Positions 1 to 64,000 of a stretch of DNA of 64,000 nucleotides are shown here, piece by piece; positions within the stretch are counted from its first letter, which is position 1, and each line of letters begins with the position of its first letter. The notes beneath the pieces are model-generated. The model worked only from the letters and a program-made list of their open reading frames with translations, had not been told where the DNA came from and ran no database searches. The stretch is from Spirochaetales bacterium (GTDB taxonomy: Bacteria; Spirochaetota; Spirochaetia; Sphaerochaetales; Sphaerochaetaceae), in assembly GCA_012519115.1 (NCBI GenBank), contig JAAYQW010000065.1:1-64000 (forward strand), given 5' to 3'. The position numbers were made by a program, and so were the translations under genes.

Positions 1-290
1 CGGCTTTTACACTGTTTGCAATCGACCATCGGGTCGCTGAAGTTCGCCACGTGGCCGCTTGCTTCCCAGACGCGGGGGTGCATGAGGATCGATGCGTCCA
101 GCCCGACGATGTCCTCGTGGATCTGGGTCATCTCCTTCCACCACAGATCGCGGATATTGTTTTTCAGCTGCACTCCGAGCGGTCCGTAATCGTAGGCGCC
201 GTTCAAGCCGCCGTAGATCTCGCTCGATTGGAAGACAAATCCCCGCCGCTTGCTGAGTGATACGATTTTCTCTAACGTAACTTCTGCCAT
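1..290 (-). CDS. glyS: Glycyl-tRNA synthetase (N-terminal part, runs off window)
   Basis: Minus-strand reading from ATG at 290 gives [51 protein letters not shown]..., typical of class II GlyRS. Confidence 0.9.
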
Positions 291-291
291 A

Positions 292-1761
292 TTATTCAAT
301 TCCTTTCTTCAGCACGTTCAGTGCGTCTTGTATTCGATTCATCGTGTGTTCAAAGCCGAGAAGCTCGATCGAGTCGAAGAGGGGCAAACTGACCGTACTG
401 CCGGTAATCGCGACCCGAAGGGGTTGAAACACTCCATTGACTTTTACCCCGAGATCCTTTGCCGATTGGGCAAGCTCCTCTTCGATCATGCTTTGCTCTT
501 TATTTGCTTCCAATCCGCCGCGAAGAATTGCATAGGCACGTTCAAGGGCGGTATGGGCTGCGGGGAGCTCGACTCCCTTTGCGGCGAAGATTGAAAGATC
601 TTTCCATGCAGGTTCTTCAAAAAGAAAACGAGCCAAGCCGGTGATGTCGCTGAGAACTTTCAGCCGTTCTTTCGCGACCGCGGTCAGATGAAGCAGCTTC
701 CCCCGATCACTCAACGGCCACCCCGTTTCCGCCAGATACGGCATCAGCAGATCCAAGAGCTCTTCATCGCTCTTCATGCGGATATATTGGCCGTTGAACC
801 AATCAAGCTTCTTATAGTCGAAGACTCCGGGAGCCTTGTTGATCTTCTCCAAGCTGAAAAGTTCTTCCAGCTCCTCTTTCGTGAAGAACTCCCGCGTTCC
901 ATCGTACGACCAGCCGACCAAGGATACGTAGTTCAGGAGCGCTTCGGGAAGATAGCCTTCCTTTCTGAACTCCGCCACCGCAGTCGAACCGTGGCGTTTG
1001 GAGAGCTTCTGCCCGTCCTTACCCATCACCATCGGCAGGTGGCAGTATTTCGGCGACTCCCATCCGAACGCTTCATAGAGGAGGATGTGCAATGGCCCGG
1101 AGGGAATCCACTCCTGAGCGCGCATGATGTGGGTAATCTCCATCATATGGTCGTCGATCACGTTTGCCAGGTGATAGGTCGGAAACCCGTCGCTCTTGAG
1201 GAGCACGGGATCGGGCGACACATCGCTGTTCCTGCGGGTGATTCTACCCATCAGGATATCTTCGAAGCTCGTCTTTCCCTCGGTGGGGACTTTGAGGCGG
1301 ATGACCGGTCTGATTCCCTGTTCTTCATACGCTAAGCGTTCTTCACTACTGAGGTTCCGGCAATGGCGATCATACCCTTGATATTGGCTTTTGGCCTCCT
1401 GCTGCTCTTTTCTGACCTTTTCCAAGCGCTCGGGACTGCAGTAGCAGTAATATGCTTTGCCGTCTTCAACAAGCTTTTTGGCATACTTTTCATAGATGTC
1501 GAAGCGTTCGCTCTGCACATACGGGCCAAAGGGTCCGCCTTTGATCGGTCCCTCGTCATATTCGATGCCGAGCCACTTAAGCGTTGCGTACAGATCATCC
1601 AACGCTTCAGGCGAGTATCGCTCCTGGTCGGTATCCTCAATTCGTAAAATGAACGAGCCTTTTTGTGAACGGGCAAAGAAATAATTGAACAACGCGGTCC
1701 TGATTCCACCGATATGCTGCAATCCGGTCGGAGAGGGCGCGTACCGCACGCGTACTTGCAT
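292..1761 (-). CDS. gltX: Glutamyl-tRNA synthetase
   Basis: [27 protein letters not shown] with HIGG and KLSKRHG motifs; start moved to ATG at 1761 from ORF start 1833. Confidence 0.95.
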
Positions 1762-1937
1762 GAATATGACTCCTCTTATCTCCTTTGTTGTACCGCAAAT
1801 ATGAAATAATGACAACAGAGGGCAGAGAGTCATGACACTGAAGAAGGGTGTTTAAAATGCCTGCAATAGCTATATAATTCAACAAAACAAGCTTATATTT
1901 TTGCCTAAACACTTGAATCCAAGTCAGCTTGTCTTCC

Positions 1938-3872
1938 TTAGAAAATATTTCCTGTCTCCCTATAAGAACGCCATACGTTTTCAAAAAAGTCGTTGTCTTC
2001 AGGGATTGGATGGACTTCACGCCAATGAGCTTCGCAATCCTTTCCATTGAAGCGTATCTCTTGGACCATTGAACCCAAGCGATTGTCATCAAGACTGAAC
2101 CTGAATTCCTCCGGGAGCTTCTCATGAGGTTTGCAACCAACAGGATCCGAGTACAGTGCGCTTCCCCGACTTTTTCCTCCATGGTCGATGTAGTCAAGCA
2201 TTGCCCAGAGGTAGACATACTGGCTTATCAGGCAATCCCTGATGATCATAGCATTCGGGAATTCCTGAATGCTCTTTATTTTTACAGCAGAGTAAAAGGA
2301 GCGAAGCAACTGACCGATCTTCTCCTTCACCGGGGAAATATCATGTGAATTCCGCAGTGCAGAACCCACTCTGCTCATTTCGGACGTAGCATATGCATAG
2401 AGCCCGTCGATGTTCGAGCTGTCGCTCATGATTCCTTCCAAGCAAGTGTTCAGGCACATCAGCTTCTGCTGTACTGCCTTCGAGAAGGCTTTTTGATTCA
2501 CCTTGCGGCGGTTTTTTGAGACATATTCGGCAGCTCTGATCGATCCCACCTGTCCGGCATTGAGAGCGCTGCCCCCAGGTCTGTACACACCATGACTTGC
2601 TGCAAGCTCCCCAACAGCGAATAGTCCATGAATATTTGTCTGCCACCAGCAATCAACTGCGAGACCACCATTGTTGTGTTGTACGCAAAGGGCAATCTCA
2701 AGCAGTTCTTTTTCCAGGTCGACGCCATTTTCCTTGTAGAAAGCGATTGCAGGGCTGTTCATCACTCTGAGTCTTTCAATCGGAGTGCCAAAACAGACCT
2801 TGGCCTGCTCCAGGTACATTCTGGCCTCAACCGGCAAAGAAGAAAAATCCACGTCTTTACATCCGGGATTGTTCCTGTAGTCAAGAAATACTCTTCTGTT
2901 CTGTGAAGTTTCAATATGGACAAGAATATCAATCAATGAGCTGAAACGCGCTTTTCTGACATCAAAAGGCCATTGATATCCTTTCAAAAAAACACTTGCC
3001 AGCATCTCGTTTCTTGAATTGAAATACGGGAGCAGGAACTCGCGTTCATCCCCTCCATCCACGTCGGTAGAAACAAATCTGGGCAATACTTGCATATAAG
3101 AGCCTGACACGTTCCATCTTGGATTCAAAGAACTCAATCCGCATTGCCATTCGGTCAGGTTTCTGCCTTTCGCTCCAGCCTCGAATGCCATGCCTGTGGC
3201 ACCATGCTGGGAAACGGGATAGACGGAATTCAGATACATCCCGGATGGTCCACCTGTAGCTTGGATGATATTTGCAGTGCGGATGATGATAAACTTTTCG
3301 TTGATCTTGTCAAAGCACAGCAAGCCCTGCACCCCACCAAGGTCATCGCAGGAATCGTTCAGATACCGGAAAGCCAGCGTCATATCAAGGACACGGACGT
3401 GTTTTGAAACGACATCTCGTTCAAGACATTCGGTCATCTTTTTTGAAGTATAGGGGCCTATGCTTGTAGCCCGGGATCTTGGATCATGGTCTGTCTTATA
3501 ACCCACATACTCACCCCAGCGGTTTTTGGGAAATGGGACACCTAATTCGACAAGTCGAAAAAATCCATGAGCGCTTAGAGCCGCTTCGCAGAGCGCTATG
3601 TCTCCATCTACACATTGCCCTTCAAACAAAGTCCTTGCCATCTCTCTGATGCTATCGGGAGAATCTCCAGCGAGGGAAAGCTTATAATATGTCTGTTTGT
3701 CGCTTCCAGTATTCCGAGAAGTTCCAGCTTGCATATCTTCTGTAACCAGGAGGACGTCGGTAACACCAAAATCAATAAGTTTTGCGGCAGCGTTCAGCCC
3801 GGATGCTCCGGATCCGATCACCGCTACATCACAATCGATTATTTGAATGTCGTCGATAGTAATAGATTTCAT
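1938..3872 (-). CDS. FAD-dependent oxidoreductase, fumarate reductase/succinate dehydrogenase flavoprotein-like
   Basis: N-terminal VIGSGASGLNAAAKL dinucleotide-binding motif; C-terminal AMLDYIDHGGKSRGSALYSD typical of FrdA/AprA-like flavoproteins. Confidence 0.8.
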   Translation of the reverse strand: MKSITIDDIQIIDCDVAVIGSGASGLNAAAKLIDFGVTDVLLVTEDMQAGTSRNTGSDKQTYYKLSLAGDSPDSIREMARTLFEGQCVDGDIALCEAALSAHGFFRLVELGVPFPKNRWGEYVGYKTDHDPRSRATSIGPYTSKKMTECLERDVVSKHVRVLDMTLAFRYLNDSCDDLGGVQGLLCFDKINEKFIIIRTANIIQATGGPSGMYLNSVYPVSQHGATGMAFEAGAKGRNLTEWQCGLSSLNPRWNVSGSYMQVLPRFVSTDVDGGDEREFLLPYFNSRNEMLASVFLKGYQWPFDVRKARFSSLIDILVHIETSQNRRVFLDYRNNPGCKDVDFSSLPVEARMYLEQAKVCFGTPIERLRVMNSPAIAFYKENGVDLEKELLEIALCVQHNNGGLAVDCWWQTNIHGLFAVGELAASHGVYRPGGSALNAGQVGSIRAAEYVSKNRRKVNQKAFSKAVQQKLMCLNTCLEGIMSDSSNIDGLYAYATSEMSRVGSALRNSHDISPVKEKIGQLLRSFYSAVKIKSIQEFPNAMIIRDCLISQYVYLWAMLDYIDHGGKSRGSALYSDPVGCKPHEKLPEEFRFSLDDNRLGSMVQEIRFNGKDCEAHWREVHPIPEDNDFFENVWRSYRETGNIF

Positions 3873-3881
3873 CTTTTCCTC

Positions 3882-4673
3882 TCATAAGTGCCTGATGTGG
3901 AATCCTCCGTCAACATCAATATAGTTGCCGGTAGTGTACTTGAATTTATCACTGCAGAAGGCACTGACTACCAACGCTACATCCTCAGGAGTCCCCCATC
4001 GGGCGATCGGAAATTCACCACGGGCAATCAAGTCATCATATTTTGCCTGCACGGTGCTTGTCATGTCCGTGGCAATCACGCCAGGTCGTACTTCATGAAC
4101 GAAAATGCTCTCTGAAGCCAACCTGTCGGCGTACAGCTTTGTGAGCATGCTCACACCCGCCTTGCTCACGCAGTATTCGCCACGGTTAGGACTGGAAACC
4201 TCTGCTGAGCATGAAGAAATATTGACTATCGTGCCTCTCTTCCCATCTTCAACCGGTTGTTTCAACATCTGCTTTACGACAACCTGAGTGACAAACATAT
4301 TGCCCTTGGTATTGATTCCAATCACGCGATCAAAGCTTTCCTCGGTCATCTCCAGAAGATCTGCCCGGGCAAGGGGTGCCACCCCTGCATTATTGACAAG
4401 TACATGGATGCCGCCAAAATGCATGACTGCTTCATTGACCAACCGCATCCGGTCTTCGTGAAGAGCAAGGTTTCCTCTTACATATATATAATCAATACGC
4501 TCTTTCTTGAACTTTTCCAAGCTGTTACATGATGCTTCAGGAGAGGTTGCAAATAGAACGATGTTGAAACCATCCTTGCCAAGTTGCAAGGCGATTGCAT
4601 TACCGATCCCTCGGCTTGCACCTGTTATTATCGCAGTTTTTTTCACAGTTTTCCCCTTTCCTGTTGGAAACAC
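3882..4673 (-). CDS. SDR family oxidoreductase (3-oxoacyl-ACP reductase-like)
   Basis: TGASRGIG cofactor motif, NNAG, YCVSK active site, Rossmann fold pattern. Confidence 0.9.
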   Translation of the reverse strand: MFPTGKGKTVKKTAIITGASRGIGNAIALQLGKDGFNIVLFATSPEASCNSLEKFKKERIDYIYVRGNLALHEDRMRLVNEAVMHFGGIHVLVNNAGVAPLARADLLEMTEESFDRVIGINTKGNMFVTQVVVKQMLKQPVEDGKRGTIVNISSCSAEVSSPNRGEYCVSKAGVSMLTKLYADRLASESIFVHEVRPGVIATDMTSTVQAKYDDLIARGEFPIARWGTPEDVALVVSAFCSDKFKYTTGNYIDVDGGFHIRHL

Positions 4674-6064
4674 TTCTCCCTGCTGTCCGCATCGGCTCGA
4701 GCGGCTTTGTACAAAGGCAGATATGTTTCGCTATCACGAACGACACACCCAGTGATTCCATGGTCTCTCATGATCTGAGTACACTTTGAACAAGTTATAC
4801 AGCATTTGTTGGGTTTCATGAAACCGGACTTTAAAATATCTGCCGGAGCATCAGGATATGCCAAGCTGGAACGTCCTAATCCAACGACAGACGCTCTTCC
4901 ATCCTTGATGTTTGCACTTGCGGCATATGGCACAAAATTTCGCAACCACGAATATCCACTTCCAACTACCGGTACAGAGACAGCCTGCTGTATCGCTGCT
5001 GCAAGCAAGAATTGTCTCTGGACACTTTCGAGGGGGTGCTCGTCCGGAATTGGGATTCCCATGCTGGAGGTGTCGAAAGGACGCGTTACATTGGCTTGGA
5101 TAAAATAGGGATTTCCAGCAGTGATGCAGAAGAGGTCGACACCATCGGTCTGCATAATTTTGGCCAACGCAAGAGGCTCTGACAGATCGAGCTCCCACAT
5201 GTTGTGCTCACTGCAGCCAAATCCGTACGGATATGGATGTGCATCATATGCGTTTAGCCGGCTTGCAATAATAAAATCTGTTCCTGCTTCATTACGAACA
5301 GCTTGAACGATTTCACGAATCAAGGCTATGCGGTTTTCAAAGCTGCCGCCATACTCGCCTGTGCGATTCCTGGCAGCAACAAGTTCGCTGAGCAGGTACC
5401 GATGGCAGACTTTAATGTCAACTCCATCAAACCCTGCTTGTTTCGCAAGCTTGGCACTCATTACATAGTGTTCCACCAGAGACCTCAGATAATCATCTGA
5501 GACAATATGGCTATCGTCATCCGGTGCAATACCGCTTCTTGGATCAAGGATTGGATCGTGCTGGATGATCATGGGCTGGGCTATATGCCCCTTCGGACGA
5601 CAATAACGCCCGGAATGAGTAAGCTGAAGGATATGCAATGGCCTGAATCCATGACCAAAACGTTCCGCTGAAGCATTTCGCACATTCGTAAGCAACTGTT
5701 TGAACTGATCACGGTTACTGGAGGTGAGCATCATTTGCCTTTCGTTTGCTTTGGCCTCAGGCAGGATGGAGCATGCTTCCCACCAAACAAGTCCGGATCC
5801 GCCTCGAGCGAAACGCAGGTATCGTCTTGCCGTGAGGTTTGAGGGAGATCCGTCGAGGTTTGAGTCACAACCCTCCATAGGAAGCACGCAGAATGAGTTT
5901 GGAGCAAGACGGTTCCCTACTTTCACCGGAGTCTTGAGCACAGACAGGTCCTCATCAAATCTTATGTCCAGCCCAAGAATATCCACTTTGGTTTTGATTT
6001 CTTCCAATGACTTGTAGTTGAATTTCTCATGCGCCACGATGGGGTTCTCCTTTTTCAAACACAT
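4643..6064 (-). CDS. NADH:flavin oxidoreductase, Old Yellow Enzyme family with Cys cluster
   Basis: OYE TIM-barrel pattern (QLTHSGRYCRPKG, GFDGVDIKVCHRYLLSE, GGSFENRIALIREIV), C-terminal CCITCSKCTQ...C; no C-terminal pyridine-nucleotide domain. Confidence 0.85.
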   Translation of the reverse strand: MCLKKENPIVAHEKFNYKSLEEIKTKVDILGLDIRFDEDLSVLKTPVKVGNRLAPNSFCVLPMEGCDSNLDGSPSNLTARRYLRFARGGSGLVWWEACSILPEAKANERQMMLTSSNRDQFKQLLTNVRNASAERFGHGFRPLHILQLTHSGRYCRPKGHIAQPMIIQHDPILDPRSGIAPDDDSHIVSDDYLRSLVEHYVMSAKLAKQAGFDGVDIKVCHRYLLSELVAARNRTGEYGGSFENRIALIREIVQAVRNEAGTDFIIASRLNAYDAHPYPYGFGCSEHNMWELDLSEPLALAKIMQTDGVDLFCITAGNPYFIQANVTRPFDTSSMGIPIPDEHPLESVQRQFLLAAAIQQAVSVPVVGSGYSWLRNFVPYAASANIKDGRASVVGLGRSSLAYPDAPADILKSGFMKPNKCCITCSKCTQIMRDHGITGCVVRDSETYLPLYKAARADADSREKCFQQERGKL

Positions 6065-6075
6065 ATCTGATAAAG

Positions 6076-8364
6076 CTATTCATAACAATCCTTTTCCCGA
6101 CGCACATCAACATACGGACAATACAGCGCACAGCGCTCGACTATCGGAGCAAAGTTCGAGATTTGAAGACGGTCGCTCGAGATTACCGCCTCTTTAAGAA
6201 CCTCTGGCGTAATTTCCCGAGGTACGGGGATGTCCGTGATGCTGCCGAGGTATTTTGGACCTTCATCGCCTAAAAGTCCGTATTGTGCCGCCCAGTCGCA
6301 ACGCAATTGATCAATAGCGGAGCAACGGTATGTTTCCCCTTCGATGCTAAGCTCGACTGTTTCTCCGGTAAGCGCCTGGGCAGGACACTCTCTCACACAG
6401 ACATTACAAGCATGGCACACAAGTCCCTCGATGTGCTTCAATGTATCAAAAGCTATCTCCGCATCGGTGATGACTGCTGCATAACGCACGTGACTCGCAT
6501 ATTTTTCCGTGATGGCAAGACGGTTTTTTCCAAGATCCGCCAGTCCTGCACAGACAGCGGCAATGTGGTTGGCACCGAGGGAAGGAAACTGCCATGCATA
6601 GCTTACAGGTGCCAAACCATCCAGATTCATCGATACTGCGGCGTGATATCCATGATCAATCAATCCAAGTGCGATTGTATTAGCGATTGCTTCACATTGG
6701 AGCACCAATTCTTTATGGACGGTAACCGCATAGTGAACAGCTTTCTGGGCAGGAGGTTCCAGAACGTTCTTCACACTTCCTCGTAAAGCAGGAAGACCTA
6801 TCACGATGACGCTCTTAGCATGCTTAATATAGGATTCCGGCCGCTTGGAGACACGACGGATATTGATGATGGTGGGATTTTTTGGTTTTCCCTTCATTTC
6901 AATAGTGCGTGATGCGCGCAAGCCCCATCCCTGTTCCTTTGAAATGAAATATTCTTCATTGGAATAGAGTTCATCAAGTTGCTGGGCAACCTCATCCAAT
7001 CGTGACACGGGGCTTACCCCATGAAGCGGTGCATCTTCCTGTTCAGCAATAGTTGCAATCATCTGGCGTAAATCATCAAATTTCGTATGCAGGCCGGTAT
7101 CGATGACTTGATCTTCAATGGGAAGACTGGTAAGCATCACATGCATTTTCAGGAAATCCGTTGAAATTCCGGCATATTCTGCCAGCTTCTGCCCATGAAT
7201 GCCACTTTCGACCAGTGTGTCGAAGCCAAGATCGATCTCCTGCTTTCGTGCTATCCAAAGGGCATTTCGTTGGGCAGTACGAAGAGTCGAAACTTCAGCA
7301 CCGGGAGCAAAACACTGGGCGATAACCACTGCCCCATGACAAGTGGGAAGCACATTTGGAAAAAAACCCAGTATTTTCAACGTTTTCTCGCTTACGCAGA
7401 TAAGCTTGTCAATTCCAATGGTACGGGCGGTTTGCTCCATGTGCGTCATGGCGCGTTCAAGTCCGGTCTTGGAAGTGTCGGCAATCACTTGTCTCCGTCG
7501 TCGTGGCGAGGAACAAAAGCTTCGATCGAAATATCTTTTATTACGTGGCACACAATATTTTAAACACATGCCCATTTTCCACGTGAAGCGTTTTGACGGA
7601 TCTCCATGGGCAGCATCCTCACACAGATCAAGCACCACATCCTCTGTGGTGTGCTCGGGATACTCCATGAAACTGTCAAGCTGGAAGTTTTCTCCCATTG
7701 CGCAACGCCACAGATTCTTATTTGGAAAAGTAAATCGCCGTTCTCCAATGTCGACTGAAAGCATACCGTCGACTTCTTTTTCGAATGCTTTTGGAGGACA
7801 ATGCTTTTCACAAAGTTTGCATTGGTCACAAAGCGGCGTTCCGCTGTACATGGGAGAGTGATCGAGAGGCGCGTTGGTCATTACTGTCACAAGACGTATG
7901 CGAGGACCGAATTCAGGTGTAAGGCAGATATTGTTCCACCCTATCTCCCCCAATCCTGCAGCGACAGCAGCATAATAATGTGTGATATCTCCGGAGAACC
8001 CTCTAGGGGAGGCGTCATTAGCCCTATAGTTCCACCATCCGGTCGATGGCGTAAAAAGTGCCTGATAACCAAGGCTTTCAATGTACCGGCAAAGCCTGTA
8101 GGCGGCAAAATTGCAATGTTCGCTGGCAATATGGTTGGAAACCGCTGGTCCTGGATATCGTGGGTCCGGGGTTCCTCCCAGTTCAATGCAACTGTCAAGG
8201 TAATGGATTCCCATGCTTATCGTGGCTCGACAATCAGCCATCTGAGCCATGGGCGTGCGGGAAAATGGAGCGCTGTCCCAGCGTTTCGGGTCTCCTATTC
8301 CTACCAAGTCTGCTCCGAAACGACGAGCTGCGGAAAGAATCTTTTCAGTCAAAGTATCAGTCAT
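6076..8364 (-). CDS. Tandem double-domain QueG (epoxyqueuosine reductase)-like 4Fe-4S protein
   Basis: Two halves each with a CxxCxxCxxxCP motif (CDQCKLCEKHCPPKAF; CHACNVCVRECPAQAL) and the GLGEIGWNNICLTPEFGPR/GLADLGKNRLAITEKYASHVR block; start at ATG 8364 with GGAGGAG upstream preferred over TTG 8397. Confidence 0.75.
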   Translation of the reverse strand: MTDTLTEKILSAARRFGADLVGIGDPKRWDSAPFSRTPMAQMADCRATISMGIHYLDSCIELGGTPDPRYPGPAVSNHIASEHCNFAAYRLCRYIESLGYQALFTPSTGWWNYRANDASPRGFSGDITHYYAAVAAGLGEIGWNNICLTPEFGPRIRLVTVMTNAPLDHSPMYSGTPLCDQCKLCEKHCPPKAFEKEVDGMLSVDIGERRFTFPNKNLWRCAMGENFQLDSFMEYPEHTTEDVVLDLCEDAAHGDPSKRFTWKMGMCLKYCVPRNKRYFDRSFCSSPRRRRQVIADTSKTGLERAMTHMEQTARTIGIDKLICVSEKTLKILGFFPNVLPTCHGAVVIAQCFAPGAEVSTLRTAQRNALWIARKQEIDLGFDTLVESGIHGQKLAEYAGISTDFLKMHVMLTSLPIEDQVIDTGLHTKFDDLRQMIATIAEQEDAPLHGVSPVSRLDEVAQQLDELYSNEEYFISKEQGWGLRASRTIEMKGKPKNPTIINIRRVSKRPESYIKHAKSVIVIGLPALRGSVKNVLEPPAQKAVHYAVTVHKELVLQCEAIANTIALGLIDHGYHAAVSMNLDGLAPVSYAWQFPSLGANHIAAVCAGLADLGKNRLAITEKYASHVRYAAVITDAEIAFDTLKHIEGLVCHACNVCVRECPAQALTGETVELSIEGETYRCSAIDQLRCDWAAQYGLLGDEGPKYLGSITDIPVPREITPEVLKEAVISSDRLQISNFAPIVERCALYCPYVDVRREKDCYE

Positions 8365-8393
8365 TAAACTCCTCCATGATATATCTGCCGATC

Positions 8394-9455
8394 TCAATAC
8401 CAGCTCCCGCCGCTGAAGAAATCCACCTCATCGGGCATTTCTTCCCCTGGTCCATACGTTAAACCGTGATACTTTGTAGGCTCTGGTTCTTCTGGCAACT
8501 CCCAGTATTTCATTGGAGCGAAGACTTTCTTTTCAAATGTCTCCTTCAGTTTTCCCCTTATCTCAAGATGCTTCATGCATGCTCTGTGGCACCCGCGGGC
8601 TCCGCAGACAGCCAGATAAAACTCATGGTGAGCCAACGCTGCCAAAGTTGGTTGAGCGTCAAAAAGAGCATGGCCTAAATCATGAGCCTGAAGCCAAGTG
8701 TTTTCCTGCTTTTCCATTGGCATATAGACTCCGGGAAAACGTTTGACAAAAAAGGGACTCGTCTTACGGTCAAAACCAAAATGAGCCTGCTTGCAACGGC
8801 CTGTTTCCAGTTGCACCCACTCCAAGTCGATTCCTTCGAGGGTGCAAGTTACCGTTTCTGTCTTTGACATTGCCCCGGGGCAAGAATTGACGCAAAGTCG
8901 GCAGCGATCACAGATATGAGGGATAGGAATTGGATCGGGATCCAGAGCAAGTTCCGTCAGCACGACGCCTATACGTTGCCGCGGTCCGAATTCCTCTGTA
9001 AGGAATACCTTCGAATACCCTATCTCACCCAGACCTGCTAAAAAGGCGGCAATCCTATGATGGACGCTGACTTCTCGTCTGGCTTTACCTTCAACGGCAT
9101 TTCCACGTGGTCCTCGCTCGGGAACGGTAGTTGCAGAAGAAACGACAGCCGCTTCATGACCGGTCTTCTTCTCAATATATTTGGATAGATTATATCCAAT
9201 TTGAACCAACCTTCTCGCAATACCCGTATACCCAAACACGGTATAGCTTGCCCAGTGCGTCCCTTCTTCGATACCACGATAACAACCGCGTGGAATACGA
9301 AGCAGGAAAACAATCACGCTCTTGCAGTTGGGCATGATGTTCTTTGGATCTGAGAAATCCGGTGCATCTTCAAAGCGCTCGATATTTGCAATGCCGATCT
9401 TATCCACACCGAGTTCATTCAATGCATAAGCCTTTATCTGATCGGAAGTAAGCAT
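8394..9455 (-). CDS. QueG-like 4Fe-4S double cluster protein
   Basis: GLGEIGYSKVFLTEEFGPRQRIGVVLTE and CDRCRLCVNSCPGAMS. Confidence 0.8.
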   Translation of the reverse strand: MLTSDQIKAYALNELGVDKIGIANIERFEDAPDFSDPKNIMPNCKSVIVFLLRIPRGCYRGIEEGTHWASYTVFGYTGIARRLVQIGYNLSKYIEKKTGHEAAVVSSATTVPERGPRGNAVEGKARREVSVHHRIAAFLAGLGEIGYSKVFLTEEFGPRQRIGVVLTELALDPDPIPIPHICDRCRLCVNSCPGAMSKTETVTCTLEGIDLEWVQLETGRCKQAHFGFDRKTSPFFVKRFPGVYMPMEKQENTWLQAHDLGHALFDAQPTLAALAHHEFYLAVCGARGCHRACMKHLEIRGKLKETFEKKVFAPMKYWELPEEPEPTKYHGLTYGPGEEMPDEVDFFSGGSWY

Positions 9456-9456
9456 G

Positions 9457-10272
9457 CTAGCTCTCCTCCCTTCTGAACGAATTTACATATTTGTACTTGA
9501 GAACGTCACGTTTCTCCAATGCGGCCACACAGGCACGTCCGCAGGCTGCTGCGATGCGCCAAGGCTCGGCAGTTGCAAGATACGGATTTGGTGAAGCCCC
9601 CGTATGGCAAATGAGACAGCTTTCCACAGCCAACCGATGCCATCTCACATCTTTTCCCATCACCTTCATCTCACTCCATTCCCGCATGGACAATGCGTGG
9701 GAAGGACATGCGTCGATACATGCGGTGCAGTTTTTGCACAAGTCGTACCATACCATCTCGCTTGGTTCGATTTCAGCGTCCGTGATAATGATGCTGAATA
9801 CCTGTCTGGGACCGAATTCAGGTGTGAGAAAAAGCTTACCATCGCCTATCTGGCCAAGACCCGCAACCATTGCCGCATAATCAAAATTAAGAAGTACGTC
9901 GGGTGCCGGTTTATCTTTCGACACCGGAACACCTTGGCTGCGCAACTCAAGAGGGTGTTTGTAAAGCGGAGTGGATTCTGCACCCAAATTCTCCAAATAA
10001 CGTGTCAGGTCATAGGTGGTCTTGACGAGAATCAAGGGTTGGACAGGATCCCCTGCACCCATGGTATGCCAAGCCGTATTTTCTTCGACTCCCCGTAATG
10101 CTCCGCGAGTAATCATGAATCCGAGCACGATGACGCTCTTTGCTTCGGGATTAATTGAACAAGGATGTCCTTGAGCAGGGAGCCCGTCAAATCTTGAGAC
10201 AGGTGCGACCCCAAACAGATCGGCACCATAGTTCATCGCCATTTTTCGTACGTCGTCATAACCTAATTTCAT
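9457..10272 (-). CDS. QueG-like 4Fe-4S protein
   Basis: MKLGYDDVRKMAMNYGADLFGVAPVSRF...GLGQIGDGKLFLTPEFGPRQVFSIIITDAEI...CKNCTACIDACPSHAL; start at ATG 10272. Confidence 0.8.
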   Translation of the reverse strand: MKLGYDDVRKMAMNYGADLFGVAPVSRFDGLPAQGHPCSINPEAKSVIVLGFMITRGALRGVEENTAWHTMGAGDPVQPLILVKTTYDLTRYLENLGAESTPLYKHPLELRSQGVPVSKDKPAPDVLLNFDYAAMVAGLGQIGDGKLFLTPEFGPRQVFSIIITDAEIEPSEMVWYDLCKNCTACIDACPSHALSMREWSEMKVMGKDVRWHRLAVESCLICHTGASPNPYLATAEPWRIAAACGRACVAALEKRDVLKYKYVNSFRREES

Positions 10273-10295
10273 GATTTCAACCCCAATTCCTAATG

Positions 10296-10322
10296 TGGGC
10301 TGCCACCCTTGGTGACAGCCCA
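10296..10322. promoter_or_regulatory. Intercistronic hairpin between tctC and QueG-like gene
   Basis: TGGGCTGCCACC-CTT-GGTGACAGCCCA: 12-bp stem with one mismatch, 3-nt loop. Confidence 0.7.
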
Positions 10323-10345
10323 TTTTTACGCCATTCACATCCTCT

Positions 10346-11332
10346 TTACTTAGCAGCGAGTCCCATGCTCTTTATTGTCTCGCCAAAGTCCTTGAACTGC
10401 TTCTCTATGGTCAATTGAGTCTCAGCACCATCAAGATAGTCAGGTTTTTGCTTATTCTTCGCCAGAAGCGCCGCCAGTTCAGGAGACTGGATTACTTCCC
10501 TCCAGACTCCGCGCATCTTCTCGACCAACGAGTCGGGAGTGCTTGCAGGGACAAGAAGCGAGGTCCATGGTGCAAAACTCAGATCGAAGCCAAGCTCCTT
10601 GAGTGTGGGGACATTCGGCAGGGAAGCTGCACGCGTGTCACTGAATAAGGCGAGGACCTTGACTTGTCCGGCAGCTATCTGGCCGGCGGCGACGTCATAG
10701 CTTCCGGGAACTCCAAGGTCGGATACCCCGCCCAGGACTGCGGTGAGGTTCTCGGTGTCGTTATTGACAGGATAGACTCTGAACTGGGCTCCGGTCATGT
10801 CGGCCAATCTTTGGAACAAGATGTTCTGAAGACCGCCCTGAGGGCATGATACAAGGTATTTGCCCGGGTTTGCCTTGGCGTCTTGTATGAAATCGGTGAT
10901 TGTGTTCCAAGGCTTGTCCGCTGTGCAGATTATTCCCATATCGCGGCTGCACACCTGTCCGATTGCCTTGAAATTCGCAGGGGAATACGCAAGACCCATG
11001 GTATGCGGCAGAACTGCCAAAGCGTTGATGGTGCCAACCAACAATGTGTATCCGTCTCCTTTCGTAGATAGAGCGACTTCCTGTGTTCCGATCGTACTGC
11101 CACCACCTTCACGGTTTACCACGACAACCGGACTTCCGAACCGAGCCTCGGCCACTGATGCGATGGCGCGGGCGGTGATGTCCGTTGAACCACCCGCAGC
11201 CCATGGGCAGATCAGCGTCACGGGTCCGGTGGGATATTCCACTTCAGCCGAAACAGCCTCCTTGGACCCCTGCGCAAATGCGCATGGCAGCACCAATACC
11301 AACAAAAACAATGCCACGATGACTTTTTTCAT
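10346..11332 (-). CDS. tctC: Tripartite tricarboxylate transporter substrate-binding protein (TctC family)
   Basis: Signal peptide MKKVIVALFLLVLVLPCAFAQG; YPTGPVTLICPWAAGGSTDITARA typical of TctC. Confidence 0.93.
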   Translation of the reverse strand: MKKVIVALFLLVLVLPCAFAQGSKEAVSAEVEYPTGPVTLICPWAAGGSTDITARAIASVAEARFGSPVVVVNREGGGSTIGTQEVALSTKGDGYTLLVGTINALAVLPHTMGLAYSPANFKAIGQVCSRDMGIICTADKPWNTITDFIQDAKANPGKYLVSCPQGGLQNILFQRLADMTGAQFRVYPVNNDTENLTAVLGGVSDLGVPGSYDVAAGQIAAGQVKVLALFSDTRAASLPNVPTLKELGFDLSFAPWTSLLVPASTPDSLVEKMRGVWREVIQSPELAALLAKNKQKPDYLDGAETQLTIEKQFKDFGETIKSMGLAAK

Positions 11333-11398
11333 TTTTCTTCCTCCATTTTACATTGCTAAGCGCCTATTAAACGCCGTTGCTAAAAAGTTATTTATTCT

Positions 11399-12892
11399 TT
11401 ACTTTTGTTTTTTTGCTTTCATGAGCTTCCAAAAATTGGATCCAACCATGAGAACGATGATTATCACAAATGCGATTGCAATCGGACTGCCCACAAAGAT
11501 TGAAAGGTTATTTTCGCTCTTGATGAGGCTTTGCAGCAGTGATCGTTCCATCTGCGATCCAAGAATGAAACCGATCAACGTCGGAGCTATCGGCATATCG
11601 ATGCGCTTGTAGATGTAACCGAGGACTCCTGCGATTATCATGACCAGGACATCATACATGGTATTGTTCATAGAGTAGCTTCCTGCAAAACAGATGATCA
11701 TGATGACCGGGAACAGGATGCCCTTGGGCACATTCAGGACATTGGTGAGCGTCCTGCATAAGATTTTCCCCAATACAAGCATAAAGATGGAGCAAATGAA
11801 CAATGTGACGTACAACCCTGTAATCATGTCGCCCTGCTGCGTGAATACAAGCGGTCCCGGTGTGATTCCCTGAAGAACCAAAGCTCCGTACATGATGGCT
11901 GTTATCGTGTCGCCGGGTATGCCTAACGTAAGCAGTGGTATGTACGCCGCACCACAGACGCCATTGTTTGCAGCTTCCGATGCGCAGATACCTTCGACAG
12001 ATCCTTCGCCAAACTCCTCGGGGTGTTTGGATGAGCGTTGAGCCATGCTGTAACTGATGAAAGATGCCGTGGACGGACCACTCCCGGGAAGAGCTCCGAT
12101 GAATACTCCGATCAGACTGGATCTGATGAGCGTACGCCAATAGGAAAAGAATTCCTTCAATGAAAGGCGTGATTTCTTATCTTGAGGGACATCAACCGAC
12201 TTTCCTTCAGCCTTTGCATGACAGAAATTGGAATATTCAACAAAGATTTCGGAAAGCGCGAACATGCCAACGAGTGTCGGAATAAGCGTCACTCCGCTGA
12301 GCATGTTGATGTTCCCAAAAGTGAAGCGCGGGGATCCTGTCATCGGATCCATGCCGAGCATCGCCAAGGACAAACCGATGATGGACGCCAACAGGCCTTT
12401 AAGCAAGGATGATGAGCCGACAAGACTGACTACGACGAGTGCGAACACCACAAGAAGCGTATTTTCAGATGGGCCGAACTTGAGTGCGAACTGGGCAAGC
12501 CAAGAAGCGGTCAGGATAAGGATTGTGTTGCCCACTACATCGGCGAAAACCGATGCATACAAAGCAGCATCCAAGGCTTTCTTGGCTTGGCCTTTCTTTG
12601 CCATCGCATAGCCGTCGCGAACAGTACATGCAGCAGCAGGGGTACCGGGGACACCTAAAAGCACTGCTGAAACCGATCCGCCATAAATCCCGTTTTTATA
12701 GACTGCTGATAAAAGGGCAAGCGCTTCGACAGGTTCAAGATAGAATGTAATCGGAATCGCAATGGCTACAGCCAGCGTGGTGTTGAGTCCGGGAATTGCC
12801 CCGACAATCATGCCGAATAGACTTCCGGCAAGTATCAAAAGAAGTATCTTGAGTGTGAATGTGCTCTGAACTATCAACAAGAAAGATGCCAT
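11399..12892 (-). CDS. tctA: Tripartite tricarboxylate transporter permease (TctA family)
   Basis: Multi-TM; GAIPGLNTTLAVAIAIPITF, GALPGSGPSTASFISYSMAQRSSKHPEEFGEGSVEGICASEAANN signature. Confidence 0.95.
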   Translation of the reverse strand: MASFLLIVQSTFTLKILLLILAGSLFGMIVGAIPGLNTTLAVAIAIPITFYLEPVEALALLSAVYKNGIYGGSVSAVLLGVPGTPAAACTVRDGYAMAKKGQAKKALDAALYASVFADVVGNTILILTASWLAQFALKFGPSENTLLVVFALVVVSLVGSSSLLKGLLASIIGLSLAMLGMDPMTGSPRFTFGNINMLSGVTLIPTLVGMFALSEIFVEYSNFCHAKAEGKSVDVPQDKKSRLSLKEFFSYWRTLIRSSLIGVFIGALPGSGPSTASFISYSMAQRSSKHPEEFGEGSVEGICASEAANNGVCGAAYIPLLTLGIPGDTITAIMYGALVLQGITPGPLVFTQQGDMITGLYVTLFICSIFMLVLGKILCRTLTNVLNVPKGILFPVIMIICFAGSYSMNNTMYDVLVMIIAGVLGYIYKRIDMPIAPTLIGFILGSQMERSLLQSLIKSENNLSIFVGSPIAIAFVIIIVLMVGSNFWKLMKAKKQK

Positions 12893-12913
12893 GAACCACC
12901 CCCATAATATGTG

Positions 12914-13375
12914 TCAGATGAGGATTCCGGTCGGCATGAAAATTCTCATGCCAACAGTAAATGCCAGATAAATTGAAACCGGGGTAAGTACCGAGGTAAG
13001 CAGGATCTTCCACCAGCATCTGTTGTTCCACATCAACATCATGTAGGCAATCACAATCACCGAGCTGGTATAAAATCCTAAGGTTTTTGTCCCGAAATAG
13101 AGCATGAGACTGGCAAGCACCATCGGCCATATCCCGAGATCGAAAGTGAATTCATTCTTACGGAATGTCAGAGCAAAACCCAAGGCTAGCAGCATCGCGC
13201 AGATACACACGAAATAAGGATACAAGCGGGCGTTGGTCAAATGACCCTGTGTCATGCGTACCTGGGAAGGAATCAACAATGTCAATACAAGATATACTGC
13301 AGCGATTGCCAATCCCACCGCTATCCCGGGGACGGTAACTAAGCCTTTAAGCTTAATTCTATCCTTCTTTTCCAT
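12914..13375 (-). CDS. tctB: Tripartite tricarboxylate transporter small subunit (TctB family)
   Basis: Four-TM small protein directly upstream of tctA. Confidence 0.8.
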   Translation of the reverse strand: MEKKDRIKLKGLVTVPGIAVGLAIAAVYLVLTLLIPSQVRMTQGHLTNARLYPYFVCICAMLLALGFALTFRKNEFTFDLGIWPMVLASLMLYFGTKTLGFYTSSVIVIAYMMLMWNNRCWWKILLTSVLTPVSIYLAFTVGMRIFMPTGILI

Positions 13376-13436
13376 CAGGTCCCTCCTTTCATTCTACGAA
13401 GTCACATGGGATTATTCCTTAATGAACTATGATTTC

Positions 13437-13475
13437 ATTATACCTTCAAGCTGCTACAATGATATACTAAGTATA
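13437..13475 (-). promoter_or_regulatory. Putative AraC-dependent promoter region of tct operon
   Basis: TATAAT -10 (minus) at 13437-13442, no good -35, palindrome TATACT-A-AGTATA at 13463-13475 next to the -35 position. Confidence 0.45.
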
Positions 13476-13513
13476 AATCAAAAATATGCAACTTTTGCTT
13501 TTGGAGAAATACT

Positions 13514-14344
13514 GTGTCAGAATTCAATGCCTATAAACCACTTGGTGAAGACCGTTCGAAACTTATTCATCACAACCATGATTGTCACGAATTGGTCTTA
13601 GTGGAATCAGGTCAAGTTTCGTTCTCAATAGAAAACACCATCTGCGAGGCCGGTCCGCATTCTTTGGTAATCATCGGCAATCTTGAACGTCACCACATAC
13701 ATGTAAAAAAAGAGCCCTATCAACGCAGAGTCATGCTGATTCCGAATGCGTTTCTCACAGAAAAAATTCGAATGCCCCAATTGGTCTCATTTTTCCTTTA
13801 TCGTCCAAAAGGATTCAAACACGTCATACAACTTGATGATGACCTGTATCATAAGCTTGAAAAGATTTTTGACAAAATCATCGAAGAGTTCAAAGCCAAC
13901 CTGCGGCTCAAGGAACTGCGCCTGGAGGTTCTTCTCGAACTGCTGCTTATAGATTTATTCCGAGGCAAACACGAATACTTCTCATGGGAGAATCGAGAGG
14001 ACATGAACATTGTATATCAAGTGCAACGTTTCGTATCACAGAACTTTGCTAAGAATATCACTCTATCGGAAACCGCAGAAAAATTCCGTGTAAGCCAGTA
14101 TTATCTTTCACGCCGTTTCCAAAGCATCGCAGGCTATGGATTCCAGCAATACCTCATCTCCTGTCGCTTGAACGAGGCTAAACGTTTACTGATCACCACC
14201 GACCTTCCTGTTTCAATACTGTGTGAACAATGCGGTTATGAAGACACTAACAACTTCATCAGAGCATTTCGTAAACGCGAAGGCATTACCCCGTTGCAAT
14301 ATCGAAAAACCATGAAAGACCATAAGGAGGCAATCCATAATTGA
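13514..14344 (+). CDS. AraC family transcriptional regulator
   Basis: GTG start with GGAG upstream; C-terminal double HTH (FRVSQYYLSRRFQSIAGYGFQQYL...CGYEDTNNFIRAFRKREGITPLQYRK). Confidence 0.92.
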   Translation: MSEFNAYKPLGEDRSKLIHHNHDCHELVLVESGQVSFSIENTICEAGPHSLVIIGNLERHHIHVKKEPYQRRVMLIPNAFLTEKIRMPQLVSFFLYRPKGFKHVIQLDDDLYHKLEKIFDKIIEEFKANLRLKELRLEVLLELLLIDLFRGKHEYFSWENREDMNIVYQVQRFVSQNFAKNITLSETAEKFRVSQYYLSRRFQSIAGYGFQQYLISCRLNEAKRLLITTDLPVSILCEQCGYEDTNNFIRAFRKREGITPLQYRKTMKDHKEAIHN

Positions 14345-14437
14345 TGCGAGAGTTCCAGAGAAGCATCACATGTATCGAACATACCGGCGGAAGATACTGA
14401 AATAGTCATGGGATGAATACATTCGGGTTGAAGTCTT

Positions 14438-15115
14438 TCAGTCATGATTTGGAAAACTGACCGACCACAATGGTATATTCAATGCTGTCCACCTGCCATG
14501 ACTCATGGACATACATATGATCATATCTTCTGGAAGTGTTCCCGGTAATGAAAGAAAAAGCGAGAGAATTCTTATCTTCGGGTTATCCCCTCCCTGTGCG
14601 ATCATATATCGAACCAGCACATCTCGAAGACTACAAGCAGGCTTGTTTCCCATCAACAAGGCCGCTTGTGATCCCCGACCCCGATTGTCATAGAACTCTC
14701 GCTTCTCGGCATAGAGACTGTCGATGCGTGGTTCATTCGCATCGAAGCACATGAAGTCGATGTCCTAGTCCACTCCGGTCAGACTATGAAACGTCAGGAT
14801 TCCGATCTTGCCATGATTGTGCTTAAATGTCGCATCAAGCATCCTTTCGGGAAAAACTGATCTCTCGACAAGAGAACAACTCTCTGCGGTGATATTAAAA
14901 CCAAAAATGGCTACACCAAGCATTCTGTTTCGTCTCTCATGTCTTCCTCTTGGTCTCAGATGAAGGTTGTAATGCGAGGAGTCTGCAGAGACAAATGATG
15001 CAAGACATGCAACCGGCAAGATACCCGCTATTTCATTTGGATCCGATCGAGATGAGATGTTCCATTGAATTAGTTGCAGCTGCATGGTTTGTTCCCATCA
15101 TCGTTTTCCTTGCGA
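14438..15115 (-). pseudogene. Degraded LacI-type regulator remnant
   Basis: Out-of-frame fragments: TNHAAATNSMEHLISIGSK*NSGYLAG (compare LacI DN..GA..AVEHLISLGHRRIGYLAG) and, in another frame broken by TAG at 14765-14767, RMLDATFKHNHGKIGILTF...*...LPEDMIICMSMSHGRWTALNIPLWSVSFP. Confidence 0.5.
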
Positions 15116-15128
15116 TAATAGTTTCAAT

Positions 15129-15974
15129 TCAAACGCTATAAGCTTTTTTAGCAAACTTCCTTATCCCCCTATACGCCTCTTCCTGGGCTTCTTTGTTCTT
15201 GTCGTAGGGGATGTAGTGTCCGGCTTCTTCAAGATGAAGGTGGGTGAAAGGACCTTGGATCTTCTCCTTGACCAGGGCGACCACATCGTAGGGGATGATG
15301 GGATCCTTGCCTCCGGTGATGAGGAGGGTGTTCGATTTCAGATCGGAGAGGTCGTTTACCGCTTCTTTGCGGACCTTCTCAAGCTCCAGGAGAGTTTTAG
15401 GAAAAACCCAGGACCAGTACTCGCTTCCTAGGTATTGGTCGTCATCCTCTTCGCTTTCGTAATAAAACGTGTATTCTGGATCGGGCTGCCAGGGGACTGC
15501 GATCTTTTTGACAAACGGGGCAATCAGGCGAACCTTGAAAACGGGAATGAAAGGAATCAGAAGTCCGGGGGCGATGAGAATCACATTGGAGACCGAATAC
15601 TCCTTGGCAAGTGTGACTGCCAGAGCGCCGCCCATCGAGTGACCGACGATCAGCACCTTATCGTACTTCTTCGTCAGATCGTCCATCGCGTTTCTCAGTG
15701 TCCCGATCCAGTCTTTCGCTCTGCTCATCTGAAAATCCGCTCCGCTGGTTCCGTTGCCAGGCAAACGCGGAACATAGATATCGAACCCCTCTTCAAAGAG
15801 CTCCCGCCCCACCCTGATCAGTTCACCGGGATATCCGGCGTATCCGTGGATGAGCAGCGCCGCGTTCTTTGCTTTGGGACGTGTCAATGTAAAGGGCTTG
15901 GCTGCGGTGCGAACCGGTGCCTTGTCTTGATAGAACCCGTTTGACCAAGGTGGGAACTCATAGTTGAGGTTCAT
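15129..15974 (-). CDS. Alpha/beta hydrolase (carboxylesterase/monoacylglycerol lipase-like)
   Basis: GHSMGGALAV nucleophile elbow, HGYAGYPGE oxyanion region, C-terminal H in EEAGHYIPYD. Confidence 0.88.
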   Translation of the reverse strand: MNLNYEFPPWSNGFYQDKAPVRTAAKPFTLTRPKAKNAALLIHGYAGYPGELIRVGRELFEEGFDIYVPRLPGNGTSGADFQMSRAKDWIGTLRNAMDDLTKKYDKVLIVGHSMGGALAVTLAKEYSVSNVILIAPGLLIPFIPVFKVRLIAPFVKKIAVPWQPDPEYTFYYESEEDDDQYLGSEYWSWVFPKTLLELEKVRKEAVNDLSDLKSNTLLITGGKDPIIPYDVVALVKEKIQGPFTHLHLEEAGHYIPYDKNKEAQEEAYRGIRKFAKKAYSV

Positions 15975-16864
15975 TGGTACAAGCTCTGCTTCAGCACGTT
16001 GAGCAGGTCGATCCGGCTTCGAACCTGCGTCTTGGAGAAGATATTGGCCACATGGTTGGTAACCGTGTTGGCACTGATATCCAGTTCGGCTGCGATCTCC
16101 TTGTTGGTAAGCCCCTGGCTGATGAGCGTGATGATTTCAAACTCCCGTTCGGTGATATTGTACGGAGCAAGATCGCTGAGCGTCAGTTCACGAGCATGTC
16201 GCGTTTCCTCCCTCCCGAGACGGACGAACTCCATGAACAGGAAGACCATGATCGTGATCGAAAGCGCCAGGAAGTAGACCGCATAGAGAAACGGCTTGAA
16301 CCCGGGGAAGAACAGGGCGAGCATGATCGCAGGAACCATCGAAAGGCTCACGATGATGATCGTCAGCGCGCTTGTCCGAGCTGTCTTGTTTTCGATCGAG
16401 CTCAGATTGCGGACAAGAACCACCAGACAGAAGCCGATCACAAACACGAAGAGAACGAATTGGGCCTGTTCAAAGAACAGAAGCGGACGAATCTGATTGA
16501 CGATCCCCAATCCCAAGTAGACAGCAGCCAGGAACGGGAAAAGCGTGGCATACGGCTGGCGCCACGGATGGGCGATCACCCACGAGGTGAAAAAGGGAAG
16601 AAACACGATCAGGAACGCCGCATCGGCGAGGACGACGATCCTGAGGATCAAGGACAGGACCTGTCCCCCGAAGCCGGTAATGAAGAGTCTGGTGAGGGTC
16701 TGCAGCGCCAAAAGCATCATCGCCCCAAGCAACGAGGCATGGCAAACGATGAAAAAGCTGGCCCACCGCTCTTTGTGGGCCATTCGATACACGATCGCCA
16801 ACGCCAACGTCATGGACCCGAGGGCAAACGCCAGCATATAGACAAGCAGCAAAAAACCACTCAC
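15971..16864 (-). CDS. Membrane-anchored LuxR-type HTH regulator
   Basis: About six to seven hydrophobic segments followed by NITEREFEIITLISQGLTNKEIAAELDISANTVTNHVANIFSKTQVRSRIDLLNVL (LuxR HTH). Confidence 0.85.
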   Translation of the reverse strand: MSGFLLLVYMLAFALGSMTLALAIVYRMAHKERWASFFIVCHASLLGAMMLLALQTLTRLFITGFGGQVLSLILRIVVLADAAFLIVFLPFFTSWVIAHPWRQPYATLFPFLAAVYLGLGIVNQIRPLLFFEQAQFVLFVFVIGFCLVVLVRNLSSIENKTARTSALTIIIVSLSMVPAIMLALFFPGFKPFLYAVYFLALSITIMVFLFMEFVRLGREETRHARELTLSDLAPYNITEREFEIITLISQGLTNKEIAAELDISANTVTNHVANIFSKTQVRSRIDLLNVLKQSLYQ

Positions 16865-16868
16865 GGCG

Positions 16869-17507
16869 TTACTTCTTCAATCCCAATTGCTTCTGGTTGC
16901 GGGACAGATCGGCAAGGCCGCAGATCTCGGTAATCTCATTGAGCAGAGCGACCATCCGCGTCGGTTCCAAGCCTGCTTCCGCACGGGTTCGATCATTGTA
17001 CATCGCACCGTTGACGGCGGCTTTGCTCTTTGCCGAGTATAATCGAAGGTGGAAATCGTCCCCGTCGTTGAGGAAGTATTCGCTCGTATAAACATACCCG
17101 TCGATCGCCTTCTCCAGAGCGTTGTTGATCGCCCCCATATCGCGAACAAACGCCCTGGGCTCCTGGAAGTGGAGATAGAACCACAAGGGAAGTCCGGGGA
17201 TGTTCCACGCAAGGTGCACCCGTTTCTTCTCCGCATGTTCAAGCTCGGCACGAACCTCGTGGGCGCTGATGCCCAGATCGGCGAGTCCGAAGACCAGCCA
17301 TACGGTGGTGAAACTTCCGGCATTCCTCTTGCGGGCGGCGATGTTGATCAACTGATGCAGATCTTTGAACACCGCCTGATGTTCGACAGTCATATTGGAA
17401 TAGCGGCAATCTTTACGCATTTGGGAGAAATACAGACTTTCAATCTCACTGGCGGTTACCAACAAGATCGTTTTGCGAGGGGGTTGGGAAAGACGTTTAC
17501 GTGCCAT
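16869..17507 (-). CDS. rloB: RloB-like protein
   Basis: ILLVTASEIESLYFSQMRKD N-terminus (compare ILIVCEGEKTE in RloB), located 2 nt after an AAA15-type ATPase gene. Confidence 0.7.
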   Translation of the reverse strand: MARKRLSQPPRKTILLVTASEIESLYFSQMRKDCRYSNMTVEHQAVFKDLHQLINIAARKRNAGSFTTVWLVFGLADLGISAHEVRAELEHAEKKRVHLAWNIPGLPLWFYLHFQEPRAFVRDMGAINNALEKAIDGYVYTSEYFLNDGDDFHLRLYSAKSKAAVNGAMYNDRTRAEAGLEPTRMVALLNEITEICGLADLSRNQKQLGLKK

Positions 17508-17509
17508 AA

Positions 17510-18757
17510 CTACTCCTTATCGTGTGCACTCTCTCGGTCATAGGAAAACTCCGAGAGGATCGGGAGAGCTCCGAATGCTCCATTCATATACTGAACTTGG
17601 GTCCGGTCGTTAGCTTTCGAATATCGGAAGTTCGCCAAACTGGTGTACACCGTCGCACTCTCGCTGTCCTTCTGGGCGAAATAAACACCGTCGCGGCGGA
17701 GCAGGCCCGGCTTGAGCAAGGATGGATTACAGTCAACGACCAGCATCTGCGAACCGTTCTCATCGTTGTTCGCCTCGAATATCTCGACGATGTGGGTCAG
17801 CACATTCGGATGGAGCAACATTCCAAAGTCATCGATGATAAGGGTCTTGCCCTTGGTGAACGACTCGAAGAACGCCACTCCGATCAAACAGAGCCTTCTG
17901 AGGCTCAAGCTCTCCAGACTGAAATACGAGGCGTAGTGCTGCGTCACGTTGGTGTGAACGAAGATCACCTTGCCGTCTTTGACGCGGATGTCCCGAATAT
18001 CGGTGATATCGACGCTCCACAGGAAGTTGATCAGCTGAGACACCCAGCCGGGATGCTCTTCAATCATTTGAGCCAGGTACTTTTCACTGAGGTTCGAGAC
18101 TCCCATCGGAAGGAGGTGGAGCCGATCGACGATCCACGAGTAGAAGAGGCCGCTCGTCTCGCTGCCCCTTTCCGCAGAGGCTTGAATAAACGTGTGCTTC
18201 TCATCGACTTTGCCGACCAGGCGCTTTTTATCACCCCGATAGTGCTTGCCCCAACGATAGGTATAGGTCAGTTCTTCCTCATCAAGGGCCAGCTCATCTT
18301 CTTTGAGGGTCCGCTCGAACATTCGCCGTTTGGAGCGGCCGATTATGTGATACAGGGATTCTTCATAGATCTTTATCCGATCCGCCACAAGCGTATAGAC
18401 CCCGATGATCGGTTCCCCGTTCTCCTCATCATTGCCCAGGATGCATCGAATGATGATCGTTGCAGGCTGGTTCTTCTCTTCCGAGTATGCAAATGAGGTC
18501 CCGCTGAGAATCGCCAGCGGATTACTTGTTTCTTCCGTTGCGGTTACAATCGCCTTAAGCGCTTCTAAGGCTCGGATGAAGGAGCTTTTACCTGCTCCAT
18601 TCGGGCCGATGATTGCGGCACTCTTGATGAGCTTGAGCTTCTCAGTCACCGAGACTACCTTGGAATCGCTGAACCGGTTATCCCTGACGGCTTCAAACGA
18701 AATAATCTGTTCGTCCCTCACGGATTTGAAGTTCGCAATAGTCATATCAAGCAGCAT
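17510..18757 (-). CDS. rloA: AAA15/RloA-like ATPase
   Basis: MTIANFKSVRDEQIISFEA...AAIIGPNGAGKSSFIRALEALK Walker A; LIIDDFGMLLHPNVLTHIVEIF Walker B-like. Confidence 0.8.
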   Translation of the reverse strand: MLLDMTIANFKSVRDEQIISFEAVRDNRFSDSKVVSVTEKLKLIKSAAIIGPNGAGKSSFIRALEALKAIVTATEETSNPLAILSGTSFAYSEEKNQPATIIIRCILGNDEENGEPIIGVYTLVADRIKIYEESLYHIIGRSKRRMFERTLKEDELALDEEELTYTYRWGKHYRGDKKRLVGKVDEKHTFIQASAERGSETSGLFYSWIVDRLHLLPMGVSNLSEKYLAQMIEEHPGWVSQLINFLWSVDITDIRDIRVKDGKVIFVHTNVTQHYASYFSLESLSLRRLCLIGVAFFESFTKGKTLIIDDFGMLLHPNVLTHIVEIFEANNDENGSQMLVVDCNPSLLKPGLLRRDGVYFAQKDSESATVYTSLANFRYSKANDRTQVQYMNGAFGALPILSEFSYDRESAHDKE

Positions 18758-18790
18758 GCGCTACCTCCTCAATCTCACCCTTCGGTGGTA

Positions 18791-19423
18791 TTACCAAATC
18801 TCTTCCATCCGTTTTTTTACGAATGGCCATTTTTCCATCATTTGGACCAGACACAACGGCAATCGCTCATTACCGTGATTATCAGTCGCCAGTATATCAA
18901 TAAGTTCCGCTTCAAGATACGGCAAAGCATCTCCACTTTCAACCGCATCGACATTGCCTTGCAGCAGACATCCCATCTCTTTCAATCTGTGAACCAGCGC
19001 ATCGCTCGGATCCAGCCAGAGATACCGTTCGACATGCGCGATGATCGGGACAAAGCCGTCATCGATCAACTGCTTCAGCTGCTCCATCAAGCGCTGAGGA
19101 GGAAGAGCGAGCGAAAATTCGACAAGGACGTATCGGTCAGCGATCGGAATCGCCCGCAAGACATCCTGATCGGAAACATACAGCTCACTGCCAAGATGGA
19201 GCGCAATCCCAAGCGCCTCGGCACTCTCTTTAGCCCATGCGAACGTGGGGCGTATCCGCTCGATGGCGGTTCTGACAAACGGGTTGTAGATATGGGGTGT
19301 TACGACAATGTTATCAATACCACATTCGCGATAAATCTCAAGCATCCGGATACATCCCGCTCGGTCCAAGTATCCATCATCGATTTCCGGCAGCAAATGG
19401 CTGTGAACATCCCACAATCCCAT
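18791..19423 (-). CDS. CpsB/CapC-type tyrosine-protein phosphatase (PHP fold)
   Basis: MGLWDVHSHLLPEIDDGYLD, VVTPHI, LGSELYV, IIAHVERY, DILATDNHG metal-binding motifs. Confidence 0.88.
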   Translation of the reverse strand: MGLWDVHSHLLPEIDDGYLDRAGCIRMLEIYRECGIDNIVVTPHIYNPFVRTAIERIRPTFAWAKESAEALGIALHLGSELYVSDQDVLRAIPIADRYVLVEFSLALPPQRLMEQLKQLIDDGFVPIIAHVERYLWLDPSDALVHRLKEMGCLLQGNVDAVESGDALPYLEAELIDILATDNHGNERLPLCLVQMMEKWPFVKKRMEEIW

Positions 19424-19505
19424 AAAGCCCCCTCCTTTGCGCCTATTATACCCTTAATTACTCACAAGGGGAAGGAAAAAGAGGGCTCATTACCCTATAA
19501 GGCTA

Positions 19506-20030
19506 TCAAAATTCAATCATCGGCCGGGCTTCAACCCCGTTATTCGCCATATGGTGCTTCACTTCACAGACATCACTTGCCATGTCTGAAGCCGCAATCA
19601 ACGCTTCGGGCGCACCTCGACCGGTAATTACGAGGTGGGGAAACTTCTCATCATGCTCATGCTCGGCGATAAAGGAAACGACCTCTTCCACGTCGATGTA
19701 TCCTAAGGTTAGTGGATAGGTGAATTCATCCAGAACAATCAGATCGTACGCCCCACTTGATGCCCATCGTTTTACCGCTTTCCATCCTTCGGAGGCAAGG
19801 GTTCGATTTTTCTCGTCATTGCCTTCAATCCAAGTAAAACCGGCACCGAACGATTTCCACTCCACTCCGAGCTCTTTGAGTATCCGTGCCTCGCCGCTGT
19901 TAAGCAGATCGGGTTCCTGTTTGATGAACTGGGCAAACGCCACCTTCGCTTCGTGACCAAGGGCTCGAACGGCCTGCCCTACCGCGGCAGAGGTCTTGCC
20001 TTTGCCATCGCCGGTATAGAGTAACACCAT
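19506..20030 (-). CDS. cobO: Cob(I)yrinic acid a,c-diamide adenosyltransferase
   Basis: MVLLYTGDGKGKTSAAVGQAVRALGH P-loop and LIVLDEFTYPLTLGYI typical of CobA/CobO/BtuR. Confidence 0.93.
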   Translation of the reverse strand: MVLLYTGDGKGKTSAAVGQAVRALGHEAKVAFAQFIKQEPDLLNSGEARILKELGVEWKSFGAGFTWIEGNDEKNRTLASEGWKAVKRWASSGAYDLIVLDEFTYPLTLGYIDVEEVVSFIAEHEHDEKFPHLVITGRGAPEALIAASDMASDVCEVKHHMANNGVEARPMIEF

Positions 20031-20033
20031 CGT

Positions 20034-21083
20034 TTATCGTCCTTCAGTGTAAAGCTGCGTGATGAGGGTATACTCCTCGACACATTCGCCGCTGAGCTGC
20101 ATCTCCACTTTTTGCTGGTCGCGACGAGCATCCTTCATCCGTGTAAGAGTTTGGAGGACCTGGTTGATCGGGTAGCTTGCATATACTTCATCCATCAACA
20201 CGATCGCTTCATCGAGATTGCCGAAACCTTGGAGAAGCACCGCTGCGTTGTACCCCCATCGCCAATCGCCGGTAAGGTGATACAGATTGAGAAATTCCCG
20301 ATACGCAAGCCGATATTCACCTTTGTCTACTAACCAGTATATCTCTTTGGCTGCCGGATCTTTTGGCTTGTTGGGTGCCAGACTCACCCATTCGGTAACC
20401 GTCGAAGGAGCGAGTTGTCGGGCGATTGTTTTCTCAAATGAGTGAAGAATATCTTCAAAGAGCGGCAAAAAGGAGGGACTTCGGGTAAATGTGAACCGGC
20501 GGATGATCTTGTACGTATTGCTTGCAGGATCCCACATCCGGTTTCCGATCAAGTATTCTTTGGTGATCTTGTCCACATAATTAGAGGTGTACAGGATCGA
20601 TCCGGTTGCCGTTTCCACAACTTTGATCGAAAGGGCGACGGTCGCGCTTTGCACGAGGAAGTAGGATTTTTCTTCGCTTCCTTCACTTTCGCTTCGTTCG
20701 ATGAGCCGTTCCGAAAGATCCATGAATGTGATTTCGCTCCTGATCACCGCCTCGGCAGTCCGGCTCGACGTGACGGAGAGATGATCCGTCGATTGAATCG
20801 CTCTCTCCAACGTCCGGGTGGCGGCATAGGAAACATCTCGGCTCAATGAAGAAGAGTATCCGCTTGGAATCGTCAACTCCAATTGGCCGCTCCCCTCCAC
20901 CCAGGATGGAACCGGCCGTCGCGGCATTGAATACGCTTTCGTCGGTTCAACACGGAGCGCCTGGATTCCGTGGAGATTGGCTTCGGCGGGTATTTGGCGG
21001 GTAATTGAAAGGCCGGAAACACAAGAGCTCAGCAGGAGAACCAAGAAGGTTCCGATCAAAAGAGACGTACGCAATCTGTTCAT
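20034..21083 (-). CDS. Hypothetical lipoprotein
   Basis: LVLLLSSCVSG lipobox; TPR-like C-terminal half. Confidence 0.7.
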   Translation of the reverse strand: MNRLRTSLLIGTFLVLLLSSCVSGLSITRQIPAEANLHGIQALRVEPTKAYSMPRRPVPSWVEGSGQLELTIPSGYSSSLSRDVSYAATRTLERAIQSTDHLSVTSSRTAEAVIRSEITFMDLSERLIERSESEGSEEKSYFLVQSATVALSIKVVETATGSILYTSNYVDKITKEYLIGNRMWDPASNTYKIIRRFTFTRSPSFLPLFEDILHSFEKTIARQLAPSTVTEWVSLAPNKPKDPAAKEIYWLVDKGEYRLAYREFLNLYHLTGDWRWGYNAAVLLQGFGNLDEAIVLMDEVYASYPINQVLQTLTRMKDARRDQQKVEMQLSGECVEEYTLITQLYTEGR

Positions 21084-22084
21084 GTGGCACCTCCGACAAA
21101 GAATGCAGCGGCCTCAAGGGCCCTGACCATCCCCTGTTCATTGGCGATTCCCTTCCCGGCGATATCAAACGCAGTACCATGATCTACGCTGGATCTGAAG
21201 AATGGAAGGCCCCAAGTGATTGAGATGGTGTTATCAAAATCATAGGTTTTCGCGGCGATATGCCCTTGGTCGTGGTAGAGGCTGATCACTGCCCGATAAT
21301 AACCGATTTTGGCTTGATGAAATACGGAATCCGCTCCGATCGGACCGACCACGTCGATCCCCTGCTTTTGGGCGGCCCGGATCGCGGGAATCACTTCAAG
21401 CAGTTCTTCCTGACCGAAGAGTCCTCCGTCGCCGCTGTGTGGATTGAGTCCTGCCACCGCCAAAGGCAGCGTGGTATTGAAGAAAGACGGGTGTTTGCCG
21501 GTGATCTCATCGCTTGTAATGATCGTTTGAAGCACTCGATCTTTCGTTACCGCCTTGCATGCATCGATCAGTGAAAGGTGACGGCTGTGGAAAAAGATCT
21601 TCAGCTTATGGGTATCAAACATCGTCGTCGGCTTTGGACTATTGCTCAGTGAAGCCAAAATCTCCGTGTACCCGATCTCTTCGATTCCGGCGGCTTTGAG
21701 GGCTTCTTTATGAAGCGGCGGAGTCACCACCGCGGATGCCAACCCCTCTCCAATCAGATCGACCGCCGTGCGAACGCTTTCAAATGCTCCCCGTCCGCAT
21801 TGCATGTGAATCTTTCCATAGGAGAACTTTGCCAGATCGATGAGATCGAGATGATAGAGAATCGGAGTATGCCCCTCTTTTTGAGCGGCACGCAATTGAC
21901 CGGAGGAGGTTACAATCCGGGTAAAGGGAAAGGGAAGATCGGTATCTTTCGCCGTTTTTTCAATCAGCGCCCGATCACCGACCACCACGATCGGTTCATC
22001 AACGCGCCCAAGCGCTTTGAGAATGATCTCGACACCGATACCGGCAGCGTCTCCAAAGGGGACAACGAGGTAGGAATTCTTCAT
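21080..22084 (-). CDS. pdxA: 4-hydroxythreonine-4-phosphate dehydrogenase family (PdxA)
   Basis: GDAAGIGVEI, TPPLHKEAL, GLNPHSGDGGLFGQEE, YHDQGHIAAK, SVDHGTAFDIAG. Confidence 0.92.
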   Translation of the reverse strand: MKNSYLVVPFGDAAGIGVEIILKALGRVDEPIVVVGDRALIEKTAKDTDLPFPFTRIVTSSGQLRAAQKEGHTPILYHLDLIDLAKFSYGKIHMQCGRGAFESVRTAVDLIGEGLASAVVTPPLHKEALKAAGIEEIGYTEILASLSNSPKPTTMFDTHKLKIFFHSRHLSLIDACKAVTKDRVLQTIITSDEITGKHPSFFNTTLPLAVAGLNPHSGDGGLFGQEELLEVIPAIRAAQKQGIDVVGPIGADSVFHQAKIGYYRAVISLYHDQGHIAAKTYDFDNTISITWGLPFFRSSVDHGTAFDIAGKGIANEQGMVRALEAAAFFVGGAT

Positions 22085-22144
22085 AACCCGATGATAACAA
22101 GGCGCCTCAGAGCTGTCCAGAGTTCACTGCTTGGAATGAAGAGA

Positions 22145-22852
22145 TCAGAAGGCGACTCGCGCCGCCAGGAGCACTCCCCTCTCCATGGTCGGAGCTGCAC
22201 CGACTTCAAAGATGAAGGTATCTTCCATCTTCTTTCCGAGGCCGAGTCCTTCTCTCAGAGTCTTGTTGTATCTCGATCCGTAGGAAAGCGGAAGAATTGC
22301 CTGAATGACCCGTCCGAGAGCGAAGGCTCCGGCTCCGGCGAACGTGGTGGTCAGAGCCGCTGTAAGCAGTTTGTCGGATGATCCGAACCAGTATTCTTCA
22401 CCCAACGCGGCATGCCCGGGGAAAATGAAGATGAAGTCGAAGAGAAGCAGGGTTATACCGACTCCGGTAGCAGCGATGCTTACCCCGTCAGAGATGATTC
22501 CAAACCATTCGCCGGCAGTATCTCCCTGCAGCTCGGAGCCTTTACCGAAACCGACCGTGAGGTTTCGGAAAGCCGGCCAAGCGATGGAAAGTTTGGCATC
22601 GTTGTAGAGTTCAACCCTCTCGCTATAGGGAAGAATCGAGAAATCATACGTTCCGAATGTTTTCTTCAAATTGGAAAGAGACCGTCCTCCAACTCGAACC
22701 GTCTCCCCACCAATCTCCACCGCATGTGAAGTATTCGTGGAAAAAGCATCAATGCCTTTTGCCGCGCCTTTTATCAATGTCGATTTGACACCGGCACTCA
22801 ACGGGGATCCCAGAAGCAACAAAAGACAAAGTCCGATCGTGATACGTCGCAT
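22145..22852 (-). CDS. Hypothetical secreted/membrane protein
   Basis: ORF with signal peptide RITIGLCLLLLLGSPLSAG and later hydrophobic segments. Confidence 0.6.
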   Translation of the reverse strand: MRRITIGLCLLLLLGSPLSAGVKSTLIKGAAKGIDAFSTNTSHAVEIGGETVRVGGRSLSNLKKTFGTYDFSILPYSERVELYNDAKLSIAWPAFRNLTVGFGKGSELQGDTAGEWFGIISDGVSIAATGVGITLLLFDFIFIFPGHAALGEEYWFGSSDKLLTAALTTTFAGAGAFALGRVIQAILPLSYGSRYNKTLREGLGLGKKMEDTFIFEVGAAPTMERGVLLAARVAF

Positions 22853-22955
22853 TGCACACCCTCTCTATTACAGTAACGTTCTATTTCTTGATTTTACCAT
22901 ATAAACGATATTCTTTCTTTCTTAAGATTTGGACTTTCAACAACCTGATTTGGAA

Positions 22956-22984
22956 TTGACAACTGATATACTCTCTTCTATGTT
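22956..22984 (+). promoter_or_regulatory. Sigma70-type promoter of hyperacidic protein gene
   Basis: TTGACA-17 nt-TATGTT. Confidence 0.7.
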
Positions 22985-23016
22985 TGTAGATGTAAAGTTT
23001 TACGAAGGAGCGTGCC

Positions 23017-23274
23017 ATGAGTCGATACCGAGATGAAGACGAATTGGATGATGAGGAAGATCGGTACTTCAGTGATTGGGAGGATGAAGAAGATGACTTC
23101 GACGAGCGCGAAGCGATGAGATTCCCGATCGATGATGACGAGTTACTCGACGATGAAGAGGATGATGAACTCCTTGATGACGGGTTTATGGTTGATGGAG
23201 ACGATTCGTACGAGGATGAACTCTACGAAGAGGAAGACGAAGACGACTTCTACTATTACGATGATGATTTCTAA
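23017..23274 (+). CDS. Small hyperacidic protein
   Basis: GAAGGAG SD before ATG; about 48 of 85 residues are D/E; own promoter and terminator. Confidence 0.75.
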   Translation: MSRYRDEDELDDEEDRYFSDWEDEEDDFDEREAMRFPIDDDELLDDEEDDELLDDGFMVDGDDSYEDELYEEEDEDDFYYYDDDF

Positions 23275-23297
23275 ATCGTGATCGATTCCCTCTAAAG

Positions 23298-23320
23298 CAC
23301 AGCCTTCGGGCTGTGTTTTT
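23298..23320 (+). terminator. Intrinsic terminator
   Basis: CACAGCC-TTCG-GGCTGTG followed by TTTTT. Confidence 0.9.
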
Positions 23321-23368
23321 GTTTATGCATAAGATATGCATGAATATCTATATTTATGCATACATATA

Positions 23369-23397
23369 TTTACAATTTTTCAACAATTCTTTATAGT
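23369..23397 (+). promoter_or_regulatory. Promoter of ABC transporter operon
   Basis: TTTACA-17 nt-TATAGT. Confidence 0.7.
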
Positions 23398-23434
23398 GAC
23401 GCAACGTTACATGTGTCTGTTGGAGGATATCGGT

Positions 23435-24424
23435 ATGAAACGGATTTTGACTACCTTGGTGCTGTTCATTGTACTTACAACAATCATATTTGCCGGAGGG
23501 CAGAGCGATAAGACCCAGAAAGCTGAATATACCGTGGGAATCAGCAAGCTGCTCGCCCACCCCGCTCTTGATTCCGCCGAGCAAGGAATGATTGACTATC
23601 TTTCTTCGAAAGGTCTTTCGATCGCGTTTGATAGACAGAACGCGAACGGTGATATCTCCACCGCTTCATCGATCGCTCAAAAATTCAAGAGTGACAAGGT
23701 CTCCGTCGCAGTAGGAATCGCTACTCCTTCCGCTCAGGCGCTCGCCCAGGTCTTCGGTCCCAATCAAGGCACCCCCGTCGTCTTCAGCGCCGTTACCGAT
23801 TCTGCGGAAGCAGGTCTCGTGGCGAAGAATATCGCCGGCGTCAGCGACAAGAACCCCGTTGAAGAACAGATCAAACTTCTCATGGATATCACCGGAGCGA
23901 AGCGAATCGGAAACGTCTATGCATCAGGCGAAGCCAACGGTGTGGTCCTGATGGAGATGGCAAAAGCCGCAACGGAGAAGTTCGGAGGCGAATTCGTCAG
24001 TGCGGCTATTTCCAATTCGAGTGAAGTCAAGATGGCCGCTCAATCGATCATCGATCGTGTCGATGCGATCTACGTCGCCACCGACAACGCCGTCGTCAGT
24101 GCGATCGCCAGCATCGATGATGTAACGACCAAAGCCAAGAAACCGCTCTTCAGCGCCGACCCGTCCTCCATTGAAGGACTGAACGCCATGATCGCCTGGG
24201 GGTTTGATTATTACAACATCGGCGTGGAGACCGGAAAGATCGTCGAACAAATCCTTAAAGGAACCGAAGCGGGATCGATTGGAACGGTCTATATCACCGA
24301 TCCGACGAAGTTTGAATTGTGGTTCAACCTTGATACGGCTTCTCAGCTTGGCTATACTATTCCGCAATCCCTTCAGGACGCGGCAGCGGTCCTGATCAAG
24401 GACGGCAAGCATGTAAGCCGCTAA
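23435..24424 (+). CDS. ABC transporter substrate-binding protein (TrpX-like, PF04392 type)
   Basis: Signal peptide MKRILTTLVLFIVLTTIIFAGG; VGISKLLAHPALDSAEQGMIDYL, TPSAQALAQVF, VFSAVTD. Confidence 0.88.
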   Translation: MKRILTTLVLFIVLTTIIFAGGQSDKTQKAEYTVGISKLLAHPALDSAEQGMIDYLSSKGLSIAFDRQNANGDISTASSIAQKFKSDKVSVAVGIATPSAQALAQVFGPNQGTPVVFSAVTDSAEAGLVAKNIAGVSDKNPVEEQIKLLMDITGAKRIGNVYASGEANGVVLMEMAKAATEKFGGEFVSAAISNSSEVKMAAQSIIDRVDAIYVATDNAVVSAIASIDDVTTKAKKPLFSADPSSIEGLNAMIAWGFDYYNIGVETGKIVEQILKGTEAGSIGTVYITDPTKFELWFNLDTASQLGYTIPQSLQDAAAVLIKDGKHVSR

Positions 24425-24440
24425 GTTGTTGATGTACAGA

Positions 24441-24464
24441 CCGCCGGCTTGCCGGCGGTTTTTT
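24441..24464 (+). terminator. Intrinsic terminator between SBP and permease genes
   Basis: CCGCCGGC-TT-GCCGGCGG-TTTTTT. Confidence 0.9.
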
Positions 24465-24481
24465 CTGTATAGAGGTATGAG

Positions 24482-25417
24482 ATGATAGAAGGAATATTTG
24501 TAGACGGATTGATTTTCTCGCTGATGGTCATCGGCATACTCATCAGCTATCGAATCCTGGACTTTGCCGATTTGACGTGCGACGGGTCCGTCGCCACCGG
24601 AGCGGCTGTCGCGACGATGGCGATCGTCGGCGGAGCTCCAATCTCCATCGCTCTCGTCTTGGCGTTCATAAGCGGAGTCATCGCCGGAATGGTAACGGCG
24701 GCGATTCACAACAAACTGAAGATTCCGGGCCTCTTAGCGGGAATTTTGACGATGACGATGCTCTACTCCATCAACTTGCGGATTCTTGGGAACAAGGCGA
24801 ACGTCCCGTTGCTCCGCGTCCCAACCCTCTATACAAAGCTTCCCGACTTTTTCTCCTTCTTCAAACCGGAGATCGCCTCCCTTGTCGGAACACTCTTGGT
24901 CGTTTTGGCGGTCAAGAGTCTCGTCGATCTATGGTTCCGAACCGATCTGGGAGTGTCGATGGGTGCGATGGGGGGGAATGAGCAGATGGTCGTCAGTCAG
25001 GGAATCAACCCCGAAGTCTTGAAATTGATGGGGATCGGTCTTTCCAATGGACTGATCGCCCTCTCCGGCGGATTGCTTGCCCAATATCAGGGGTTTGCCG
25101 ATGCAAACCTTGGCCAAGGGATGGTAGTCCAAGGCCTCGCGGCGATCATGATCGGTGAATTCCTCTTCTCTTCCAACCGGATCAGCCTGATCACCCTCCG
25201 AGCCATCTTCGGAGCGATCATCTATAAAGCGCTCCTCTTCTTTGGCCGCAAGTATGGCTATCTGGTCAATATCACCCCCAATGACTTTAAACTCCTTACC
25301 GGTATTTTGGTCATTGTCAGCCTCTTCATTGCCCAGGGTCGAAGCGCCGCTTCGAGTCGAGGGGCGCGCAAGAAAGTGCTCGCCCGCAATAAAGTTCAGG
25401 AGGAGATCGATGCTTAA
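24482..25417 (+). CDS. ABC transporter permease
   Basis: Multi-TM ORF, FADLTCDGSVATGAAVA, between SBP and ATPase genes. Confidence 0.88.
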   Translation: MIEGIFVDGLIFSLMVIGILISYRILDFADLTCDGSVATGAAVATMAIVGGAPISIALVLAFISGVIAGMVTAAIHNKLKIPGLLAGILTMTMLYSINLRILGNKANVPLLRVPTLYTKLPDFFSFFKPEIASLVGTLLVVLAVKSLVDLWFRTDLGVSMGAMGGNEQMVVSQGINPEVLKLMGIGLSNGLIALSGGLLAQYQGFADANLGQGMVVQGLAAIMIGEFLFSSNRISLITLRAIFGAIIYKALLFFGRKYGYLVNITPNDFKLLTGILVIVSLFIAQGRSAASSRGARKKVLARNKVQEEIDA

Positions 25418-26201
25418 GCTTGAGAACATCACCAAAGTCTTCCACCCGGGAACGGTGAATGAAAAAACCGCCCTCATCGATATCAACCTCCACATCAGAA
25501 AAAGTGACGTCGTCTGCATAATCGGTTCCAACGGATCGGGAAAATCCACCCTGTTCAACATCATCGCCGGCACCTATCCGGTCACCAACGGAACGATCAC
25601 CTTTGACGGAGTCGACATCACCCATAAAGCGGAGTATCGACGAGCGATGACGATCGGCCGGATCTTCCAGGATCCCACCAAAGGGACTGCGGCGAACATG
25701 AGCGTCGAGGACAATATGATCACCGCTGAAACCAAAGGGATGAAACGCCTCAAGATCAGCTTGAACAATGCAAAACGGGAAGAATTTCGCGAAATCCTCA
25801 AACAAATCGGATTGGAAAGCCGGCTGAAAGACAACGTCGGTCTTCTCTCCGGCGGCCAGCGCCAAGCCCTCACCTTGCTGATGACGGCGATGAGTCGGCC
25901 GAAGATGCTGCTCCTTGATGAGCACACCGCAGCCCTTGATCCGAGAAACGCCCAAATCGTGATGGATCTGACGGAACGCTTCATCAGCGAGCAGAAACTC
26001 ACTGCGTTGATGGTAACGCATAACATGCAGTTCGCGATCGATTTCGGAACTCGGCTCATCATGATGGACGAAGGCCAGATCATCCTGGATGTCAGCGGCG
26101 AAGAGAAAAAAGACCTTACGGTCGATAAACTGGTTCGCCTCTTCAAGGATATCCGCAAAAAGACCTATGCGACAGACGCCGCCTTGCTGACGACAAACTA
26201 A
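25410..26201 (+). CDS. ABC transporter ATP-binding protein
   Basis: IIGSNGSGKSTLFNIIAG Walker A, LLSGGQRQALTLLMTAMSRPKMLLLDEHTAALDP; start at ATG 25410. Confidence 0.95.
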   Translation: MLKLENITKVFHPGTVNEKTALIDINLHIRKSDVVCIIGSNGSGKSTLFNIIAGTYPVTNGTITFDGVDITHKAEYRRAMTIGRIFQDPTKGTAANMSVEDNMITAETKGMKRLKISLNNAKREEFREILKQIGLESRLKDNVGLLSGGQRQALTLLMTAMSRPKMLLLDEHTAALDPRNAQIVMDLTERFISEQKLTALMVTHNMQFAIDFGTRLIMMDEGQIILDVSGEEKKDLTVDKLVRLFKDIRKKTYATDAALLTTN

Positions 26202-26254
26202 GGAGCGCTTGTTCGTCTGATGGAAACAGCATAGGATGAGTGTGAGGGTTTGTC

Positions 26255-27616
26255 TTGCACAACAGCAGCCGCCCGCTCACAGATGGGCACTTTTTTGAAT
26301 CAGGATTTCTTTTCAAGCTGATTGTCCCGCTCATGCTGGAACAGCTTCTAAACGTCACCATCGGGATGGCGGATATCCTCATGGTCACGACCGTTGGAGA
26401 AGCCGCGGTCAGTGCGATCAGCCTGGTCGATTCGATCACGATTCTCATCGTTACGCTTTTTGGAGCTTTCGCTACCGGAGGAGCGGTCGTTTCCAGCCAA
26501 TACCTCGGAAGAAAGGATGACGAATCGGCAAACATCGCCGCCCGGCAGCTTTTGAATCTCACCGTTTTGGTCGCCACGTTTCTTCTTGTTCTATGCATGC
26601 CCTTCAGACGGGAAATCATCAGCACTGTTTTCGGGAAGATCGAGTCCCGGCTCCTCGATTACGGTTCCACCTATTTTTTGTATATTCTTCTCTCACTGCC
26701 GTTTCTCGCCGCGTACAACAGCGGAGCCGCCCTCTTCCGATCGATGGGCAACAGCCGCATTTCGCTGTATGTAAGCGTTGCCATGAACATCCTGAATATC
26801 GGCGGAAACGCTTTTTTCATCTTTGTGATGAAGATGGAGGTGGCCGGAGCTGGTCTTTCCACCCTCATCAGTCGAATCATCGGCGCGATTCTGATGCTTG
26901 CTTTCCTGAGGAACCCCAAAAACCGTATTACAATCCACTCCTACAATATCTTCAACATCAAGGGTTGGATGGTCCGAAAAATCCTTCTCGTCGGAATCCC
27001 AACCGGAGTGGAAGGCTCCGTCTTCCAAGTCGGAAAACTGCTGGTCCAGGGATTCATCGCTTCCTTCGGGACCGCATCGTTGGCGGCGAACGCGATTGCA
27101 GGAAGCGTCTCCTCCTTCATCAACATTCCCGGCGGTGCGATCTCGATGGCTTCCGTCACGGTGATCGGTCAAACGATCGGAGCTCGCAGGACCGACCTGT
27201 CGGTCTACTACGCTAAACGGCTTCTCCTGTTTGCCTATGCTGCGATGTTCATCCTCGCAGCGCCGATCTTCTTTCTCGCGCCCACAATCGCCTCGTTTTT
27301 CAATCTCGGTGAAGAGGCGACCAAGATCGCAATCATTCTTTTTCAATCATCGATGGTCGCCTCCATCCTCTTCTGGCCTTCCGCCTTCGTTCTTCCGAAT
27401 TTTCTTCGGGCGGCAGGGGACGCCAAGTTCACGATGATCGTTTCGATCATCAGCATGTGGGCGTTCCGAGTCGGAGGATCGTACATCCTGGCGATGAACT
27501 TAGGATGGGGAGTCTACGGAGTATGGATCGGAATGTATATGGATTGGTTCGCGCGCTCGATCGCCTTCATCCGGCGGTTTGCCCGGGGAAAATGGAAACA
27601 TATCCAGGTCATTTAA
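26255..27616 (+). CDS. MATE family efflux transporter
   Basis: 12-TM pattern, LIVPLMLEQLLNVTIGMADILMVTTVGEAAVSAISLVDS. Confidence 0.92.
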   Translation: MHNSSRPLTDGHFFESGFLFKLIVPLMLEQLLNVTIGMADILMVTTVGEAAVSAISLVDSITILIVTLFGAFATGGAVVSSQYLGRKDDESANIAARQLLNLTVLVATFLLVLCMPFRREIISTVFGKIESRLLDYGSTYFLYILLSLPFLAAYNSGAALFRSMGNSRISLYVSVAMNILNIGGNAFFIFVMKMEVAGAGLSTLISRIIGAILMLAFLRNPKNRITIHSYNIFNIKGWMVRKILLVGIPTGVEGSVFQVGKLLVQGFIASFGTASLAANAIAGSVSSFINIPGGAISMASVTVIGQTIGARRTDLSVYYAKRLLLFAYAAMFILAAPIFFLAPTIASFFNLGEEATKIAIILFQSSMVASILFWPSAFVLPNFLRAAGDAKFTMIVSIISMWAFRVGGSYILAMNLGWGVYGVWIGMYMDWFARSIAFIRRFARGKWKHIQVI

Positions 27617-27945
27617 AGATCCCGCCATAACCTTTCAAGGGCGTAGAACTCCCTGAGCTCCTCGCTCATCAGATGAACGATGATATCTCCGCAGTCGATC
27701 AGTTCCCAGCCGTCTCCGACGGGCTTCTTTTGGCGGTTTGCAACAACGATACTCCGTTCATTGAGGAGATCCCAGATATTGTGCACGACTCCCCTCAGGT
27801 GTCCGACGCTGTTGACCGTGGCGATGATGAAGCAATCGGTCCAAGAGGCTCGACCCTCAAGGTCGATCATATGGACATCACTGCAGCGGCGGTCTTCAAG
27901 ATACGAAACAATTGCTTGAGCATCGCTTAGGGTTCGTTCATTCAT
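27613..27945 (-). CDS. rsfS: Ribosome silencing factor
   Basis: ASWTDCFIIATVNSVGHLRGVV and WELIDCGDIIVHLMSEELREFYALERLW. Confidence 0.92.
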   Translation of the reverse strand: MNERTLSDAQAIVSYLEDRRCSDVHMIDLEGRASWTDCFIIATVNSVGHLRGVVHNIWDLLNERSIVVANRQKKPVGDGWELIDCGDIIVHLMSEELREFYALERLWRDL

Positions 27946-28427
27946 TGTGTAGTTTTTCTCCTCATCTGATAGGTGCGAACATCGGAAAGATATACATCCA
28001 ATACATCTTCTTCGATCGGTATTCCTCGAAGATCGAGGAAGGTCGTCGTGTCGATCCGCCTCAGGCGGGCGGCGATGCGCGAATCTTCGCCTATCACGGC
28101 CAGTGTATCGACCAGGGGCGATTTTCTCAAGGCTTTCCTGCTCTCGATCAGCGCAGAGATCGGATCGGGGCTTTCGGAAACCTCGGCAAGCGTTTGAAGG
28201 ATGTTGCCGACTTGAGCGAGAGCATCGGAATCCGGCACTACCGTCCGTTTCGTCGGAACCACAAGGGTGCGATCGACCAATACCACCGCAAGATCACGTC
28301 CTTCAACCCAGACGTACGCATTGAAAGTTTCACTTTCATACCGGGTGATCTCCCTTGAGCCGGCGCAGCATCCGCTGAACAAGAGCAGGAACAAGGAAAC
28401 GGCGAAGACAATGACCGCTCTTCTCAT
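27942..28427 (-). CDS. Hypothetical lipoprotein
   Basis: SLFLLLFSGCCAGS lipobox, overlaps rsfS start by 4 nt. Confidence 0.65.
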   Translation of the reverse strand: MRRAVIVFAVSLFLLLFSGCCAGSREITRYESETFNAYVWVEGRDLAVVLVDRTLVVPTKRTVVPDSDALAQVGNILQTLAEVSESPDPISALIESRKALRKSPLVDTLAVIGEDSRIAARLRRIDTTTFLDLRGIPIEEDVLDVYLSDVRTYQMRRKTTQ

Positions 28428-28999
28428 CGTCCCTCCAACAGAGCGAGCAGCTCTCTGGTCGGTTCAAAGATGTGCTTTCCTTCAGCATCCAGATAGCGGA
28501 CGTTTCGTTCCAAAATCCTAAACACCAGATCTTCGATCGTCGATTCCTCAAGAAGCAGCTCTCGATCCTCTTGCGATAAGAACGTCCGGTTGGGGTCGAG
28601 ATAATCGCTTGCGAACAGGACGAAGCCGAGTGTTCCCATCTCGATGCTCCCGAGGGTGTGGTAGCGAACCGCCCGAACCACATCCTCGTTGCAGCCCATC
28701 GTTTTCAAAAGATGAGCACCGACCGGAGCGTGAAGCAGATCGACGACCGCTTCTTCGCCCGGATACAGGGTAATTTCATTCTTTCCGATATAGGCGCGCA
28801 ACCGCTCCTCGTTCCACGATCTGGCGATATCATGACCAAGACCGACTATAGTAAGATCGTCCTCGGCAAGGTTAAGTTGGTAGTGCTCGTTGAAATGGTG
28901 AGACAAGTCTGTTACCGCGAGCGCATGCGCAAGGCGTTTGGGCGAGAGGTACGCTTTAAGCGCGGTAGAGTCGATGGGTCTGGACATAGGAAGCGACAT
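28424..28999 (-). CDS. yqeK: HD-domain hydrolase, YqeK-like bis(5'-nucleosyl)-tetraphosphatase
   Basis: GLGHDIARSW HD motif, ALAVTDLSHHF, position after nadD. Confidence 0.85.
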   Translation of the reverse strand: MSLPMSRPIDSTALKAYLSPKRLAHALAVTDLSHHFNEHYQLNLAEDDLTIVGLGHDIARSWNEERLRAYIGKNEITLYPGEEAVVDLLHAPVGAHLLKTMGCNEDVVRAVRYHTLGSIEMGTLGFVLFASDYLDPNRTFLSQEDRELLLEESTIEDLVFRILERNVRYLDAEGKHIFEPTRELLALLEGR

Positions 29000-29581
29000 T
29001 GGCCGTCATCAGGTTTTCGACAGCTGGATCAAGCAGTTCATCCGTACCCAGCTTCTTAAGAGCTGCGCGGATGATCGTCGAACTTTCATCAACAGTCGGA
29101 TTGTCTAAGTAAAAGAGGTCAGCGGCGAAATCGTCAAATTCGACCACCGTACCTTCGCGTCGAATGACGATGAAGCGAACAAGCTCTTTCAACTCATCGT
29201 ATCGATGCCATTGTTTCAACTGACCGAGCAGATCATCGCCGAGCAACAATCCGAGTCGCCCTTTGATTGAATACTTCAGGTAGAGTTCCTTGACGGTATC
29301 GTAGGTGTATGAGGGACCTTTTCGTCGCAGTTCACAATCATCTACGACGAATTCCAGCTTAGGGTCATTTGGATAGATCTCCGGGTATGCTTCGACTGCA
29401 AGGTTGGCCATCGCCAGCCGATCGCTCCCCGGGGCGGGATCGGCGTCCGGCTTGAAGTGGTTTTGACTCACCGGCACCAAAATGAAGCGTCGATAGGGCG
29501 AACGGAGAGCCACGGTGTGGATGAGGTGTAAGTGGCCGCGGTGAATCGGATCGAACGATCCGCCGACCATTGCGGTTTCCA

Positions 29582-29582
<1 letters not shown>
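28956..29582 (-). CDS. nadD: Nicotinate-nucleotide adenylyltransferase
   Basis: METAMVGGSFDPIHRGHLHLI; start at 29582 overlapping obg stop. Confidence 0.92.
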
Positions 29583-30673
<1,091 letters not shown>

Positions 30674-30925
30674 TTACTCCGTTACGATGCTTATATATCT
30701 TCTGTTGCGCCTGCTGTGAAAGAGGACGTGCCCCGCCTCCTTCGCAAATAGGGTATAGTCGGAGCCGCAGCCGACATTCTCACCGGGGTGGAACTTTGTT
30801 CCTCGTTGGCGTACGAGGACTTCGCCGGCTTTGACCAACTGACCGCCATAGCGCTTTACACCAAGACGCTTCGCTTTGCTGTCGCGTCCGTTGCGGGTTG
30901 AACCGCCACCTTTCTTTGATGCCAT
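30674..30925 (-). CDS. rpmA: 50S ribosomal protein L27
   Basis: [29 protein letters not shown]. Confidence 0.97.
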
Positions 30926-30937
30926 CTTCAGTCCTCC

Positions 30938-31252
30938 TTATGCAATGATCTTATCGATCGTCACGAGGGAATACCGCTGACGGTGTCCCTGAGTCCGGCG
31001 ATAACCCTTTCGGCGCTTTTTCTTGAATACCTTGATCTTGTCTCCTTTGATGTTTTCAACGAGGGTCACCTTGACTTTCGCGTTTTCAACATACGGAGTT
31101 CCAAAGCGGGCATTCTTGTCGTCAACGACTGCAAGCACGGTTGCGTACTCAATGGCGCTGCCGACTTCCTGCTTGCTGATATAATCAACCTGGACCGTCT
31201 CGCCTTCGATCGCTTTGTACTGCTTTCCCAGAATTTCTACAAGTGCGTACAT
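30938..31252 (-). CDS. rplU: 50S ribosomal protein L21
   Basis: MYALVEILGKQYKAIEGETVQVDYI...KKRRKGYRRTQGHRQ. Confidence 0.97.
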   Translation of the reverse strand: MYALVEILGKQYKAIEGETVQVDYISKQEVGSAIEYATVLAVVDDKNARFGTPYVENAKVKVTLVENIKGDKIKVFKKKRRKGYRRTQGHRQRYSLVTIDKIIA

Positions 31253-31370
31253 TTCGCTTTCTTCCTTGACAGTAATTGTTCGACCTTCTATGTACCATAC
31301 TTACAATTAAAAATGCAAGTACTTATTGAAATAACTCTTGTATTTCTAAAGAAAAGTCTCTTGATTCCCT

Positions 31371-31384
31371 ACCGATCGGTCGGT
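31371..31384. promoter_or_regulatory. Putative TetR autoregulatory operator
   Basis: ACCGATCGGTCGGT (12/14 symmetric), between TTGATT (31361) and TAGTAT (31385). Confidence 0.6.
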
Positions 31385-31396
31385 TAGTATACAGCT

Positions 31397-31954
31397 ATGA
31401 AGGAACAATTGATTCTCAGCATGCTCACCCTGGCCAGTGAACAAGGACTCGGTAATGTCAGTCTAAGCCGGCTGGCAAGTGAAAATGGAATCAGCAAAGC
31501 GACGATCTTCCACCACTTTGCCGGCCGAGCCGATCTGATCGAAGAGATGTTCGCCTATTGCCACCGCTTGGCGATCAAGCGGATGGGGACGATCGATCTG
31601 GAGGGAAGCGCCGAAGAGGTGCTTCTTCGAGCCCTCGCTCACTGGAGCGAGCTCTATGAGACCGAGCCGCTCTACTCCTTTTACCGGATCGTCGAACAGG
31701 AATCATGGACGGATGAGCACGCGCGAACGATCAAGCAAACCCTTGATGAGATGCTCATCGCTCAAAGCTCCGTGCTCATCGAACATCTTGATGAGCGGAG
31801 AAAGATGCGGATCGACGATCTTGAATTGGCGATCGAAACATTCAGTGCGACGATCGCCCGACACCTGGTCCGGACACTCCTTACCGATGAAGATATCCGC
31901 TACCAAGCCGAGCGATTCATTCGCCGCTTCTGTAACCACTATGTCCCTACATAG
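31397..31954 (+). CDS. TetR family transcriptional regulator
   Basis: N-terminal HTH LSRLASENGISKATIFHHFAGRADLIEEMF. Confidence 0.92.
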   Translation: MKEQLILSMLTLASEQGLGNVSLSRLASENGISKATIFHHFAGRADLIEEMFAYCHRLAIKRMGTIDLEGSAEEVLLRALAHWSELYETEPLYSFYRIVEQESWTDEHARTIKQTLDEMLIAQSSVLIEHLDERRKMRIDDLELAIETFSATIARHLVRTLLTDEDIRYQAERFIRRFCNHYVPT

Positions 31955-33677
31955 CGGCGAGAAAGGGGATTCCGACCAGAGCGAACGCGTTTTTCAGCAC
32001 CTGAAGGACGTTCGAAGCAAGAACCACCCGCGCTTCCACAAGCGCCGGCGTGGGCGCCTTGAGCACCGGATTATCATGGTACCATCTGCTGAACGTCTTG
32101 CTCAGTTCATAGAGATAGGCGGTGATCTGTGAGGGATCATATCCTTCCGCGGCGCGCTCGACCACTTCGCCGAAGAGGGCGAGCTGGCGCACCAGGGAGC
32201 GTTCATCCTCCAAGGTGAGGACGCCCGCGTCGAAAGAAACAGGAATCTCTTTCTCATACTTGGCGAGCATGCTGCTGATTCGGGCACCCATGTATTGGAG
32301 ATAGGGACCGGTGTTTCCGTTGAAAGAGATCGATTCGGCCGGATTGAATATCATATCCTTTGTCGGAGAAACCTGCAGCAGGTAGTAGTTCAACGCTCCG
32401 AGGGCGATCGAAAGACTTGTCTCTTCGAGATCGCCGACAAGGTCTTCCCGTTCCTTGGAGATAATCTCCTCTTTTGCCAAGCGGGTAAGCTCTTCGACCA
32501 GATCATCCCCGTCGACCACCTTGCCCTCCCGGCTCTTCATCTTCCCATCGGGCAGATTCACCATCCCATAGGAGAGGTGGTGAAGATCCTTCGCCCACGG
32601 ATAACCAAGCAGGCCGAGGGTATAAAAGAGGACTTTGAAATGGTACTGCTGCTCGCTGGCGACCACATAGATCATCGAGTCGAAAGGCCAGTCCTCATTT
32701 CGCCGGATCGCGGTCCCCAGATCCTGAGTCATGTACAGGGAAGTGCCGTCGCTGCGAAGAAGCACTTTCTTATCCAAGCCGATCGCTTCCAAGTCCACCC
32801 ATACCGAGTTGTCCGCTTCGCGATAGAAGACTCCCTGCTCCACTCCTTTGAGCACCTCGTCTTTGCCGTAGCGATAGGTTTCCGATTCATAGTAGTAATG
32901 ATCGAAGCTCACCCTCATCCGCTCATAGCTTTGGGCCAAGCCTTCCAACGTCCAGCTGTTCATCTTCTCCCAGAGAGCGACGACCTCTTCATCCCCATCC
33001 TCCCATGCTTTGAGCATCGCCTGGGCTTGCTGCTCCAATGAAGGATCTTCTTCAACCTTCCGGTTATAGAGGACGTAGTAGTCTCCAACGAAGTGGTCGC
33101 CCTTCCTTCCGGTGGACTGAGGAGTTTCCCCGTTGCCGAACTTCCGGTACGCAAGCATCGATTTGCAGATGTGCACCCCGCGGTTGTTGATCAGGTTGAC
33201 CTTCCGGACCTCCGCTCCGTTCGCTTTGAGAATCGCCGAGATCGACTCGCCGATCGAATCGTTGCGCAAATGCCCCAAGTGGAGCGGTTTGTTCGTGTTT
33301 GGACAGCTGAACTCGACCATCACCCGCTTTCCGGCCAGCGTCTTGTTGTGCCCATAGGCATCGCCTTCCTCCCTGATCGCCTTGGCCAGATCGAGCGCAA
33401 GAGCGCTCATATCGATGCGTACGTTGAGGTACGGACCGGAGACGAGGAGTTCATGGGTATTGAGGCGGTTCTTCAGCTCATTTGCGAGCGCCGGCGGGCT
33501 CATCCCCAAGATCTTCGCCTGGGCGAAGAGGGGAAACGCAATATCCCCGAGTTCGACTTTGGGTGGCGTTTGAACTATCAGCTCGGGAAGGGTGACCTTT
33601 CCGTTCGTTTCAGCGATCTTCTGTAATTCTTCTTCTATGCGAGCTTTCCAGCTCGCACGTATTGCTCTGAGCATCAT
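31947..33677 (-). CDS. argS: Arginyl-tRNA synthetase
   Basis: FSCPNTNKPLHLGHLRNDSIGESI, GMVNLPDGKMKSREGKVV. Confidence 0.97.
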   Translation of the reverse strand: MMLRAIRASWKARIEEELQKIAETNGKVTLPELIVQTPPKVELGDIAFPLFAQAKILGMSPPALANELKNRLNTHELLVSGPYLNVRIDMSALALDLAKAIREEGDAYGHNKTLAGKRVMVEFSCPNTNKPLHLGHLRNDSIGESISAILKANGAEVRKVNLINNRGVHICKSMLAYRKFGNGETPQSTGRKGDHFVGDYYVLYNRKVEEDPSLEQQAQAMLKAWEDGDEEVVALWEKMNSWTLEGLAQSYERMRVSFDHYYYESETYRYGKDEVLKGVEQGVFYREADNSVWVDLEAIGLDKKVLLRSDGTSLYMTQDLGTAIRRNEDWPFDSMIYVVASEQQYHFKVLFYTLGLLGYPWAKDLHHLSYGMVNLPDGKMKSREGKVVDGDDLVEELTRLAKEEIISKEREDLVGDLEETSLSIALGALNYYLLQVSPTKDMIFNPAESISFNGNTGPYLQYMGARISSMLAKYEKEIPVSFDAGVLTLEDERSLVRQLALFGEVVERAAEGYDPSQITAYLYELSKTFSRWYHDNPVLKAPTPALVEARVVLASNVLQVLKNAFALVGIPFLAAM

Positions 33678-33713
33678 TTCTTCCTTCTGGGAGCATCCTA
33701 CAATAAAGGCTCC

Positions 33714-34670
33714 CTACCCTTCAAGGCGAATACTGACTTCTCCACTCGAAAGGCTGTGAGTTTTTCCCGTTTCATCGACGATGAGCAGATGGGCATCATC
33801 ATCAATTCCAAGAACCTGAGCTTGATAAGAGCAAGACCCTTGATGAACCCGGACGGCTTTTCCGATGAGATTGCTTCTTTTTCTGTAGATTTCCAGGAAA
33901 GAGCGATCGGGAAACGCTTCGATCCGTTTCTCGATATCGGCAGCGATCCGGCAAACAAGAAGATGAGGGTCGATCGGCAGCGGTCGTTCGCTGTCAAAGG
34001 CGCTTGCAACGATCGTTTGCAAATCGGAGGGAAATCGATCGATCGGGAGATGGAGGTTTATCCCGATGCCGATGATCGCCGTCGCCAGCGTTTTCGTTTC
34101 CATCGAAATGATTCCTTCGGTGAGGATGCCGCAGAGTTTCTTGTCCCCCATGTACAGATCGTTCACCCATTTGATCGAGGTCTCGATGCCCGCAATTTCA
34201 CTCAATGCCTCAGAGACGGCTACCGCCGCGACGGAAGTGATGAGCAGAGCGGAATCGATGTTCAGCTGAAGGGGAAGAGCCAAGCTGAAATACAGTCCTC
34301 CACGGGGAGAGAAAAACGATCGGCCGAGCCTTCCCCGTCCGCCGCTTTGCGTGTTGGCGAAGAGGAGCGTCTTTGTTTTGGGATTTCGCCGTTTCAGCTC
34401 GCTGTTGGTCGAGTCGATCGCATCGACTCCTTCAATCCGATAGGAAGGCAGGAGCGACGAAAGCTTCGATCGGTCGAGCAGCGGCTGAACTGAAGAAAGG
34501 CGATAGCCCTGGTTGGGAACGCCTTCAATCAGATATCCATCCTTCCTCAGCGCTTCGATCGCTTTCCATACCCCGGCTCGGGAGATTGACAGATCGGAAG
34601 CGATCTCTTCCCCCGAGATAGGTTCCAAAGCTTGTTGAAGGCGGACAAGCACTTCACTCTTTCTACTCAT
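33714..34670 (-). CDS. birA: Biotin--[acetyl-CoA carboxylase] ligase / biotin repressor with HTH
   Basis: N-terminal HTH SGEEIASDLSISRAGVWKAIEALRKDGYLIEGVPNQGYRL; GGRGRLGRSFFSPRGGLYFS, KWVNDLYM. Confidence 0.95.
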   Translation of the reverse strand: MSRKSEVLVRLQQALEPISGEEIASDLSISRAGVWKAIEALRKDGYLIEGVPNQGYRLSSVQPLLDRSKLSSLLPSYRIEGVDAIDSTNSELKRRNPKTKTLLFANTQSGGRGRLGRSFFSPRGGLYFSLALPLQLNIDSALLITSVAAVAVSEALSEIAGIETSIKWVNDLYMGDKKLCGILTEGIISMETKTLATAIIGIGINLHLPIDRFPSDLQTIVASAFDSERPLPIDPHLLVCRIAADIEKRIEAFPDRSFLEIYRKRSNLIGKAVRVHQGSCSYQAQVLGIDDDAHLLIVDETGKTHSLSSGEVSIRLEG

Positions 34671-34698
34671 ACGATGAGCATAAAAAAAGGCTTTCCTA

Positions 34699-34723
34699 TT
34701 GTCAACCTGAATGAGGTTTACAA
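34699..34723. promoter_or_regulatory. BirA operator-like inverted repeat
   Basis: TTGTCAACC-N7-GGTTTACAA between divergent birA and bioY; resembles BirA half-sites TTGTAAACC/GGTTTACAA but with a shorter spacer. Confidence 0.7.
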
Positions 34724-34752
34724 CCTGCCGGTCTTTATGCTATCGTCGCGCC

Positions 34753-35268
34753 ATGAGTGAACGACGGATTCTTTTGATCGCTTTCTTTACCGCCCTCATC
34801 ATCGTCGGATCCTTCATCCGGATTCCGCTTCCGCCGGTTCCCCTCACCCTGCAAACCCTCTTCGCATTGATGGCCGGGTACATGGGAGGACCGGCGATCG
34901 CCCTAATGAGCGTCGGCATCTATCTTCTCCTCGGTGCGATCGGCCTGCCGGTCTTCAGCGGCGGCGGAGGCTTCGCCCTGCTGTTCGGGCCGACCGGAGG
35001 GTATCTCCTTGCGCTGCTTCCGGCTGCGCTGATCGCCAGCTTCGGCGGTTCGGAGCGGGTCTGGAAGATGATTCTCTTCGGCTTATTGGCGACAATCGTG
35101 ATCTATCTCGGGGGAGTATTGATGCTTGCATATATTCTTTCAATCTCCCTTGCTCAAGCGATTGTGGTGGGGGTGCTTCCCTTTCTCATCGGAGACGGGA
35201 TAAAGCTTGGCTTGGCGATCGCCCTCAGTCGTCGATTTTCAAATCGAGTGCGCTCCCTTCTTGCCTAA
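34753..35268 (+). CDS. bioY: Biotin transporter BioY (S component)
   Basis: IRIPLPPVPLTLQTLFALMAGYMGGP...GAIGLPVFSGGGGFALLFGPTGGYLL. Confidence 0.95.
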   Translation: MSERRILLIAFFTALIIVGSFIRIPLPPVPLTLQTLFALMAGYMGGPAIALMSVGIYLLLGAIGLPVFSGGGGFALLFGPTGGYLLALLPAALIASFGGSERVWKMILFGLLATIVIYLGGVLMLAYILSISLAQAIVVGVLPFLIGDGIKLGLAIALSRRFSNRVRSLLA

Positions 35269-35297
35269 AGGGAGCGAGAACCCGTAAGCTGTTGGGC

Positions 35298-36215
35298 ATG
35301 GAACCATGCAAAGACCATCCGTTTGATTCGACGGTGTTTATTCCTTCATTTCTGAAGACGTTTGACCGGATCGCCGGCAAGGCGAGCTTTCACGGCCTGA
35401 AGCCTCTGCCGCGAATGGAAATCATCGGCCGGCTCTGTGACGAATTGCTTGAACTCTTCTTCCCGGGACGATGCGGACGCGAACAGGCTCGGATGAATCT
35501 GGAGGAATATCTGGCCTATCGGATGAGCGTGGTCACCAGCCACCTCAAAAGCCAGCTGTACCTCGCCTTTCGCTATGACGATGAATCGCTCGGTTCTGAA
35601 GCGGCGGAGGAAAAAAGCGACCGGGCGGTCCGCAGCGTCGCTTCTCACTTCCCGGCGATCCGACTCAACCTGAAAGCCGATGCCCAAGCCGCCTATGAAG
35701 GTGACCCGGCCGCCCGGAATATCCGGGAGGTCATTCTCTCCTACCCTTGCATGAAAAGCTTGACGGTTCACCGAGTCGCTCATGAACTGTATCGCCTCAA
35801 CGTCCCGATCATACCGCGGATGATGGGTGAATACGCGCACGCGCAGACGGGAATCGACATTCACCCGGGAGCGAAGATCGGCTCCTCCTTCTTCATCGAC
35901 CACGGCACGGGAACGGTCATCGGCGAAACGGCGGTCATCGGGAGCAACGTGAAGATCTACCAAGGGGTGACCCTCGGCGCGCTTTCCTTTCCGCGCGATG
36001 CATGCGGGGCTCTGATCAAGGGGGCGAAGCGCCATCCGACGATCGAGGACGATGTAACGATCTACGCCAATGCCACGATTCTCGGAGACATTACAATCGG
36101 ACGGGGAACGACGATCGGATCGAACGTGTGGATCAAGGAATCGGTCGCCCCCAATACGCTCGTGACGATCGGTGAGCCGGAGATTCGCAAACGGGAGATC
36201 AGGAACTCTCACTGA
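35298..36215 (+). CDS. cysE: Serine O-acetyltransferase
   Basis: Hexapeptide repeats GIDIHPGAKIGSSFFIDHGTGTVIGETAVIGSNVKIYQGVTLGALS. Confidence 0.9.
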   Translation: MEPCKDHPFDSTVFIPSFLKTFDRIAGKASFHGLKPLPRMEIIGRLCDELLELFFPGRCGREQARMNLEEYLAYRMSVVTSHLKSQLYLAFRYDDESLGSEAAEEKSDRAVRSVASHFPAIRLNLKADAQAAYEGDPAARNIREVILSYPCMKSLTVHRVAHELYRLNVPIIPRMMGEYAHAQTGIDIHPGAKIGSSFFIDHGTGTVIGETAVIGSNVKIYQGVTLGALSFPRDACGALIKGAKRHPTIEDDVTIYANATILGDITIGRGTTIGSNVWIKESVAPNTLVTIGEPEIRKREIRNSH

Positions 36216-37507
36216 TGACCGCTGATGAATTCCATGAAGCGATCGCTCCTGCCCCCGAACACTCCCCCAAGGAGCATTCCCCGCTTGGCAAAGAGCGGTG
36301 CGTTCACGACCCTTACATCCACGTAGTTGCCCGTCACTCCATACCATGAACCGCCTTTCCGGTCCAGGACGATCGCCTCACCTTTTTTTCCCTCTTGGCG
36401 GCGAAGGTACGCATCATTGAGCTCCGTGCTCAACGTTCTGAGGATCTTCGCCCGCTCATCCCGAATAGATTCCGGCACCCGGTCTTTCGCTTTGAAGAAC
36501 GGAGTGCCGGGCCGAGGCGAAAAGGGAAAGACGTGGAGGGCGCTGAAGCCCATTCCCTTGAGGAACGCATATGTTTCTTCAAACTCCCGCTCGCCTTCGC
36601 TCGGAAGACCGGTAATCACGTCCGCGGCTAAAAAGGGGTCATCTTTGATGGCTTTCAGACGATTGAGGATCGAGGTCAACTCGGCAATCGTGTACTTCCG
36701 ATCCGCCCGTCGCAAGACCGGATCCGATCCGCTTTGCACTGGAATGTGAAAATGCGGCTGCATCCTTGAATCTTCCAACACCCTGAGAAGGCGTTCGTCG
36801 ATATGATCGGGCTCCATCGAAGAAAGACGGATTCGAATATCTCCGAGTTCGCCGAGAAGAGCTTCCAACAACCCGCCAAGACCTTCATTCCGATGATCGT
36901 ACATCGTAAGGTTGACCCCGGTGAGCATGATCTCGTTGAAGCCCGCCGCTTCCAGAGCTTTCGCCCGCTTGATGACGATCGCCCGATCCAGGCTTTGAGC
37001 TTTGCCGCGGGCGACATGCACCCGACAATATGCGCAGCTGTTATCACACCCGTCCTGGATTTTCAAGTACGCCCGGCTGTGATAGGAAAACGCGGCGGCA
37101 TCATAATCGAAGACCGTCGCGTCTTCACCGGTGAAGCTCTTCATCCCGTCGAAGAGGGAAAGCGAACTTTCCATCGCGGTTCGAAGGTGGGCCGCCAGCT
37201 GCAAGAGCCGGGCTTTCCTGTCGAGGGGGACGATCAACATGTCCTTGCCGAGATCCTCAAGCTCCTCTCGGTTCACTTGGGCATAGCAGCCGGTGACCAG
37301 CGTCGGTGCGCTTTGAGCGAATCGGCGAATCATCCGTCTGGCTTTCTGCTCCGCTTTCGAAGTAACGGTACAGGTATTGACGATATAGAGATCGGCGCCA
37401 TCGTTTTCTCCGACGATCTCAAACCCTTCCTGGGCGAAGGAGTCGGCGAGCGCTTCACTTTCGCATTGATTCAGCCGGCATCCCAAGGTATAGACGCAAA
37501 CCCTCAA
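36209..37507 (-). CDS. mtaB: tRNA (t6A37) methylthiotransferase MtaB
   Basis: YTLGCRLNQCESEALADSF, radical SAM CDNSCAYCRVHVARG. Confidence 0.92.
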   Translation of the reverse strand: MRVCVYTLGCRLNQCESEALADSFAQEGFEIVGENDGADLYIVNTCTVTSKAEQKARRMIRRFAQSAPTLVTGCYAQVNREELEDLGKDMLIVPLDRKARLLQLAAHLRTAMESSLSLFDGMKSFTGEDATVFDYDAAAFSYHSRAYLKIQDGCDNSCAYCRVHVARGKAQSLDRAIVIKRAKALEAAGFNEIMLTGVNLTMYDHRNEGLGGLLEALLGELGDIRIRLSSMEPDHIDERLLRVLEDSRMQPHFHIPVQSGSDPVLRRADRKYTIAELTSILNRLKAIKDDPFLAADVITGLPSEGEREFEETYAFLKGMGFSALHVFPFSPRPGTPFFKAKDRVPESIRDERAKILRTLSTELNDAYLRRQEGKKGEAIVLDRKGGSWYGVTGNYVDVRVVNAPLFAKRGMLLGGVFGGRSDRFMEFISGHQ

Positions 37508-38253
37508 AGGATATCCTCCTGCTCCTTCAGGGCTTCCATCGTCGTTACCAGCGCTCCGCGCAAGCCCATCCGCATCTGCTTGGTGTACGGATTATAGCGC
37601 TGCAGATCATAGAACAGCTGGAGCGGGTCGTTGCACGTCTGCTCCACCACCCCCATGAGGGTCTGGTACCCTTTGGTCGCCAAGCGGGTCGAACCCAGAT
37701 TCAGCTCGGCAAGCGTCCGCCCGATGAAGTGGGTGATTCCCTGGCTCCACGCCGCTTCACGATCGTGCTGATCGCAGCTCATCATAAGCACATCCATCTT
37801 CCACGACGTGAACTCATCAATCCACCATCGGAAGGTCTCTTCCCGAGCACTGATATTGTCCATGACAAAGGGCAAGCCCTCCAGTCCATCCCTTCCCGAA
37901 TCGGGACCGAACATCGGGTGGGTCGCGATCGCTTGAATCGTCGGAGGAAGCAGGCGCTTCATCACACGAGCGGGATACAGTTTAACCGAACACGTATCCA
38001 TGACGACCGCCCCTTCCTTCAGATAGGGCAAGCTCGCCGCAAGGACTTCTTCGAACGAGCTTATCGAGACACAATAAAAGATGGTCGGAGAATCCAAAAC
38101 CTCTTCGACGCTCACTTGGCGGACGCCCGGCGGCGGATCCGCAGCCCGACGGCTGCATCCGACAACGTCAAACCCCTTCTCGGCAAGACGGGTCGCCCAG
38201 AAGAGTCCAAAACGCCCAAGGCCATATACTCCAACCTGATTTTTTCTGCTCAT
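37504..38253 (-). CDS. Prephenate dehydrogenase-like protein
   Basis: VGVYGLGRFGLFWATRLAEKGFDVVGCSR; THPMFGPDSG; start at ATG about 38253. Confidence 0.8.
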   Translation of the reverse strand: MSRKNQVGVYGLGRFGLFWATRLAEKGFDVVGCSRRAADPPPGVRQVSVEEVLDSPTIFYCVSISSFEEVLAASLPYLKEGAVVMDTCSVKLYPARVMKRLLPPTIQAIATHPMFGPDSGRDGLEGLPFVMDNISAREETFRWWIDEFTSWKMDVLMMSCDQHDREAAWSQGITHFIGRTLAELNLGSTRLATKGYQTLMGVVEQTCNDPLQLFYDLQRYNPYTKQMRMGLRGALVTTMEALKEQEDIL

Positions 38254-38348
38254 GAACGGTATTGTACAGAATTCGTGAGTCTTCTCCAAGATTGCCGGAC
38301 GTGGTACACTGATCGGGCATCGATACCACATTCTTAGGAGCATGGATT

Positions 38349-39347
38349 ATGTTATTTGCAGAGAAGATGAAGGCTCAGGCCAGAGCTGCTCAGAAACGGC
38401 TTGTCCTGGCGGAAGGAAGTGAAGAACGAACGATCAAGGCCGCTCGAATCATCGCCGATGAACGCTTGGCCAGCGAAGTGATCCTCATCGGATCCAAAGC
38501 GGAAATCGAAGCGGCGGCAAGCGCATCCTCCACCTCGCTGAAAGGACTGACGCTCGTCGATCCCATCAAAAGCGATCAGCGCAAGAAGTACGCGACGGAG
38601 TTCTACGAACTGCGCAAGCACAAGGGAATGACCGAAGAGCAGGCTTTTGAAGATATCGCCAATCCTCTTCGGTTCGGAGCGATGATGGTTCGTCTCGGAG
38701 CAGGAGATGCGATGGTCGCCGGAGCGGAGAACACCACCGCGGCGGTGCTTGTGGCTGCGTTCAATATCATCAAAACCGCCCCCGGCATCAGCTTCGCTTC
38801 CTCATGCTTCGTGATGGCCACCGACAAAAAGGAATATGGCGCCGACGGCTCGTTCATCTTTGCCGACTGTGCAACGATTCCCAATCCGACGGCAGAGCAG
38901 CTTGCCGAAATCGCATTGGCTTCAGCGACAAGCTGTTCCACCTTCCTGGGTGTGGAGCCGAAAGTCGGTATGCTCAGCTACTCCACCCTCGGCTCGGCAA
39001 GCGGTGACCTGGTTGAAAAAGTCACCGAAGCGACGAAGATCGTTCGCAAGAAGAACCCTTCCTTGGCGATTGAAGGCGAACTGCAGCTCGACGCTGCGAT
39101 CGTCCCCTCCGTCGCCGCATCCAAAGCGCCGAACTCCAAGGTCGCCGGAAAGGCGAACACCTTGATCTTCCCCGATCTCCAGTCGGGCAACATCGGCTAC
39201 AAGCTTGTTCAGCGCTTGGCGGGTGCGGAGGCATATGGCCCGATTCTTCAGGGATTCGCCAAACCCATCAGCGACCTTTCCCGAGGCTGTTCCGTTGAGG
39301 ACATCGTCGTAACCAGCGCCATCACTCTTGCTCAAGCTGCAAAGTAA
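38349..39347 (+). CDS. pta: Phosphate acetyltransferase
   Basis: RLVLAEGSEERTIKAA, ADGSFIFADCATIPNPTAEQLAEIALASA, PKVGMLSYSTLGSASGDLVEKV. Confidence 0.95.
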   Translation: MLFAEKMKAQARAAQKRLVLAEGSEERTIKAARIIADERLASEVILIGSKAEIEAAASASSTSLKGLTLVDPIKSDQRKKYATEFYELRKHKGMTEEQAFEDIANPLRFGAMMVRLGAGDAMVAGAENTTAAVLVAAFNIIKTAPGISFASSCFVMATDKKEYGADGSFIFADCATIPNPTAEQLAEIALASATSCSTFLGVEPKVGMLSYSTLGSASGDLVEKVTEATKIVRKKNPSLAIEGELQLDAAIVPSVAASKAPNSKVAGKANTLIFPDLQSGNIGYKLVQRLAGAEAYGPILQGFAKPISDLSRGCSVEDIVVTSAITLAQAAK

Positions 39348-39353
39348 GAGCAT

Positions 39354-40736
39354 ATGACCGAAGGACTGCTCGATCAGGACAAATCGATTGGCCTGATCAT
39401 TTGGACCCTTGCATGGCCGGCTATCTTGGAACAGGTCCTTCAGGTCTCCGTTACATATGTCGACTCGGCGATGGTCGGCTCCTTGGGAGCCGCTGCCACC
39501 GCCGCGGTCAGCGTCCCCACCTCGACGATCTGGCTCGTCAACGGATGGATGAACGCATTCGCGATCGGCTATGCAGTCTTGATGGCGCGGAATATCGGAG
39601 CCCGCCGATTCGAGCGGGCGAAAATGATTTCTCGCCAAGCGCTGGTGATGGCCTTGATCTTCGGAGCGATTCTTTCGGTTTCATTCGCCCTCATCGCCCA
39701 AGCGCTGCCTGCGTGGATCGGAGCCGAAGAGCATGTTCAAGCGCTCGCCCGCGACTATTACACGGTCATCGCCTTGGCGTACCTTCCCAATCTCCTGATG
39801 ATCACGATCAGCTCGTTGATGCGGCTAAGCGGTGATACGCGGACCCCGCTCGTTCTGAATACCTTCAACAACGTGTTGAACATCATCCTCAATACGTTCC
39901 TCATCTTCGGTGAAGTGAATCTCGGCCCGATCACGATTCATGGCCTGGACATGGGAGTGAAGGGGGCGGCGATCGCGACCAGCTTGGCGGTAACGATCAC
40001 TGCGATTCTCCTCTTCATCATCTGGCTGACGAAATCTTCCGCCATTCAGCTGGAACTGAATCAATCGTTCGCTCTGAACAAAGAGATTCAAGCCAATGCG
40101 TTCCGCCTCGGTCTGCCCGTGGCTCTTGAGCGCTCCACCCTCTCCTTCGGACAGATCGTCTTGACCAAAATCGTCGGGTCGCTGGGAACGACCGCACTGG
40201 CGGCGCACTTCCTGGCGAACACCGCTGAAGCGATGACCTACCTTCCCGCCAGCGGGGTCTCCACCGCGGCGACCACCCTCGTCGCCCAATCGCTCGGTCG
40301 AGGAGACAAGGCACTGGCCAAGCGATTCGGAAATGTGACGACCCTTCTGGGAACGGTCTTGATGACCACGATGGGTGTGGTGCTCTATTTCACCGCTCCC
40401 TTCCTGATGGGGTTCTTCACCCGCGATCAGAATGTCATCGCCTTGGGAACCACGATCTTGCGGATCGAAGCGTTCGTCGAGCCGGCGTTCGGGCTCTCGA
40501 TGCTGGTGTTTGGCGTATTCCGTGGTTCAGGGGATACCCGCCGCCCCTTCTACATCTCGATCGCCGGGATGTGGGTTGTGAGGCTGCCCTTGGCGCTCTT
40601 CATGGTCCGCTGCACGTCCCTCGGCTTGGTGGGGATTTGGATCAGCATGGCTTCGGACCTGTTGTTGAGGGGAATCATCGGCTTGGTGATGTTCCTTCGC
40701 TATGGATGGCTGGAATCGAGCTCAGATGTGCACTGA
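39354..40736 (+). CDS. MATE family efflux transporter
   Basis: 12-TM, LAWPAILEQVLQVSVTYVDSAMVGSLGAAATAAVSV. Confidence 0.93.
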   Translation: MTEGLLDQDKSIGLIIWTLAWPAILEQVLQVSVTYVDSAMVGSLGAAATAAVSVPTSTIWLVNGWMNAFAIGYAVLMARNIGARRFERAKMISRQALVMALIFGAILSVSFALIAQALPAWIGAEEHVQALARDYYTVIALAYLPNLLMITISSLMRLSGDTRTPLVLNTFNNVLNIILNTFLIFGEVNLGPITIHGLDMGVKGAAIATSLAVTITAILLFIIWLTKSSAIQLELNQSFALNKEIQANAFRLGLPVALERSTLSFGQIVLTKIVGSLGTTALAAHFLANTAEAMTYLPASGVSTAATTLVAQSLGRGDKALAKRFGNVTTLLGTVLMTTMGVVLYFTAPFLMGFFTRDQNVIALGTTILRIEAFVEPAFGLSMLVFGVFRGSGDTRRPFYISIAGMWVVRLPLALFMVRCTSLGLVGIWISMASDLLLRGIIGLVMFLRYGWLESSSDVH

Positions 40737-41580
40737 GGGAGAGGATATCCTCCCATATCAACGTCTCAGGCCGTCTGGAAGGATCTATTTCGCTTAGGAG
40801 CAGGAGTCTATCGACTCCCTCCTTGGCGATTCGAGCTCCCACTTTCGATTGAAGCAGATTGTTCCGGAGCGTTTTGCGCCGCTGGCCAAAGAGCTCGCGC
40901 ACCAAGAGGTAGAACGCAAAGCGATCCGTCTTTGGAATCCGACTCGCCTTTCGAAGCTGAAAGACGACCACCGACGAGTGCACCTTCGGCGGCGGATAGA
41001 AGGAACCGGGGGGAATATCGAATCCGATCTCGACATCATAGTCCGCCTGGGCGAGCAGCGAGAAGGAAGACCAGTCTTTCGACCCTTCCTTGGCGCATAT
41101 CCGCTGTGCTACTTCCTTTTGCACGGTAAAGACCATCCGCTCGGGCCGGCTATCTCCTTCAAGAAGTCGAGCGACCAGGGCCGAGCCTACGTTATAGGGA
41201 AGGTTTCCGCACAGATACCGGGGGGCGTCTCTTTCTTTGAGGGCCGTAAAAAGGGTCTTGAGAGCATCTCCTTCGATGAGGGTAAAACCGGGCTCGTCAC
41301 CGAACGCCCGAGTGCGCAGGATTCGGCAAAACCCGTGATCCAGTTCAAAGGCGGTAAGGAGCGCCCCCCGCTCAAGAAGGATGGCGGTAATCGCTCCAAT
41401 CCCCGGCCCCACTTCCCATACGTTCTCCCCCGCCTGCACATCGAGCAGATCGACGATCCTCGTCCGGCTCGAATTCGAGATGAGAAAGTTTTGTCCAAAC
41501 TTCCTGCTCATCGCCAGCCCCTCCTTCTCCAAGAGGGTTGTAATCGCGTTGGGTGAATCGTAGGGAAAGTTCCAGCTCAT
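40675..41580 (-). CDS. rsmA: 16S rRNA dimethyladenosine transferase
   Basis: MSRKFGQNFLISNSSRTRIVDLLDVQAGENVWEVGPGIGAITAILLERG; CGNLPYNVGSALV; start at 41580 preceded by AGGAG. Confidence 0.95.
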   Translation of the reverse strand: MSWNFPYDSPNAITTLLEKEGLAMSRKFGQNFLISNSSRTRIVDLLDVQAGENVWEVGPGIGAITAILLERGALLTAFELDHGFCRILRTRAFGDEPGFTLIEGDALKTLFTALKERDAPRYLCGNLPYNVGSALVARLLEGDSRPERMVFTVQKEVAQRICAKEGSKDWSSFSLLAQADYDVEIGFDIPPGSFYPPPKVHSSVVVFQLRKASRIPKTDRFAFYLLVRELFGQRRKTLRNNLLQSKVGARIAKEGVDRLLLLSEIDPSRRPETLIWEDILSLSAHLSSIPAIHSEGTSPSR

Positions 41581-42907
41581 AGGTCTCCTGCTTCATGAGG
41601 TTTCTTTTAGCATAGATGAGAGCGAAGAAGAGGGTCAACACGAAACCCAGAGCGATCAGGTATCCCGTCCATCCGAAGACGAGGTTTGAAGAGGCGGACC
41701 GACGAAGCAGATCATGGAGGAGCTTTTCGCACCACAGAAGCGTCCAAGCCATGGGTGAACCCGCAATCAGCACCAGCAGGGAACAAATCATCGACAGATT
41801 GATCAACAATCCGGCGATCGGCGTCATGAAGATTCCTCCGGCGTTCCAGCTTCCATCGAGGAGGAGCATAGCGGGAGCTATCGCCAGCACCGCCAACGTC
41901 CCGGTTTTCCATGGAAACGAAGGAAGCATCGGGGCGATGAAGATCATCGTATACGCCACCCAGCTGAGAAGAAACGCCAGCGAACCTACGCTGTATGGGA
42001 AACAAAGAAGCTGCAAGAAAAGAGCAAGCAGATAGGAATGGAGTCTGCCGTGGGAACCGAAAGGAATCAGCGAACAGAAGGCCAGACTCAACGCCCGAAT
42101 CAAGGAGGGTTTGGGACCGGCGATGAGAACAAACAGGAAAGGAAGAACCATTCCTGCTCGCTTCGCCCGGCAGGGACCAAGAAAAAAGGAACAAAACGCC
42201 GTACTGAGACCCAGAAACACTGAAAGATGCATCCCTGAAAGAGCAAGCAGATGGGAAAGACCCGATCGCTCAGCCAATTCCTTGAGGGGAAACGCGCTGC
42301 TGTCGCTTTGACCGAGAAGGAGCATGAATGCGAGTGAGCGAGCCTTTTCATCGACGACCGAGCTCTCAAGCCGCCGTTCCACCCACTCCATACAGGAACG
42401 CCGCCATCGAGCGAACAAGGGAAGATCGAGCACTTGAAGGTCTTTGGCGATGAAGAGTGAAGATTCTTCATGGAACGAGCCAACCACCTCGATGTTCGAA
42501 GAAGCGAAGAGCATATCATCGCTTGGAACAAGAGCGCTGCACACCCCGGATGCGGAAGCTCCCGATCCCTCTCCATCTTCGCACCACGCCACCTTGATTC
42601 GAAGCAGCCGGTTCTCGCTCCTGGTCAAAAGCGAATCTTCCAGCAGAATACCTTCCAGACAGGCGATCCGCTTCGTTTCGAAGCCGCAGACGAAGCGGGT
42701 ATGATGAACCGCCCGGCTAAAAAGCAGGTAGAGCAGAAAGATGATGAGCGAACAGGAACACAGGGCGTACCGTTTATAGGAACCCCATTTGAGCAAGAGG
42801 CACAATGAGCTCAAGAGGAGACACCCCGCGAGGTACTGATACTCAAAGAGGGGGCTAAGCGAATATGCAAGATAGCAGAAGAGGATGCACAGAAAAGGGA
42901 GGCCCAT
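41372..42907 (-). CDS. ComEC/Rec2-family membrane protein (no C-terminal MBL domain)
   Basis: ELAERSGLSHLLALSGMHLSVF motif, many TMs; last ~70 codons overlap rsmA in another frame. Confidence 0.85.
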   Translation of the reverse strand: MGLPFLCILFCYLAYSLSPLFEYQYLAGCLLLSSLCLLLKWGSYKRYALCSCSLIIFLLYLLFSRAVHHTRFVCGFETKRIACLEGILLEDSLLTRSENRLLRIKVAWCEDGEGSGASASGVCSALVPSDDMLFASSNIEVVGSFHEESSLFIAKDLQVLDLPLFARWRRSCMEWVERRLESSVVDEKARSLAFMLLLGQSDSSAFPLKELAERSGLSHLLALSGMHLSVFLGLSTAFCSFFLGPCRAKRAGMVLPFLFVLIAGPKPSLIRALSLAFCSLIPFGSHGRLHSYLLALFLQLLCFPYSVGSLAFLLSWVAYTMIFIAPMLPSFPWKTGTLAVLAIAPAMLLLDGSWNAGGIFMTPIAGLLINLSMICSLLVLIAGSPMAWTLLWCEKLLHDLLRRSASSNLVFGWTGYLIALGFVLTLFFALIYAKRNLMKQETYELELSLRFTQRDYNPLGEGGAGDEQEVWTKLSHLEFEPDEDRRSARCAGGGERMGSGAGDWSDYRHPS

Positions 42908-42922
42908 ACCCCCTAAGGAGCT

Positions 42923-43669
42923 TTATTCCTCGCTTTGCTTCAGCGCGCACCTCAGAGCGAGCAGACTGAGATCCACCGAGCCCTCGGAACCTTGAATATA
43001 GAGTTTCGTGCCGAGATCTTTCTTTCTCGATCGATCCAGACGCTGAACCCAACGGGCGGTCGGTTTTTCATACACTGCAAGGTATCGATCGAGAAGCGTG
43101 CGGAGATGGATCCGCTCGCTTCCATCAAGCGTGTTCGTCCACCGTGGGATGGTTCCCTCGACGAGCTGTCCGGCAAGCTCCCTGACATCGGTTTTGGCAC
43201 ACGTATCAAGATACTCTTCGATCGAGAAAAGGTTCTCTTGGATTTGTTCACTTCTTTTGCCACCGATCATCTTCAGCCGCTGACGGTTTTCCTGGGCCAA
43301 GATCGAGCGGGTATCTCGGCGAGAGAGGGAAACCCATACAAAGATCGCCAGACCGCTGGAGATGAGGAGTTCATCGATCATCGGAAGCGGATCGCGGACG
43401 ACCAGCGAGAAGAAGAGATAACTCAGCATGAAGGCGAGCGCGCTGAACAAGAGACGGGGTACATACCGTTTGTCCTGAATCCATCGGTCGACGGCGAAGT
43501 CGATCTGGCTGAAGAGGGAAAAGGTCGCCTGATCTTTTTGTTGAGCGTTCAACATCCCGCTGGCGTACATCACCACCTGCTCTCCGAGAAGATCATGCCC
43601 TTCTTGAAGAAAAGGGGTCAAGGTCAATACCGGTTTATTATATCGGACGAACGTATAGCACTCGATCAC
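42923..43669 (-). CDS. Hypothetical membrane protein
   Basis: ORF with two TM segments, tightly packed in operon. Confidence 0.6.
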   Translation of the reverse strand: MIECYTFVRYNKPVLTLTPFLQEGHDLLGEQVVMYASGMLNAQQKDQATFSLFSQIDFAVDRWIQDKRYVPRLLFSALAFMLSYLFFSLVVRDPLPMIDELLISSGLAIFVWVSLSRRDTRSILAQENRQRLKMIGGKRSEQIQENLFSIEEYLDTCAKTDVRELAGQLVEGTIPRWTNTLDGSERIHLRTLLDRYLAVYEKPTARWVQRLDRSRKKDLGTKLYIQGSEGSVDLSLLALRCALKQSEE

Positions 43670-45372
43670 AGGAGTCCCTCCTTCATCTCCTTGACCCGAC
43701 TCTCCAGATGCGCCTCGAACGCTTCGCGGTTCGCCGCTTCAGTGGAAAAGAAGAGATAATACTTGATCTTCGGTTCGGTTCCGCTGGGTCGCACGATCAC
43801 TCGCTCACCGCCTTCAAGATGGAAGATCACCACATCGCTCGGAGGAAGCCCGCCCTCCTGAGGGTTCAGCAAGTCCTCGATCTTTACGATCTTGCGCCCG
43901 ACAAGCTCTTCGCCCACGGTCCGCTGGCGGAATGATTGCATGACTTGAACCATCTTTTCCTGTCCTGCAGCGCCTTCAAAATCAACGGAGATGACTCGCT
44001 CCGTATAATACCCGAACTCCTGATAGATCTCGCCAAGACGATCGATCAGCGTTTTACCCCGATCTTTCCAGTAACTGAGCATTTCAACGGCGACCAAGGC
44101 GGTGGAAACCGCATCTTTATCTCGGACGACGTTGATCGTCAAGAATCCGTAGCTTTCTTCACAGCCGAAGAGGAAGTACTGCTCATCCCCTTTCGGTCCT
44201 TCAAGGAGCGCCATCTCATTGGCGATATACTTGAATCCGGTCAACACATCCTTGCAGACCCCGCCCCGCTTTTCGACGATCGCTTTCACCAGATCCGTGG
44301 TGACGATGGACTTCACCACGACCGGTTGTTTCGTCCGGTGCTCGGTGGCCATCATCAGATAGTCCGCAAGAAGGGTTGCAATCTGATTTCCCGTCAATAG
44401 CCGATACTGTTTCTTTTCATCGCTCAGCGGAATGGCTATTCCGAGGCGATCGGCATCCGGATCGGTACCCAGAACAATGTCCGCTCCCTTCTTTTTGGCA
44501 AGACGCAACACCAACGCCATCGCTTCATGATCTTCGGGGTTGGGCAGCTTCACCGTCGGAAACGATCCATCCGGTCGTTCCTGTTCCTTGACGGTGACAT
44601 ACTCGATCCCCAGCACATCGAAAAGATGAGTGACCGGTCCGAGGCCTGTGCCATGCAAGGGAGTGTACGCGACAAGTGTCCTGCTCTTCTTGATAATATC
44701 CGTGTTGCGAAGCGAAGCGATGACCTCGTTGTAGTAACTTTCTTCCACCTTATCCGGAACACGAACAAGCAAGCCGTTTGAGCGGGCTTTTTCCTCGGTG
44801 ATCGTTCGAATCTGTTTCGGCAATATCGCATTCGCCCGGTCGGCGATTTGGAAATCGTGCGGAGGAGTTACTTGAGCACCGTCGCGCCAGTATGCTTTAA
44901 AACCATTGTAGGCGGAGGGATTATGGCTGGCGGTAATCGCGATCCCGGCTGTGGTTTTGAGGTTTCGCACCGCGTAACTGATCATTGGCACCGGCCTCAG
45001 CTCCGGGAAGAGATAGACCGAGATGCCGTTCGCCGCTAGGACCAGAGCCGCTTCTTTGGCAAACACGTCACTGTAGTGCCGGCTGTCATAGCCGATCACC
45101 ACCGAAGGATGATCCGATTGGGTTTTCAGGTAATCAGCGAGCCCTTGGGTGACTTTGCGGACCATGAACGTATTCATCCGGTTGGTCCCTCCACCGAGCA
45201 AGCCCCGAATTCCGGCGGTTCCAAATGAAAGGGTCGTATAGAAGCGCTCATAGAGCTCCGCCCACTGATCGTTTTCCAACTCCGCTTCTATTTCGGTTCG
45301 AAACGCTTCTTCGGTTTCTACTTCAAGGTAGAGAGTCGCTTTTTGTCTCAAGTCCTTTTCATTGTAACGCAT
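43666..45372 (-). CDS. Phosphoglucomutase/phosphomannomutase family protein
   Basis: GTAGIRGLLGGGTNRMN, ITASHNPSAYNGFKAYW, GTDPDADRLGIA, RPSGTEPKIKYY. Confidence 0.95.
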   Translation of the reverse strand: MRYNEKDLRQKATLYLEVETEEAFRTEIEAELENDQWAELYERFYTTLSFGTAGIRGLLGGGTNRMNTFMVRKVTQGLADYLKTQSDHPSVVIGYDSRHYSDVFAKEAALVLAANGISVYLFPELRPVPMISYAVRNLKTTAGIAITASHNPSAYNGFKAYWRDGAQVTPPHDFQIADRANAILPKQIRTITEEKARSNGLLVRVPDKVEESYYNEVIASLRNTDIIKKSRTLVAYTPLHGTGLGPVTHLFDVLGIEYVTVKEQERPDGSFPTVKLPNPEDHEAMALVLRLAKKKGADIVLGTDPDADRLGIAIPLSDEKKQYRLLTGNQIATLLADYLMMATEHRTKQPVVVKSIVTTDLVKAIVEKRGGVCKDVLTGFKYIANEMALLEGPKGDEQYFLFGCEESYGFLTINVVRDKDAVSTALVAVEMLSYWKDRGKTLIDRLGEIYQEFGYYTERVISVDFEGAAGQEKMVQVMQSFRQRTVGEELVGRKIVKIEDLLNPQEGGLPPSDVVIFHLEGGERVIVRPSGTEPKIKYYLFFSTEAANREAFEAHLESRVKEMKEGLL

Positions 45373-46030
45373 AAATCGCCTCCTTCAGTTCTTCAACCGA
45401 ATCAACAACACGAGATCCTTCAAGAGCAACAAGAGCTTCGCGCGGTCTGAAGCCCCACGAAACAAGAATCACATCCATGTTCGCCCCTCTTGCACTTTGA
45501 TAGTCAACTTCACTGTCACCGATGAGCAACATTTCTTCAAGCCCAAGATCCATCTTTTTTACAAAAGGAGTGAATGCGCCGACATCGGGCTTTCTGGGGT
45601 ATTCATCGTCCATCCCCCGAACAACGCTCCACGAGATGTCCCCTGCCAATTCGGACACGATCCGTTGAGTAAGCTCATGGTCTTTGTTGGAGATGACTCC
45701 CAGTTGATAAGTATCCTGCAATCCACTGACCAGTTCGATCATCCCGTCAAAGGGTTTTGAATATACCACCGGATGTTCTTCATAATAGGTATACAGAACG
45801 TGAAACAGTTCGGTAAAGCGCACTTCGCTCACCGGATGATTGCGAATCTGAAGCAACCCTTTCAGGGCGTTCACCAATCCCCGCCCCACCACCTGTTTCG
45901 TTTCCGCTACCGTAGCCGGTTCCAATCCCTCTTCGGCGATCGCGGCACTGAAAGCCGCCGCAATATCTTCAATCGTATCAATGAGCGTCCCATCCAAATC
46001 AAACAGCAGCGCCTTAATCTTTCTAGCCAT
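45359..46030 (-). CDS. HAD family phosphatase
   Basis: LLFDLDGTLIDTIEDIAAAF, IGDSEVDYQSA. Confidence 0.92.
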   Translation of the reverse strand: MARKIKALLFDLDGTLIDTIEDIAAAFSAAIAEEGLEPATVAETKQVVGRGLVNALKGLLQIRNHPVSEVRFTELFHVLYTYYEEHPVVYSKPFDGMIELVSGLQDTYQLGVISNKDHELTQRIVSELAGDISWSVVRGMDDEYPRKPDVGAFTPFVKKMDLGLEEMLLIGDSEVDYQSARGANMDVILVSWGFRPREALVALEGSRVVDSVEELKEAIYALQ

Positions 46031-46166
46031 ACGCTATTATCGATGACCTGTGCGCTTCGAGTCAACAAACAAAGCAGGAGGAAGCAGTAGAGAATGCCTA
46101 TTATCGGAGGATTGTCTCGTTGTTCCGAGCGGTGGGGCAAACCATTGCAGGCTTTTGGACAACAGC

Positions 46167-46769
46167 CTACCCCACCAATGGTTCTTCAGAGTCATTATGG
46201 GAAATGAGCGATGCAATGAATTGGAGCTGTTTCAAAAGGTCGGGAAGGATCTCGGAAAGAAGCGACAGCCGGCCTCGATCGCAATCGAGGGAGCGGAGGC
46301 GGTAGGCGAAATCCTGCATCGTTACGACATGCTCATCGAAGTAGAGATATTTGGGCATCGTTTCTGCTTCTTCATATCTGCACGAACGAAAGAGGGTTTT
46401 GCCGTATTTGTCGTGGTATGCGCTGGATGCGTACAATCGGCAGATGAGCGGCCGGGCCGGATACACCGAGCAGTGGAAGGGAGTGTCGCTGCGATACAGC
46501 GGACATCCCGATCCGTTATGACGATATAATTTTTCGATCGTTTCTTCATCTTTGAGCTCAAAGAGCAGATAGGCGGCGATGTATGCTGCTTCACTGTGCG
46601 TTATATCGGGAATGAAGTGTTCACAGCATGATCCGCACCCCGGCGGACATGCGATGCCATAGCGAGCGGTAAAGGCATGGGTCGCCTTCTCGACATCGTC
46701 ATAAAGATTGGCTAGTGAAGCGATTATTTCTTCGATATAGGTTCCGGAACATACGGGGATATTCATCAT
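46167..46769 (-). CDS. YkgJ-like cysteine cluster protein
   Basis: CPPGCGSCCEHFIPD ... CPLYRSDTPFHCSVYPARPLICRLYA; MNIPVCSG start at 46769/46766 preferred to TTG 46799. Confidence 0.85.
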   Translation of the reverse strand: MMNIPVCSGTYIEEIIASLANLYDDVEKATHAFTARYGIACPPGCGSCCEHFIPDITHSEAAYIAAYLLFELKDEETIEKLYRHNGSGCPLYRSDTPFHCSVYPARPLICRLYASSAYHDKYGKTLFRSCRYEEAETMPKYLYFDEHVVTMQDFAYRLRSLDCDRGRLSLLSEILPDLLKQLQFIASLISHNDSEEPLVG

Positions 46770-46866
46770 TCTGAGCGAATATATCACCAACGACGACAAC
46801 GTATCAAGAAGGTTTCCCTTTTATCTTTTACGATATCCCACTATACTTCGCCAAAAGGAGAATACG

Positions 46867-47418
46867 ATGGTCAGTCGAAGTGAAGCTCTCGCGTTACTGA
46901 AGAAATACACCCCCGACGAAGCTCATCTCCACCACGCCTATTGCGTGGAAGCGGCGATGAAAACCTTTGCCCGGCATTATGGATACGATGAGACCTATTG
47001 GTCTTTGGTCGGACTCCTTCATGACATCGATTATGCCCTCTATCCCGATCGGCACTGTCAGGTCGCTCCGAAGCTTCTCTCTGAGATCGGCGTCGATGAG
47101 GCATTCATCCGGGCGGTGGTGAGTCACGGATGGGGCTTGTGCAGTGATGTCGAGCCGATTCATTTCATGGAGAAGGTTCTCTACACGATCGATGAGCTCA
47201 CCGGGCTGATCTACGCCAATGCCCTGATGAGGCCGGAGCGCATGAAAGGCATGAGCGTAAAGAGCGTCAGAAAAAAGTGGTCCAGCCCCTCGTTCGCCAA
47301 GGGGGTGAACCGTGAAGTCATCGCGAAAGGAGCGGAGCTGCTCGGTCTTGAAATCAATGACATCATCACCCGCACGATCGAAGCTCTTACGGAGATCAGC
47401 TCCGAGATAGGCCTCTGA
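46867..47418 (+). CDS. HD-domain phosphohydrolase
   Basis: LHHAYCVEAAM, GLLHDIDYALYPDRH, GGAG SD. Confidence 0.88.
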   Translation: MVSRSEALALLKKYTPDEAHLHHAYCVEAAMKTFARHYGYDETYWSLVGLLHDIDYALYPDRHCQVAPKLLSEIGVDEAFIRAVVSHGWGLCSDVEPIHFMEKVLYTIDELTGLIYANALMRPERMKGMSVKSVRKKWSSPSFAKGVNREVIAKGAELLGLEINDIITRTIEALTEISSEIGL

Positions 47419-48442
47419 AACTGTCGTAGGGATATTCCTTGGAGGCCTCCGCAATCAGAGCAGGAAGCGTCTCATACCGGGGCAGCACGGTTTTCTGGGG
47501 AGGAAGGTTCAACATTCTTTGAACGTTGCCCCCAAAGAGGTCTTTCAGCACCTCGTTTGAGAGATTGTGCTCATACAGCACCTTCAACAGGGAGAGCATC
47601 CCGCTGAACCCGGGAATACCGCTTGCCCCCGCTTCCTTATCGGCGATCGTATGCGGAGCATGATCGCTTTCAACCCAATCGATTCGTCCTTCAAGCAGGG
47701 CCTCAAAGAGCTTTCTGCGTGTTTCCTCATTTCGGAGCGGCGGATTCATCTTCGCATACAAGCTCCGATCCTTCGCCGTGTCCCGGTTCAGCAGAAGATG
47801 GTGCGGTGTTGCGCCGCAGCTGATCCTTCTTCCCTCCCTCCTCGCCTCTTCAACAATCAGAAGCCCTTCGATCGTGGAGAGATGGGCGATGTGCAGGTGA
47901 CCGGCAAAGCCCGCTTCTTTACTGAGGGAGAGCTGGTCACGGATCGAAGCGATCTCGGCTTCTTGAGGCCGGGCAAGCGACTGCGTTGAAAGATCGGCAT
48001 TGTCATACAGCTCGGGGCGAAGGAGCGTTTCTTTTTCACAATGGAGCGCAACGGCACCGGTGTAGTTGCGTTCAGCCAGATGACGATACACACGGGCTTG
48101 GATCTCCTCTTCGACAAGACCCATGTTGCCGGTGGAGTGTCCGGCGAAGAGCTTCAATCCGACAACGGCGGGAAACAGCTCCTCACAGCTTTGAACGATC
48201 TCGTCGATCTGAGCGGGGTCGCTTGTCACCCCTGCCCAAAGATGATAGGAAACGTTCACCTTCACCCTCTTTGCAGCATCAATCCGCTCGATGATCCTCG
48301 TTCTTGTCGTCAGCGGCGGATCGGTGTTGGGCATATCAATCACTGCGGCAAACCCGCTTTTTTCAGCCACAAGAAGACCATGGGCAAGCGTTTCCTTTGC
48401 ACTGAGATTCCAATCTCGAAGGTGGACGTGCGGATCAATCAT
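47396..48442 (-). CDS. pyrC: Dihydroorotase
   Basis: MIDPHVHLRDWN, IDMPNTDPPLTT, ALHCEKE, HIAHLSTIEG, ESDHAPHT. Confidence 0.92.
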   Translation of the reverse strand: MIDPHVHLRDWNLSAKETLAHGLLVAEKSGFAAVIDMPNTDPPLTTRTRIIERIDAAKRVKVNVSYHLWAGVTSDPAQIDEIVQSCEELFPAVVGLKLFAGHSTGNMGLVEEEIQARVYRHLAERNYTGAVALHCEKETLLRPELYDNADLSTQSLARPQEAEIASIRDQLSLSKEAGFAGHLHIAHLSTIEGLLIVEEARREGRRISCGATPHHLLLNRDTAKDRSLYAKMNPPLRNEETRRKLFEALLEGRIDWVESDHAPHTIADKEAGASGIPGFSGMLSLLKVLYEHNLSNEVLKDLFGGNVQRMLNLPPQKTVLPRYETLPALIAEASKEYPYDSFRGLSRS

Positions 48443-50150
48443 AGGCGATCAGGGATGGAGCATGCTCCTTCAGATATCGATATTCCATGAACGTACCCCA
48501 CTGACACGTCAGCCGATCGCCGCAGACGCATTCGCCGCACATCCCGATTCCGCACAGCGTCATCAGCTCCTGTGAAAGATAGAGGCGCTCCTCCTTCACT
48601 CCCCCCTCGAGCACCGTCCGAGCGGCGAGAGCCATGAACACCTGTGGGCCGACCAGATAGCATGCCGTATCCTCATCGAACGCTCGACCATCGAGAAGAT
48701 CCAACACCCGTCCCGGCTTCCCTTCATCCGCCACGCAGACGAATGACCCATAGGAGGAGAGCTTCTCCTCAAGCAGAGCGCTTGTTTCGACGGCTTCGCT
48801 GGTTCCGACCAGAATCTCGATCGCAGTTCCTCTTTCAGACAGCTGCTCGGCCAACGCGGGCAGGACCGCTACGCCCGTGCCGCCCCCGATCAGCAGGGCT
48901 TTTTTTGTTTTCGGGGGATCGAAACCCTGGCCGTACAGACCGCGGATATACACCTCGTCGCCCTTCTGCAACGAACATAGTTCATCGCTGAACGGACCTC
49001 TTCGCTTGATCACGAACGTCAGCGGATCGTTGTGGGCGACCGAGAAGGGTTTTTCCCCGATTTGCGGCAGCCACAAGAAAGCGAACTGCCCAGCCTTGGT
49101 GGGAAGCTCGCCGTCAAGCCGAAGAATCGTCGTGTCACTGCCGTAGGCTTCATTCTCAAGCACGATGTGCTTTCGGTACTCCATCTGGCGATGGGTCTTG
49201 ATGAAGGAAACGGAAGAGATTGCGGGCTTTTTCCCGTTGTACAGAAGATGGTTCGCCTCTTTCTTGATCGCTTTAAGGTACTGAGGCCAGGAGCGTTGAT
49301 CCACCGTGCCGAGGGCGGATCCGATTCCGACGACATTTGCCCCCGCCTCGATGAGCTTCGCCGCATCGGCTCCTGAATCAACCCCGCCCATCCCTATGAT
49401 CGGGATCGCTTCTCCGAGCGCTTCCCGAATCTCCGTTATCGCCTTCAAGGCGATCGGAAAGACGGTTTTTCCGCTTTGCCCTCCTTTGCCTCCCAGCTTG
49501 TTTTGAAGAATCGGTTTCTTCGCTGCGGGATCGATGTGCAGGAGGGGGCCGACCGTATTGATCGCGACGATGCCGTCCGCTCCCGCTTCGACGACCGCCT
49601 TGGCGATTGATGCGATATCATTGACATTGGGCGTCAATTTGACAAACAGGGGCGCCCGGCATTCAGCGGTGTTCGCCTTGATGAAACGCACATAGCGGGA
49701 GGCAAGCTCAAGATTCTCCCCGATCGTTGAACCATATCCCGGCTCTGCATGCGGACAGGAGAAGTTCAGTTCCACGAGATCGGCCACTTCATCGAATGCC
49801 TTGACGAGAATTACGAAGTCTTCGGGGGTGGAAGCGGAGAGCGATACGTTCAAAAGAGAACGGAAGGAATGAGTTTTCCTCAGCTGCCGCAGTTCATGGA
49901 GGGCGACCTGAAGACCGGGATTTCTCAAACCCACCGAGTTTCCGAACGTTCCCCTCTCCACTTCACAGATGACCGGTTCGCGGTTTCCGGGATTCGGCTC
50001 ATGCTGGAAACTCTTGGTGGTGATGATATCGATGGCGTCCACCGATCGATCGAAGTAACGGATCAACTCCGCTTTGGTGGAACCTACTCCGCTGACTGTG
50101 GCAAGAAGCGTTTCACCCTTCCTCATCAGCCGTTGAAGCACATCACTCAT
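48435..50150 (-). CDS. pyrDK: Fused dihydroorotate dehydrogenase catalytic (PyrD) and electron-transfer (PyrK) protein
   Basis: PyrD half (NFSCPHAEPGYGSTIGE, FVKLTPNVNDI, PIIGMGGVDSGADA) continuous with PyrK half (LLIGGGTGVAVLPALAEQL, LCGIGMCGECVCGDRLTC). Confidence 0.9.
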   Translation of the reverse strand: MSDVLQRLMRKGETLLATVSGVGSTKAELIRYFDRSVDAIDIITTKSFQHEPNPGNREPVICEVERGTFGNSVGLRNPGLQVALHELRQLRKTHSFRSLLNVSLSASTPEDFVILVKAFDEVADLVELNFSCPHAEPGYGSTIGENLELASRYVRFIKANTAECRAPLFVKLTPNVNDIASIAKAVVEAGADGIVAINTVGPLLHIDPAAKKPILQNKLGGKGGQSGKTVFPIALKAITEIREALGEAIPIIGMGGVDSGADAAKLIEAGANVVGIGSALGTVDQRSWPQYLKAIKKEANHLLYNGKKPAISSVSFIKTHRQMEYRKHIVLENEAYGSDTTILRLDGELPTKAGQFAFLWLPQIGEKPFSVAHNDPLTFVIKRRGPFSDELCSLQKGDEVYIRGLYGQGFDPPKTKKALLIGGGTGVAVLPALAEQLSERGTAIEILVGTSEAVETSALLEEKLSSYGSFVCVADEGKPGRVLDLLDGRAFDEDTACYLVGPQVFMALAARTVLEGGVKEERLYLSQELMTLCGIGMCGECVCGDRLTCQWGTFMEYRYLKEHAPSLIAYD

Positions 50151-51013
50151 AGTGAACACTCCTCGATGAGCGCTCGCAAAGAACCTTCACATCGATCGAG
50201 CCAATCATCCGGCGCGGGATCTTTTTTCCACGGATGCGTCAAGGAGCTTGAGCTGTTGATCCGAACCAATGGCAAGGGATAGTCCACTTCGCGGAGAATC
50301 GTCATCACTTCGGTTGCAGAGCCTCCCTGGCTTCCCACTCCCGGAATCAACAGTGGGACCGATTGGTCGGCATACCGTTGGGCGATCGCTTTCAGTTCAT
50401 CCAAGTTGGTGGCTCCGACCACCGCTCCGACGTGTCCCCTCCTGGCGTTATAGGCGATGATCTGATCCGCTACCGCTTCATAGAGCGGAACCCCGGTCCG
50501 GAGCATGAGGTTTTGCAGATCTTTTCCGCCGGGATTGCTCGTTCGATTGAGAACGTAGGTCCCAACCTTGGAGTCCTGAATAAACGGTCCGACGGAGTCG
50601 CTCCCCATATAGGGGGCGACCGTTACCGCGTTCGCTCCCCATCGTTTGAACGCTTCGTCGGCGTAGTTACGACTGCTTGTCGCGATATCGCCGCGCTTTG
50701 AATCGAGGATGATCGGGGTATTGGGAAAGAAGTTTTCCAGAAGGTCGAAGAGATCGGCAAGGGCGAGCGAGCCTGAGAACTCCTCCTCTCGGGGATTATC
50801 CAGCACGGCATAGTATCCGATATTCGGCTTGAACGCGGCTGGCAACAAACCGGAGAGATTCATCCGCCGAAAGAGCTGTTGAAAGTAGGTGTTCAGCTGG
50901 TGACGAACTCCTTTTTCTCCATAGGGAAGAATCTCGGGCTTCACATCCAAACCCATGCACACCACGTTTCCGACCTGCTTCGCACTTGTTTCAAGCAATT
51001 CTTTGTACGTCAT
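50147..51013 (-). CDS. pyrF: Orotidine 5'-phosphate decarboxylase
   Basis: CMGLDVKPEILP, IILDSKRGDIATSS, NAVTVAPYMGSDSV, LIPGVGSQGG. Confidence 0.95.
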   Translation of the reverse strand: MTYKELLETSAKQVGNVVCMGLDVKPEILPYGEKGVRHQLNTYFQQLFRRMNLSGLLPAAFKPNIGYYAVLDNPREEEFSGSLALADLFDLLENFFPNTPIILDSKRGDIATSSRNYADEAFKRWGANAVTVAPYMGSDSVGPFIQDSKVGTYVLNRTSNPGGKDLQNLMLRTGVPLYEAVADQIIAYNARRGHVGAVVGATNLDELKAIAQRYADQSVPLLIPGVGSQGGSATEVMTILREVDYPLPLVRINSSSSLTHPWKKDPAPDDWLDRCEGSLRALIEECSL

Positions 51014-51708
51014 CCTTCCTCCCTCATGAAGCCCCGCTCTATTCCCCATCCGAAGGGATCGCTGCTCCATGCCTCGAGGCTTGCCGCCTCGGATCGCGAG
51101 ATATACCCTTCTTTCAGGGCGCTATCGAGCATCACTTCGTAGGTGAGAATCGTATGGAATGCCGCTTTCGGGTTCAATGCGGCAAACGCTTCCTCCGCTG
51201 CCGCGAACCCGTAGGTGAAGATCGCCAACGTATAGGGACACTGTCCCTTGGCCGCAACGATCGCTTCGACGGCGTTCGTCGATGAAAGGCCGGTGGAGAT
51301 CAGATCTTCGATCAGGAGAACATGGGTGTTCTCATACGTTCCGCCTTTCGCCAGCCCCTCGATCTGATTGCCGAGGCCATGCCCTTTGCTTGAGGAACGG
51401 ACATATGAAAGAGGTTTTCCCAATCGGTCGGCCAAGGTCGTGGCGTGGGGAATCCCCGCCGTCGCGGTTCCGGCGATCGAATCGGGATCGTATTTGAGAA
51501 CATTCAAGATCGCTTCAAACCCTTCGGCGACAAGCGCTCGGGCTTTACTGGAAGCGAGCAACCGGCGGTTGTCATTATAGATCGGCATCCGGTAGCCGCT
51601 GACCCATCGAAAGGGATCGATAACATTGAGGCGAATCGCCCCGAGCTCAAACGCCGCTTCGGCGATTTTAGGCCCATATGTCCGGGTAATCTTTTTGAGG
51701 CTGTTCAT
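51010..51708 (-). CDS. pyrE: Orotate phosphoribosyltransferase
   Basis: VLLIEDLISTGLSSTNAVEAI PRPP motif; GTATAGIPHATTLADRLGKP. Confidence 0.93.
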   Translation of the reverse strand: MNSLKKITRTYGPKIAEAAFELGAIRLNVIDPFRWVSGYRMPIYNDNRRLLASSKARALVAEGFEAILNVLKYDPDSIAGTATAGIPHATTLADRLGKPLSYVRSSSKGHGLGNQIEGLAKGGTYENTHVLLIEDLISTGLSSTNAVEAIVAAKGQCPYTLAIFTYGFAAAEEAFAALNPKAAFHTILTYEVMLDSALKEGYISRSEAASLEAWSSDPFGWGIERGFMREEG

Positions 51709-51724
51709 AGCTTCTTACTCTATC

Positions 51725-53311
51725 CTATTTCCTGCTCCGCTTCCATATTTCTTTGAACCCATGCTCTTTGCCGCAGTATGCGCAGGCGAAGGTGTTTTCC
51801 TGGGTTCGATAAAAGCGGGCCATGACCCCTTCCTCCTGATCGGGATGGCTGATGCACGCTTCATTCGTACACCCGAGATCTTCAAAATTATAGATTCTTG
51901 GCGGCAAGGAGAGACGGAACTTTCGCTCGACTTTTCCGTCTTTGATGAGATTCAGCGTTGAACCCGGAGCGACGGCCGCCAGGCGCTTGAGGTGCTTGCG
52001 GTCGAGCTCGTAAAGGCCCGGACGGAAAATGATCCCTTTATAGGTCCCTTGCTGTCCGCTGGAAACCCACTCCCCTCCTTTTCCCTTGTCCAGCTCCAGC
52101 ACGCTGCTGATCAGGCGCATGTGATCGCGAATCTCGCCGATCTCATACCCGCGAAGAATATGGTCGATCACGATTCCGTCATGAATCGGTTTCACCCCTT
52201 CGCTGATCCGTTTCTCCTGGGGAACCCGGTCATCAAGATTCACTTCTTTGATGTAATCCTCCTCTTCGGCAATCGGGGGTCTGGTCGAGACGAACTCCCT
52301 TCCGATCTTTCCGGCGATCAGGGCGAGAAGGACGATTCGAACATACATCCCATTGATGCTCTGCCGCTCCCAACCGTTCAGGGGTGTCTCATCCAAAAAG
52401 GTGGGAATCGTCGGGTGTGCCTTATGGCGGGGAAGCGGGTGATAGAACTTCGTATCCGGAGGCAGAAGCGGAATCAGTTCTTCTCGGAAGGTGATCGCCC
52501 GGCGAAGTTCGGCCTCCTTCTTCAGGACTTTGTCACCCATTCGTTCCAGTTGAGGACGGGTGAAATACCACTTGGGCGCGATATCAGTTTCTTTGAGGTA
52601 TGTATCGATCGAATCGAAGGTTCGAACGTTGAAACCGTGGTCTTTCATTTTGTGGACGTAGGTTTCGGGCATCGCCAGCTCGGAAGGCGCGACCAAGTCC
52701 ACAAAGACGTTGTTGAAGATTTTCAATCCGTCCGCTTTGGAGTGGACTGTCCGGCCGTGATAGAGATCTCCGACCAAGGCGAGATGAAGCGTTTCCGTCG
52801 ACCAATCGTTATCCTCGAGAAACGTGAATTCATCGAGCAGTTCTTGTGTGGGGTGTTCGTGTTTGCCGTCTCCCGCATTGATGAACGCAGGTTTTTGCTT
52901 CAAGCCGTTTCGTTTGGCATAGGAAGTGAGGCACTCCTCCAGATAGGTGCAGACCCCCTCGACCTTGCTGCGAACGATGAAAATCGTATTGGAATATCCG
53001 CTGAGGGTATAAAACGTGTCGGCGTAGCTCTCCCCTTTGTTGAAGGAAGAGGAACCGCTGTTGAGGTCCGATACTTTTGCGTGATGAAACTTCGCGGCAT
53101 TGCGAAAGGATTCCTTCGTCCTTGTCGAATCTTCCAAAAACACCTCATAGATTCCGAAATCCGGATCGGCGATTCGATATTGGTTCAGCACTGCCTCATC
53201 TTGAGTTTCAAACGCGGATTTGAGAATCCGTGCATGCTCAAAGAGGTACAGCCGTTCTTCTTGTGAAAGATCGTCGATCACACACAGTGATCGGCCATAA
53301 AACGTACCCAT
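51725..53311 (-). CDS. pyrBI: Fused aspartate carbamoyltransferase catalytic and regulatory chains
   Basis: FLEDSTRTKESFRNAAKFH, HPTQELLDEFTF, PLPRHK; C-terminal PyrI zinc domain CTNEACISH...FACAYC. Confidence 0.93.
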   Translation of the reverse strand: MGTFYGRSLCVIDDLSQEERLYLFEHARILKSAFETQDEAVLNQYRIADPDFGIYEVFLEDSTRTKESFRNAAKFHHAKVSDLNSGSSSFNKGESYADTFYTLSGYSNTIFIVRSKVEGVCTYLEECLTSYAKRNGLKQKPAFINAGDGKHEHPTQELLDEFTFLEDNDWSTETLHLALVGDLYHGRTVHSKADGLKIFNNVFVDLVAPSELAMPETYVHKMKDHGFNVRTFDSIDTYLKETDIAPKWYFTRPQLERMGDKVLKKEAELRRAITFREELIPLLPPDTKFYHPLPRHKAHPTIPTFLDETPLNGWERQSINGMYVRIVLLALIAGKIGREFVSTRPPIAEEEDYIKEVNLDDRVPQEKRISEGVKPIHDGIVIDHILRGYEIGEIRDHMRLISSVLELDKGKGGEWVSSGQQGTYKGIIFRPGLYELDRKHLKRLAAVAPGSTLNLIKDGKVERKFRLSLPPRIYNFEDLGCTNEACISHPDQEEGVMARFYRTQENTFACAYCGKEHGFKEIWKRSRK

Positions 53312-53325
53312 CGTTCTCCTCCTGG

Positions 53326-53353
53326 CAAAAAAAAGTCGGCCCTAAAGCCGACT
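53326..53353 (-). terminator. Leader attenuator terminator of pyr operon
   Basis: Minus strand AGTCGGC-TTTAGG-GCCGACT followed by a T run; lies upstream of pyrBI. Confidence 0.88.
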
Positions 53354-53413
53354 GTATGCAACAACATAATTGGATTCAGATTCCTGAACACGGTGCGGTG
53401 CATGTACCTTCAT
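53342..53413 (-). CDS. Putative pyr operon leader peptide MKVHAPHRVQESESNYVVAYSRL
   Basis: ATG preceded by GAGGAGG; 23 codons ending with TAG inside the terminator loop. Confidence 0.65.
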   Translation of the reverse strand: MKVHAPHRVQESESNYVVAYSRL

Positions 53414-53439
53414 CTGAAGCCTCCTCATTTCTGTTCTGT

Positions 53440-53468
53440 ACAATATCAAAGAGGAGCGACTCTGTCCA
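53440..53468 (-). promoter_or_regulatory. pyr operon promoter
   Basis: Minus strand TGGACA-17 nt-TATTGT upstream of the leader peptide. Confidence 0.6.
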
Positions 53469-53479
53469 TCCGATGCCGC

Positions 53480-56053
53480 CTATTTTTTTCCGCGCGCAGC
53501 TTCGTCCCCTTCGATTGTGGAAAGAAAATCGATTGTCTTGGATTCGGTTACGAAAGGTTTCGGCGTATCCTTGGAAACGGTAGGAGTGAAGATCGGTTTC
53601 TCTTCGTTTTTTTCATTACGCTTCCCGTCCATTTCCTTCGGATTGCTGACCGTATCTTTTTGGAGAGCAACCGAAGTGAAGATGAGTTTCTCTTCGCTTT
53701 TTCCATTAATCTTCTCATCCATGTCCTTCAGACTCATAAAGGCGGCGTGCGGACCGAACGCACGGACCGGGGTGAAGAGCGAAGGCAGTTTTCCGCGAAC
53801 ACGAACGTCCCGTTTGTATCGTTTGCGATACCACGAAGCGGTTCGTCTTCTGGGGAAATAGCGATACTTTCGTTCCGCCTTGGAGTAGCTTCCCTTTCGA
53901 TAGTAAGTCGAGTAGCCATACGATGATCCATAGCGGCTATGCTTCGAAGGCATCACCCCGTTGAAGACGAAACCCGCCAGCTGGATATTCGCATTCCTAA
54001 GACTTTCGAGAAGATCTCGCAGAGCGTTGCGGCTGGTTACTCCCGCTCGGACGGTTATGATCAAACCATCGACGTGTTTGGCTATCGCAAGCAGTTCGCT
54101 CGCGGCATCAAGCGGGGGAGCGTCGATGATGATGTAATCGTAAACCTTGGAAAGCGCCTTCATCCAGGAAATATATCTGGGATTTGAGAAAATCGCCGCC
54201 GGAACCAAGGGTGACGATCCGGCGGGAAGCAAATGAAGGGTATTCACGTCTTCGAGAGGCTGGACGATGCAATCCTCCATTGAAACTCCGCTGGTTACCA
54301 CATCGACCAACCCGACTTTCTGGTGCTCAAGGCGGAAGAAGCGTTCCATACTCGGCAGACGCAAATCTCCATCGACCACCAGCACCTTGTTACCCAGTTG
54401 AGCCAAGGCGAGGGAGATGTTCGCGACGATCATGCTCTTTCCTTCAGCCATCGCGCTGCTGGTGATCGAGAAGACTTTCTTGTCGTTCATCGAATAGATC
54501 ATATTCGCGATAAGCTTGAGGCGCTCCGCTTCAAAAGAGTTCGGATGGTTACGGACGATGAACATCGGATACACATCTTTTTGATGTGTTTTCATGATTG
54601 GGACCCACCCCAGCATCGGGACGTTCCGACCGACGACTCGCTGAACTTGCTCCTCGTCCTGGATTGATAAATCCAATGATTCCACCAACAAGGCAAGCAG
54701 CAATCCGATCGCCGATCCCAACAGCAGGGCTACCGCCAAGATCAGGAGGGAATTGGGACTGACCGGCCTGATCGGCAAGTTCGCCGTGTCGATTACTTTC
54801 ACGTTTCCGCTGACTGAGGCTTCGAGGAGTTTGATCTCCTCGAGCATCTCTCGAAGTTTCAAACCGATCGCTTCGCTGATCTGAACATCTCGCATCAATT
54901 CGGAAAGCGTGCGCTCCAAAACGGGCAGGTGGGAAAGCTCTTCTTCAAACACTTCAGCCCGGCTCTGAAGAATATCGATCGACACCCTCGTGGTAAGAAT
55001 CTGCGTAATATCCTGGGCCAACGAATCGATGTAGCAGCATTCAATCAGTTTTCGAACCCGATTCAAAAGGCTCTTTTTCGTTGTATCGATCGCATTGTTG
55101 ATGGTAAAGATGCGGGCGAGCGTTCCTTCGGACAGCGCTCCCTGGCCGAGGTTCGTCGGCAACGACTCGTACATCGCCAGTTCAAGCATCCACGATTCGA
55201 GCTCGCCGAGCTTCTTCGTGATCTCTTCATCGCTTTCGATCGTTGCAAGCAATCCCTCGGAAGTGGTGCCGCCGCTGGCGGTAATCAGCGGTTCATGGGA
55301 GCGCAAGCCGATATATGCTTCTTCGAGCTGGAGTCTCAGGGGCTCAAGCCGAAGATCATAGTAGGATATCTGATTGACCAATAACGAGCTCTTATCGGAA
55401 AGCTGGATGATCTCACTGCGCTCTTTGAAATCTCCGAGCTTGTCGTTGGCCTCTTTGAGGGCTTGATCGTTGATCGGAATCTGGCTCTCGATGAAGGTTC
55501 GCTGAGCGGTTTTAGAGTTCCGGGCGATCGAAGTGAGCATGTTGTCGTAACTCTCGGCCAGGACATTGGCGAAATCTCGCGCGAAGAACCGGTTCGCGTC
55601 GGTGACGCTGATGCGAACGATGTTGGTGTCTTTCACCGTGGTGACGGAGATCTTCTCCCGCACCGAGTTGGGAAAGGCGATGTCCATCGCGTAGGATTCA
55701 CCTTCGTCATTTTCATACTTTGTGAGATCAAGCCGTGCAAGGGCCTCGTTGATGTTGCTTCGGGAGGTGATAAGCTCGACTTCCGTTGCGATCTTCGCTC
55801 CGGAAGAGGTAACACTGAGCAGCGAATCGATGGATGAGGAGTTTTGAATAGGACTGACGAGAACAGAAACCTGAGATTCATACAGGGGCGTCGCCCAAAA
55901 GAGATACCCGACCGCTCCTCCTAGCACCAACACAAGGCCGAGGATGAACCAGAAGAATCGCTTGCGGAAGATTTGGAGAAGTTCTCTGATCGTCATTCCC
56001 TCTTCATCGAATTGCTGGTGCGTCGTATATTGGTCATCATATGCTTGATTCAT
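53480..56053 (-). CDS. Polysaccharide biosynthesis tyrosine autokinase (Wzc-type, fused Wzz and BY-kinase)
   Basis: Wzz N-terminus; FSITSSAMAEGKSMIVANISLALAQLGNKVLVVDGDLRLPSMERFF; YDYIIIDAPP; Tyr-rich cluster YGSSYGYSTYYRKGSY. Confidence 0.92.
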   Translation of the reverse strand: MNQAYDDQYTTHQQFDEEGMTIRELLQIFRKRFFWFILGLVLVLGGAVGYLFWATPLYESQVSVLVSPIQNSSSIDSLLSVTSSGAKIATEVELITSRSNINEALARLDLTKYENDEGESYAMDIAFPNSVREKISVTTVKDTNIVRISVTDANRFFARDFANVLAESYDNMLTSIARNSKTAQRTFIESQIPINDQALKEANDKLGDFKERSEIIQLSDKSSLLVNQISYYDLRLEPLRLQLEEAYIGLRSHEPLITASGGTTSEGLLATIESDEEITKKLGELESWMLELAMYESLPTNLGQGALSEGTLARIFTINNAIDTTKKSLLNRVRKLIECCYIDSLAQDITQILTTRVSIDILQSRAEVFEEELSHLPVLERTLSELMRDVQISEAIGLKLREMLEEIKLLEASVSGNVKVIDTANLPIRPVSPNSLLILAVALLLGSAIGLLLALLVESLDLSIQDEEQVQRVVGRNVPMLGWVPIMKTHQKDVYPMFIVRNHPNSFEAERLKLIANMIYSMNDKKVFSITSSAMAEGKSMIVANISLALAQLGNKVLVVDGDLRLPSMERFFRLEHQKVGLVDVVTSGVSMEDCIVQPLEDVNTLHLLPAGSSPLVPAAIFSNPRYISWMKALSKVYDYIIIDAPPLDAASELLAIAKHVDGLIITVRAGVTSRNALRDLLESLRNANIQLAGFVFNGVMPSKHSRYGSSYGYSTYYRKGSYSKAERKYRYFPRRRTASWYRKRYKRDVRVRGKLPSLFTPVRAFGPHAAFMSLKDMDEKINGKSEEKLIFTSVALQKDTVSNPKEMDGKRNEKNEEKPIFTPTVSKDTPKPFVTESKTIDFLSTIEGDEAARGKK
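53583..53730 (-). repeat. Imperfect direct repeat, 90-bp period, in the 3' end of the Wzc gene
   Basis: 53583-53640 and 53673-53730 align (GTGAAGAT..GTTTCTCTTCG.TTTTT.CATTA..CTTC.C.TCCAT.TCCTTC); encodes MDEKINGKSEEKLIFTSVALQKDT / MDGKRNEKNEEKPIFTPTVSKDT. Confidence 0.75.
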
Positions 56054-56062
56054 GAGCTGCTC

Positions 56063-57670
56063 CTATAGTGACCGCACATCTTTGATGATGCTCAACGTCG
56101 TGGACACGATTCCCAGTATTGCGGCAACCAGTCCAACGATGGCGACGGTCGGTGCGATATCTTTCGTAAAGGTATTCTTCTTGACGATGATTGTCGAGCT
56201 GGGGGGAACCTCTTCTTCCATCTTGCCGATTTTCCTGCCGTCTTCACCCTGAACTTTCACCGACAGGGGGAAGGAGGCATCATCGCTGTAGCCGCCTGCC
56301 AGCGCGATGTAGTAGCTGGGGCTCTTGTTCGGCGCATACGCGTACATTCCCGAACGCACCACCCCGCCGGTTACGGAGACGAAGCGCTGGCTGAACGGAA
56401 TCATGACCGCATCGCCGTTCTCCAGGGTACGGGTCGAGTTGGGATCCTGCCCATAGAGAATCTGCTGCAGGTCGAGGTTGATCCGCTCTCCATCCCGGAG
56501 AATATACGCTCGCTCAAGATCGCTGATCGAAAGGAGTCGGCCGCTCAAAGTTTCAAAGACGTGCTTGACCGTCTCGCCCGGGTAGAGCTGATAGAAGATC
56601 CTGCCCGAAACATACCCGGTCAATGACGAAGAGCTCAGGGTGTTCGCAGCCTCGGTCGAGGAGATCGCCCCCTCGATGAGAATCGACTGCGGCATCGGTC
56701 CGAGCAAGTCGACATACACCTTGTCAAGATGCCTCACTTCAAAATGTTGCTCTGCAAGCAGATCGGCGTACAGGATCGTCCAGTCGTTCAGATTCTCGTC
56801 AAACCGCTGAATCCGGATGCGTTGAATGTCGCCGCCGGAAAGAACGCCTCCGGCATAGTCCGTGATCAGCGAAGAGAGGCTCTCCCCTTCTTGAAGCTGG
56901 TAACTGCCCGTCCGATACACATGGCCGTCGATATGCACAAGCCTTTCGGCTCGACCAAGACTCACGACATCTCCGCTCCGGAGCAACGGGTCTTCTTCAA
57001 GGACTCCTTTGCGCAGCGCGAGATAGAGATCATAGGAGTTCCGGCTTCCGTCGGCATGGGTGATGGTGATCGTTCGAGTCGAGGTGTAGGGTGTGGCCGC
57101 ACCGACGACCTGTGACAACCGGGTAAGACCCCATGCCTGGACGGTTCTGGATCCGGTAACCTCCCCGATCACCGAGACATAGAAAGAACCAACCCCGGTG
57201 AAGACCACTTGGGGGTTGGAATAACTGTGATACGCTTCGATGAGATCAGTGATCTTTTGGCTCATCTGCTGAAAGGTCAGTCCTTGTCCGTTGACTCGGC
57301 CCAGACCCGGAAGCGCCACCTGGTACGCTTCATTGACCTGCAGATCAAGCGTTACCGTTTTCAATCCGTCAAGATATACGACACGGTAGGTATCTCCCGG
57401 GGTTACGGGATAGGAAGGTTCGCTGATCGCATTGAGCAAGCGCTCGTCAGCAGTCGGTATGCTTGAAGTTGCGGCTAACCCCAGCTGCTCGGCATATGAT
57501 TGGACTTGCACCGTCGTACCGACAAGGTCCTTCGTGGAAGACCCATAGAGCGGTGAACGAATAACCAGACCGTTATCCGCAGCGATCAGAGCTCCGTGAA
57601 CAACAACTAATATGATTAGTAAAATTAAGGCGCACCGCTTCGAGTTCCTCATCGTTTGCCACACCTCCAT
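56063..57670 (-). CDS. Polysaccharide export protein with SLBB repeats (Wza-like)
   Basis: VTPGDTYRVVYLDG, LPGLGRVNGQGLTFQQMSQKI, repeated SLBB-type GHVYRTGSYQLQEGESLSSLITDYAGG. Confidence 0.88.
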   Translation of the reverse strand: MEVWQTMRNSKRCALILLIILVVVHGALIAADNGLVIRSPLYGSSTKDLVGTTVQVQSYAEQLGLAATSSIPTADERLLNAISEPSYPVTPGDTYRVVYLDGLKTVTLDLQVNEAYQVALPGLGRVNGQGLTFQQMSQKITDLIEAYHSYSNPQVVFTGVGSFYVSVIGEVTGSRTVQAWGLTRLSQVVGAATPYTSTRTITITHADGSRNSYDLYLALRKGVLEEDPLLRSGDVVSLGRAERLVHIDGHVYRTGSYQLQEGESLSSLITDYAGGVLSGGDIQRIRIQRFDENLNDWTILYADLLAEQHFEVRHLDKVYVDLLGPMPQSILIEGAISSTEAANTLSSSSLTGYVSGRIFYQLYPGETVKHVFETLSGRLLSISDLERAYILRDGERINLDLQQILYGQDPNSTRTLENGDAVMIPFSQRFVSVTGGVVRSGMYAYAPNKSPSYYIALAGGYSDDASFPLSVKVQGEDGRKIGKMEEEVPPSSTIIVKKNTFTKDIAPTVAIVGLVAAILGIVSTTLSIIKDVRSL

Positions 57671-57791
57671 ACGTTGAGTTTTCGTAGTATATCACCACGG
57701 TCACCTCAACTCAAGTACTCTAAGCAAAACAACCGATACATCAGTCCAGTTACAAGCACTCTTCAACGCGAGGAATGCACCGACAGATTCC

Positions 57792-57829
57792 TTGATGCGA
57801 AGCGCCTCCTCGTTTACGATGCTACCATG
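57792..57829 (+). promoter_or_regulatory. Putative promoter giving leaderless ybaK mRNA
   Basis: TTGATG-17 nt-TACGAT-6 nt-ATG. Confidence 0.5.
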
Positions 57830-58291
57830 AAAACAAACGCAATGAGAATCCTGGAGACCAAGAAGATTCCGTTCGAGCTTGTCACCTATCCCTTTGATGA
57901 AGAAGCGCTCGATGCGATCCATGCTGCCCGAACCGTTGGTCTGGACCCCAAAACAGTGTTTAAGACGATCGTTCTCGTCAATGAACGGAAACAGTATTGG
58001 GTATTCTGCCTTCCGGCGGATCGATCTATCAACATGAAGAAAGCCCGCTCGCTCACCGGAAGCAAAGCCCTAGAGCTGGTGAAGCTCTCCGAGATTCAGA
58101 ACGTTACCGGATATCTGCGCGGCGGCTGTTCGCCGATCGGGATGAAACGGCCTTTTCCCACGTTCATCGAGGAGGCCGCGTTCGATCTCCCCTTCATCTA
58201 CGTCAGTGCCGGCAGACGGGGAATGCAGGTGCGGCTGAATCCGGCCGACCTGCTTCTTTCCGTCGACGGAAAACGGGCGGATTTCATCTAG
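57827..58291 (+). CDS. ybaK: Cys-tRNA(Pro) deacylase YbaK/EbsC
   Basis: MKTNAMRILETKKIPFELVTYPFDEEALDA...GLDPKTVFKTIVL...GYLRGGCSPIGMKRPFPTFI. Confidence 0.95.
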   Translation: MKTNAMRILETKKIPFELVTYPFDEEALDAIHAARTVGLDPKTVFKTIVLVNERKQYWVFCLPADRSINMKKARSLTGSKALELVKLSEIQNVTGYLRGGCSPIGMKRPFPTFIEEAAFDLPFIYVSAGRRGMQVRLNPADLLLSVDGKRADFI

Positions 58292-59376
58292 GAGTTCGAC
58301 CTCTGATAGATCGGGGTCCGAATAAGCCGGGCTTTCCGCAATTTCTTATGGATTTCGACCTCAAGCTGATCGCCGAACTTCAAAGGCGGTTCACGGTCGA
58401 TCAACACCATCGCAAAGAAGATACCCTTGCTCGGACTCTTCATCCCGCTAGTAACGTAGCCGATTTCACTTCCGTCTCGAAACACCGGATAACCGCTTCG
58501 GGGAACCGATTTGTCGACCATCTCGATGCCTCGAAGCGTTCGGGGCACCCCGGCATTCTTCTGCTCCAGCAGGGCGGCTTTACCACAAAAGTCTTCCTTC
58601 TCGAATTTCACGAAGGCTCCGAGGTTCGCCTCCAGAGGGGTGATCGAATCGCTGATCTCCTGGCCGTAGAGCGGCAGCTTCGCTTCCAGACGGAGCGTGT
58701 CGCGCGCGCCCAATCCGCAGGGAGCGGCCCCTTGCTCAATCAGCAAATTCCACAATTTCGGCGCATCGTCGCGGTCGCAATAGATTTCAAAGCCGTCTTC
58801 ACCGGTATACCCGGTTCGGCTGACGAGGCAGAGAATCGAATCGATCTCACATTGATTCCGTAACGTAAAACTATCCATCTCGTCGATGTCGCTGATGAAG
58901 CGGCTCAACAGCTCGACCGCTTTTGGGCCTTGCAGCGCCAAGAGGGCGGTCGAATCGCTGATATCCACAACGAACGGAGCTTGATGAGCCATGGGATTGT
59001 CTTTGGTGATCCAATCGAGATCTTTTTTCGTGTTTGCCGCATTGAGAACCAGCATGTAGGAATCACTGTGCCGCCGATACACTAAGATGTCATCCACGAC
59101 GGTTCCGTCAGGATAGCACATCATCGTGTACCTGCATTGCCCGACTTCCATATCGCTGATTCGATTGGTCAGCAGCCAATCCAGGTACGCACCGGCTTCC
59201 TTGCCGGTAACGACACATTCGCCCATATGGGAAACATCAAAGAGGCCGACGGCTGTCCGCACCGCTTCATGTTCTGCGAGAATTCCCCCTTCAAAGTGAA
59301 GGGGCATCTCCCATCCGCCAAAATCAACAAGTTTGGTCTGTTCGCCATAGAGCTCGAAAAGCGGGGTCCGGTTCAT
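58288..59376 (-). CDS. gcvT: Glycine cleavage system T protein (aminomethyltransferase)
   Basis: LVDFGGWEMPLHFEGGILAEHEAVRTAVGLFDVSHMGE; RTGYTGEDGFEIY. Confidence 0.96.
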   Translation of the reverse strand: MNRTPLFELYGEQTKLVDFGGWEMPLHFEGGILAEHEAVRTAVGLFDVSHMGECVVTGKEAGAYLDWLLTNRISDMEVGQCRYTMMCYPDGTVVDDILVYRRHSDSYMLVLNAANTKKDLDWITKDNPMAHQAPFVVDISDSTALLALQGPKAVELLSRFISDIDEMDSFTLRNQCEIDSILCLVSRTGYTGEDGFEIYCDRDDAPKLWNLLIEQGAAPCGLGARDTLRLEAKLPLYGQEISDSITPLEANLGAFVKFEKEDFCGKAALLEQKNAGVPRTLRGIEMVDKSVPRSGYPVFRDGSEIGYVTSGMKSPSKGIFFAMVLIDREPPLKFGDQLEVEIHKKLRKARLIRTPIYQRSNS

Positions 59377-59385
59377 CCTGTCCTC

Positions 59386-59781
59386 CTATCGGAGCACGAT
59401 CATTTCGATTTCAACTAATGCACCGAGGGCAAGGTTCGGAATTTCCACCGTCGATCGACTCGGCTTCACCCCATCTCCCAGATAGGAGGCGTAGACTTCA
59501 TTCATCGCGGCAAAATCTTTCATGCTGGCGATGAAGACCGTGGTCTTTACCACGTTGGAGAGACTCGTACCGGCCTCTTCCAAGATCGCCTTGAGGTTTT
59601 CAAAAACCTGTCTGGTGTGTTCGACGATTCCGCCTTCCACGATCTTGCCGGTTTCGGGGTTGACCGGCAGCACTCCGCTGGTGAATACGAACGATCCGGC
59701 GCTGACCGCCTGGCTGTACGGTCCGATCGCTTTCGGGGCTCTTTGGGTGGCGATTTCACTCTTTTTTACTTGAAACGACAT
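59386..59781 (-). CDS. ridA: RidA family reactive intermediate/imine deaminase
   Basis: RAPKAIGPYSQAVSAGSFVFTSGVLPVNPETGKI ... PSRSTVEIPNLALGALVEIEMI. Confidence 0.95.
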   Translation of the reverse strand: MSFQVKKSEIATQRAPKAIGPYSQAVSAGSFVFTSGVLPVNPETGKIVEGGIVEHTRQVFENLKAILEEAGTSLSNVVKTTVFIASMKDFAAMNEVYASYLGDGVKPSRSTVEIPNLALGALVEIEMIVLR

Positions 59782-59824
59782 TGCACATCTCCTTGACCTC
59801 TACCATACTGAGGCTCAAAGCCTC

Positions 59825-60472
59825 TTACAAGAGGAACGTCAATAAATCCAGCGGTCTTTCCGCGACCGCGATCGCATCCGACGATGGTCGATATCCTTTA
59901 GGAAAGCCAAATCCCCAATCGACGGCGATGAAGGCGATGCCCGCTTCCTTGGCCCCTTCTTCATCATGGGATGTATCTCCGATGAGGATCGCTTCTTCCG
60001 TCTTCATCTGCAAATCCTCCAAGACATGGCGAATGACCGCTGCTTTGCTCGTTTTATGGATCGGATCGCTGCCGCGAATCGAATCAAAATACGATGTGAG
60101 CCCGAAGTGGTCGGTCATCTGCTTCACAAGCGGTTCGGGCTTCAGTGTCGCGATTGCAACACGATAGCCGGCATCCTTCAGCGCAGCGAGGGTCCGATCG
60201 ATTCCTTCATACAGTTCGGCACCGAACCGCCCCGTCCGATCGTAGATGGCCCGATACCGTTCTACCGCCTTGCCAATCAGGGATTCTTCGAGGTTGTACA
60301 CAGCGACGAAGGAATCACGAATCGGGGGACCGACGAACCGGGCAAGGATCGAGCGATCCTCCTCCGGCTGCAACCCGAGGCTTTCGATTGCCGCATTCGC
60401 CGTTGCAAAGATTCCGGGCGAGGTATCCATGATCGTCCCGTCAAAATCGAATATGGCTGCCTTGAATTTCAT
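59825..60472 (-). CDS. HAD family hydrolase (phosphoglycolate phosphatase-like)
   Basis: AIFDFDGTIMDTSPGIFATANAAI, LIGDTSHDEEGAKEAGI. Confidence 0.92.
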   Translation of the reverse strand: MKFKAAIFDFDGTIMDTSPGIFATANAAIESLGLQPEEDRSILARFVGPPIRDSFVAVYNLEESLIGKAVERYRAIYDRTGRFGAELYEGIDRTLAALKDAGYRVAIATLKPEPLVKQMTDHFGLTSYFDSIRGSDPIHKTSKAAVIRHVLEDLQMKTEEAILIGDTSHDEEGAKEAGIAFIAVDWGFGFPKGYRPSSDAIAVAERPLDLLTFLL

Positions 60473-60503
60473 GCTGAGACCCTACGGGAAATAAACGGTT
60501 CAA

Positions 60504-61280
60504 TCAAGCGATCAATAAGCTCAAAGCCTGATGAAGGTGGGCATTTGAGGCGAGAATATCGCAATAGTGGTCACTGAAGGGGGTATCTTCTAACGCCGGG
60601 GTGACGATTCCTCCCGCTTCCTGAAGGATGATCATTCCGGCAGCCATGTCATAGTATCCCAGCGCCTGTTCATAGTACCCGTCAATCCGTCCGCTGGCGA
60701 TATAGGCAAGCTCCAAAGCGCAGGAACCGAAGGATCGGAAGTCGCTGGTGGCTTTGAAGATCGTTTTCATCGTTTCAAAATAAGAATCGGCAAGGTCGCG
60801 CCTCCGGTGAGGCGGGACCAGCACCATGATCGCCTGACTCAGATCCTGGACGGAGGAAACGGTGATTGGTTGCCCGTTAAGAAACGCGCCTTGCCCTTTT
60901 GACGCCCAGAACAATTCATTTTGACGAGGGTTGAAGACGACTCCGACCAGCGGGTTGTACTTCTCTTCTTCCCATGCGATTGAAATCGTGTAGTTGGGCA
61001 TCCCCCGAAAGAAGTTCGTCGTTCCGTCGATTGGATCGATCACCCAGCGATTTGACTGCACATTCCCGCTTTCACCGCCCTCTTCGCCATATATTCCATC
61101 GTGAGGAAAATAAAGTCGGATCGTGTCTTTGATCAGCTGTTCAACCTGAATATCGACATCGGTTACATAATCATTCGCCTCTTTCATCCGAACGGAAAGC
61201 ATTCCGTTTCGCTCTGCTCCCAAGGCGTAGGAACCTGCTCTGCGAGCTGCCTGAAGGGCGACTTCAAGGTGGGTCTTCAT
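60504..61280 (-). CDS. Inositol monophosphatase family protein
   Basis: IYGEEGGESG, RWVIDPIDGTTNFFRGMPNYTISI, YDMAAGMIILQEAGG. Confidence 0.95.
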   Translation of the reverse strand: MKTHLEVALQAARRAGSYALGAERNGMLSVRMKEANDYVTDVDIQVEQLIKDTIRLYFPHDGIYGEEGGESGNVQSNRWVIDPIDGTTNFFRGMPNYTISIAWEEEKYNPLVGVVFNPRQNELFWASKGQGAFLNGQPITVSSVQDLSQAIMVLVPPHRRRDLADSYFETMKTIFKATSDFRSFGSCALELAYIASGRIDGYYEQALGYYDMAAGMIILQEAGGIVTPALEDTPFSDHYCDILASNAHLHQALSLLIA

Positions 61281-61289
61281 AATTCTTCT

Positions 61290-64000
61290 CTATACTCGCT
61301 TTTTATCCCGCAGCCGATTCGCTGCATTGATTACAAACTTCCAATCCGTTGGTGTGAAATCTTCTCGCCTGATGAGGCAATCATCTGCAAACACCAGCTT
61401 TTTCTTTCGGTCATACCCAATTGAAAGTGCCCGCCAAGAGCGTTTTTTGTTGGCGTGCATCAGCGCTGCGACGTTTACTTTTCGTGTCCACGCACTGAGC
61501 GGATCCCCTTTCGCCGCCAAAACGATGATCGTCAACTCCAAGGGAGCGATCGTAAACATTCGATCCTGTCCCGGTTCAAGAGTCGCATCCCGAATCTGCT
61601 GGAGCATTCGCTCCAATGAATCTATCACATGGGGCATGCTTTCTTTGAGGTAGATATTGAAGGACCACTGATTCTTTTCAGCAAGAAGGGTGAAGAGCTC
61701 ACCGAGGTTCGGAGGCAGATCCAACTCAAACGGCTGGACTGCGACTTCTTCTATGACCGATGGAGAGGCCGACGGGGCATGTATCTCTTCCTCCTCTGGA
61801 AGAAGGGGCTGATGTTTTGCATGTTCGACCGCGTTGATCAAGGTAAAGCGGGATGAAGGGCGTTTTTGCCGCTCGGCGCTCCGTTGAATCTGGTCCAAGA
61901 AACCAAATTCGCCTCCGTCATCATCCTCGACATATTGGGTGTGGTAGCGAAGCAGATCTTCTTTACCTTCTTCCATCTCCTCATCGGCAAGGACGAATGA
62001 GGACGGCACGACGACCTCTTCATCGTCGTATTCACTCTCAAACTCGAAAAGCCCGATGGCTTCGCTTTCGTAGTCCTCTTCAACGGCTTGTTGTTCAAGA
62101 GGGGTGCGATAAAAGGGGTCGAACATCCGTTCATCCTCCACATCGAAGAGAACCGGTTGTTCAATGAGGCTGACCATCTCATCGGCGGTCTCGTACTCAT
62201 CCTCGGTCAGATAGTCTTCCAAGGGATTGCTGGAAGTGAAGTAGGATGAACCGCTGTACGCCCAGTCATCATCATCCTCGTCCTCTCCTTCTTCGGTATA
62301 GTCGAGGTATTCCCCTTCGATGATTCGAGGGTCTTTGATTCCCAGAGTGAAGCCTTGATCGAAGCGTTGCCAAGAAAAATCGGTTTCCGCTTCCAGAACA
62401 AATTCCGGCTCCTCTTTTTCTTCCTCTATCGGTTCAGGAGCTTCGCTTTCGTACTCATCGTCCTCATAGATCGCGGTGTATTCGTCCTGCTCATCGCCTT
62501 CAAACTCTTCAAGGTCATCCTCGTACTCATCTTCATCGTCGATTTCGCTCAGCTCATCTTCAAGGATATCATCGTCGTCCAATGATCTTTCTTCTTCCTC
62601 TTCTTCCCAGTCCAGCTCGTCTTCCAGGTGTTCATCGAACTCCTTCAACGGTTCATGGTTATATTCTTCATCGATTGTTTCTTCTTCAAATGTTTCTTCT
62701 CCGATTGATTGTTCTTCTTGCGGTGGCGGCGTCAGGCCGCCGAGCGGCGACAAGCCCAATTCCCCTTTGATCTCGTTTGCTCCCTCCCAGGTCGTCGCCA
62801 GCGTTGCCACCTGAAGGAAGGAAAGGGTAAGCGTGTCGTCGATCAGCGTTACCGGATAGCGGACAACCGCCCTCAAATCTATGATGACCGAGACAGCGGG
62901 ATGCGATGTCGCGAGGTCGATCGCATTCTGTTCTTCCATCAACGCCCGGGCGTAGGCTTCGCTGTCTTGGATGGGGTCTTCAGGAAATACGGTATGGGCG
63001 GCGGGAACTTGGATGACCAGCTCCCTCTTCCCATCCTCGAAGAGGGCATCCAGGAAACCATCTTCATACTCCACGTTTCTCGTGTAGTGCATCGAAGAAA
63101 GCATTGCCGTGAAGAACGTGATCGGAAGAAGACTTCGCTTCTCTTTCTCGATGTGCTCCCACGCTTCTTTGCGTTCTTCGCTCGAGGAGATTACCGCTTC
63201 TTTGATGATCCTGCAGCTCTCCATGAGAACTCGCTCGGGATCGAAGCAGTGATATGAACCGTCGATGAGGATGAAAGGCTTGAGCGAAGATCGTTGGAAT
63301 TGCGTCAGCCGATGGTTGTCGACTCGAAACTCCTCGCTTGCGATCGGTTGAGCCAAAGCTTCAGCATCGGCTTCGCTGAGACCGGTATGCTCTGCCAGAT
63401 CATGCTCGCCCTTTTCGATCAAGGTCGACAGCGCATGAAGCACTCCGTCGAGATGAGATGAAAACACTTCGCTGATCAGAGCATTGTATGGTTGAAACTG
63501 ATAGAGCAGGGAGCGATGATGCTGCTTCAAGAGCTCTTCATCGACCAGAGGCGGCAACACCCACGCGCTCGCCTCCTCCTGAAAACGCTCAAGCAGGATC
63601 GGATCGGTCAGCGTTCCGTCCGCCTTCAGGGCGAGGGCGGTGTTATCCACGATGCGGATCGATTTCCGAACGATATCGTCAAAAAGCCGAACGATGTCTT
63701 TCCAATCCTTTTGCTTGATCTGCCTGCTCTTCGCCAGCGGCTTTGGAAAGGACCGGAGAAGATTGGCGAGATAGGAGATGAGCGCCTTTGAGATTCGAAG
63801 CGCTTCACCGTCACCTTTACGCTCCTTGGCGATCGTCCGGTGGTGCTCAAGAGCATGCTCGAGTAGCGCAATCGGTTCGTATCGAAACGCTGTCTCTTTT
63901 AATGAGCGGATTGAATTTGCTGAAAAAACCGCGAGCTCGCGAAGGTTTCGCTGGATCTTTTGCAATGAAATATCACCAACGGAACTAAGATCCCAACTCT
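61290..64000 (-). CDS. Large protein with extended hyperacidic central region, unknown function (5' end beyond window)
   Basis: ORF remains open from the TTG at 63965 to the window end (SWDLSSVGDIS...); central DE-rich stretch (LEDELDWEEEEEERSLDDDDILEDELSEIDDEDEYEDDLEEFEGDEQDEY). Confidence 0.7.
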   Translation of the reverse strand, partial: SWDLSSVGDISLQKIQRNLRELAVFSANSIRSLKETAFRYEPIALLEHALEHHRTIAKERKGDGEALRISKALISYLANLLRSFPKPLAKSRQIKQKDWKDIVRLFDDIVRKSIRIVDNTALALKADGTLTDPILLERFQEEASAWVLPPLVDEELLKQHHRSLLYQFQPYNALISEVFSSHLDGVLHALSTLIEKGEHDLAEHTGLSEADAEALAQPIASEEFRVDNHRLTQFQRSSLKPFILIDGSYHCFDPERVLMESCRIIKEAVISSSEERKEAWEHIEKEKRSLLPITFFTAMLSSMHYTRNVEYEDGFLDALFEDGKRELVIQVPAAHTVFPEDPIQDSEAYARALMEEQNAIDLATSHPAVSVIIDLRAVVRYPVTLIDDTLTLSFLQVATLATTWEGANEIKGELGLSPLGGLTPPPQEEQSIGEETFEEETIDEEYNHEPLKEFDEHLEDELDWEEEEEERSLDDDDILEDELSEIDDEDEYEDDLEEFEGDEQDEYTAIYEDDEYESEAPEPIEEEKEEPEFVLEAETDFSWQRFDQGFTLGIKDPRIIEGEYLDYTEEGEDEDDDDWAYSGSSYFTSSNPLEDYLTEDEYETADEMVSLIEQPVLFDVEDERMFDPFYRTPLEQQAVEEDYESEAIGLFEFESEYDDEEVVVPSSFVLADEEMEEGKEDLLRYHTQYVEDDDGGEFGFLDQIQRSAERQKRPSSRFTLINAVEHAKHQPLLPEEEEIHAPSASPSVIEEVAVQPFELDLPPNLGELFTLLAEKNQWSFNIYLKESMPHVIDSLERMLQQIRDATLEPGQDRMFTIAPLELTIIVLAAKGDPLSAWTRKVNVAALMHANKKRSWRALSIGYDRKKKLVFADDCLIRREDFTPTDWKFVINAANRLRDKKRV

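Follow-up and report, generated by a model that had tools for sequence, protein, structure and literature searches.

Within the window, by which we mean the whole 64,000-nucleotide stretch of DNA analysed here, all ten open reading frames (ORFs) of the locus are present, nine on the minus strand and a regulator gene divergent from them on the plus strand (Table 1). The minus-strand genes encode TctB, TctA and TctC, three Fe-S proteins that we call RDHc, RDHb and RDH2, an OYE-type flavoprotein, an SDR and an FrdA-like flavoprotein. An earlier note on this DNA had described this packed, divergent arrangement, and its coordinates and strands are borne out; Pfam and NCBIfam models agree with its family calls for TctA, TctB, TctC, SDR, OYE, FAD_binding_2 and AraC. 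Chance could hardly produce nine long, uninterrupted ORFs that share an orientation and belong to matching families.

Most junctions are short. The spacing is 21 nt between TctB and TctA, 7 nt between TctC and RDHc (if RDHc starts at GTG), 1 nt between RDHc and RDHb, 11 nt between RDH2 and OYE, and 9 nt between SDR and the FrdA-like gene, while OYE and SDR overlap by 4 nt given the probable GTG start of SDR. RDHb and RDH2 are separated by 29 nt if RDH2 starts at its probable ATG (position 8364), which has a good ribosome-binding site, or overlap by 4 nt if it starts at TTG instead. The longest junction, 66 nt between TctA and TctC, is the sole exception to the range previously given (4-30 nt or small overlaps). 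Purine-rich ribosome-binding sites precede several operon genes. The divergent gap between the AraC-family gene and TctB is 138 bp, and promoter and terminator scans of the locus gave matches no better than shuffled background.

Table 1. Features of the locus, with positions in the window
Feature	Position	Strand	Length and basis
gltX, left flank of island	292-1833		
Horizontally acquired island	about 1882-15100	.	congener synteny, homology break, GC3; right edge approximate
FrdA-like FAD protein	1938-3872	-	644 aa; PF00890
SDR	3882-4673	-	263 aa; probable start GTG 4646; NF009386
OYE-type FMN protein	4643-6064	-	473 aa; PF00724 and alignment
RDH2, three tandem RdhA/QueG-type folds	6076-8397	-	773 aa; TIGR02486 (sub-threshold), AlphaFold model, tree
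RDHb, RdhA-like Fe-S protein, presumed corrinoid fold	8394-9455	-	353 aa; fold search, dyad position
RDHc, RdhA-like partner subunit (putative)	9457-10338	-	293 aa; possible start ATG 10272; clade, alignment
TctC substrate-binding protein	10346-11332	-	PF03401 and structure similarity
TctA large permease	11399-12892	-	PF01970
TctB small permease	12914-13375	-	PF07331
Divergent intergenic region, putative operator/promoters	13376-13513	.	sequence and consensus scan only
AraC-family regulator carrying an AraC_binding domain	13514-14344	+	PF12833, PF02311
Alpha/beta hydrolase (esterase), right flank of island	15129-15974		

The operon sits on a horizontally acquired island inserted between gltX and the esterase gene. 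In four congeners these two genes adjoin each other without the island, homology to the sister genome ends at position 1881, and the GC3 of the island is 0.50 versus 0.64. A repeat search at the island gave no clear insertion ends. A plasmid origin was considered and rejected, RDHb having no match among 72,556 plasmids. The island joins three modules that elsewhere occur apart: TctABC, the RDH trio and the OYE-SDR-FrdA set. The first of these is readily assigned, since TctA (PF01970, 482.7 bits), TctB (PF07331, 48.1 bits) and TctC (PF03401, 146.5 bits) all score above the Pfam cut-offs and their genes are adjacent. TctC resembles the terephthalate-binding protein and other TctC structures.

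The three Fe-S proteins had been called QueG-like. They do match both the reductive dehalogenase model (RdhA; TIGR02486, cut-off 160.35) and the epoxyqueuosine reductase model (QueG; TIGR00276, cut-off 200), but weakly: the former gives 78.8 (RDH2), 35.9 and 38.3 bits, far below its cut-off, and the latter 55, 27.7 and 34.3 bits, in each case less than the protein's own RDH score. No QueG match above the TIGR00276 cut-off was found anywhere in the genome, the assembly of which is incomplete. In our tree QueG falls outside the RDH family; four separate clades were computed, and RDHb, RDHc and RDH2 of the window each lie inside their own supported clade (99/98 for RDHc). These clades are mainly from Verrucomicrobiota and Lentisphaerota, where the genes often lie in IclR-regulated operons. 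Judged by sequence, the trio is nearer to RdhA than to QueG, yet forms a three-component family of its own. RDH2, 773 amino acids long, is not one QueG-like protein but joins three QueG/RDH-type folds in tandem, with Fe-S motifs in repeats 1 and 3.

The trio shares with RdhA (PceA, NpRdhA, BhbA) a nitroreductase-type corrinoid fold plus ferredoxin, and with both RdhA and QueG, members of the same superfamily with a similar core, the first Fe-S motif (CxxCxxCxxxCP), which is present in 86 of the 90 family rows of our alignment. Unlike RdhA, however, it has three components, one of them the triple-repeat fusion, and none of those 86 rows has the canonical second RdhA motif; they show C-x(20-95)-CxxxC instead, so the chemistry could differ from that of RdhA. 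One Cys of the second set of QueG is also missing. Each Fe-S unit has seven conserved Cys. We saw no twin-arginine (Tat) leader in any of the translations, and the island encodes no RdhB-like protein; we accordingly rejected organohalide respiration as a function. When models of RDHb and RDH2 were searched against PDB folds, all 46 matches with E-values of 1E-3 or less were RdhA or QueG; the best for RDH2 were the catabolic dehalogenase NpRdhA, and for RDHb the B12 chaperones MMACHC and CblD came next. These models, which show the corrinoid-binding fold of RdhA, are moderate in confidence (pLDDT 71-72; TM about 0.4 or lower), and on this basis the RDH proteins are predicted to bind cobalamin. 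A Tyr-Lys catalytic dyad has been described in NpRdhA (PMC7565698). At its Lys/Arg position RDHb (R161) and RDH2 have Arg and RDHc has Val. Tyr76 in the GY motif of RDHb is a plausible dyad Tyr, but the spacing differs; the motif resembles the Tyr motif of a bona fide RdhA (L014; TIGR02486, 218.6 bits), which adjoins a TctABC set in a relative of the same class. RDHc lacks the GY motif and both dyad residues. RDHb is the likely catalytic subunit of the trio.

The remaining three enzymes form a module that is conserved in Spirochaetota, Bacillota and Verrucomicrobiota. The SDR assignment follows from NF009386 (310.6 bits, cut-off 250) and the conserved S154, Y167 and K171. The OYE has the FMN barrel (PF00724, 95.6 bits, cut-off 27) and, like the 2,4-dienoyl-CoA reductase, BaiCD and mycofactocin OYEs, a [4Fe-4S] motif (CxxCxxCx11C). 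Unlike them it ends shortly past this motif and has no C-terminal NADPH/FAD domain; it carries Lys218/His221 in place of the His/His pair, and it scores far under their cut-offs, which led us to reject identity with the bile-acid BaiCD OYE (70.7, cut-off 825) and the mycofactocin OYE (109.8, cut-off 793). The FrdA-like protein shares an FAD-binding fold and one substrate Arg with fumarate reductase and L-aspartate oxidase. However, the first catalytic His of fumarate reductase (QYHPT) is replaced by Gly245, Gln398 stands at the second His position (HYTxGG), the acid Arg is not conserved, and the capping domain cannot be aligned; the Arg of GANR is kept as Arg431. Across 17 aligned proteins the motifs GSDKQT, TDHD, GY(Q/E)WPF, QHxNGG and RPGGxALN are invariant. 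By these features it belongs to an unnamed family and is not a fumarate reductase.

Sets of the same three families occur in Subdoligranulum (OY725857; FrdA and OYE 57-59% identical), in relatives of the same family or class (L051, L057) and in Verrucomicrobiota (L182, L183), several in the same order. Unlike the window, these loci have no RDH genes; their transporters are of the LIV-type ABC, TRAP or another kind, and they also encode enzymes of sugar-acid metabolism. The neighbours of the module elsewhere are often KDG kinase, KDPG aldolase or an IlvD/Edd dehydratase. Such company suggests that the substrates are sugar-acid-like. Since the island itself has no kinase, aldolase or dehydratase of this kind, that reading rests on the relatives. 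The aromatic, halogenated or polycyclic acids proposed earlier find no direct support. The island has no CoA ligase or CoA transferase and so lends no support to CoA-dependent dearomatisation. We also considered the quinate/shikimate pathway, since a cyclic enone is a conceivable substrate of the OYE; a literature search gave nothing for or against it.

Is the gene combination conserved? The earlier note had called for such a check, and the answer is divided: each module is conserved, and genomes tend to have them together, but the nine-gene order is seen in the window only. In Verrucomicrobiota, RDH b/c genes and the FrdA-like family occur together in 33 genomes against 12.7 expected (p-value = 1E-12, kinship ignored). 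RDH2 and b/c genes occur together in 16 genomes against 4.3 expected (p-value = 2E-8), and in several genomes they adjoin. In one genome (G809) the RDHb gene lies approximately 2 kb from an FrdA-like gene (L186). We did not find the full operon in 100 relatives searched through RDH2, nor, through FrdA, in 296 genomes of the phylum or in 349 from the phylum to which a Clostridia MAG belongs. RDHb/c had matches in only three of 30 genomes checked, never on the contig of the FrdA gene. In searches of the open-access literature we found neither the RDH trio nor the OYE-SDR-FrdA module described, and neither these searches nor related loci contradict the earlier remark that the combination is not recognisable as a described pathway.

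Our best reading of the locus, at about even odds, is a catabolic operon under AraC control that was acquired horizontally and that imports a carboxylate and reduces it with flavoenzymes and a corrinoid/Fe-S RDH set. The import-and-reduce scheme of the earlier note finds support in outline, although its FrdA-like enzyme is not a fumarate reductase and its OYE has no NADPH module. TctABC would import a carboxylate, probably polyhydroxylated or sugar-acid-like. The OYE-SDR-FrdA module would interconvert C-OH, C=O and C=C: oxidation or reduction of an alcohol or ketone would fall to the SDR, while the two flavoenzymes would act on an enone or enoate. RDHb, RDHc and RDH2 may carry out a corrinoid/Fe-S-dependent reductive cleavage of a C-O or C-halogen bond, with RDHb probably catalytic and the others structural or electron-transferring partners. 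The complex, the bond cleaved, the order of steps and the substrate are what we infer from the parts. It is tempting, if doubtful, to go further and see in the trio a new multi-subunit reductase that takes oxygen, not halogen, from carboxylates that are sugar-acid-like or otherwise polyhydroxylated, is widespread in anaerobic Verrucomicrobiota and Lentisphaerota, and has spread by gene transfer.

Three other explanations deserve consideration. The trio might be non-catalytic, a low-potential Fe-S conduit or corrinoid-handling set serving the OYE, the FrdA-like enzyme or both. Such a role would suit an OYE with a 4Fe-4S motif and no reductase domain, the seven Cys of each Fe-S unit, the B12-chaperone folds among the next-best matches and the co-occurrence of RDH genes with the FrdA-like family. 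We think it rather unlikely, because the RDH genes of Verrucomicrobiota and Lentisphaerota form stand-alone operons under IclR control that contain neither OYE nor FrdA, and because RDH genes are absent from 34 genomes that carry FrdA. Catabolic reductive dehalogenation, with the trio as a multi-subunit dehalogenase of the BhbA/NpRdhA type and TctABC importing a halogenated organic acid, is also unlikely. The RdhA fold of the RDHb and RDH2 models, their Arg at the dyad position, and the GY motif shared with an RdhA that adjoins TctABC speak for it; the sub-threshold scores, the missing second Fe-S motif, the dyad residues lost from RDHc and the lack of RdhB and a Tat signal speak against it, as do Verrucomicrobiota-side bacteria with several paralogous RDH sets per genome and no hint of halogenated substrates. 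Finally, chance could have placed two independent modules, the trio and the OYE-SDR-FrdA set, on one mobile island, with no pathway in common. Each is found without the other, and the full combination was seen once; still, the compactness of the single operon, with its overlapping genes and unbroken reading frames, the genome-wide co-occurrence and the proximity in G809 make this quite improbable.

The known biological roles in the RdhA/QueG superfamily are essentially dehalogenation and tRNA modification. The RDH branch described here lies in catabolic operons that have regulators, and it tends to share genomes with a flavoenzyme module that is linked to sugar-acid genes. If the proposed reading is true, a separate three-component branch would extend B12-dependent reduction to the ordinary carbon metabolism of anaerobes. 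Because all the parts and a dedicated transporter lie in one operon, TctC and the AraC-family regulator offer a route to the substrate.

The ten-gene locus that the earlier note described is found in full in the window, and its predicted operon is compact. Pfam matches of the window proteins support TctA, TctB, TctC, SDR, OYE, FAD_binding_2 and AraC. The tight packing holds at most junctions (gaps of 1-29 nt or small overlaps) but not between TctA and TctC (66 nt), and several operon gene starts have clear ribosome-binding sites.

Coordinates of the operon, its surroundings and related loci
Feature	Position	Strand
gltX	window 292-1833	
Island	window ~1882-15100	
Nine-gene operon	window 1938-13375	-
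RDH2	window 6076..8397	-
RDHb	window 8394..9455	-
RDHc	window 9457..10338	-
AraC regulator	window 13514-14344	+
Alpha/beta hydrolase	window 15129-15974	
AbiLi/AbiLii-like ATPase pair	window 16869-18757	
Adenosyltransferase-like protein	window 19506-20030	
AbiLi/AbiLii-like pair, sister genome	L070:315-2330	
RdhA beside TctABC set, same-class relative	L014:4119-9751	
Cluster with distant FrdA-like member, E. coli NZ_CP135245	L033:5847-14812	

The window comes from a MAG (83% complete, 1.7 Mb). In four congeners the gltX DNA runs straight into the alpha/beta hydrolase region; in the window approximately 13 kb separates the two. Homology between the window and its closest sister, whose gltX is 96% identical, ends at window base 1881; the junction of the sister holds another insert instead, an AbiL-like ATPase pair. 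The gltX region therefore looks like a variable site. Given these differing junctions, the lower third-codon-position GC of the island (0.50 vs 0.64 in 15 other window genes) and the absence of RDH2 from all other genus and family genomes searched, the operon is most likely an accessory island acquired horizontally. Just right of the island lies another AbiLi/AbiLii-like pair (both pairs identified by PADLOC), which differs from that of the sister. A protein resembling Cob(I)yrinic acid a,c-diamide adenosyltransferase, below cut-off (171 bits against 185), suggests corrinoid use by the host.

The three Fe-S proteins, previously called QueG-like, do fall in the QueG superfamily, but all three score higher as RdhA (TIGR02486) than as QueG (TIGR00276). 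Their scores are far below both cut-offs, and by these membership tests they lie outside both families. The first structures matched by a single-domain RDH protein profile are RdhA and QueG, which are also the only matches (E<=1e-3) of the AlphaFold models of RDHb and RDH2 (pLDDT 70.7 and 71.9); next best for the RDHb model are the B12 chaperones MMACHC and CblD. With TM-scores of approximately 0.4 (RDHb) and below that (RDH2), the predicted models show membership of the RdhA/QueG superfamily, not details. In RDH2 (773 amino acids) the fold is repeated three times, and repeats one and three carry Fe-S motifs. The first CxxCxxCxxxC motif occurs in 86 of 90 RDH family rows; the RdhA-type second motif is found in none of these 86 and is replaced in nearly all by C-x(20-95)-CxxxC. 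A catalytic dyad with Lys488 has been described in NpRdhA (PMC7565698); at this position RDHb and RDH2 have Arg and the window's RDHc has Val. The GYT motif of RDHb (Y76) resembles GYSKM of one genuine RdhA, with different spacing. We infer that RDHb would be the catalytic subunit, with RDHc and RDH2 as partners.

RDHb, RDHc and RDH2 form a defined three-component system. Searching 84,980 species genomes for RDH2 yielded 17 loci (~29-39% identity), mostly in the PVC group, Clostridia and Spirochaetes, several with adjoining RDHb/RDHc genes. In six of six genomes checked, each drawn in by one RDH part, the other part was also present. Of 241 Verrucomicrobiota-side genomes, 24 carry RDH2, 43 carry RDHb/RDHc and 16 carry both, against 4.3 expected (Fisher p=2e-8, ignoring phylogeny). 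The window's RDHb, RDHc, RDH2-N and RDH2-C sit in four separate clades of a 94-row tree (bootstrap 99-100%), so the parts of the system are old. Many RDHb/RDHc sets are IclR-RDHc-(RDHc')-RDHb operons with no further genes. A protein family with weak U32 similarity and an EVYFPW...GR motif turns up repeatedly next to RDHb (L105, L158, L186, L197), and Peptidase_M19 genes lie near RDHb/RDHc in L100 and L157.

The family of the FrdA-like protein is sharply bounded, with invariant GSDKQT, TDHD, WPF and RPGGxALN; unlike fumarate reductase, it lacks the catalytic His and the acid Arg. The window OYE keeps its 4Fe-4S motif and has Lys/His in place of the classical His pair; because it stops before the NADPH/FAD domain, it probably depends on an external electron donor. 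The OYE-SDR-FrdA trio also occurs in Subdoligranulum, where FrdA and OYE are 57-59% identical to those of the window, as well as in same-family and same-phylum relatives, Bacillota and Verrucomicrobiota. Around it lie, in various loci, genes for KDG kinase and/or KDPG aldolase (L052, L127, L132, L181, L183), an IlvD/Edd dehydratase (L032, L052, L125, L134), ThuA and Gfo/Idh/MocA (L058-L064), and TRAP with CoA transferase (L033, L124). By gene association only, this points to sugar-acid-like substrates rather than the aromatic acids guessed at before. The E. coli cluster, between ytfB and rplI, also carries an SDR, a TIM-barrel protein, an enoyl-CoA hydratase, a CoA transferase and a TRAP transporter; the literature searched gave no function for it. 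In several genomes from the phylum of a Clostridia MAG, FrdA-like members stand among unrelated genes with no OYE or SDR nearby (L126, L128-L130, L133, L135).

Are the RDH system and the OYE-SDR-FrdA module linked? Of the 241 Verrucomicrobiota-side genomes, 71 have the FrdA-like family; among the 43 that carry RDHb/RDHc, the figure is 33 (12.7 expected; p=1e-12, ignoring phylogeny). In L186 the RDHb and FrdA-like genes are approximately 2 kb apart. Three of 30 other genomes searched have RDH genes, two of these three being FrdA-bearing. However, 34 FrdA-bearing genomes are without RDH genes, and the two families may just be frequent in the same clades. At genome level the two families co-occur in the Verrucomicrobiota-side set; of the complete nine-gene arrangement, a single instance turned up among the genomes searched, in the window. 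What appears new in the operon is its three-component RdhA-like system and the joining of that system with the OYE-SDR-FrdA module.

The locus is real and most likely a transferred catabolic operon, and the reading as a reductive pathway is supported in that it resembles known ones in outline. To its computed parts, families, folds and conservation we add a proposed cofactor, complex, reaction and substrate: the substrate would be sensed by the AraC regulator, the organic acid taken up by TctABC, and alcohol, ketone and enone/enoate interconverted by the SDR, OYE and FrdA-like enzymes, while the RDH set would carry out a corrinoid/Fe-S reductive step cleaving a C-O or C-halogen bond. Dehalogenation by the RDH set is a less probable reading; in its favour, a genuine RdhA (TIGR02486 218.6 bits, cut-off 160.35), in which no obvious Tat signal was seen, adjoins a TctABC set in a same-class relative.
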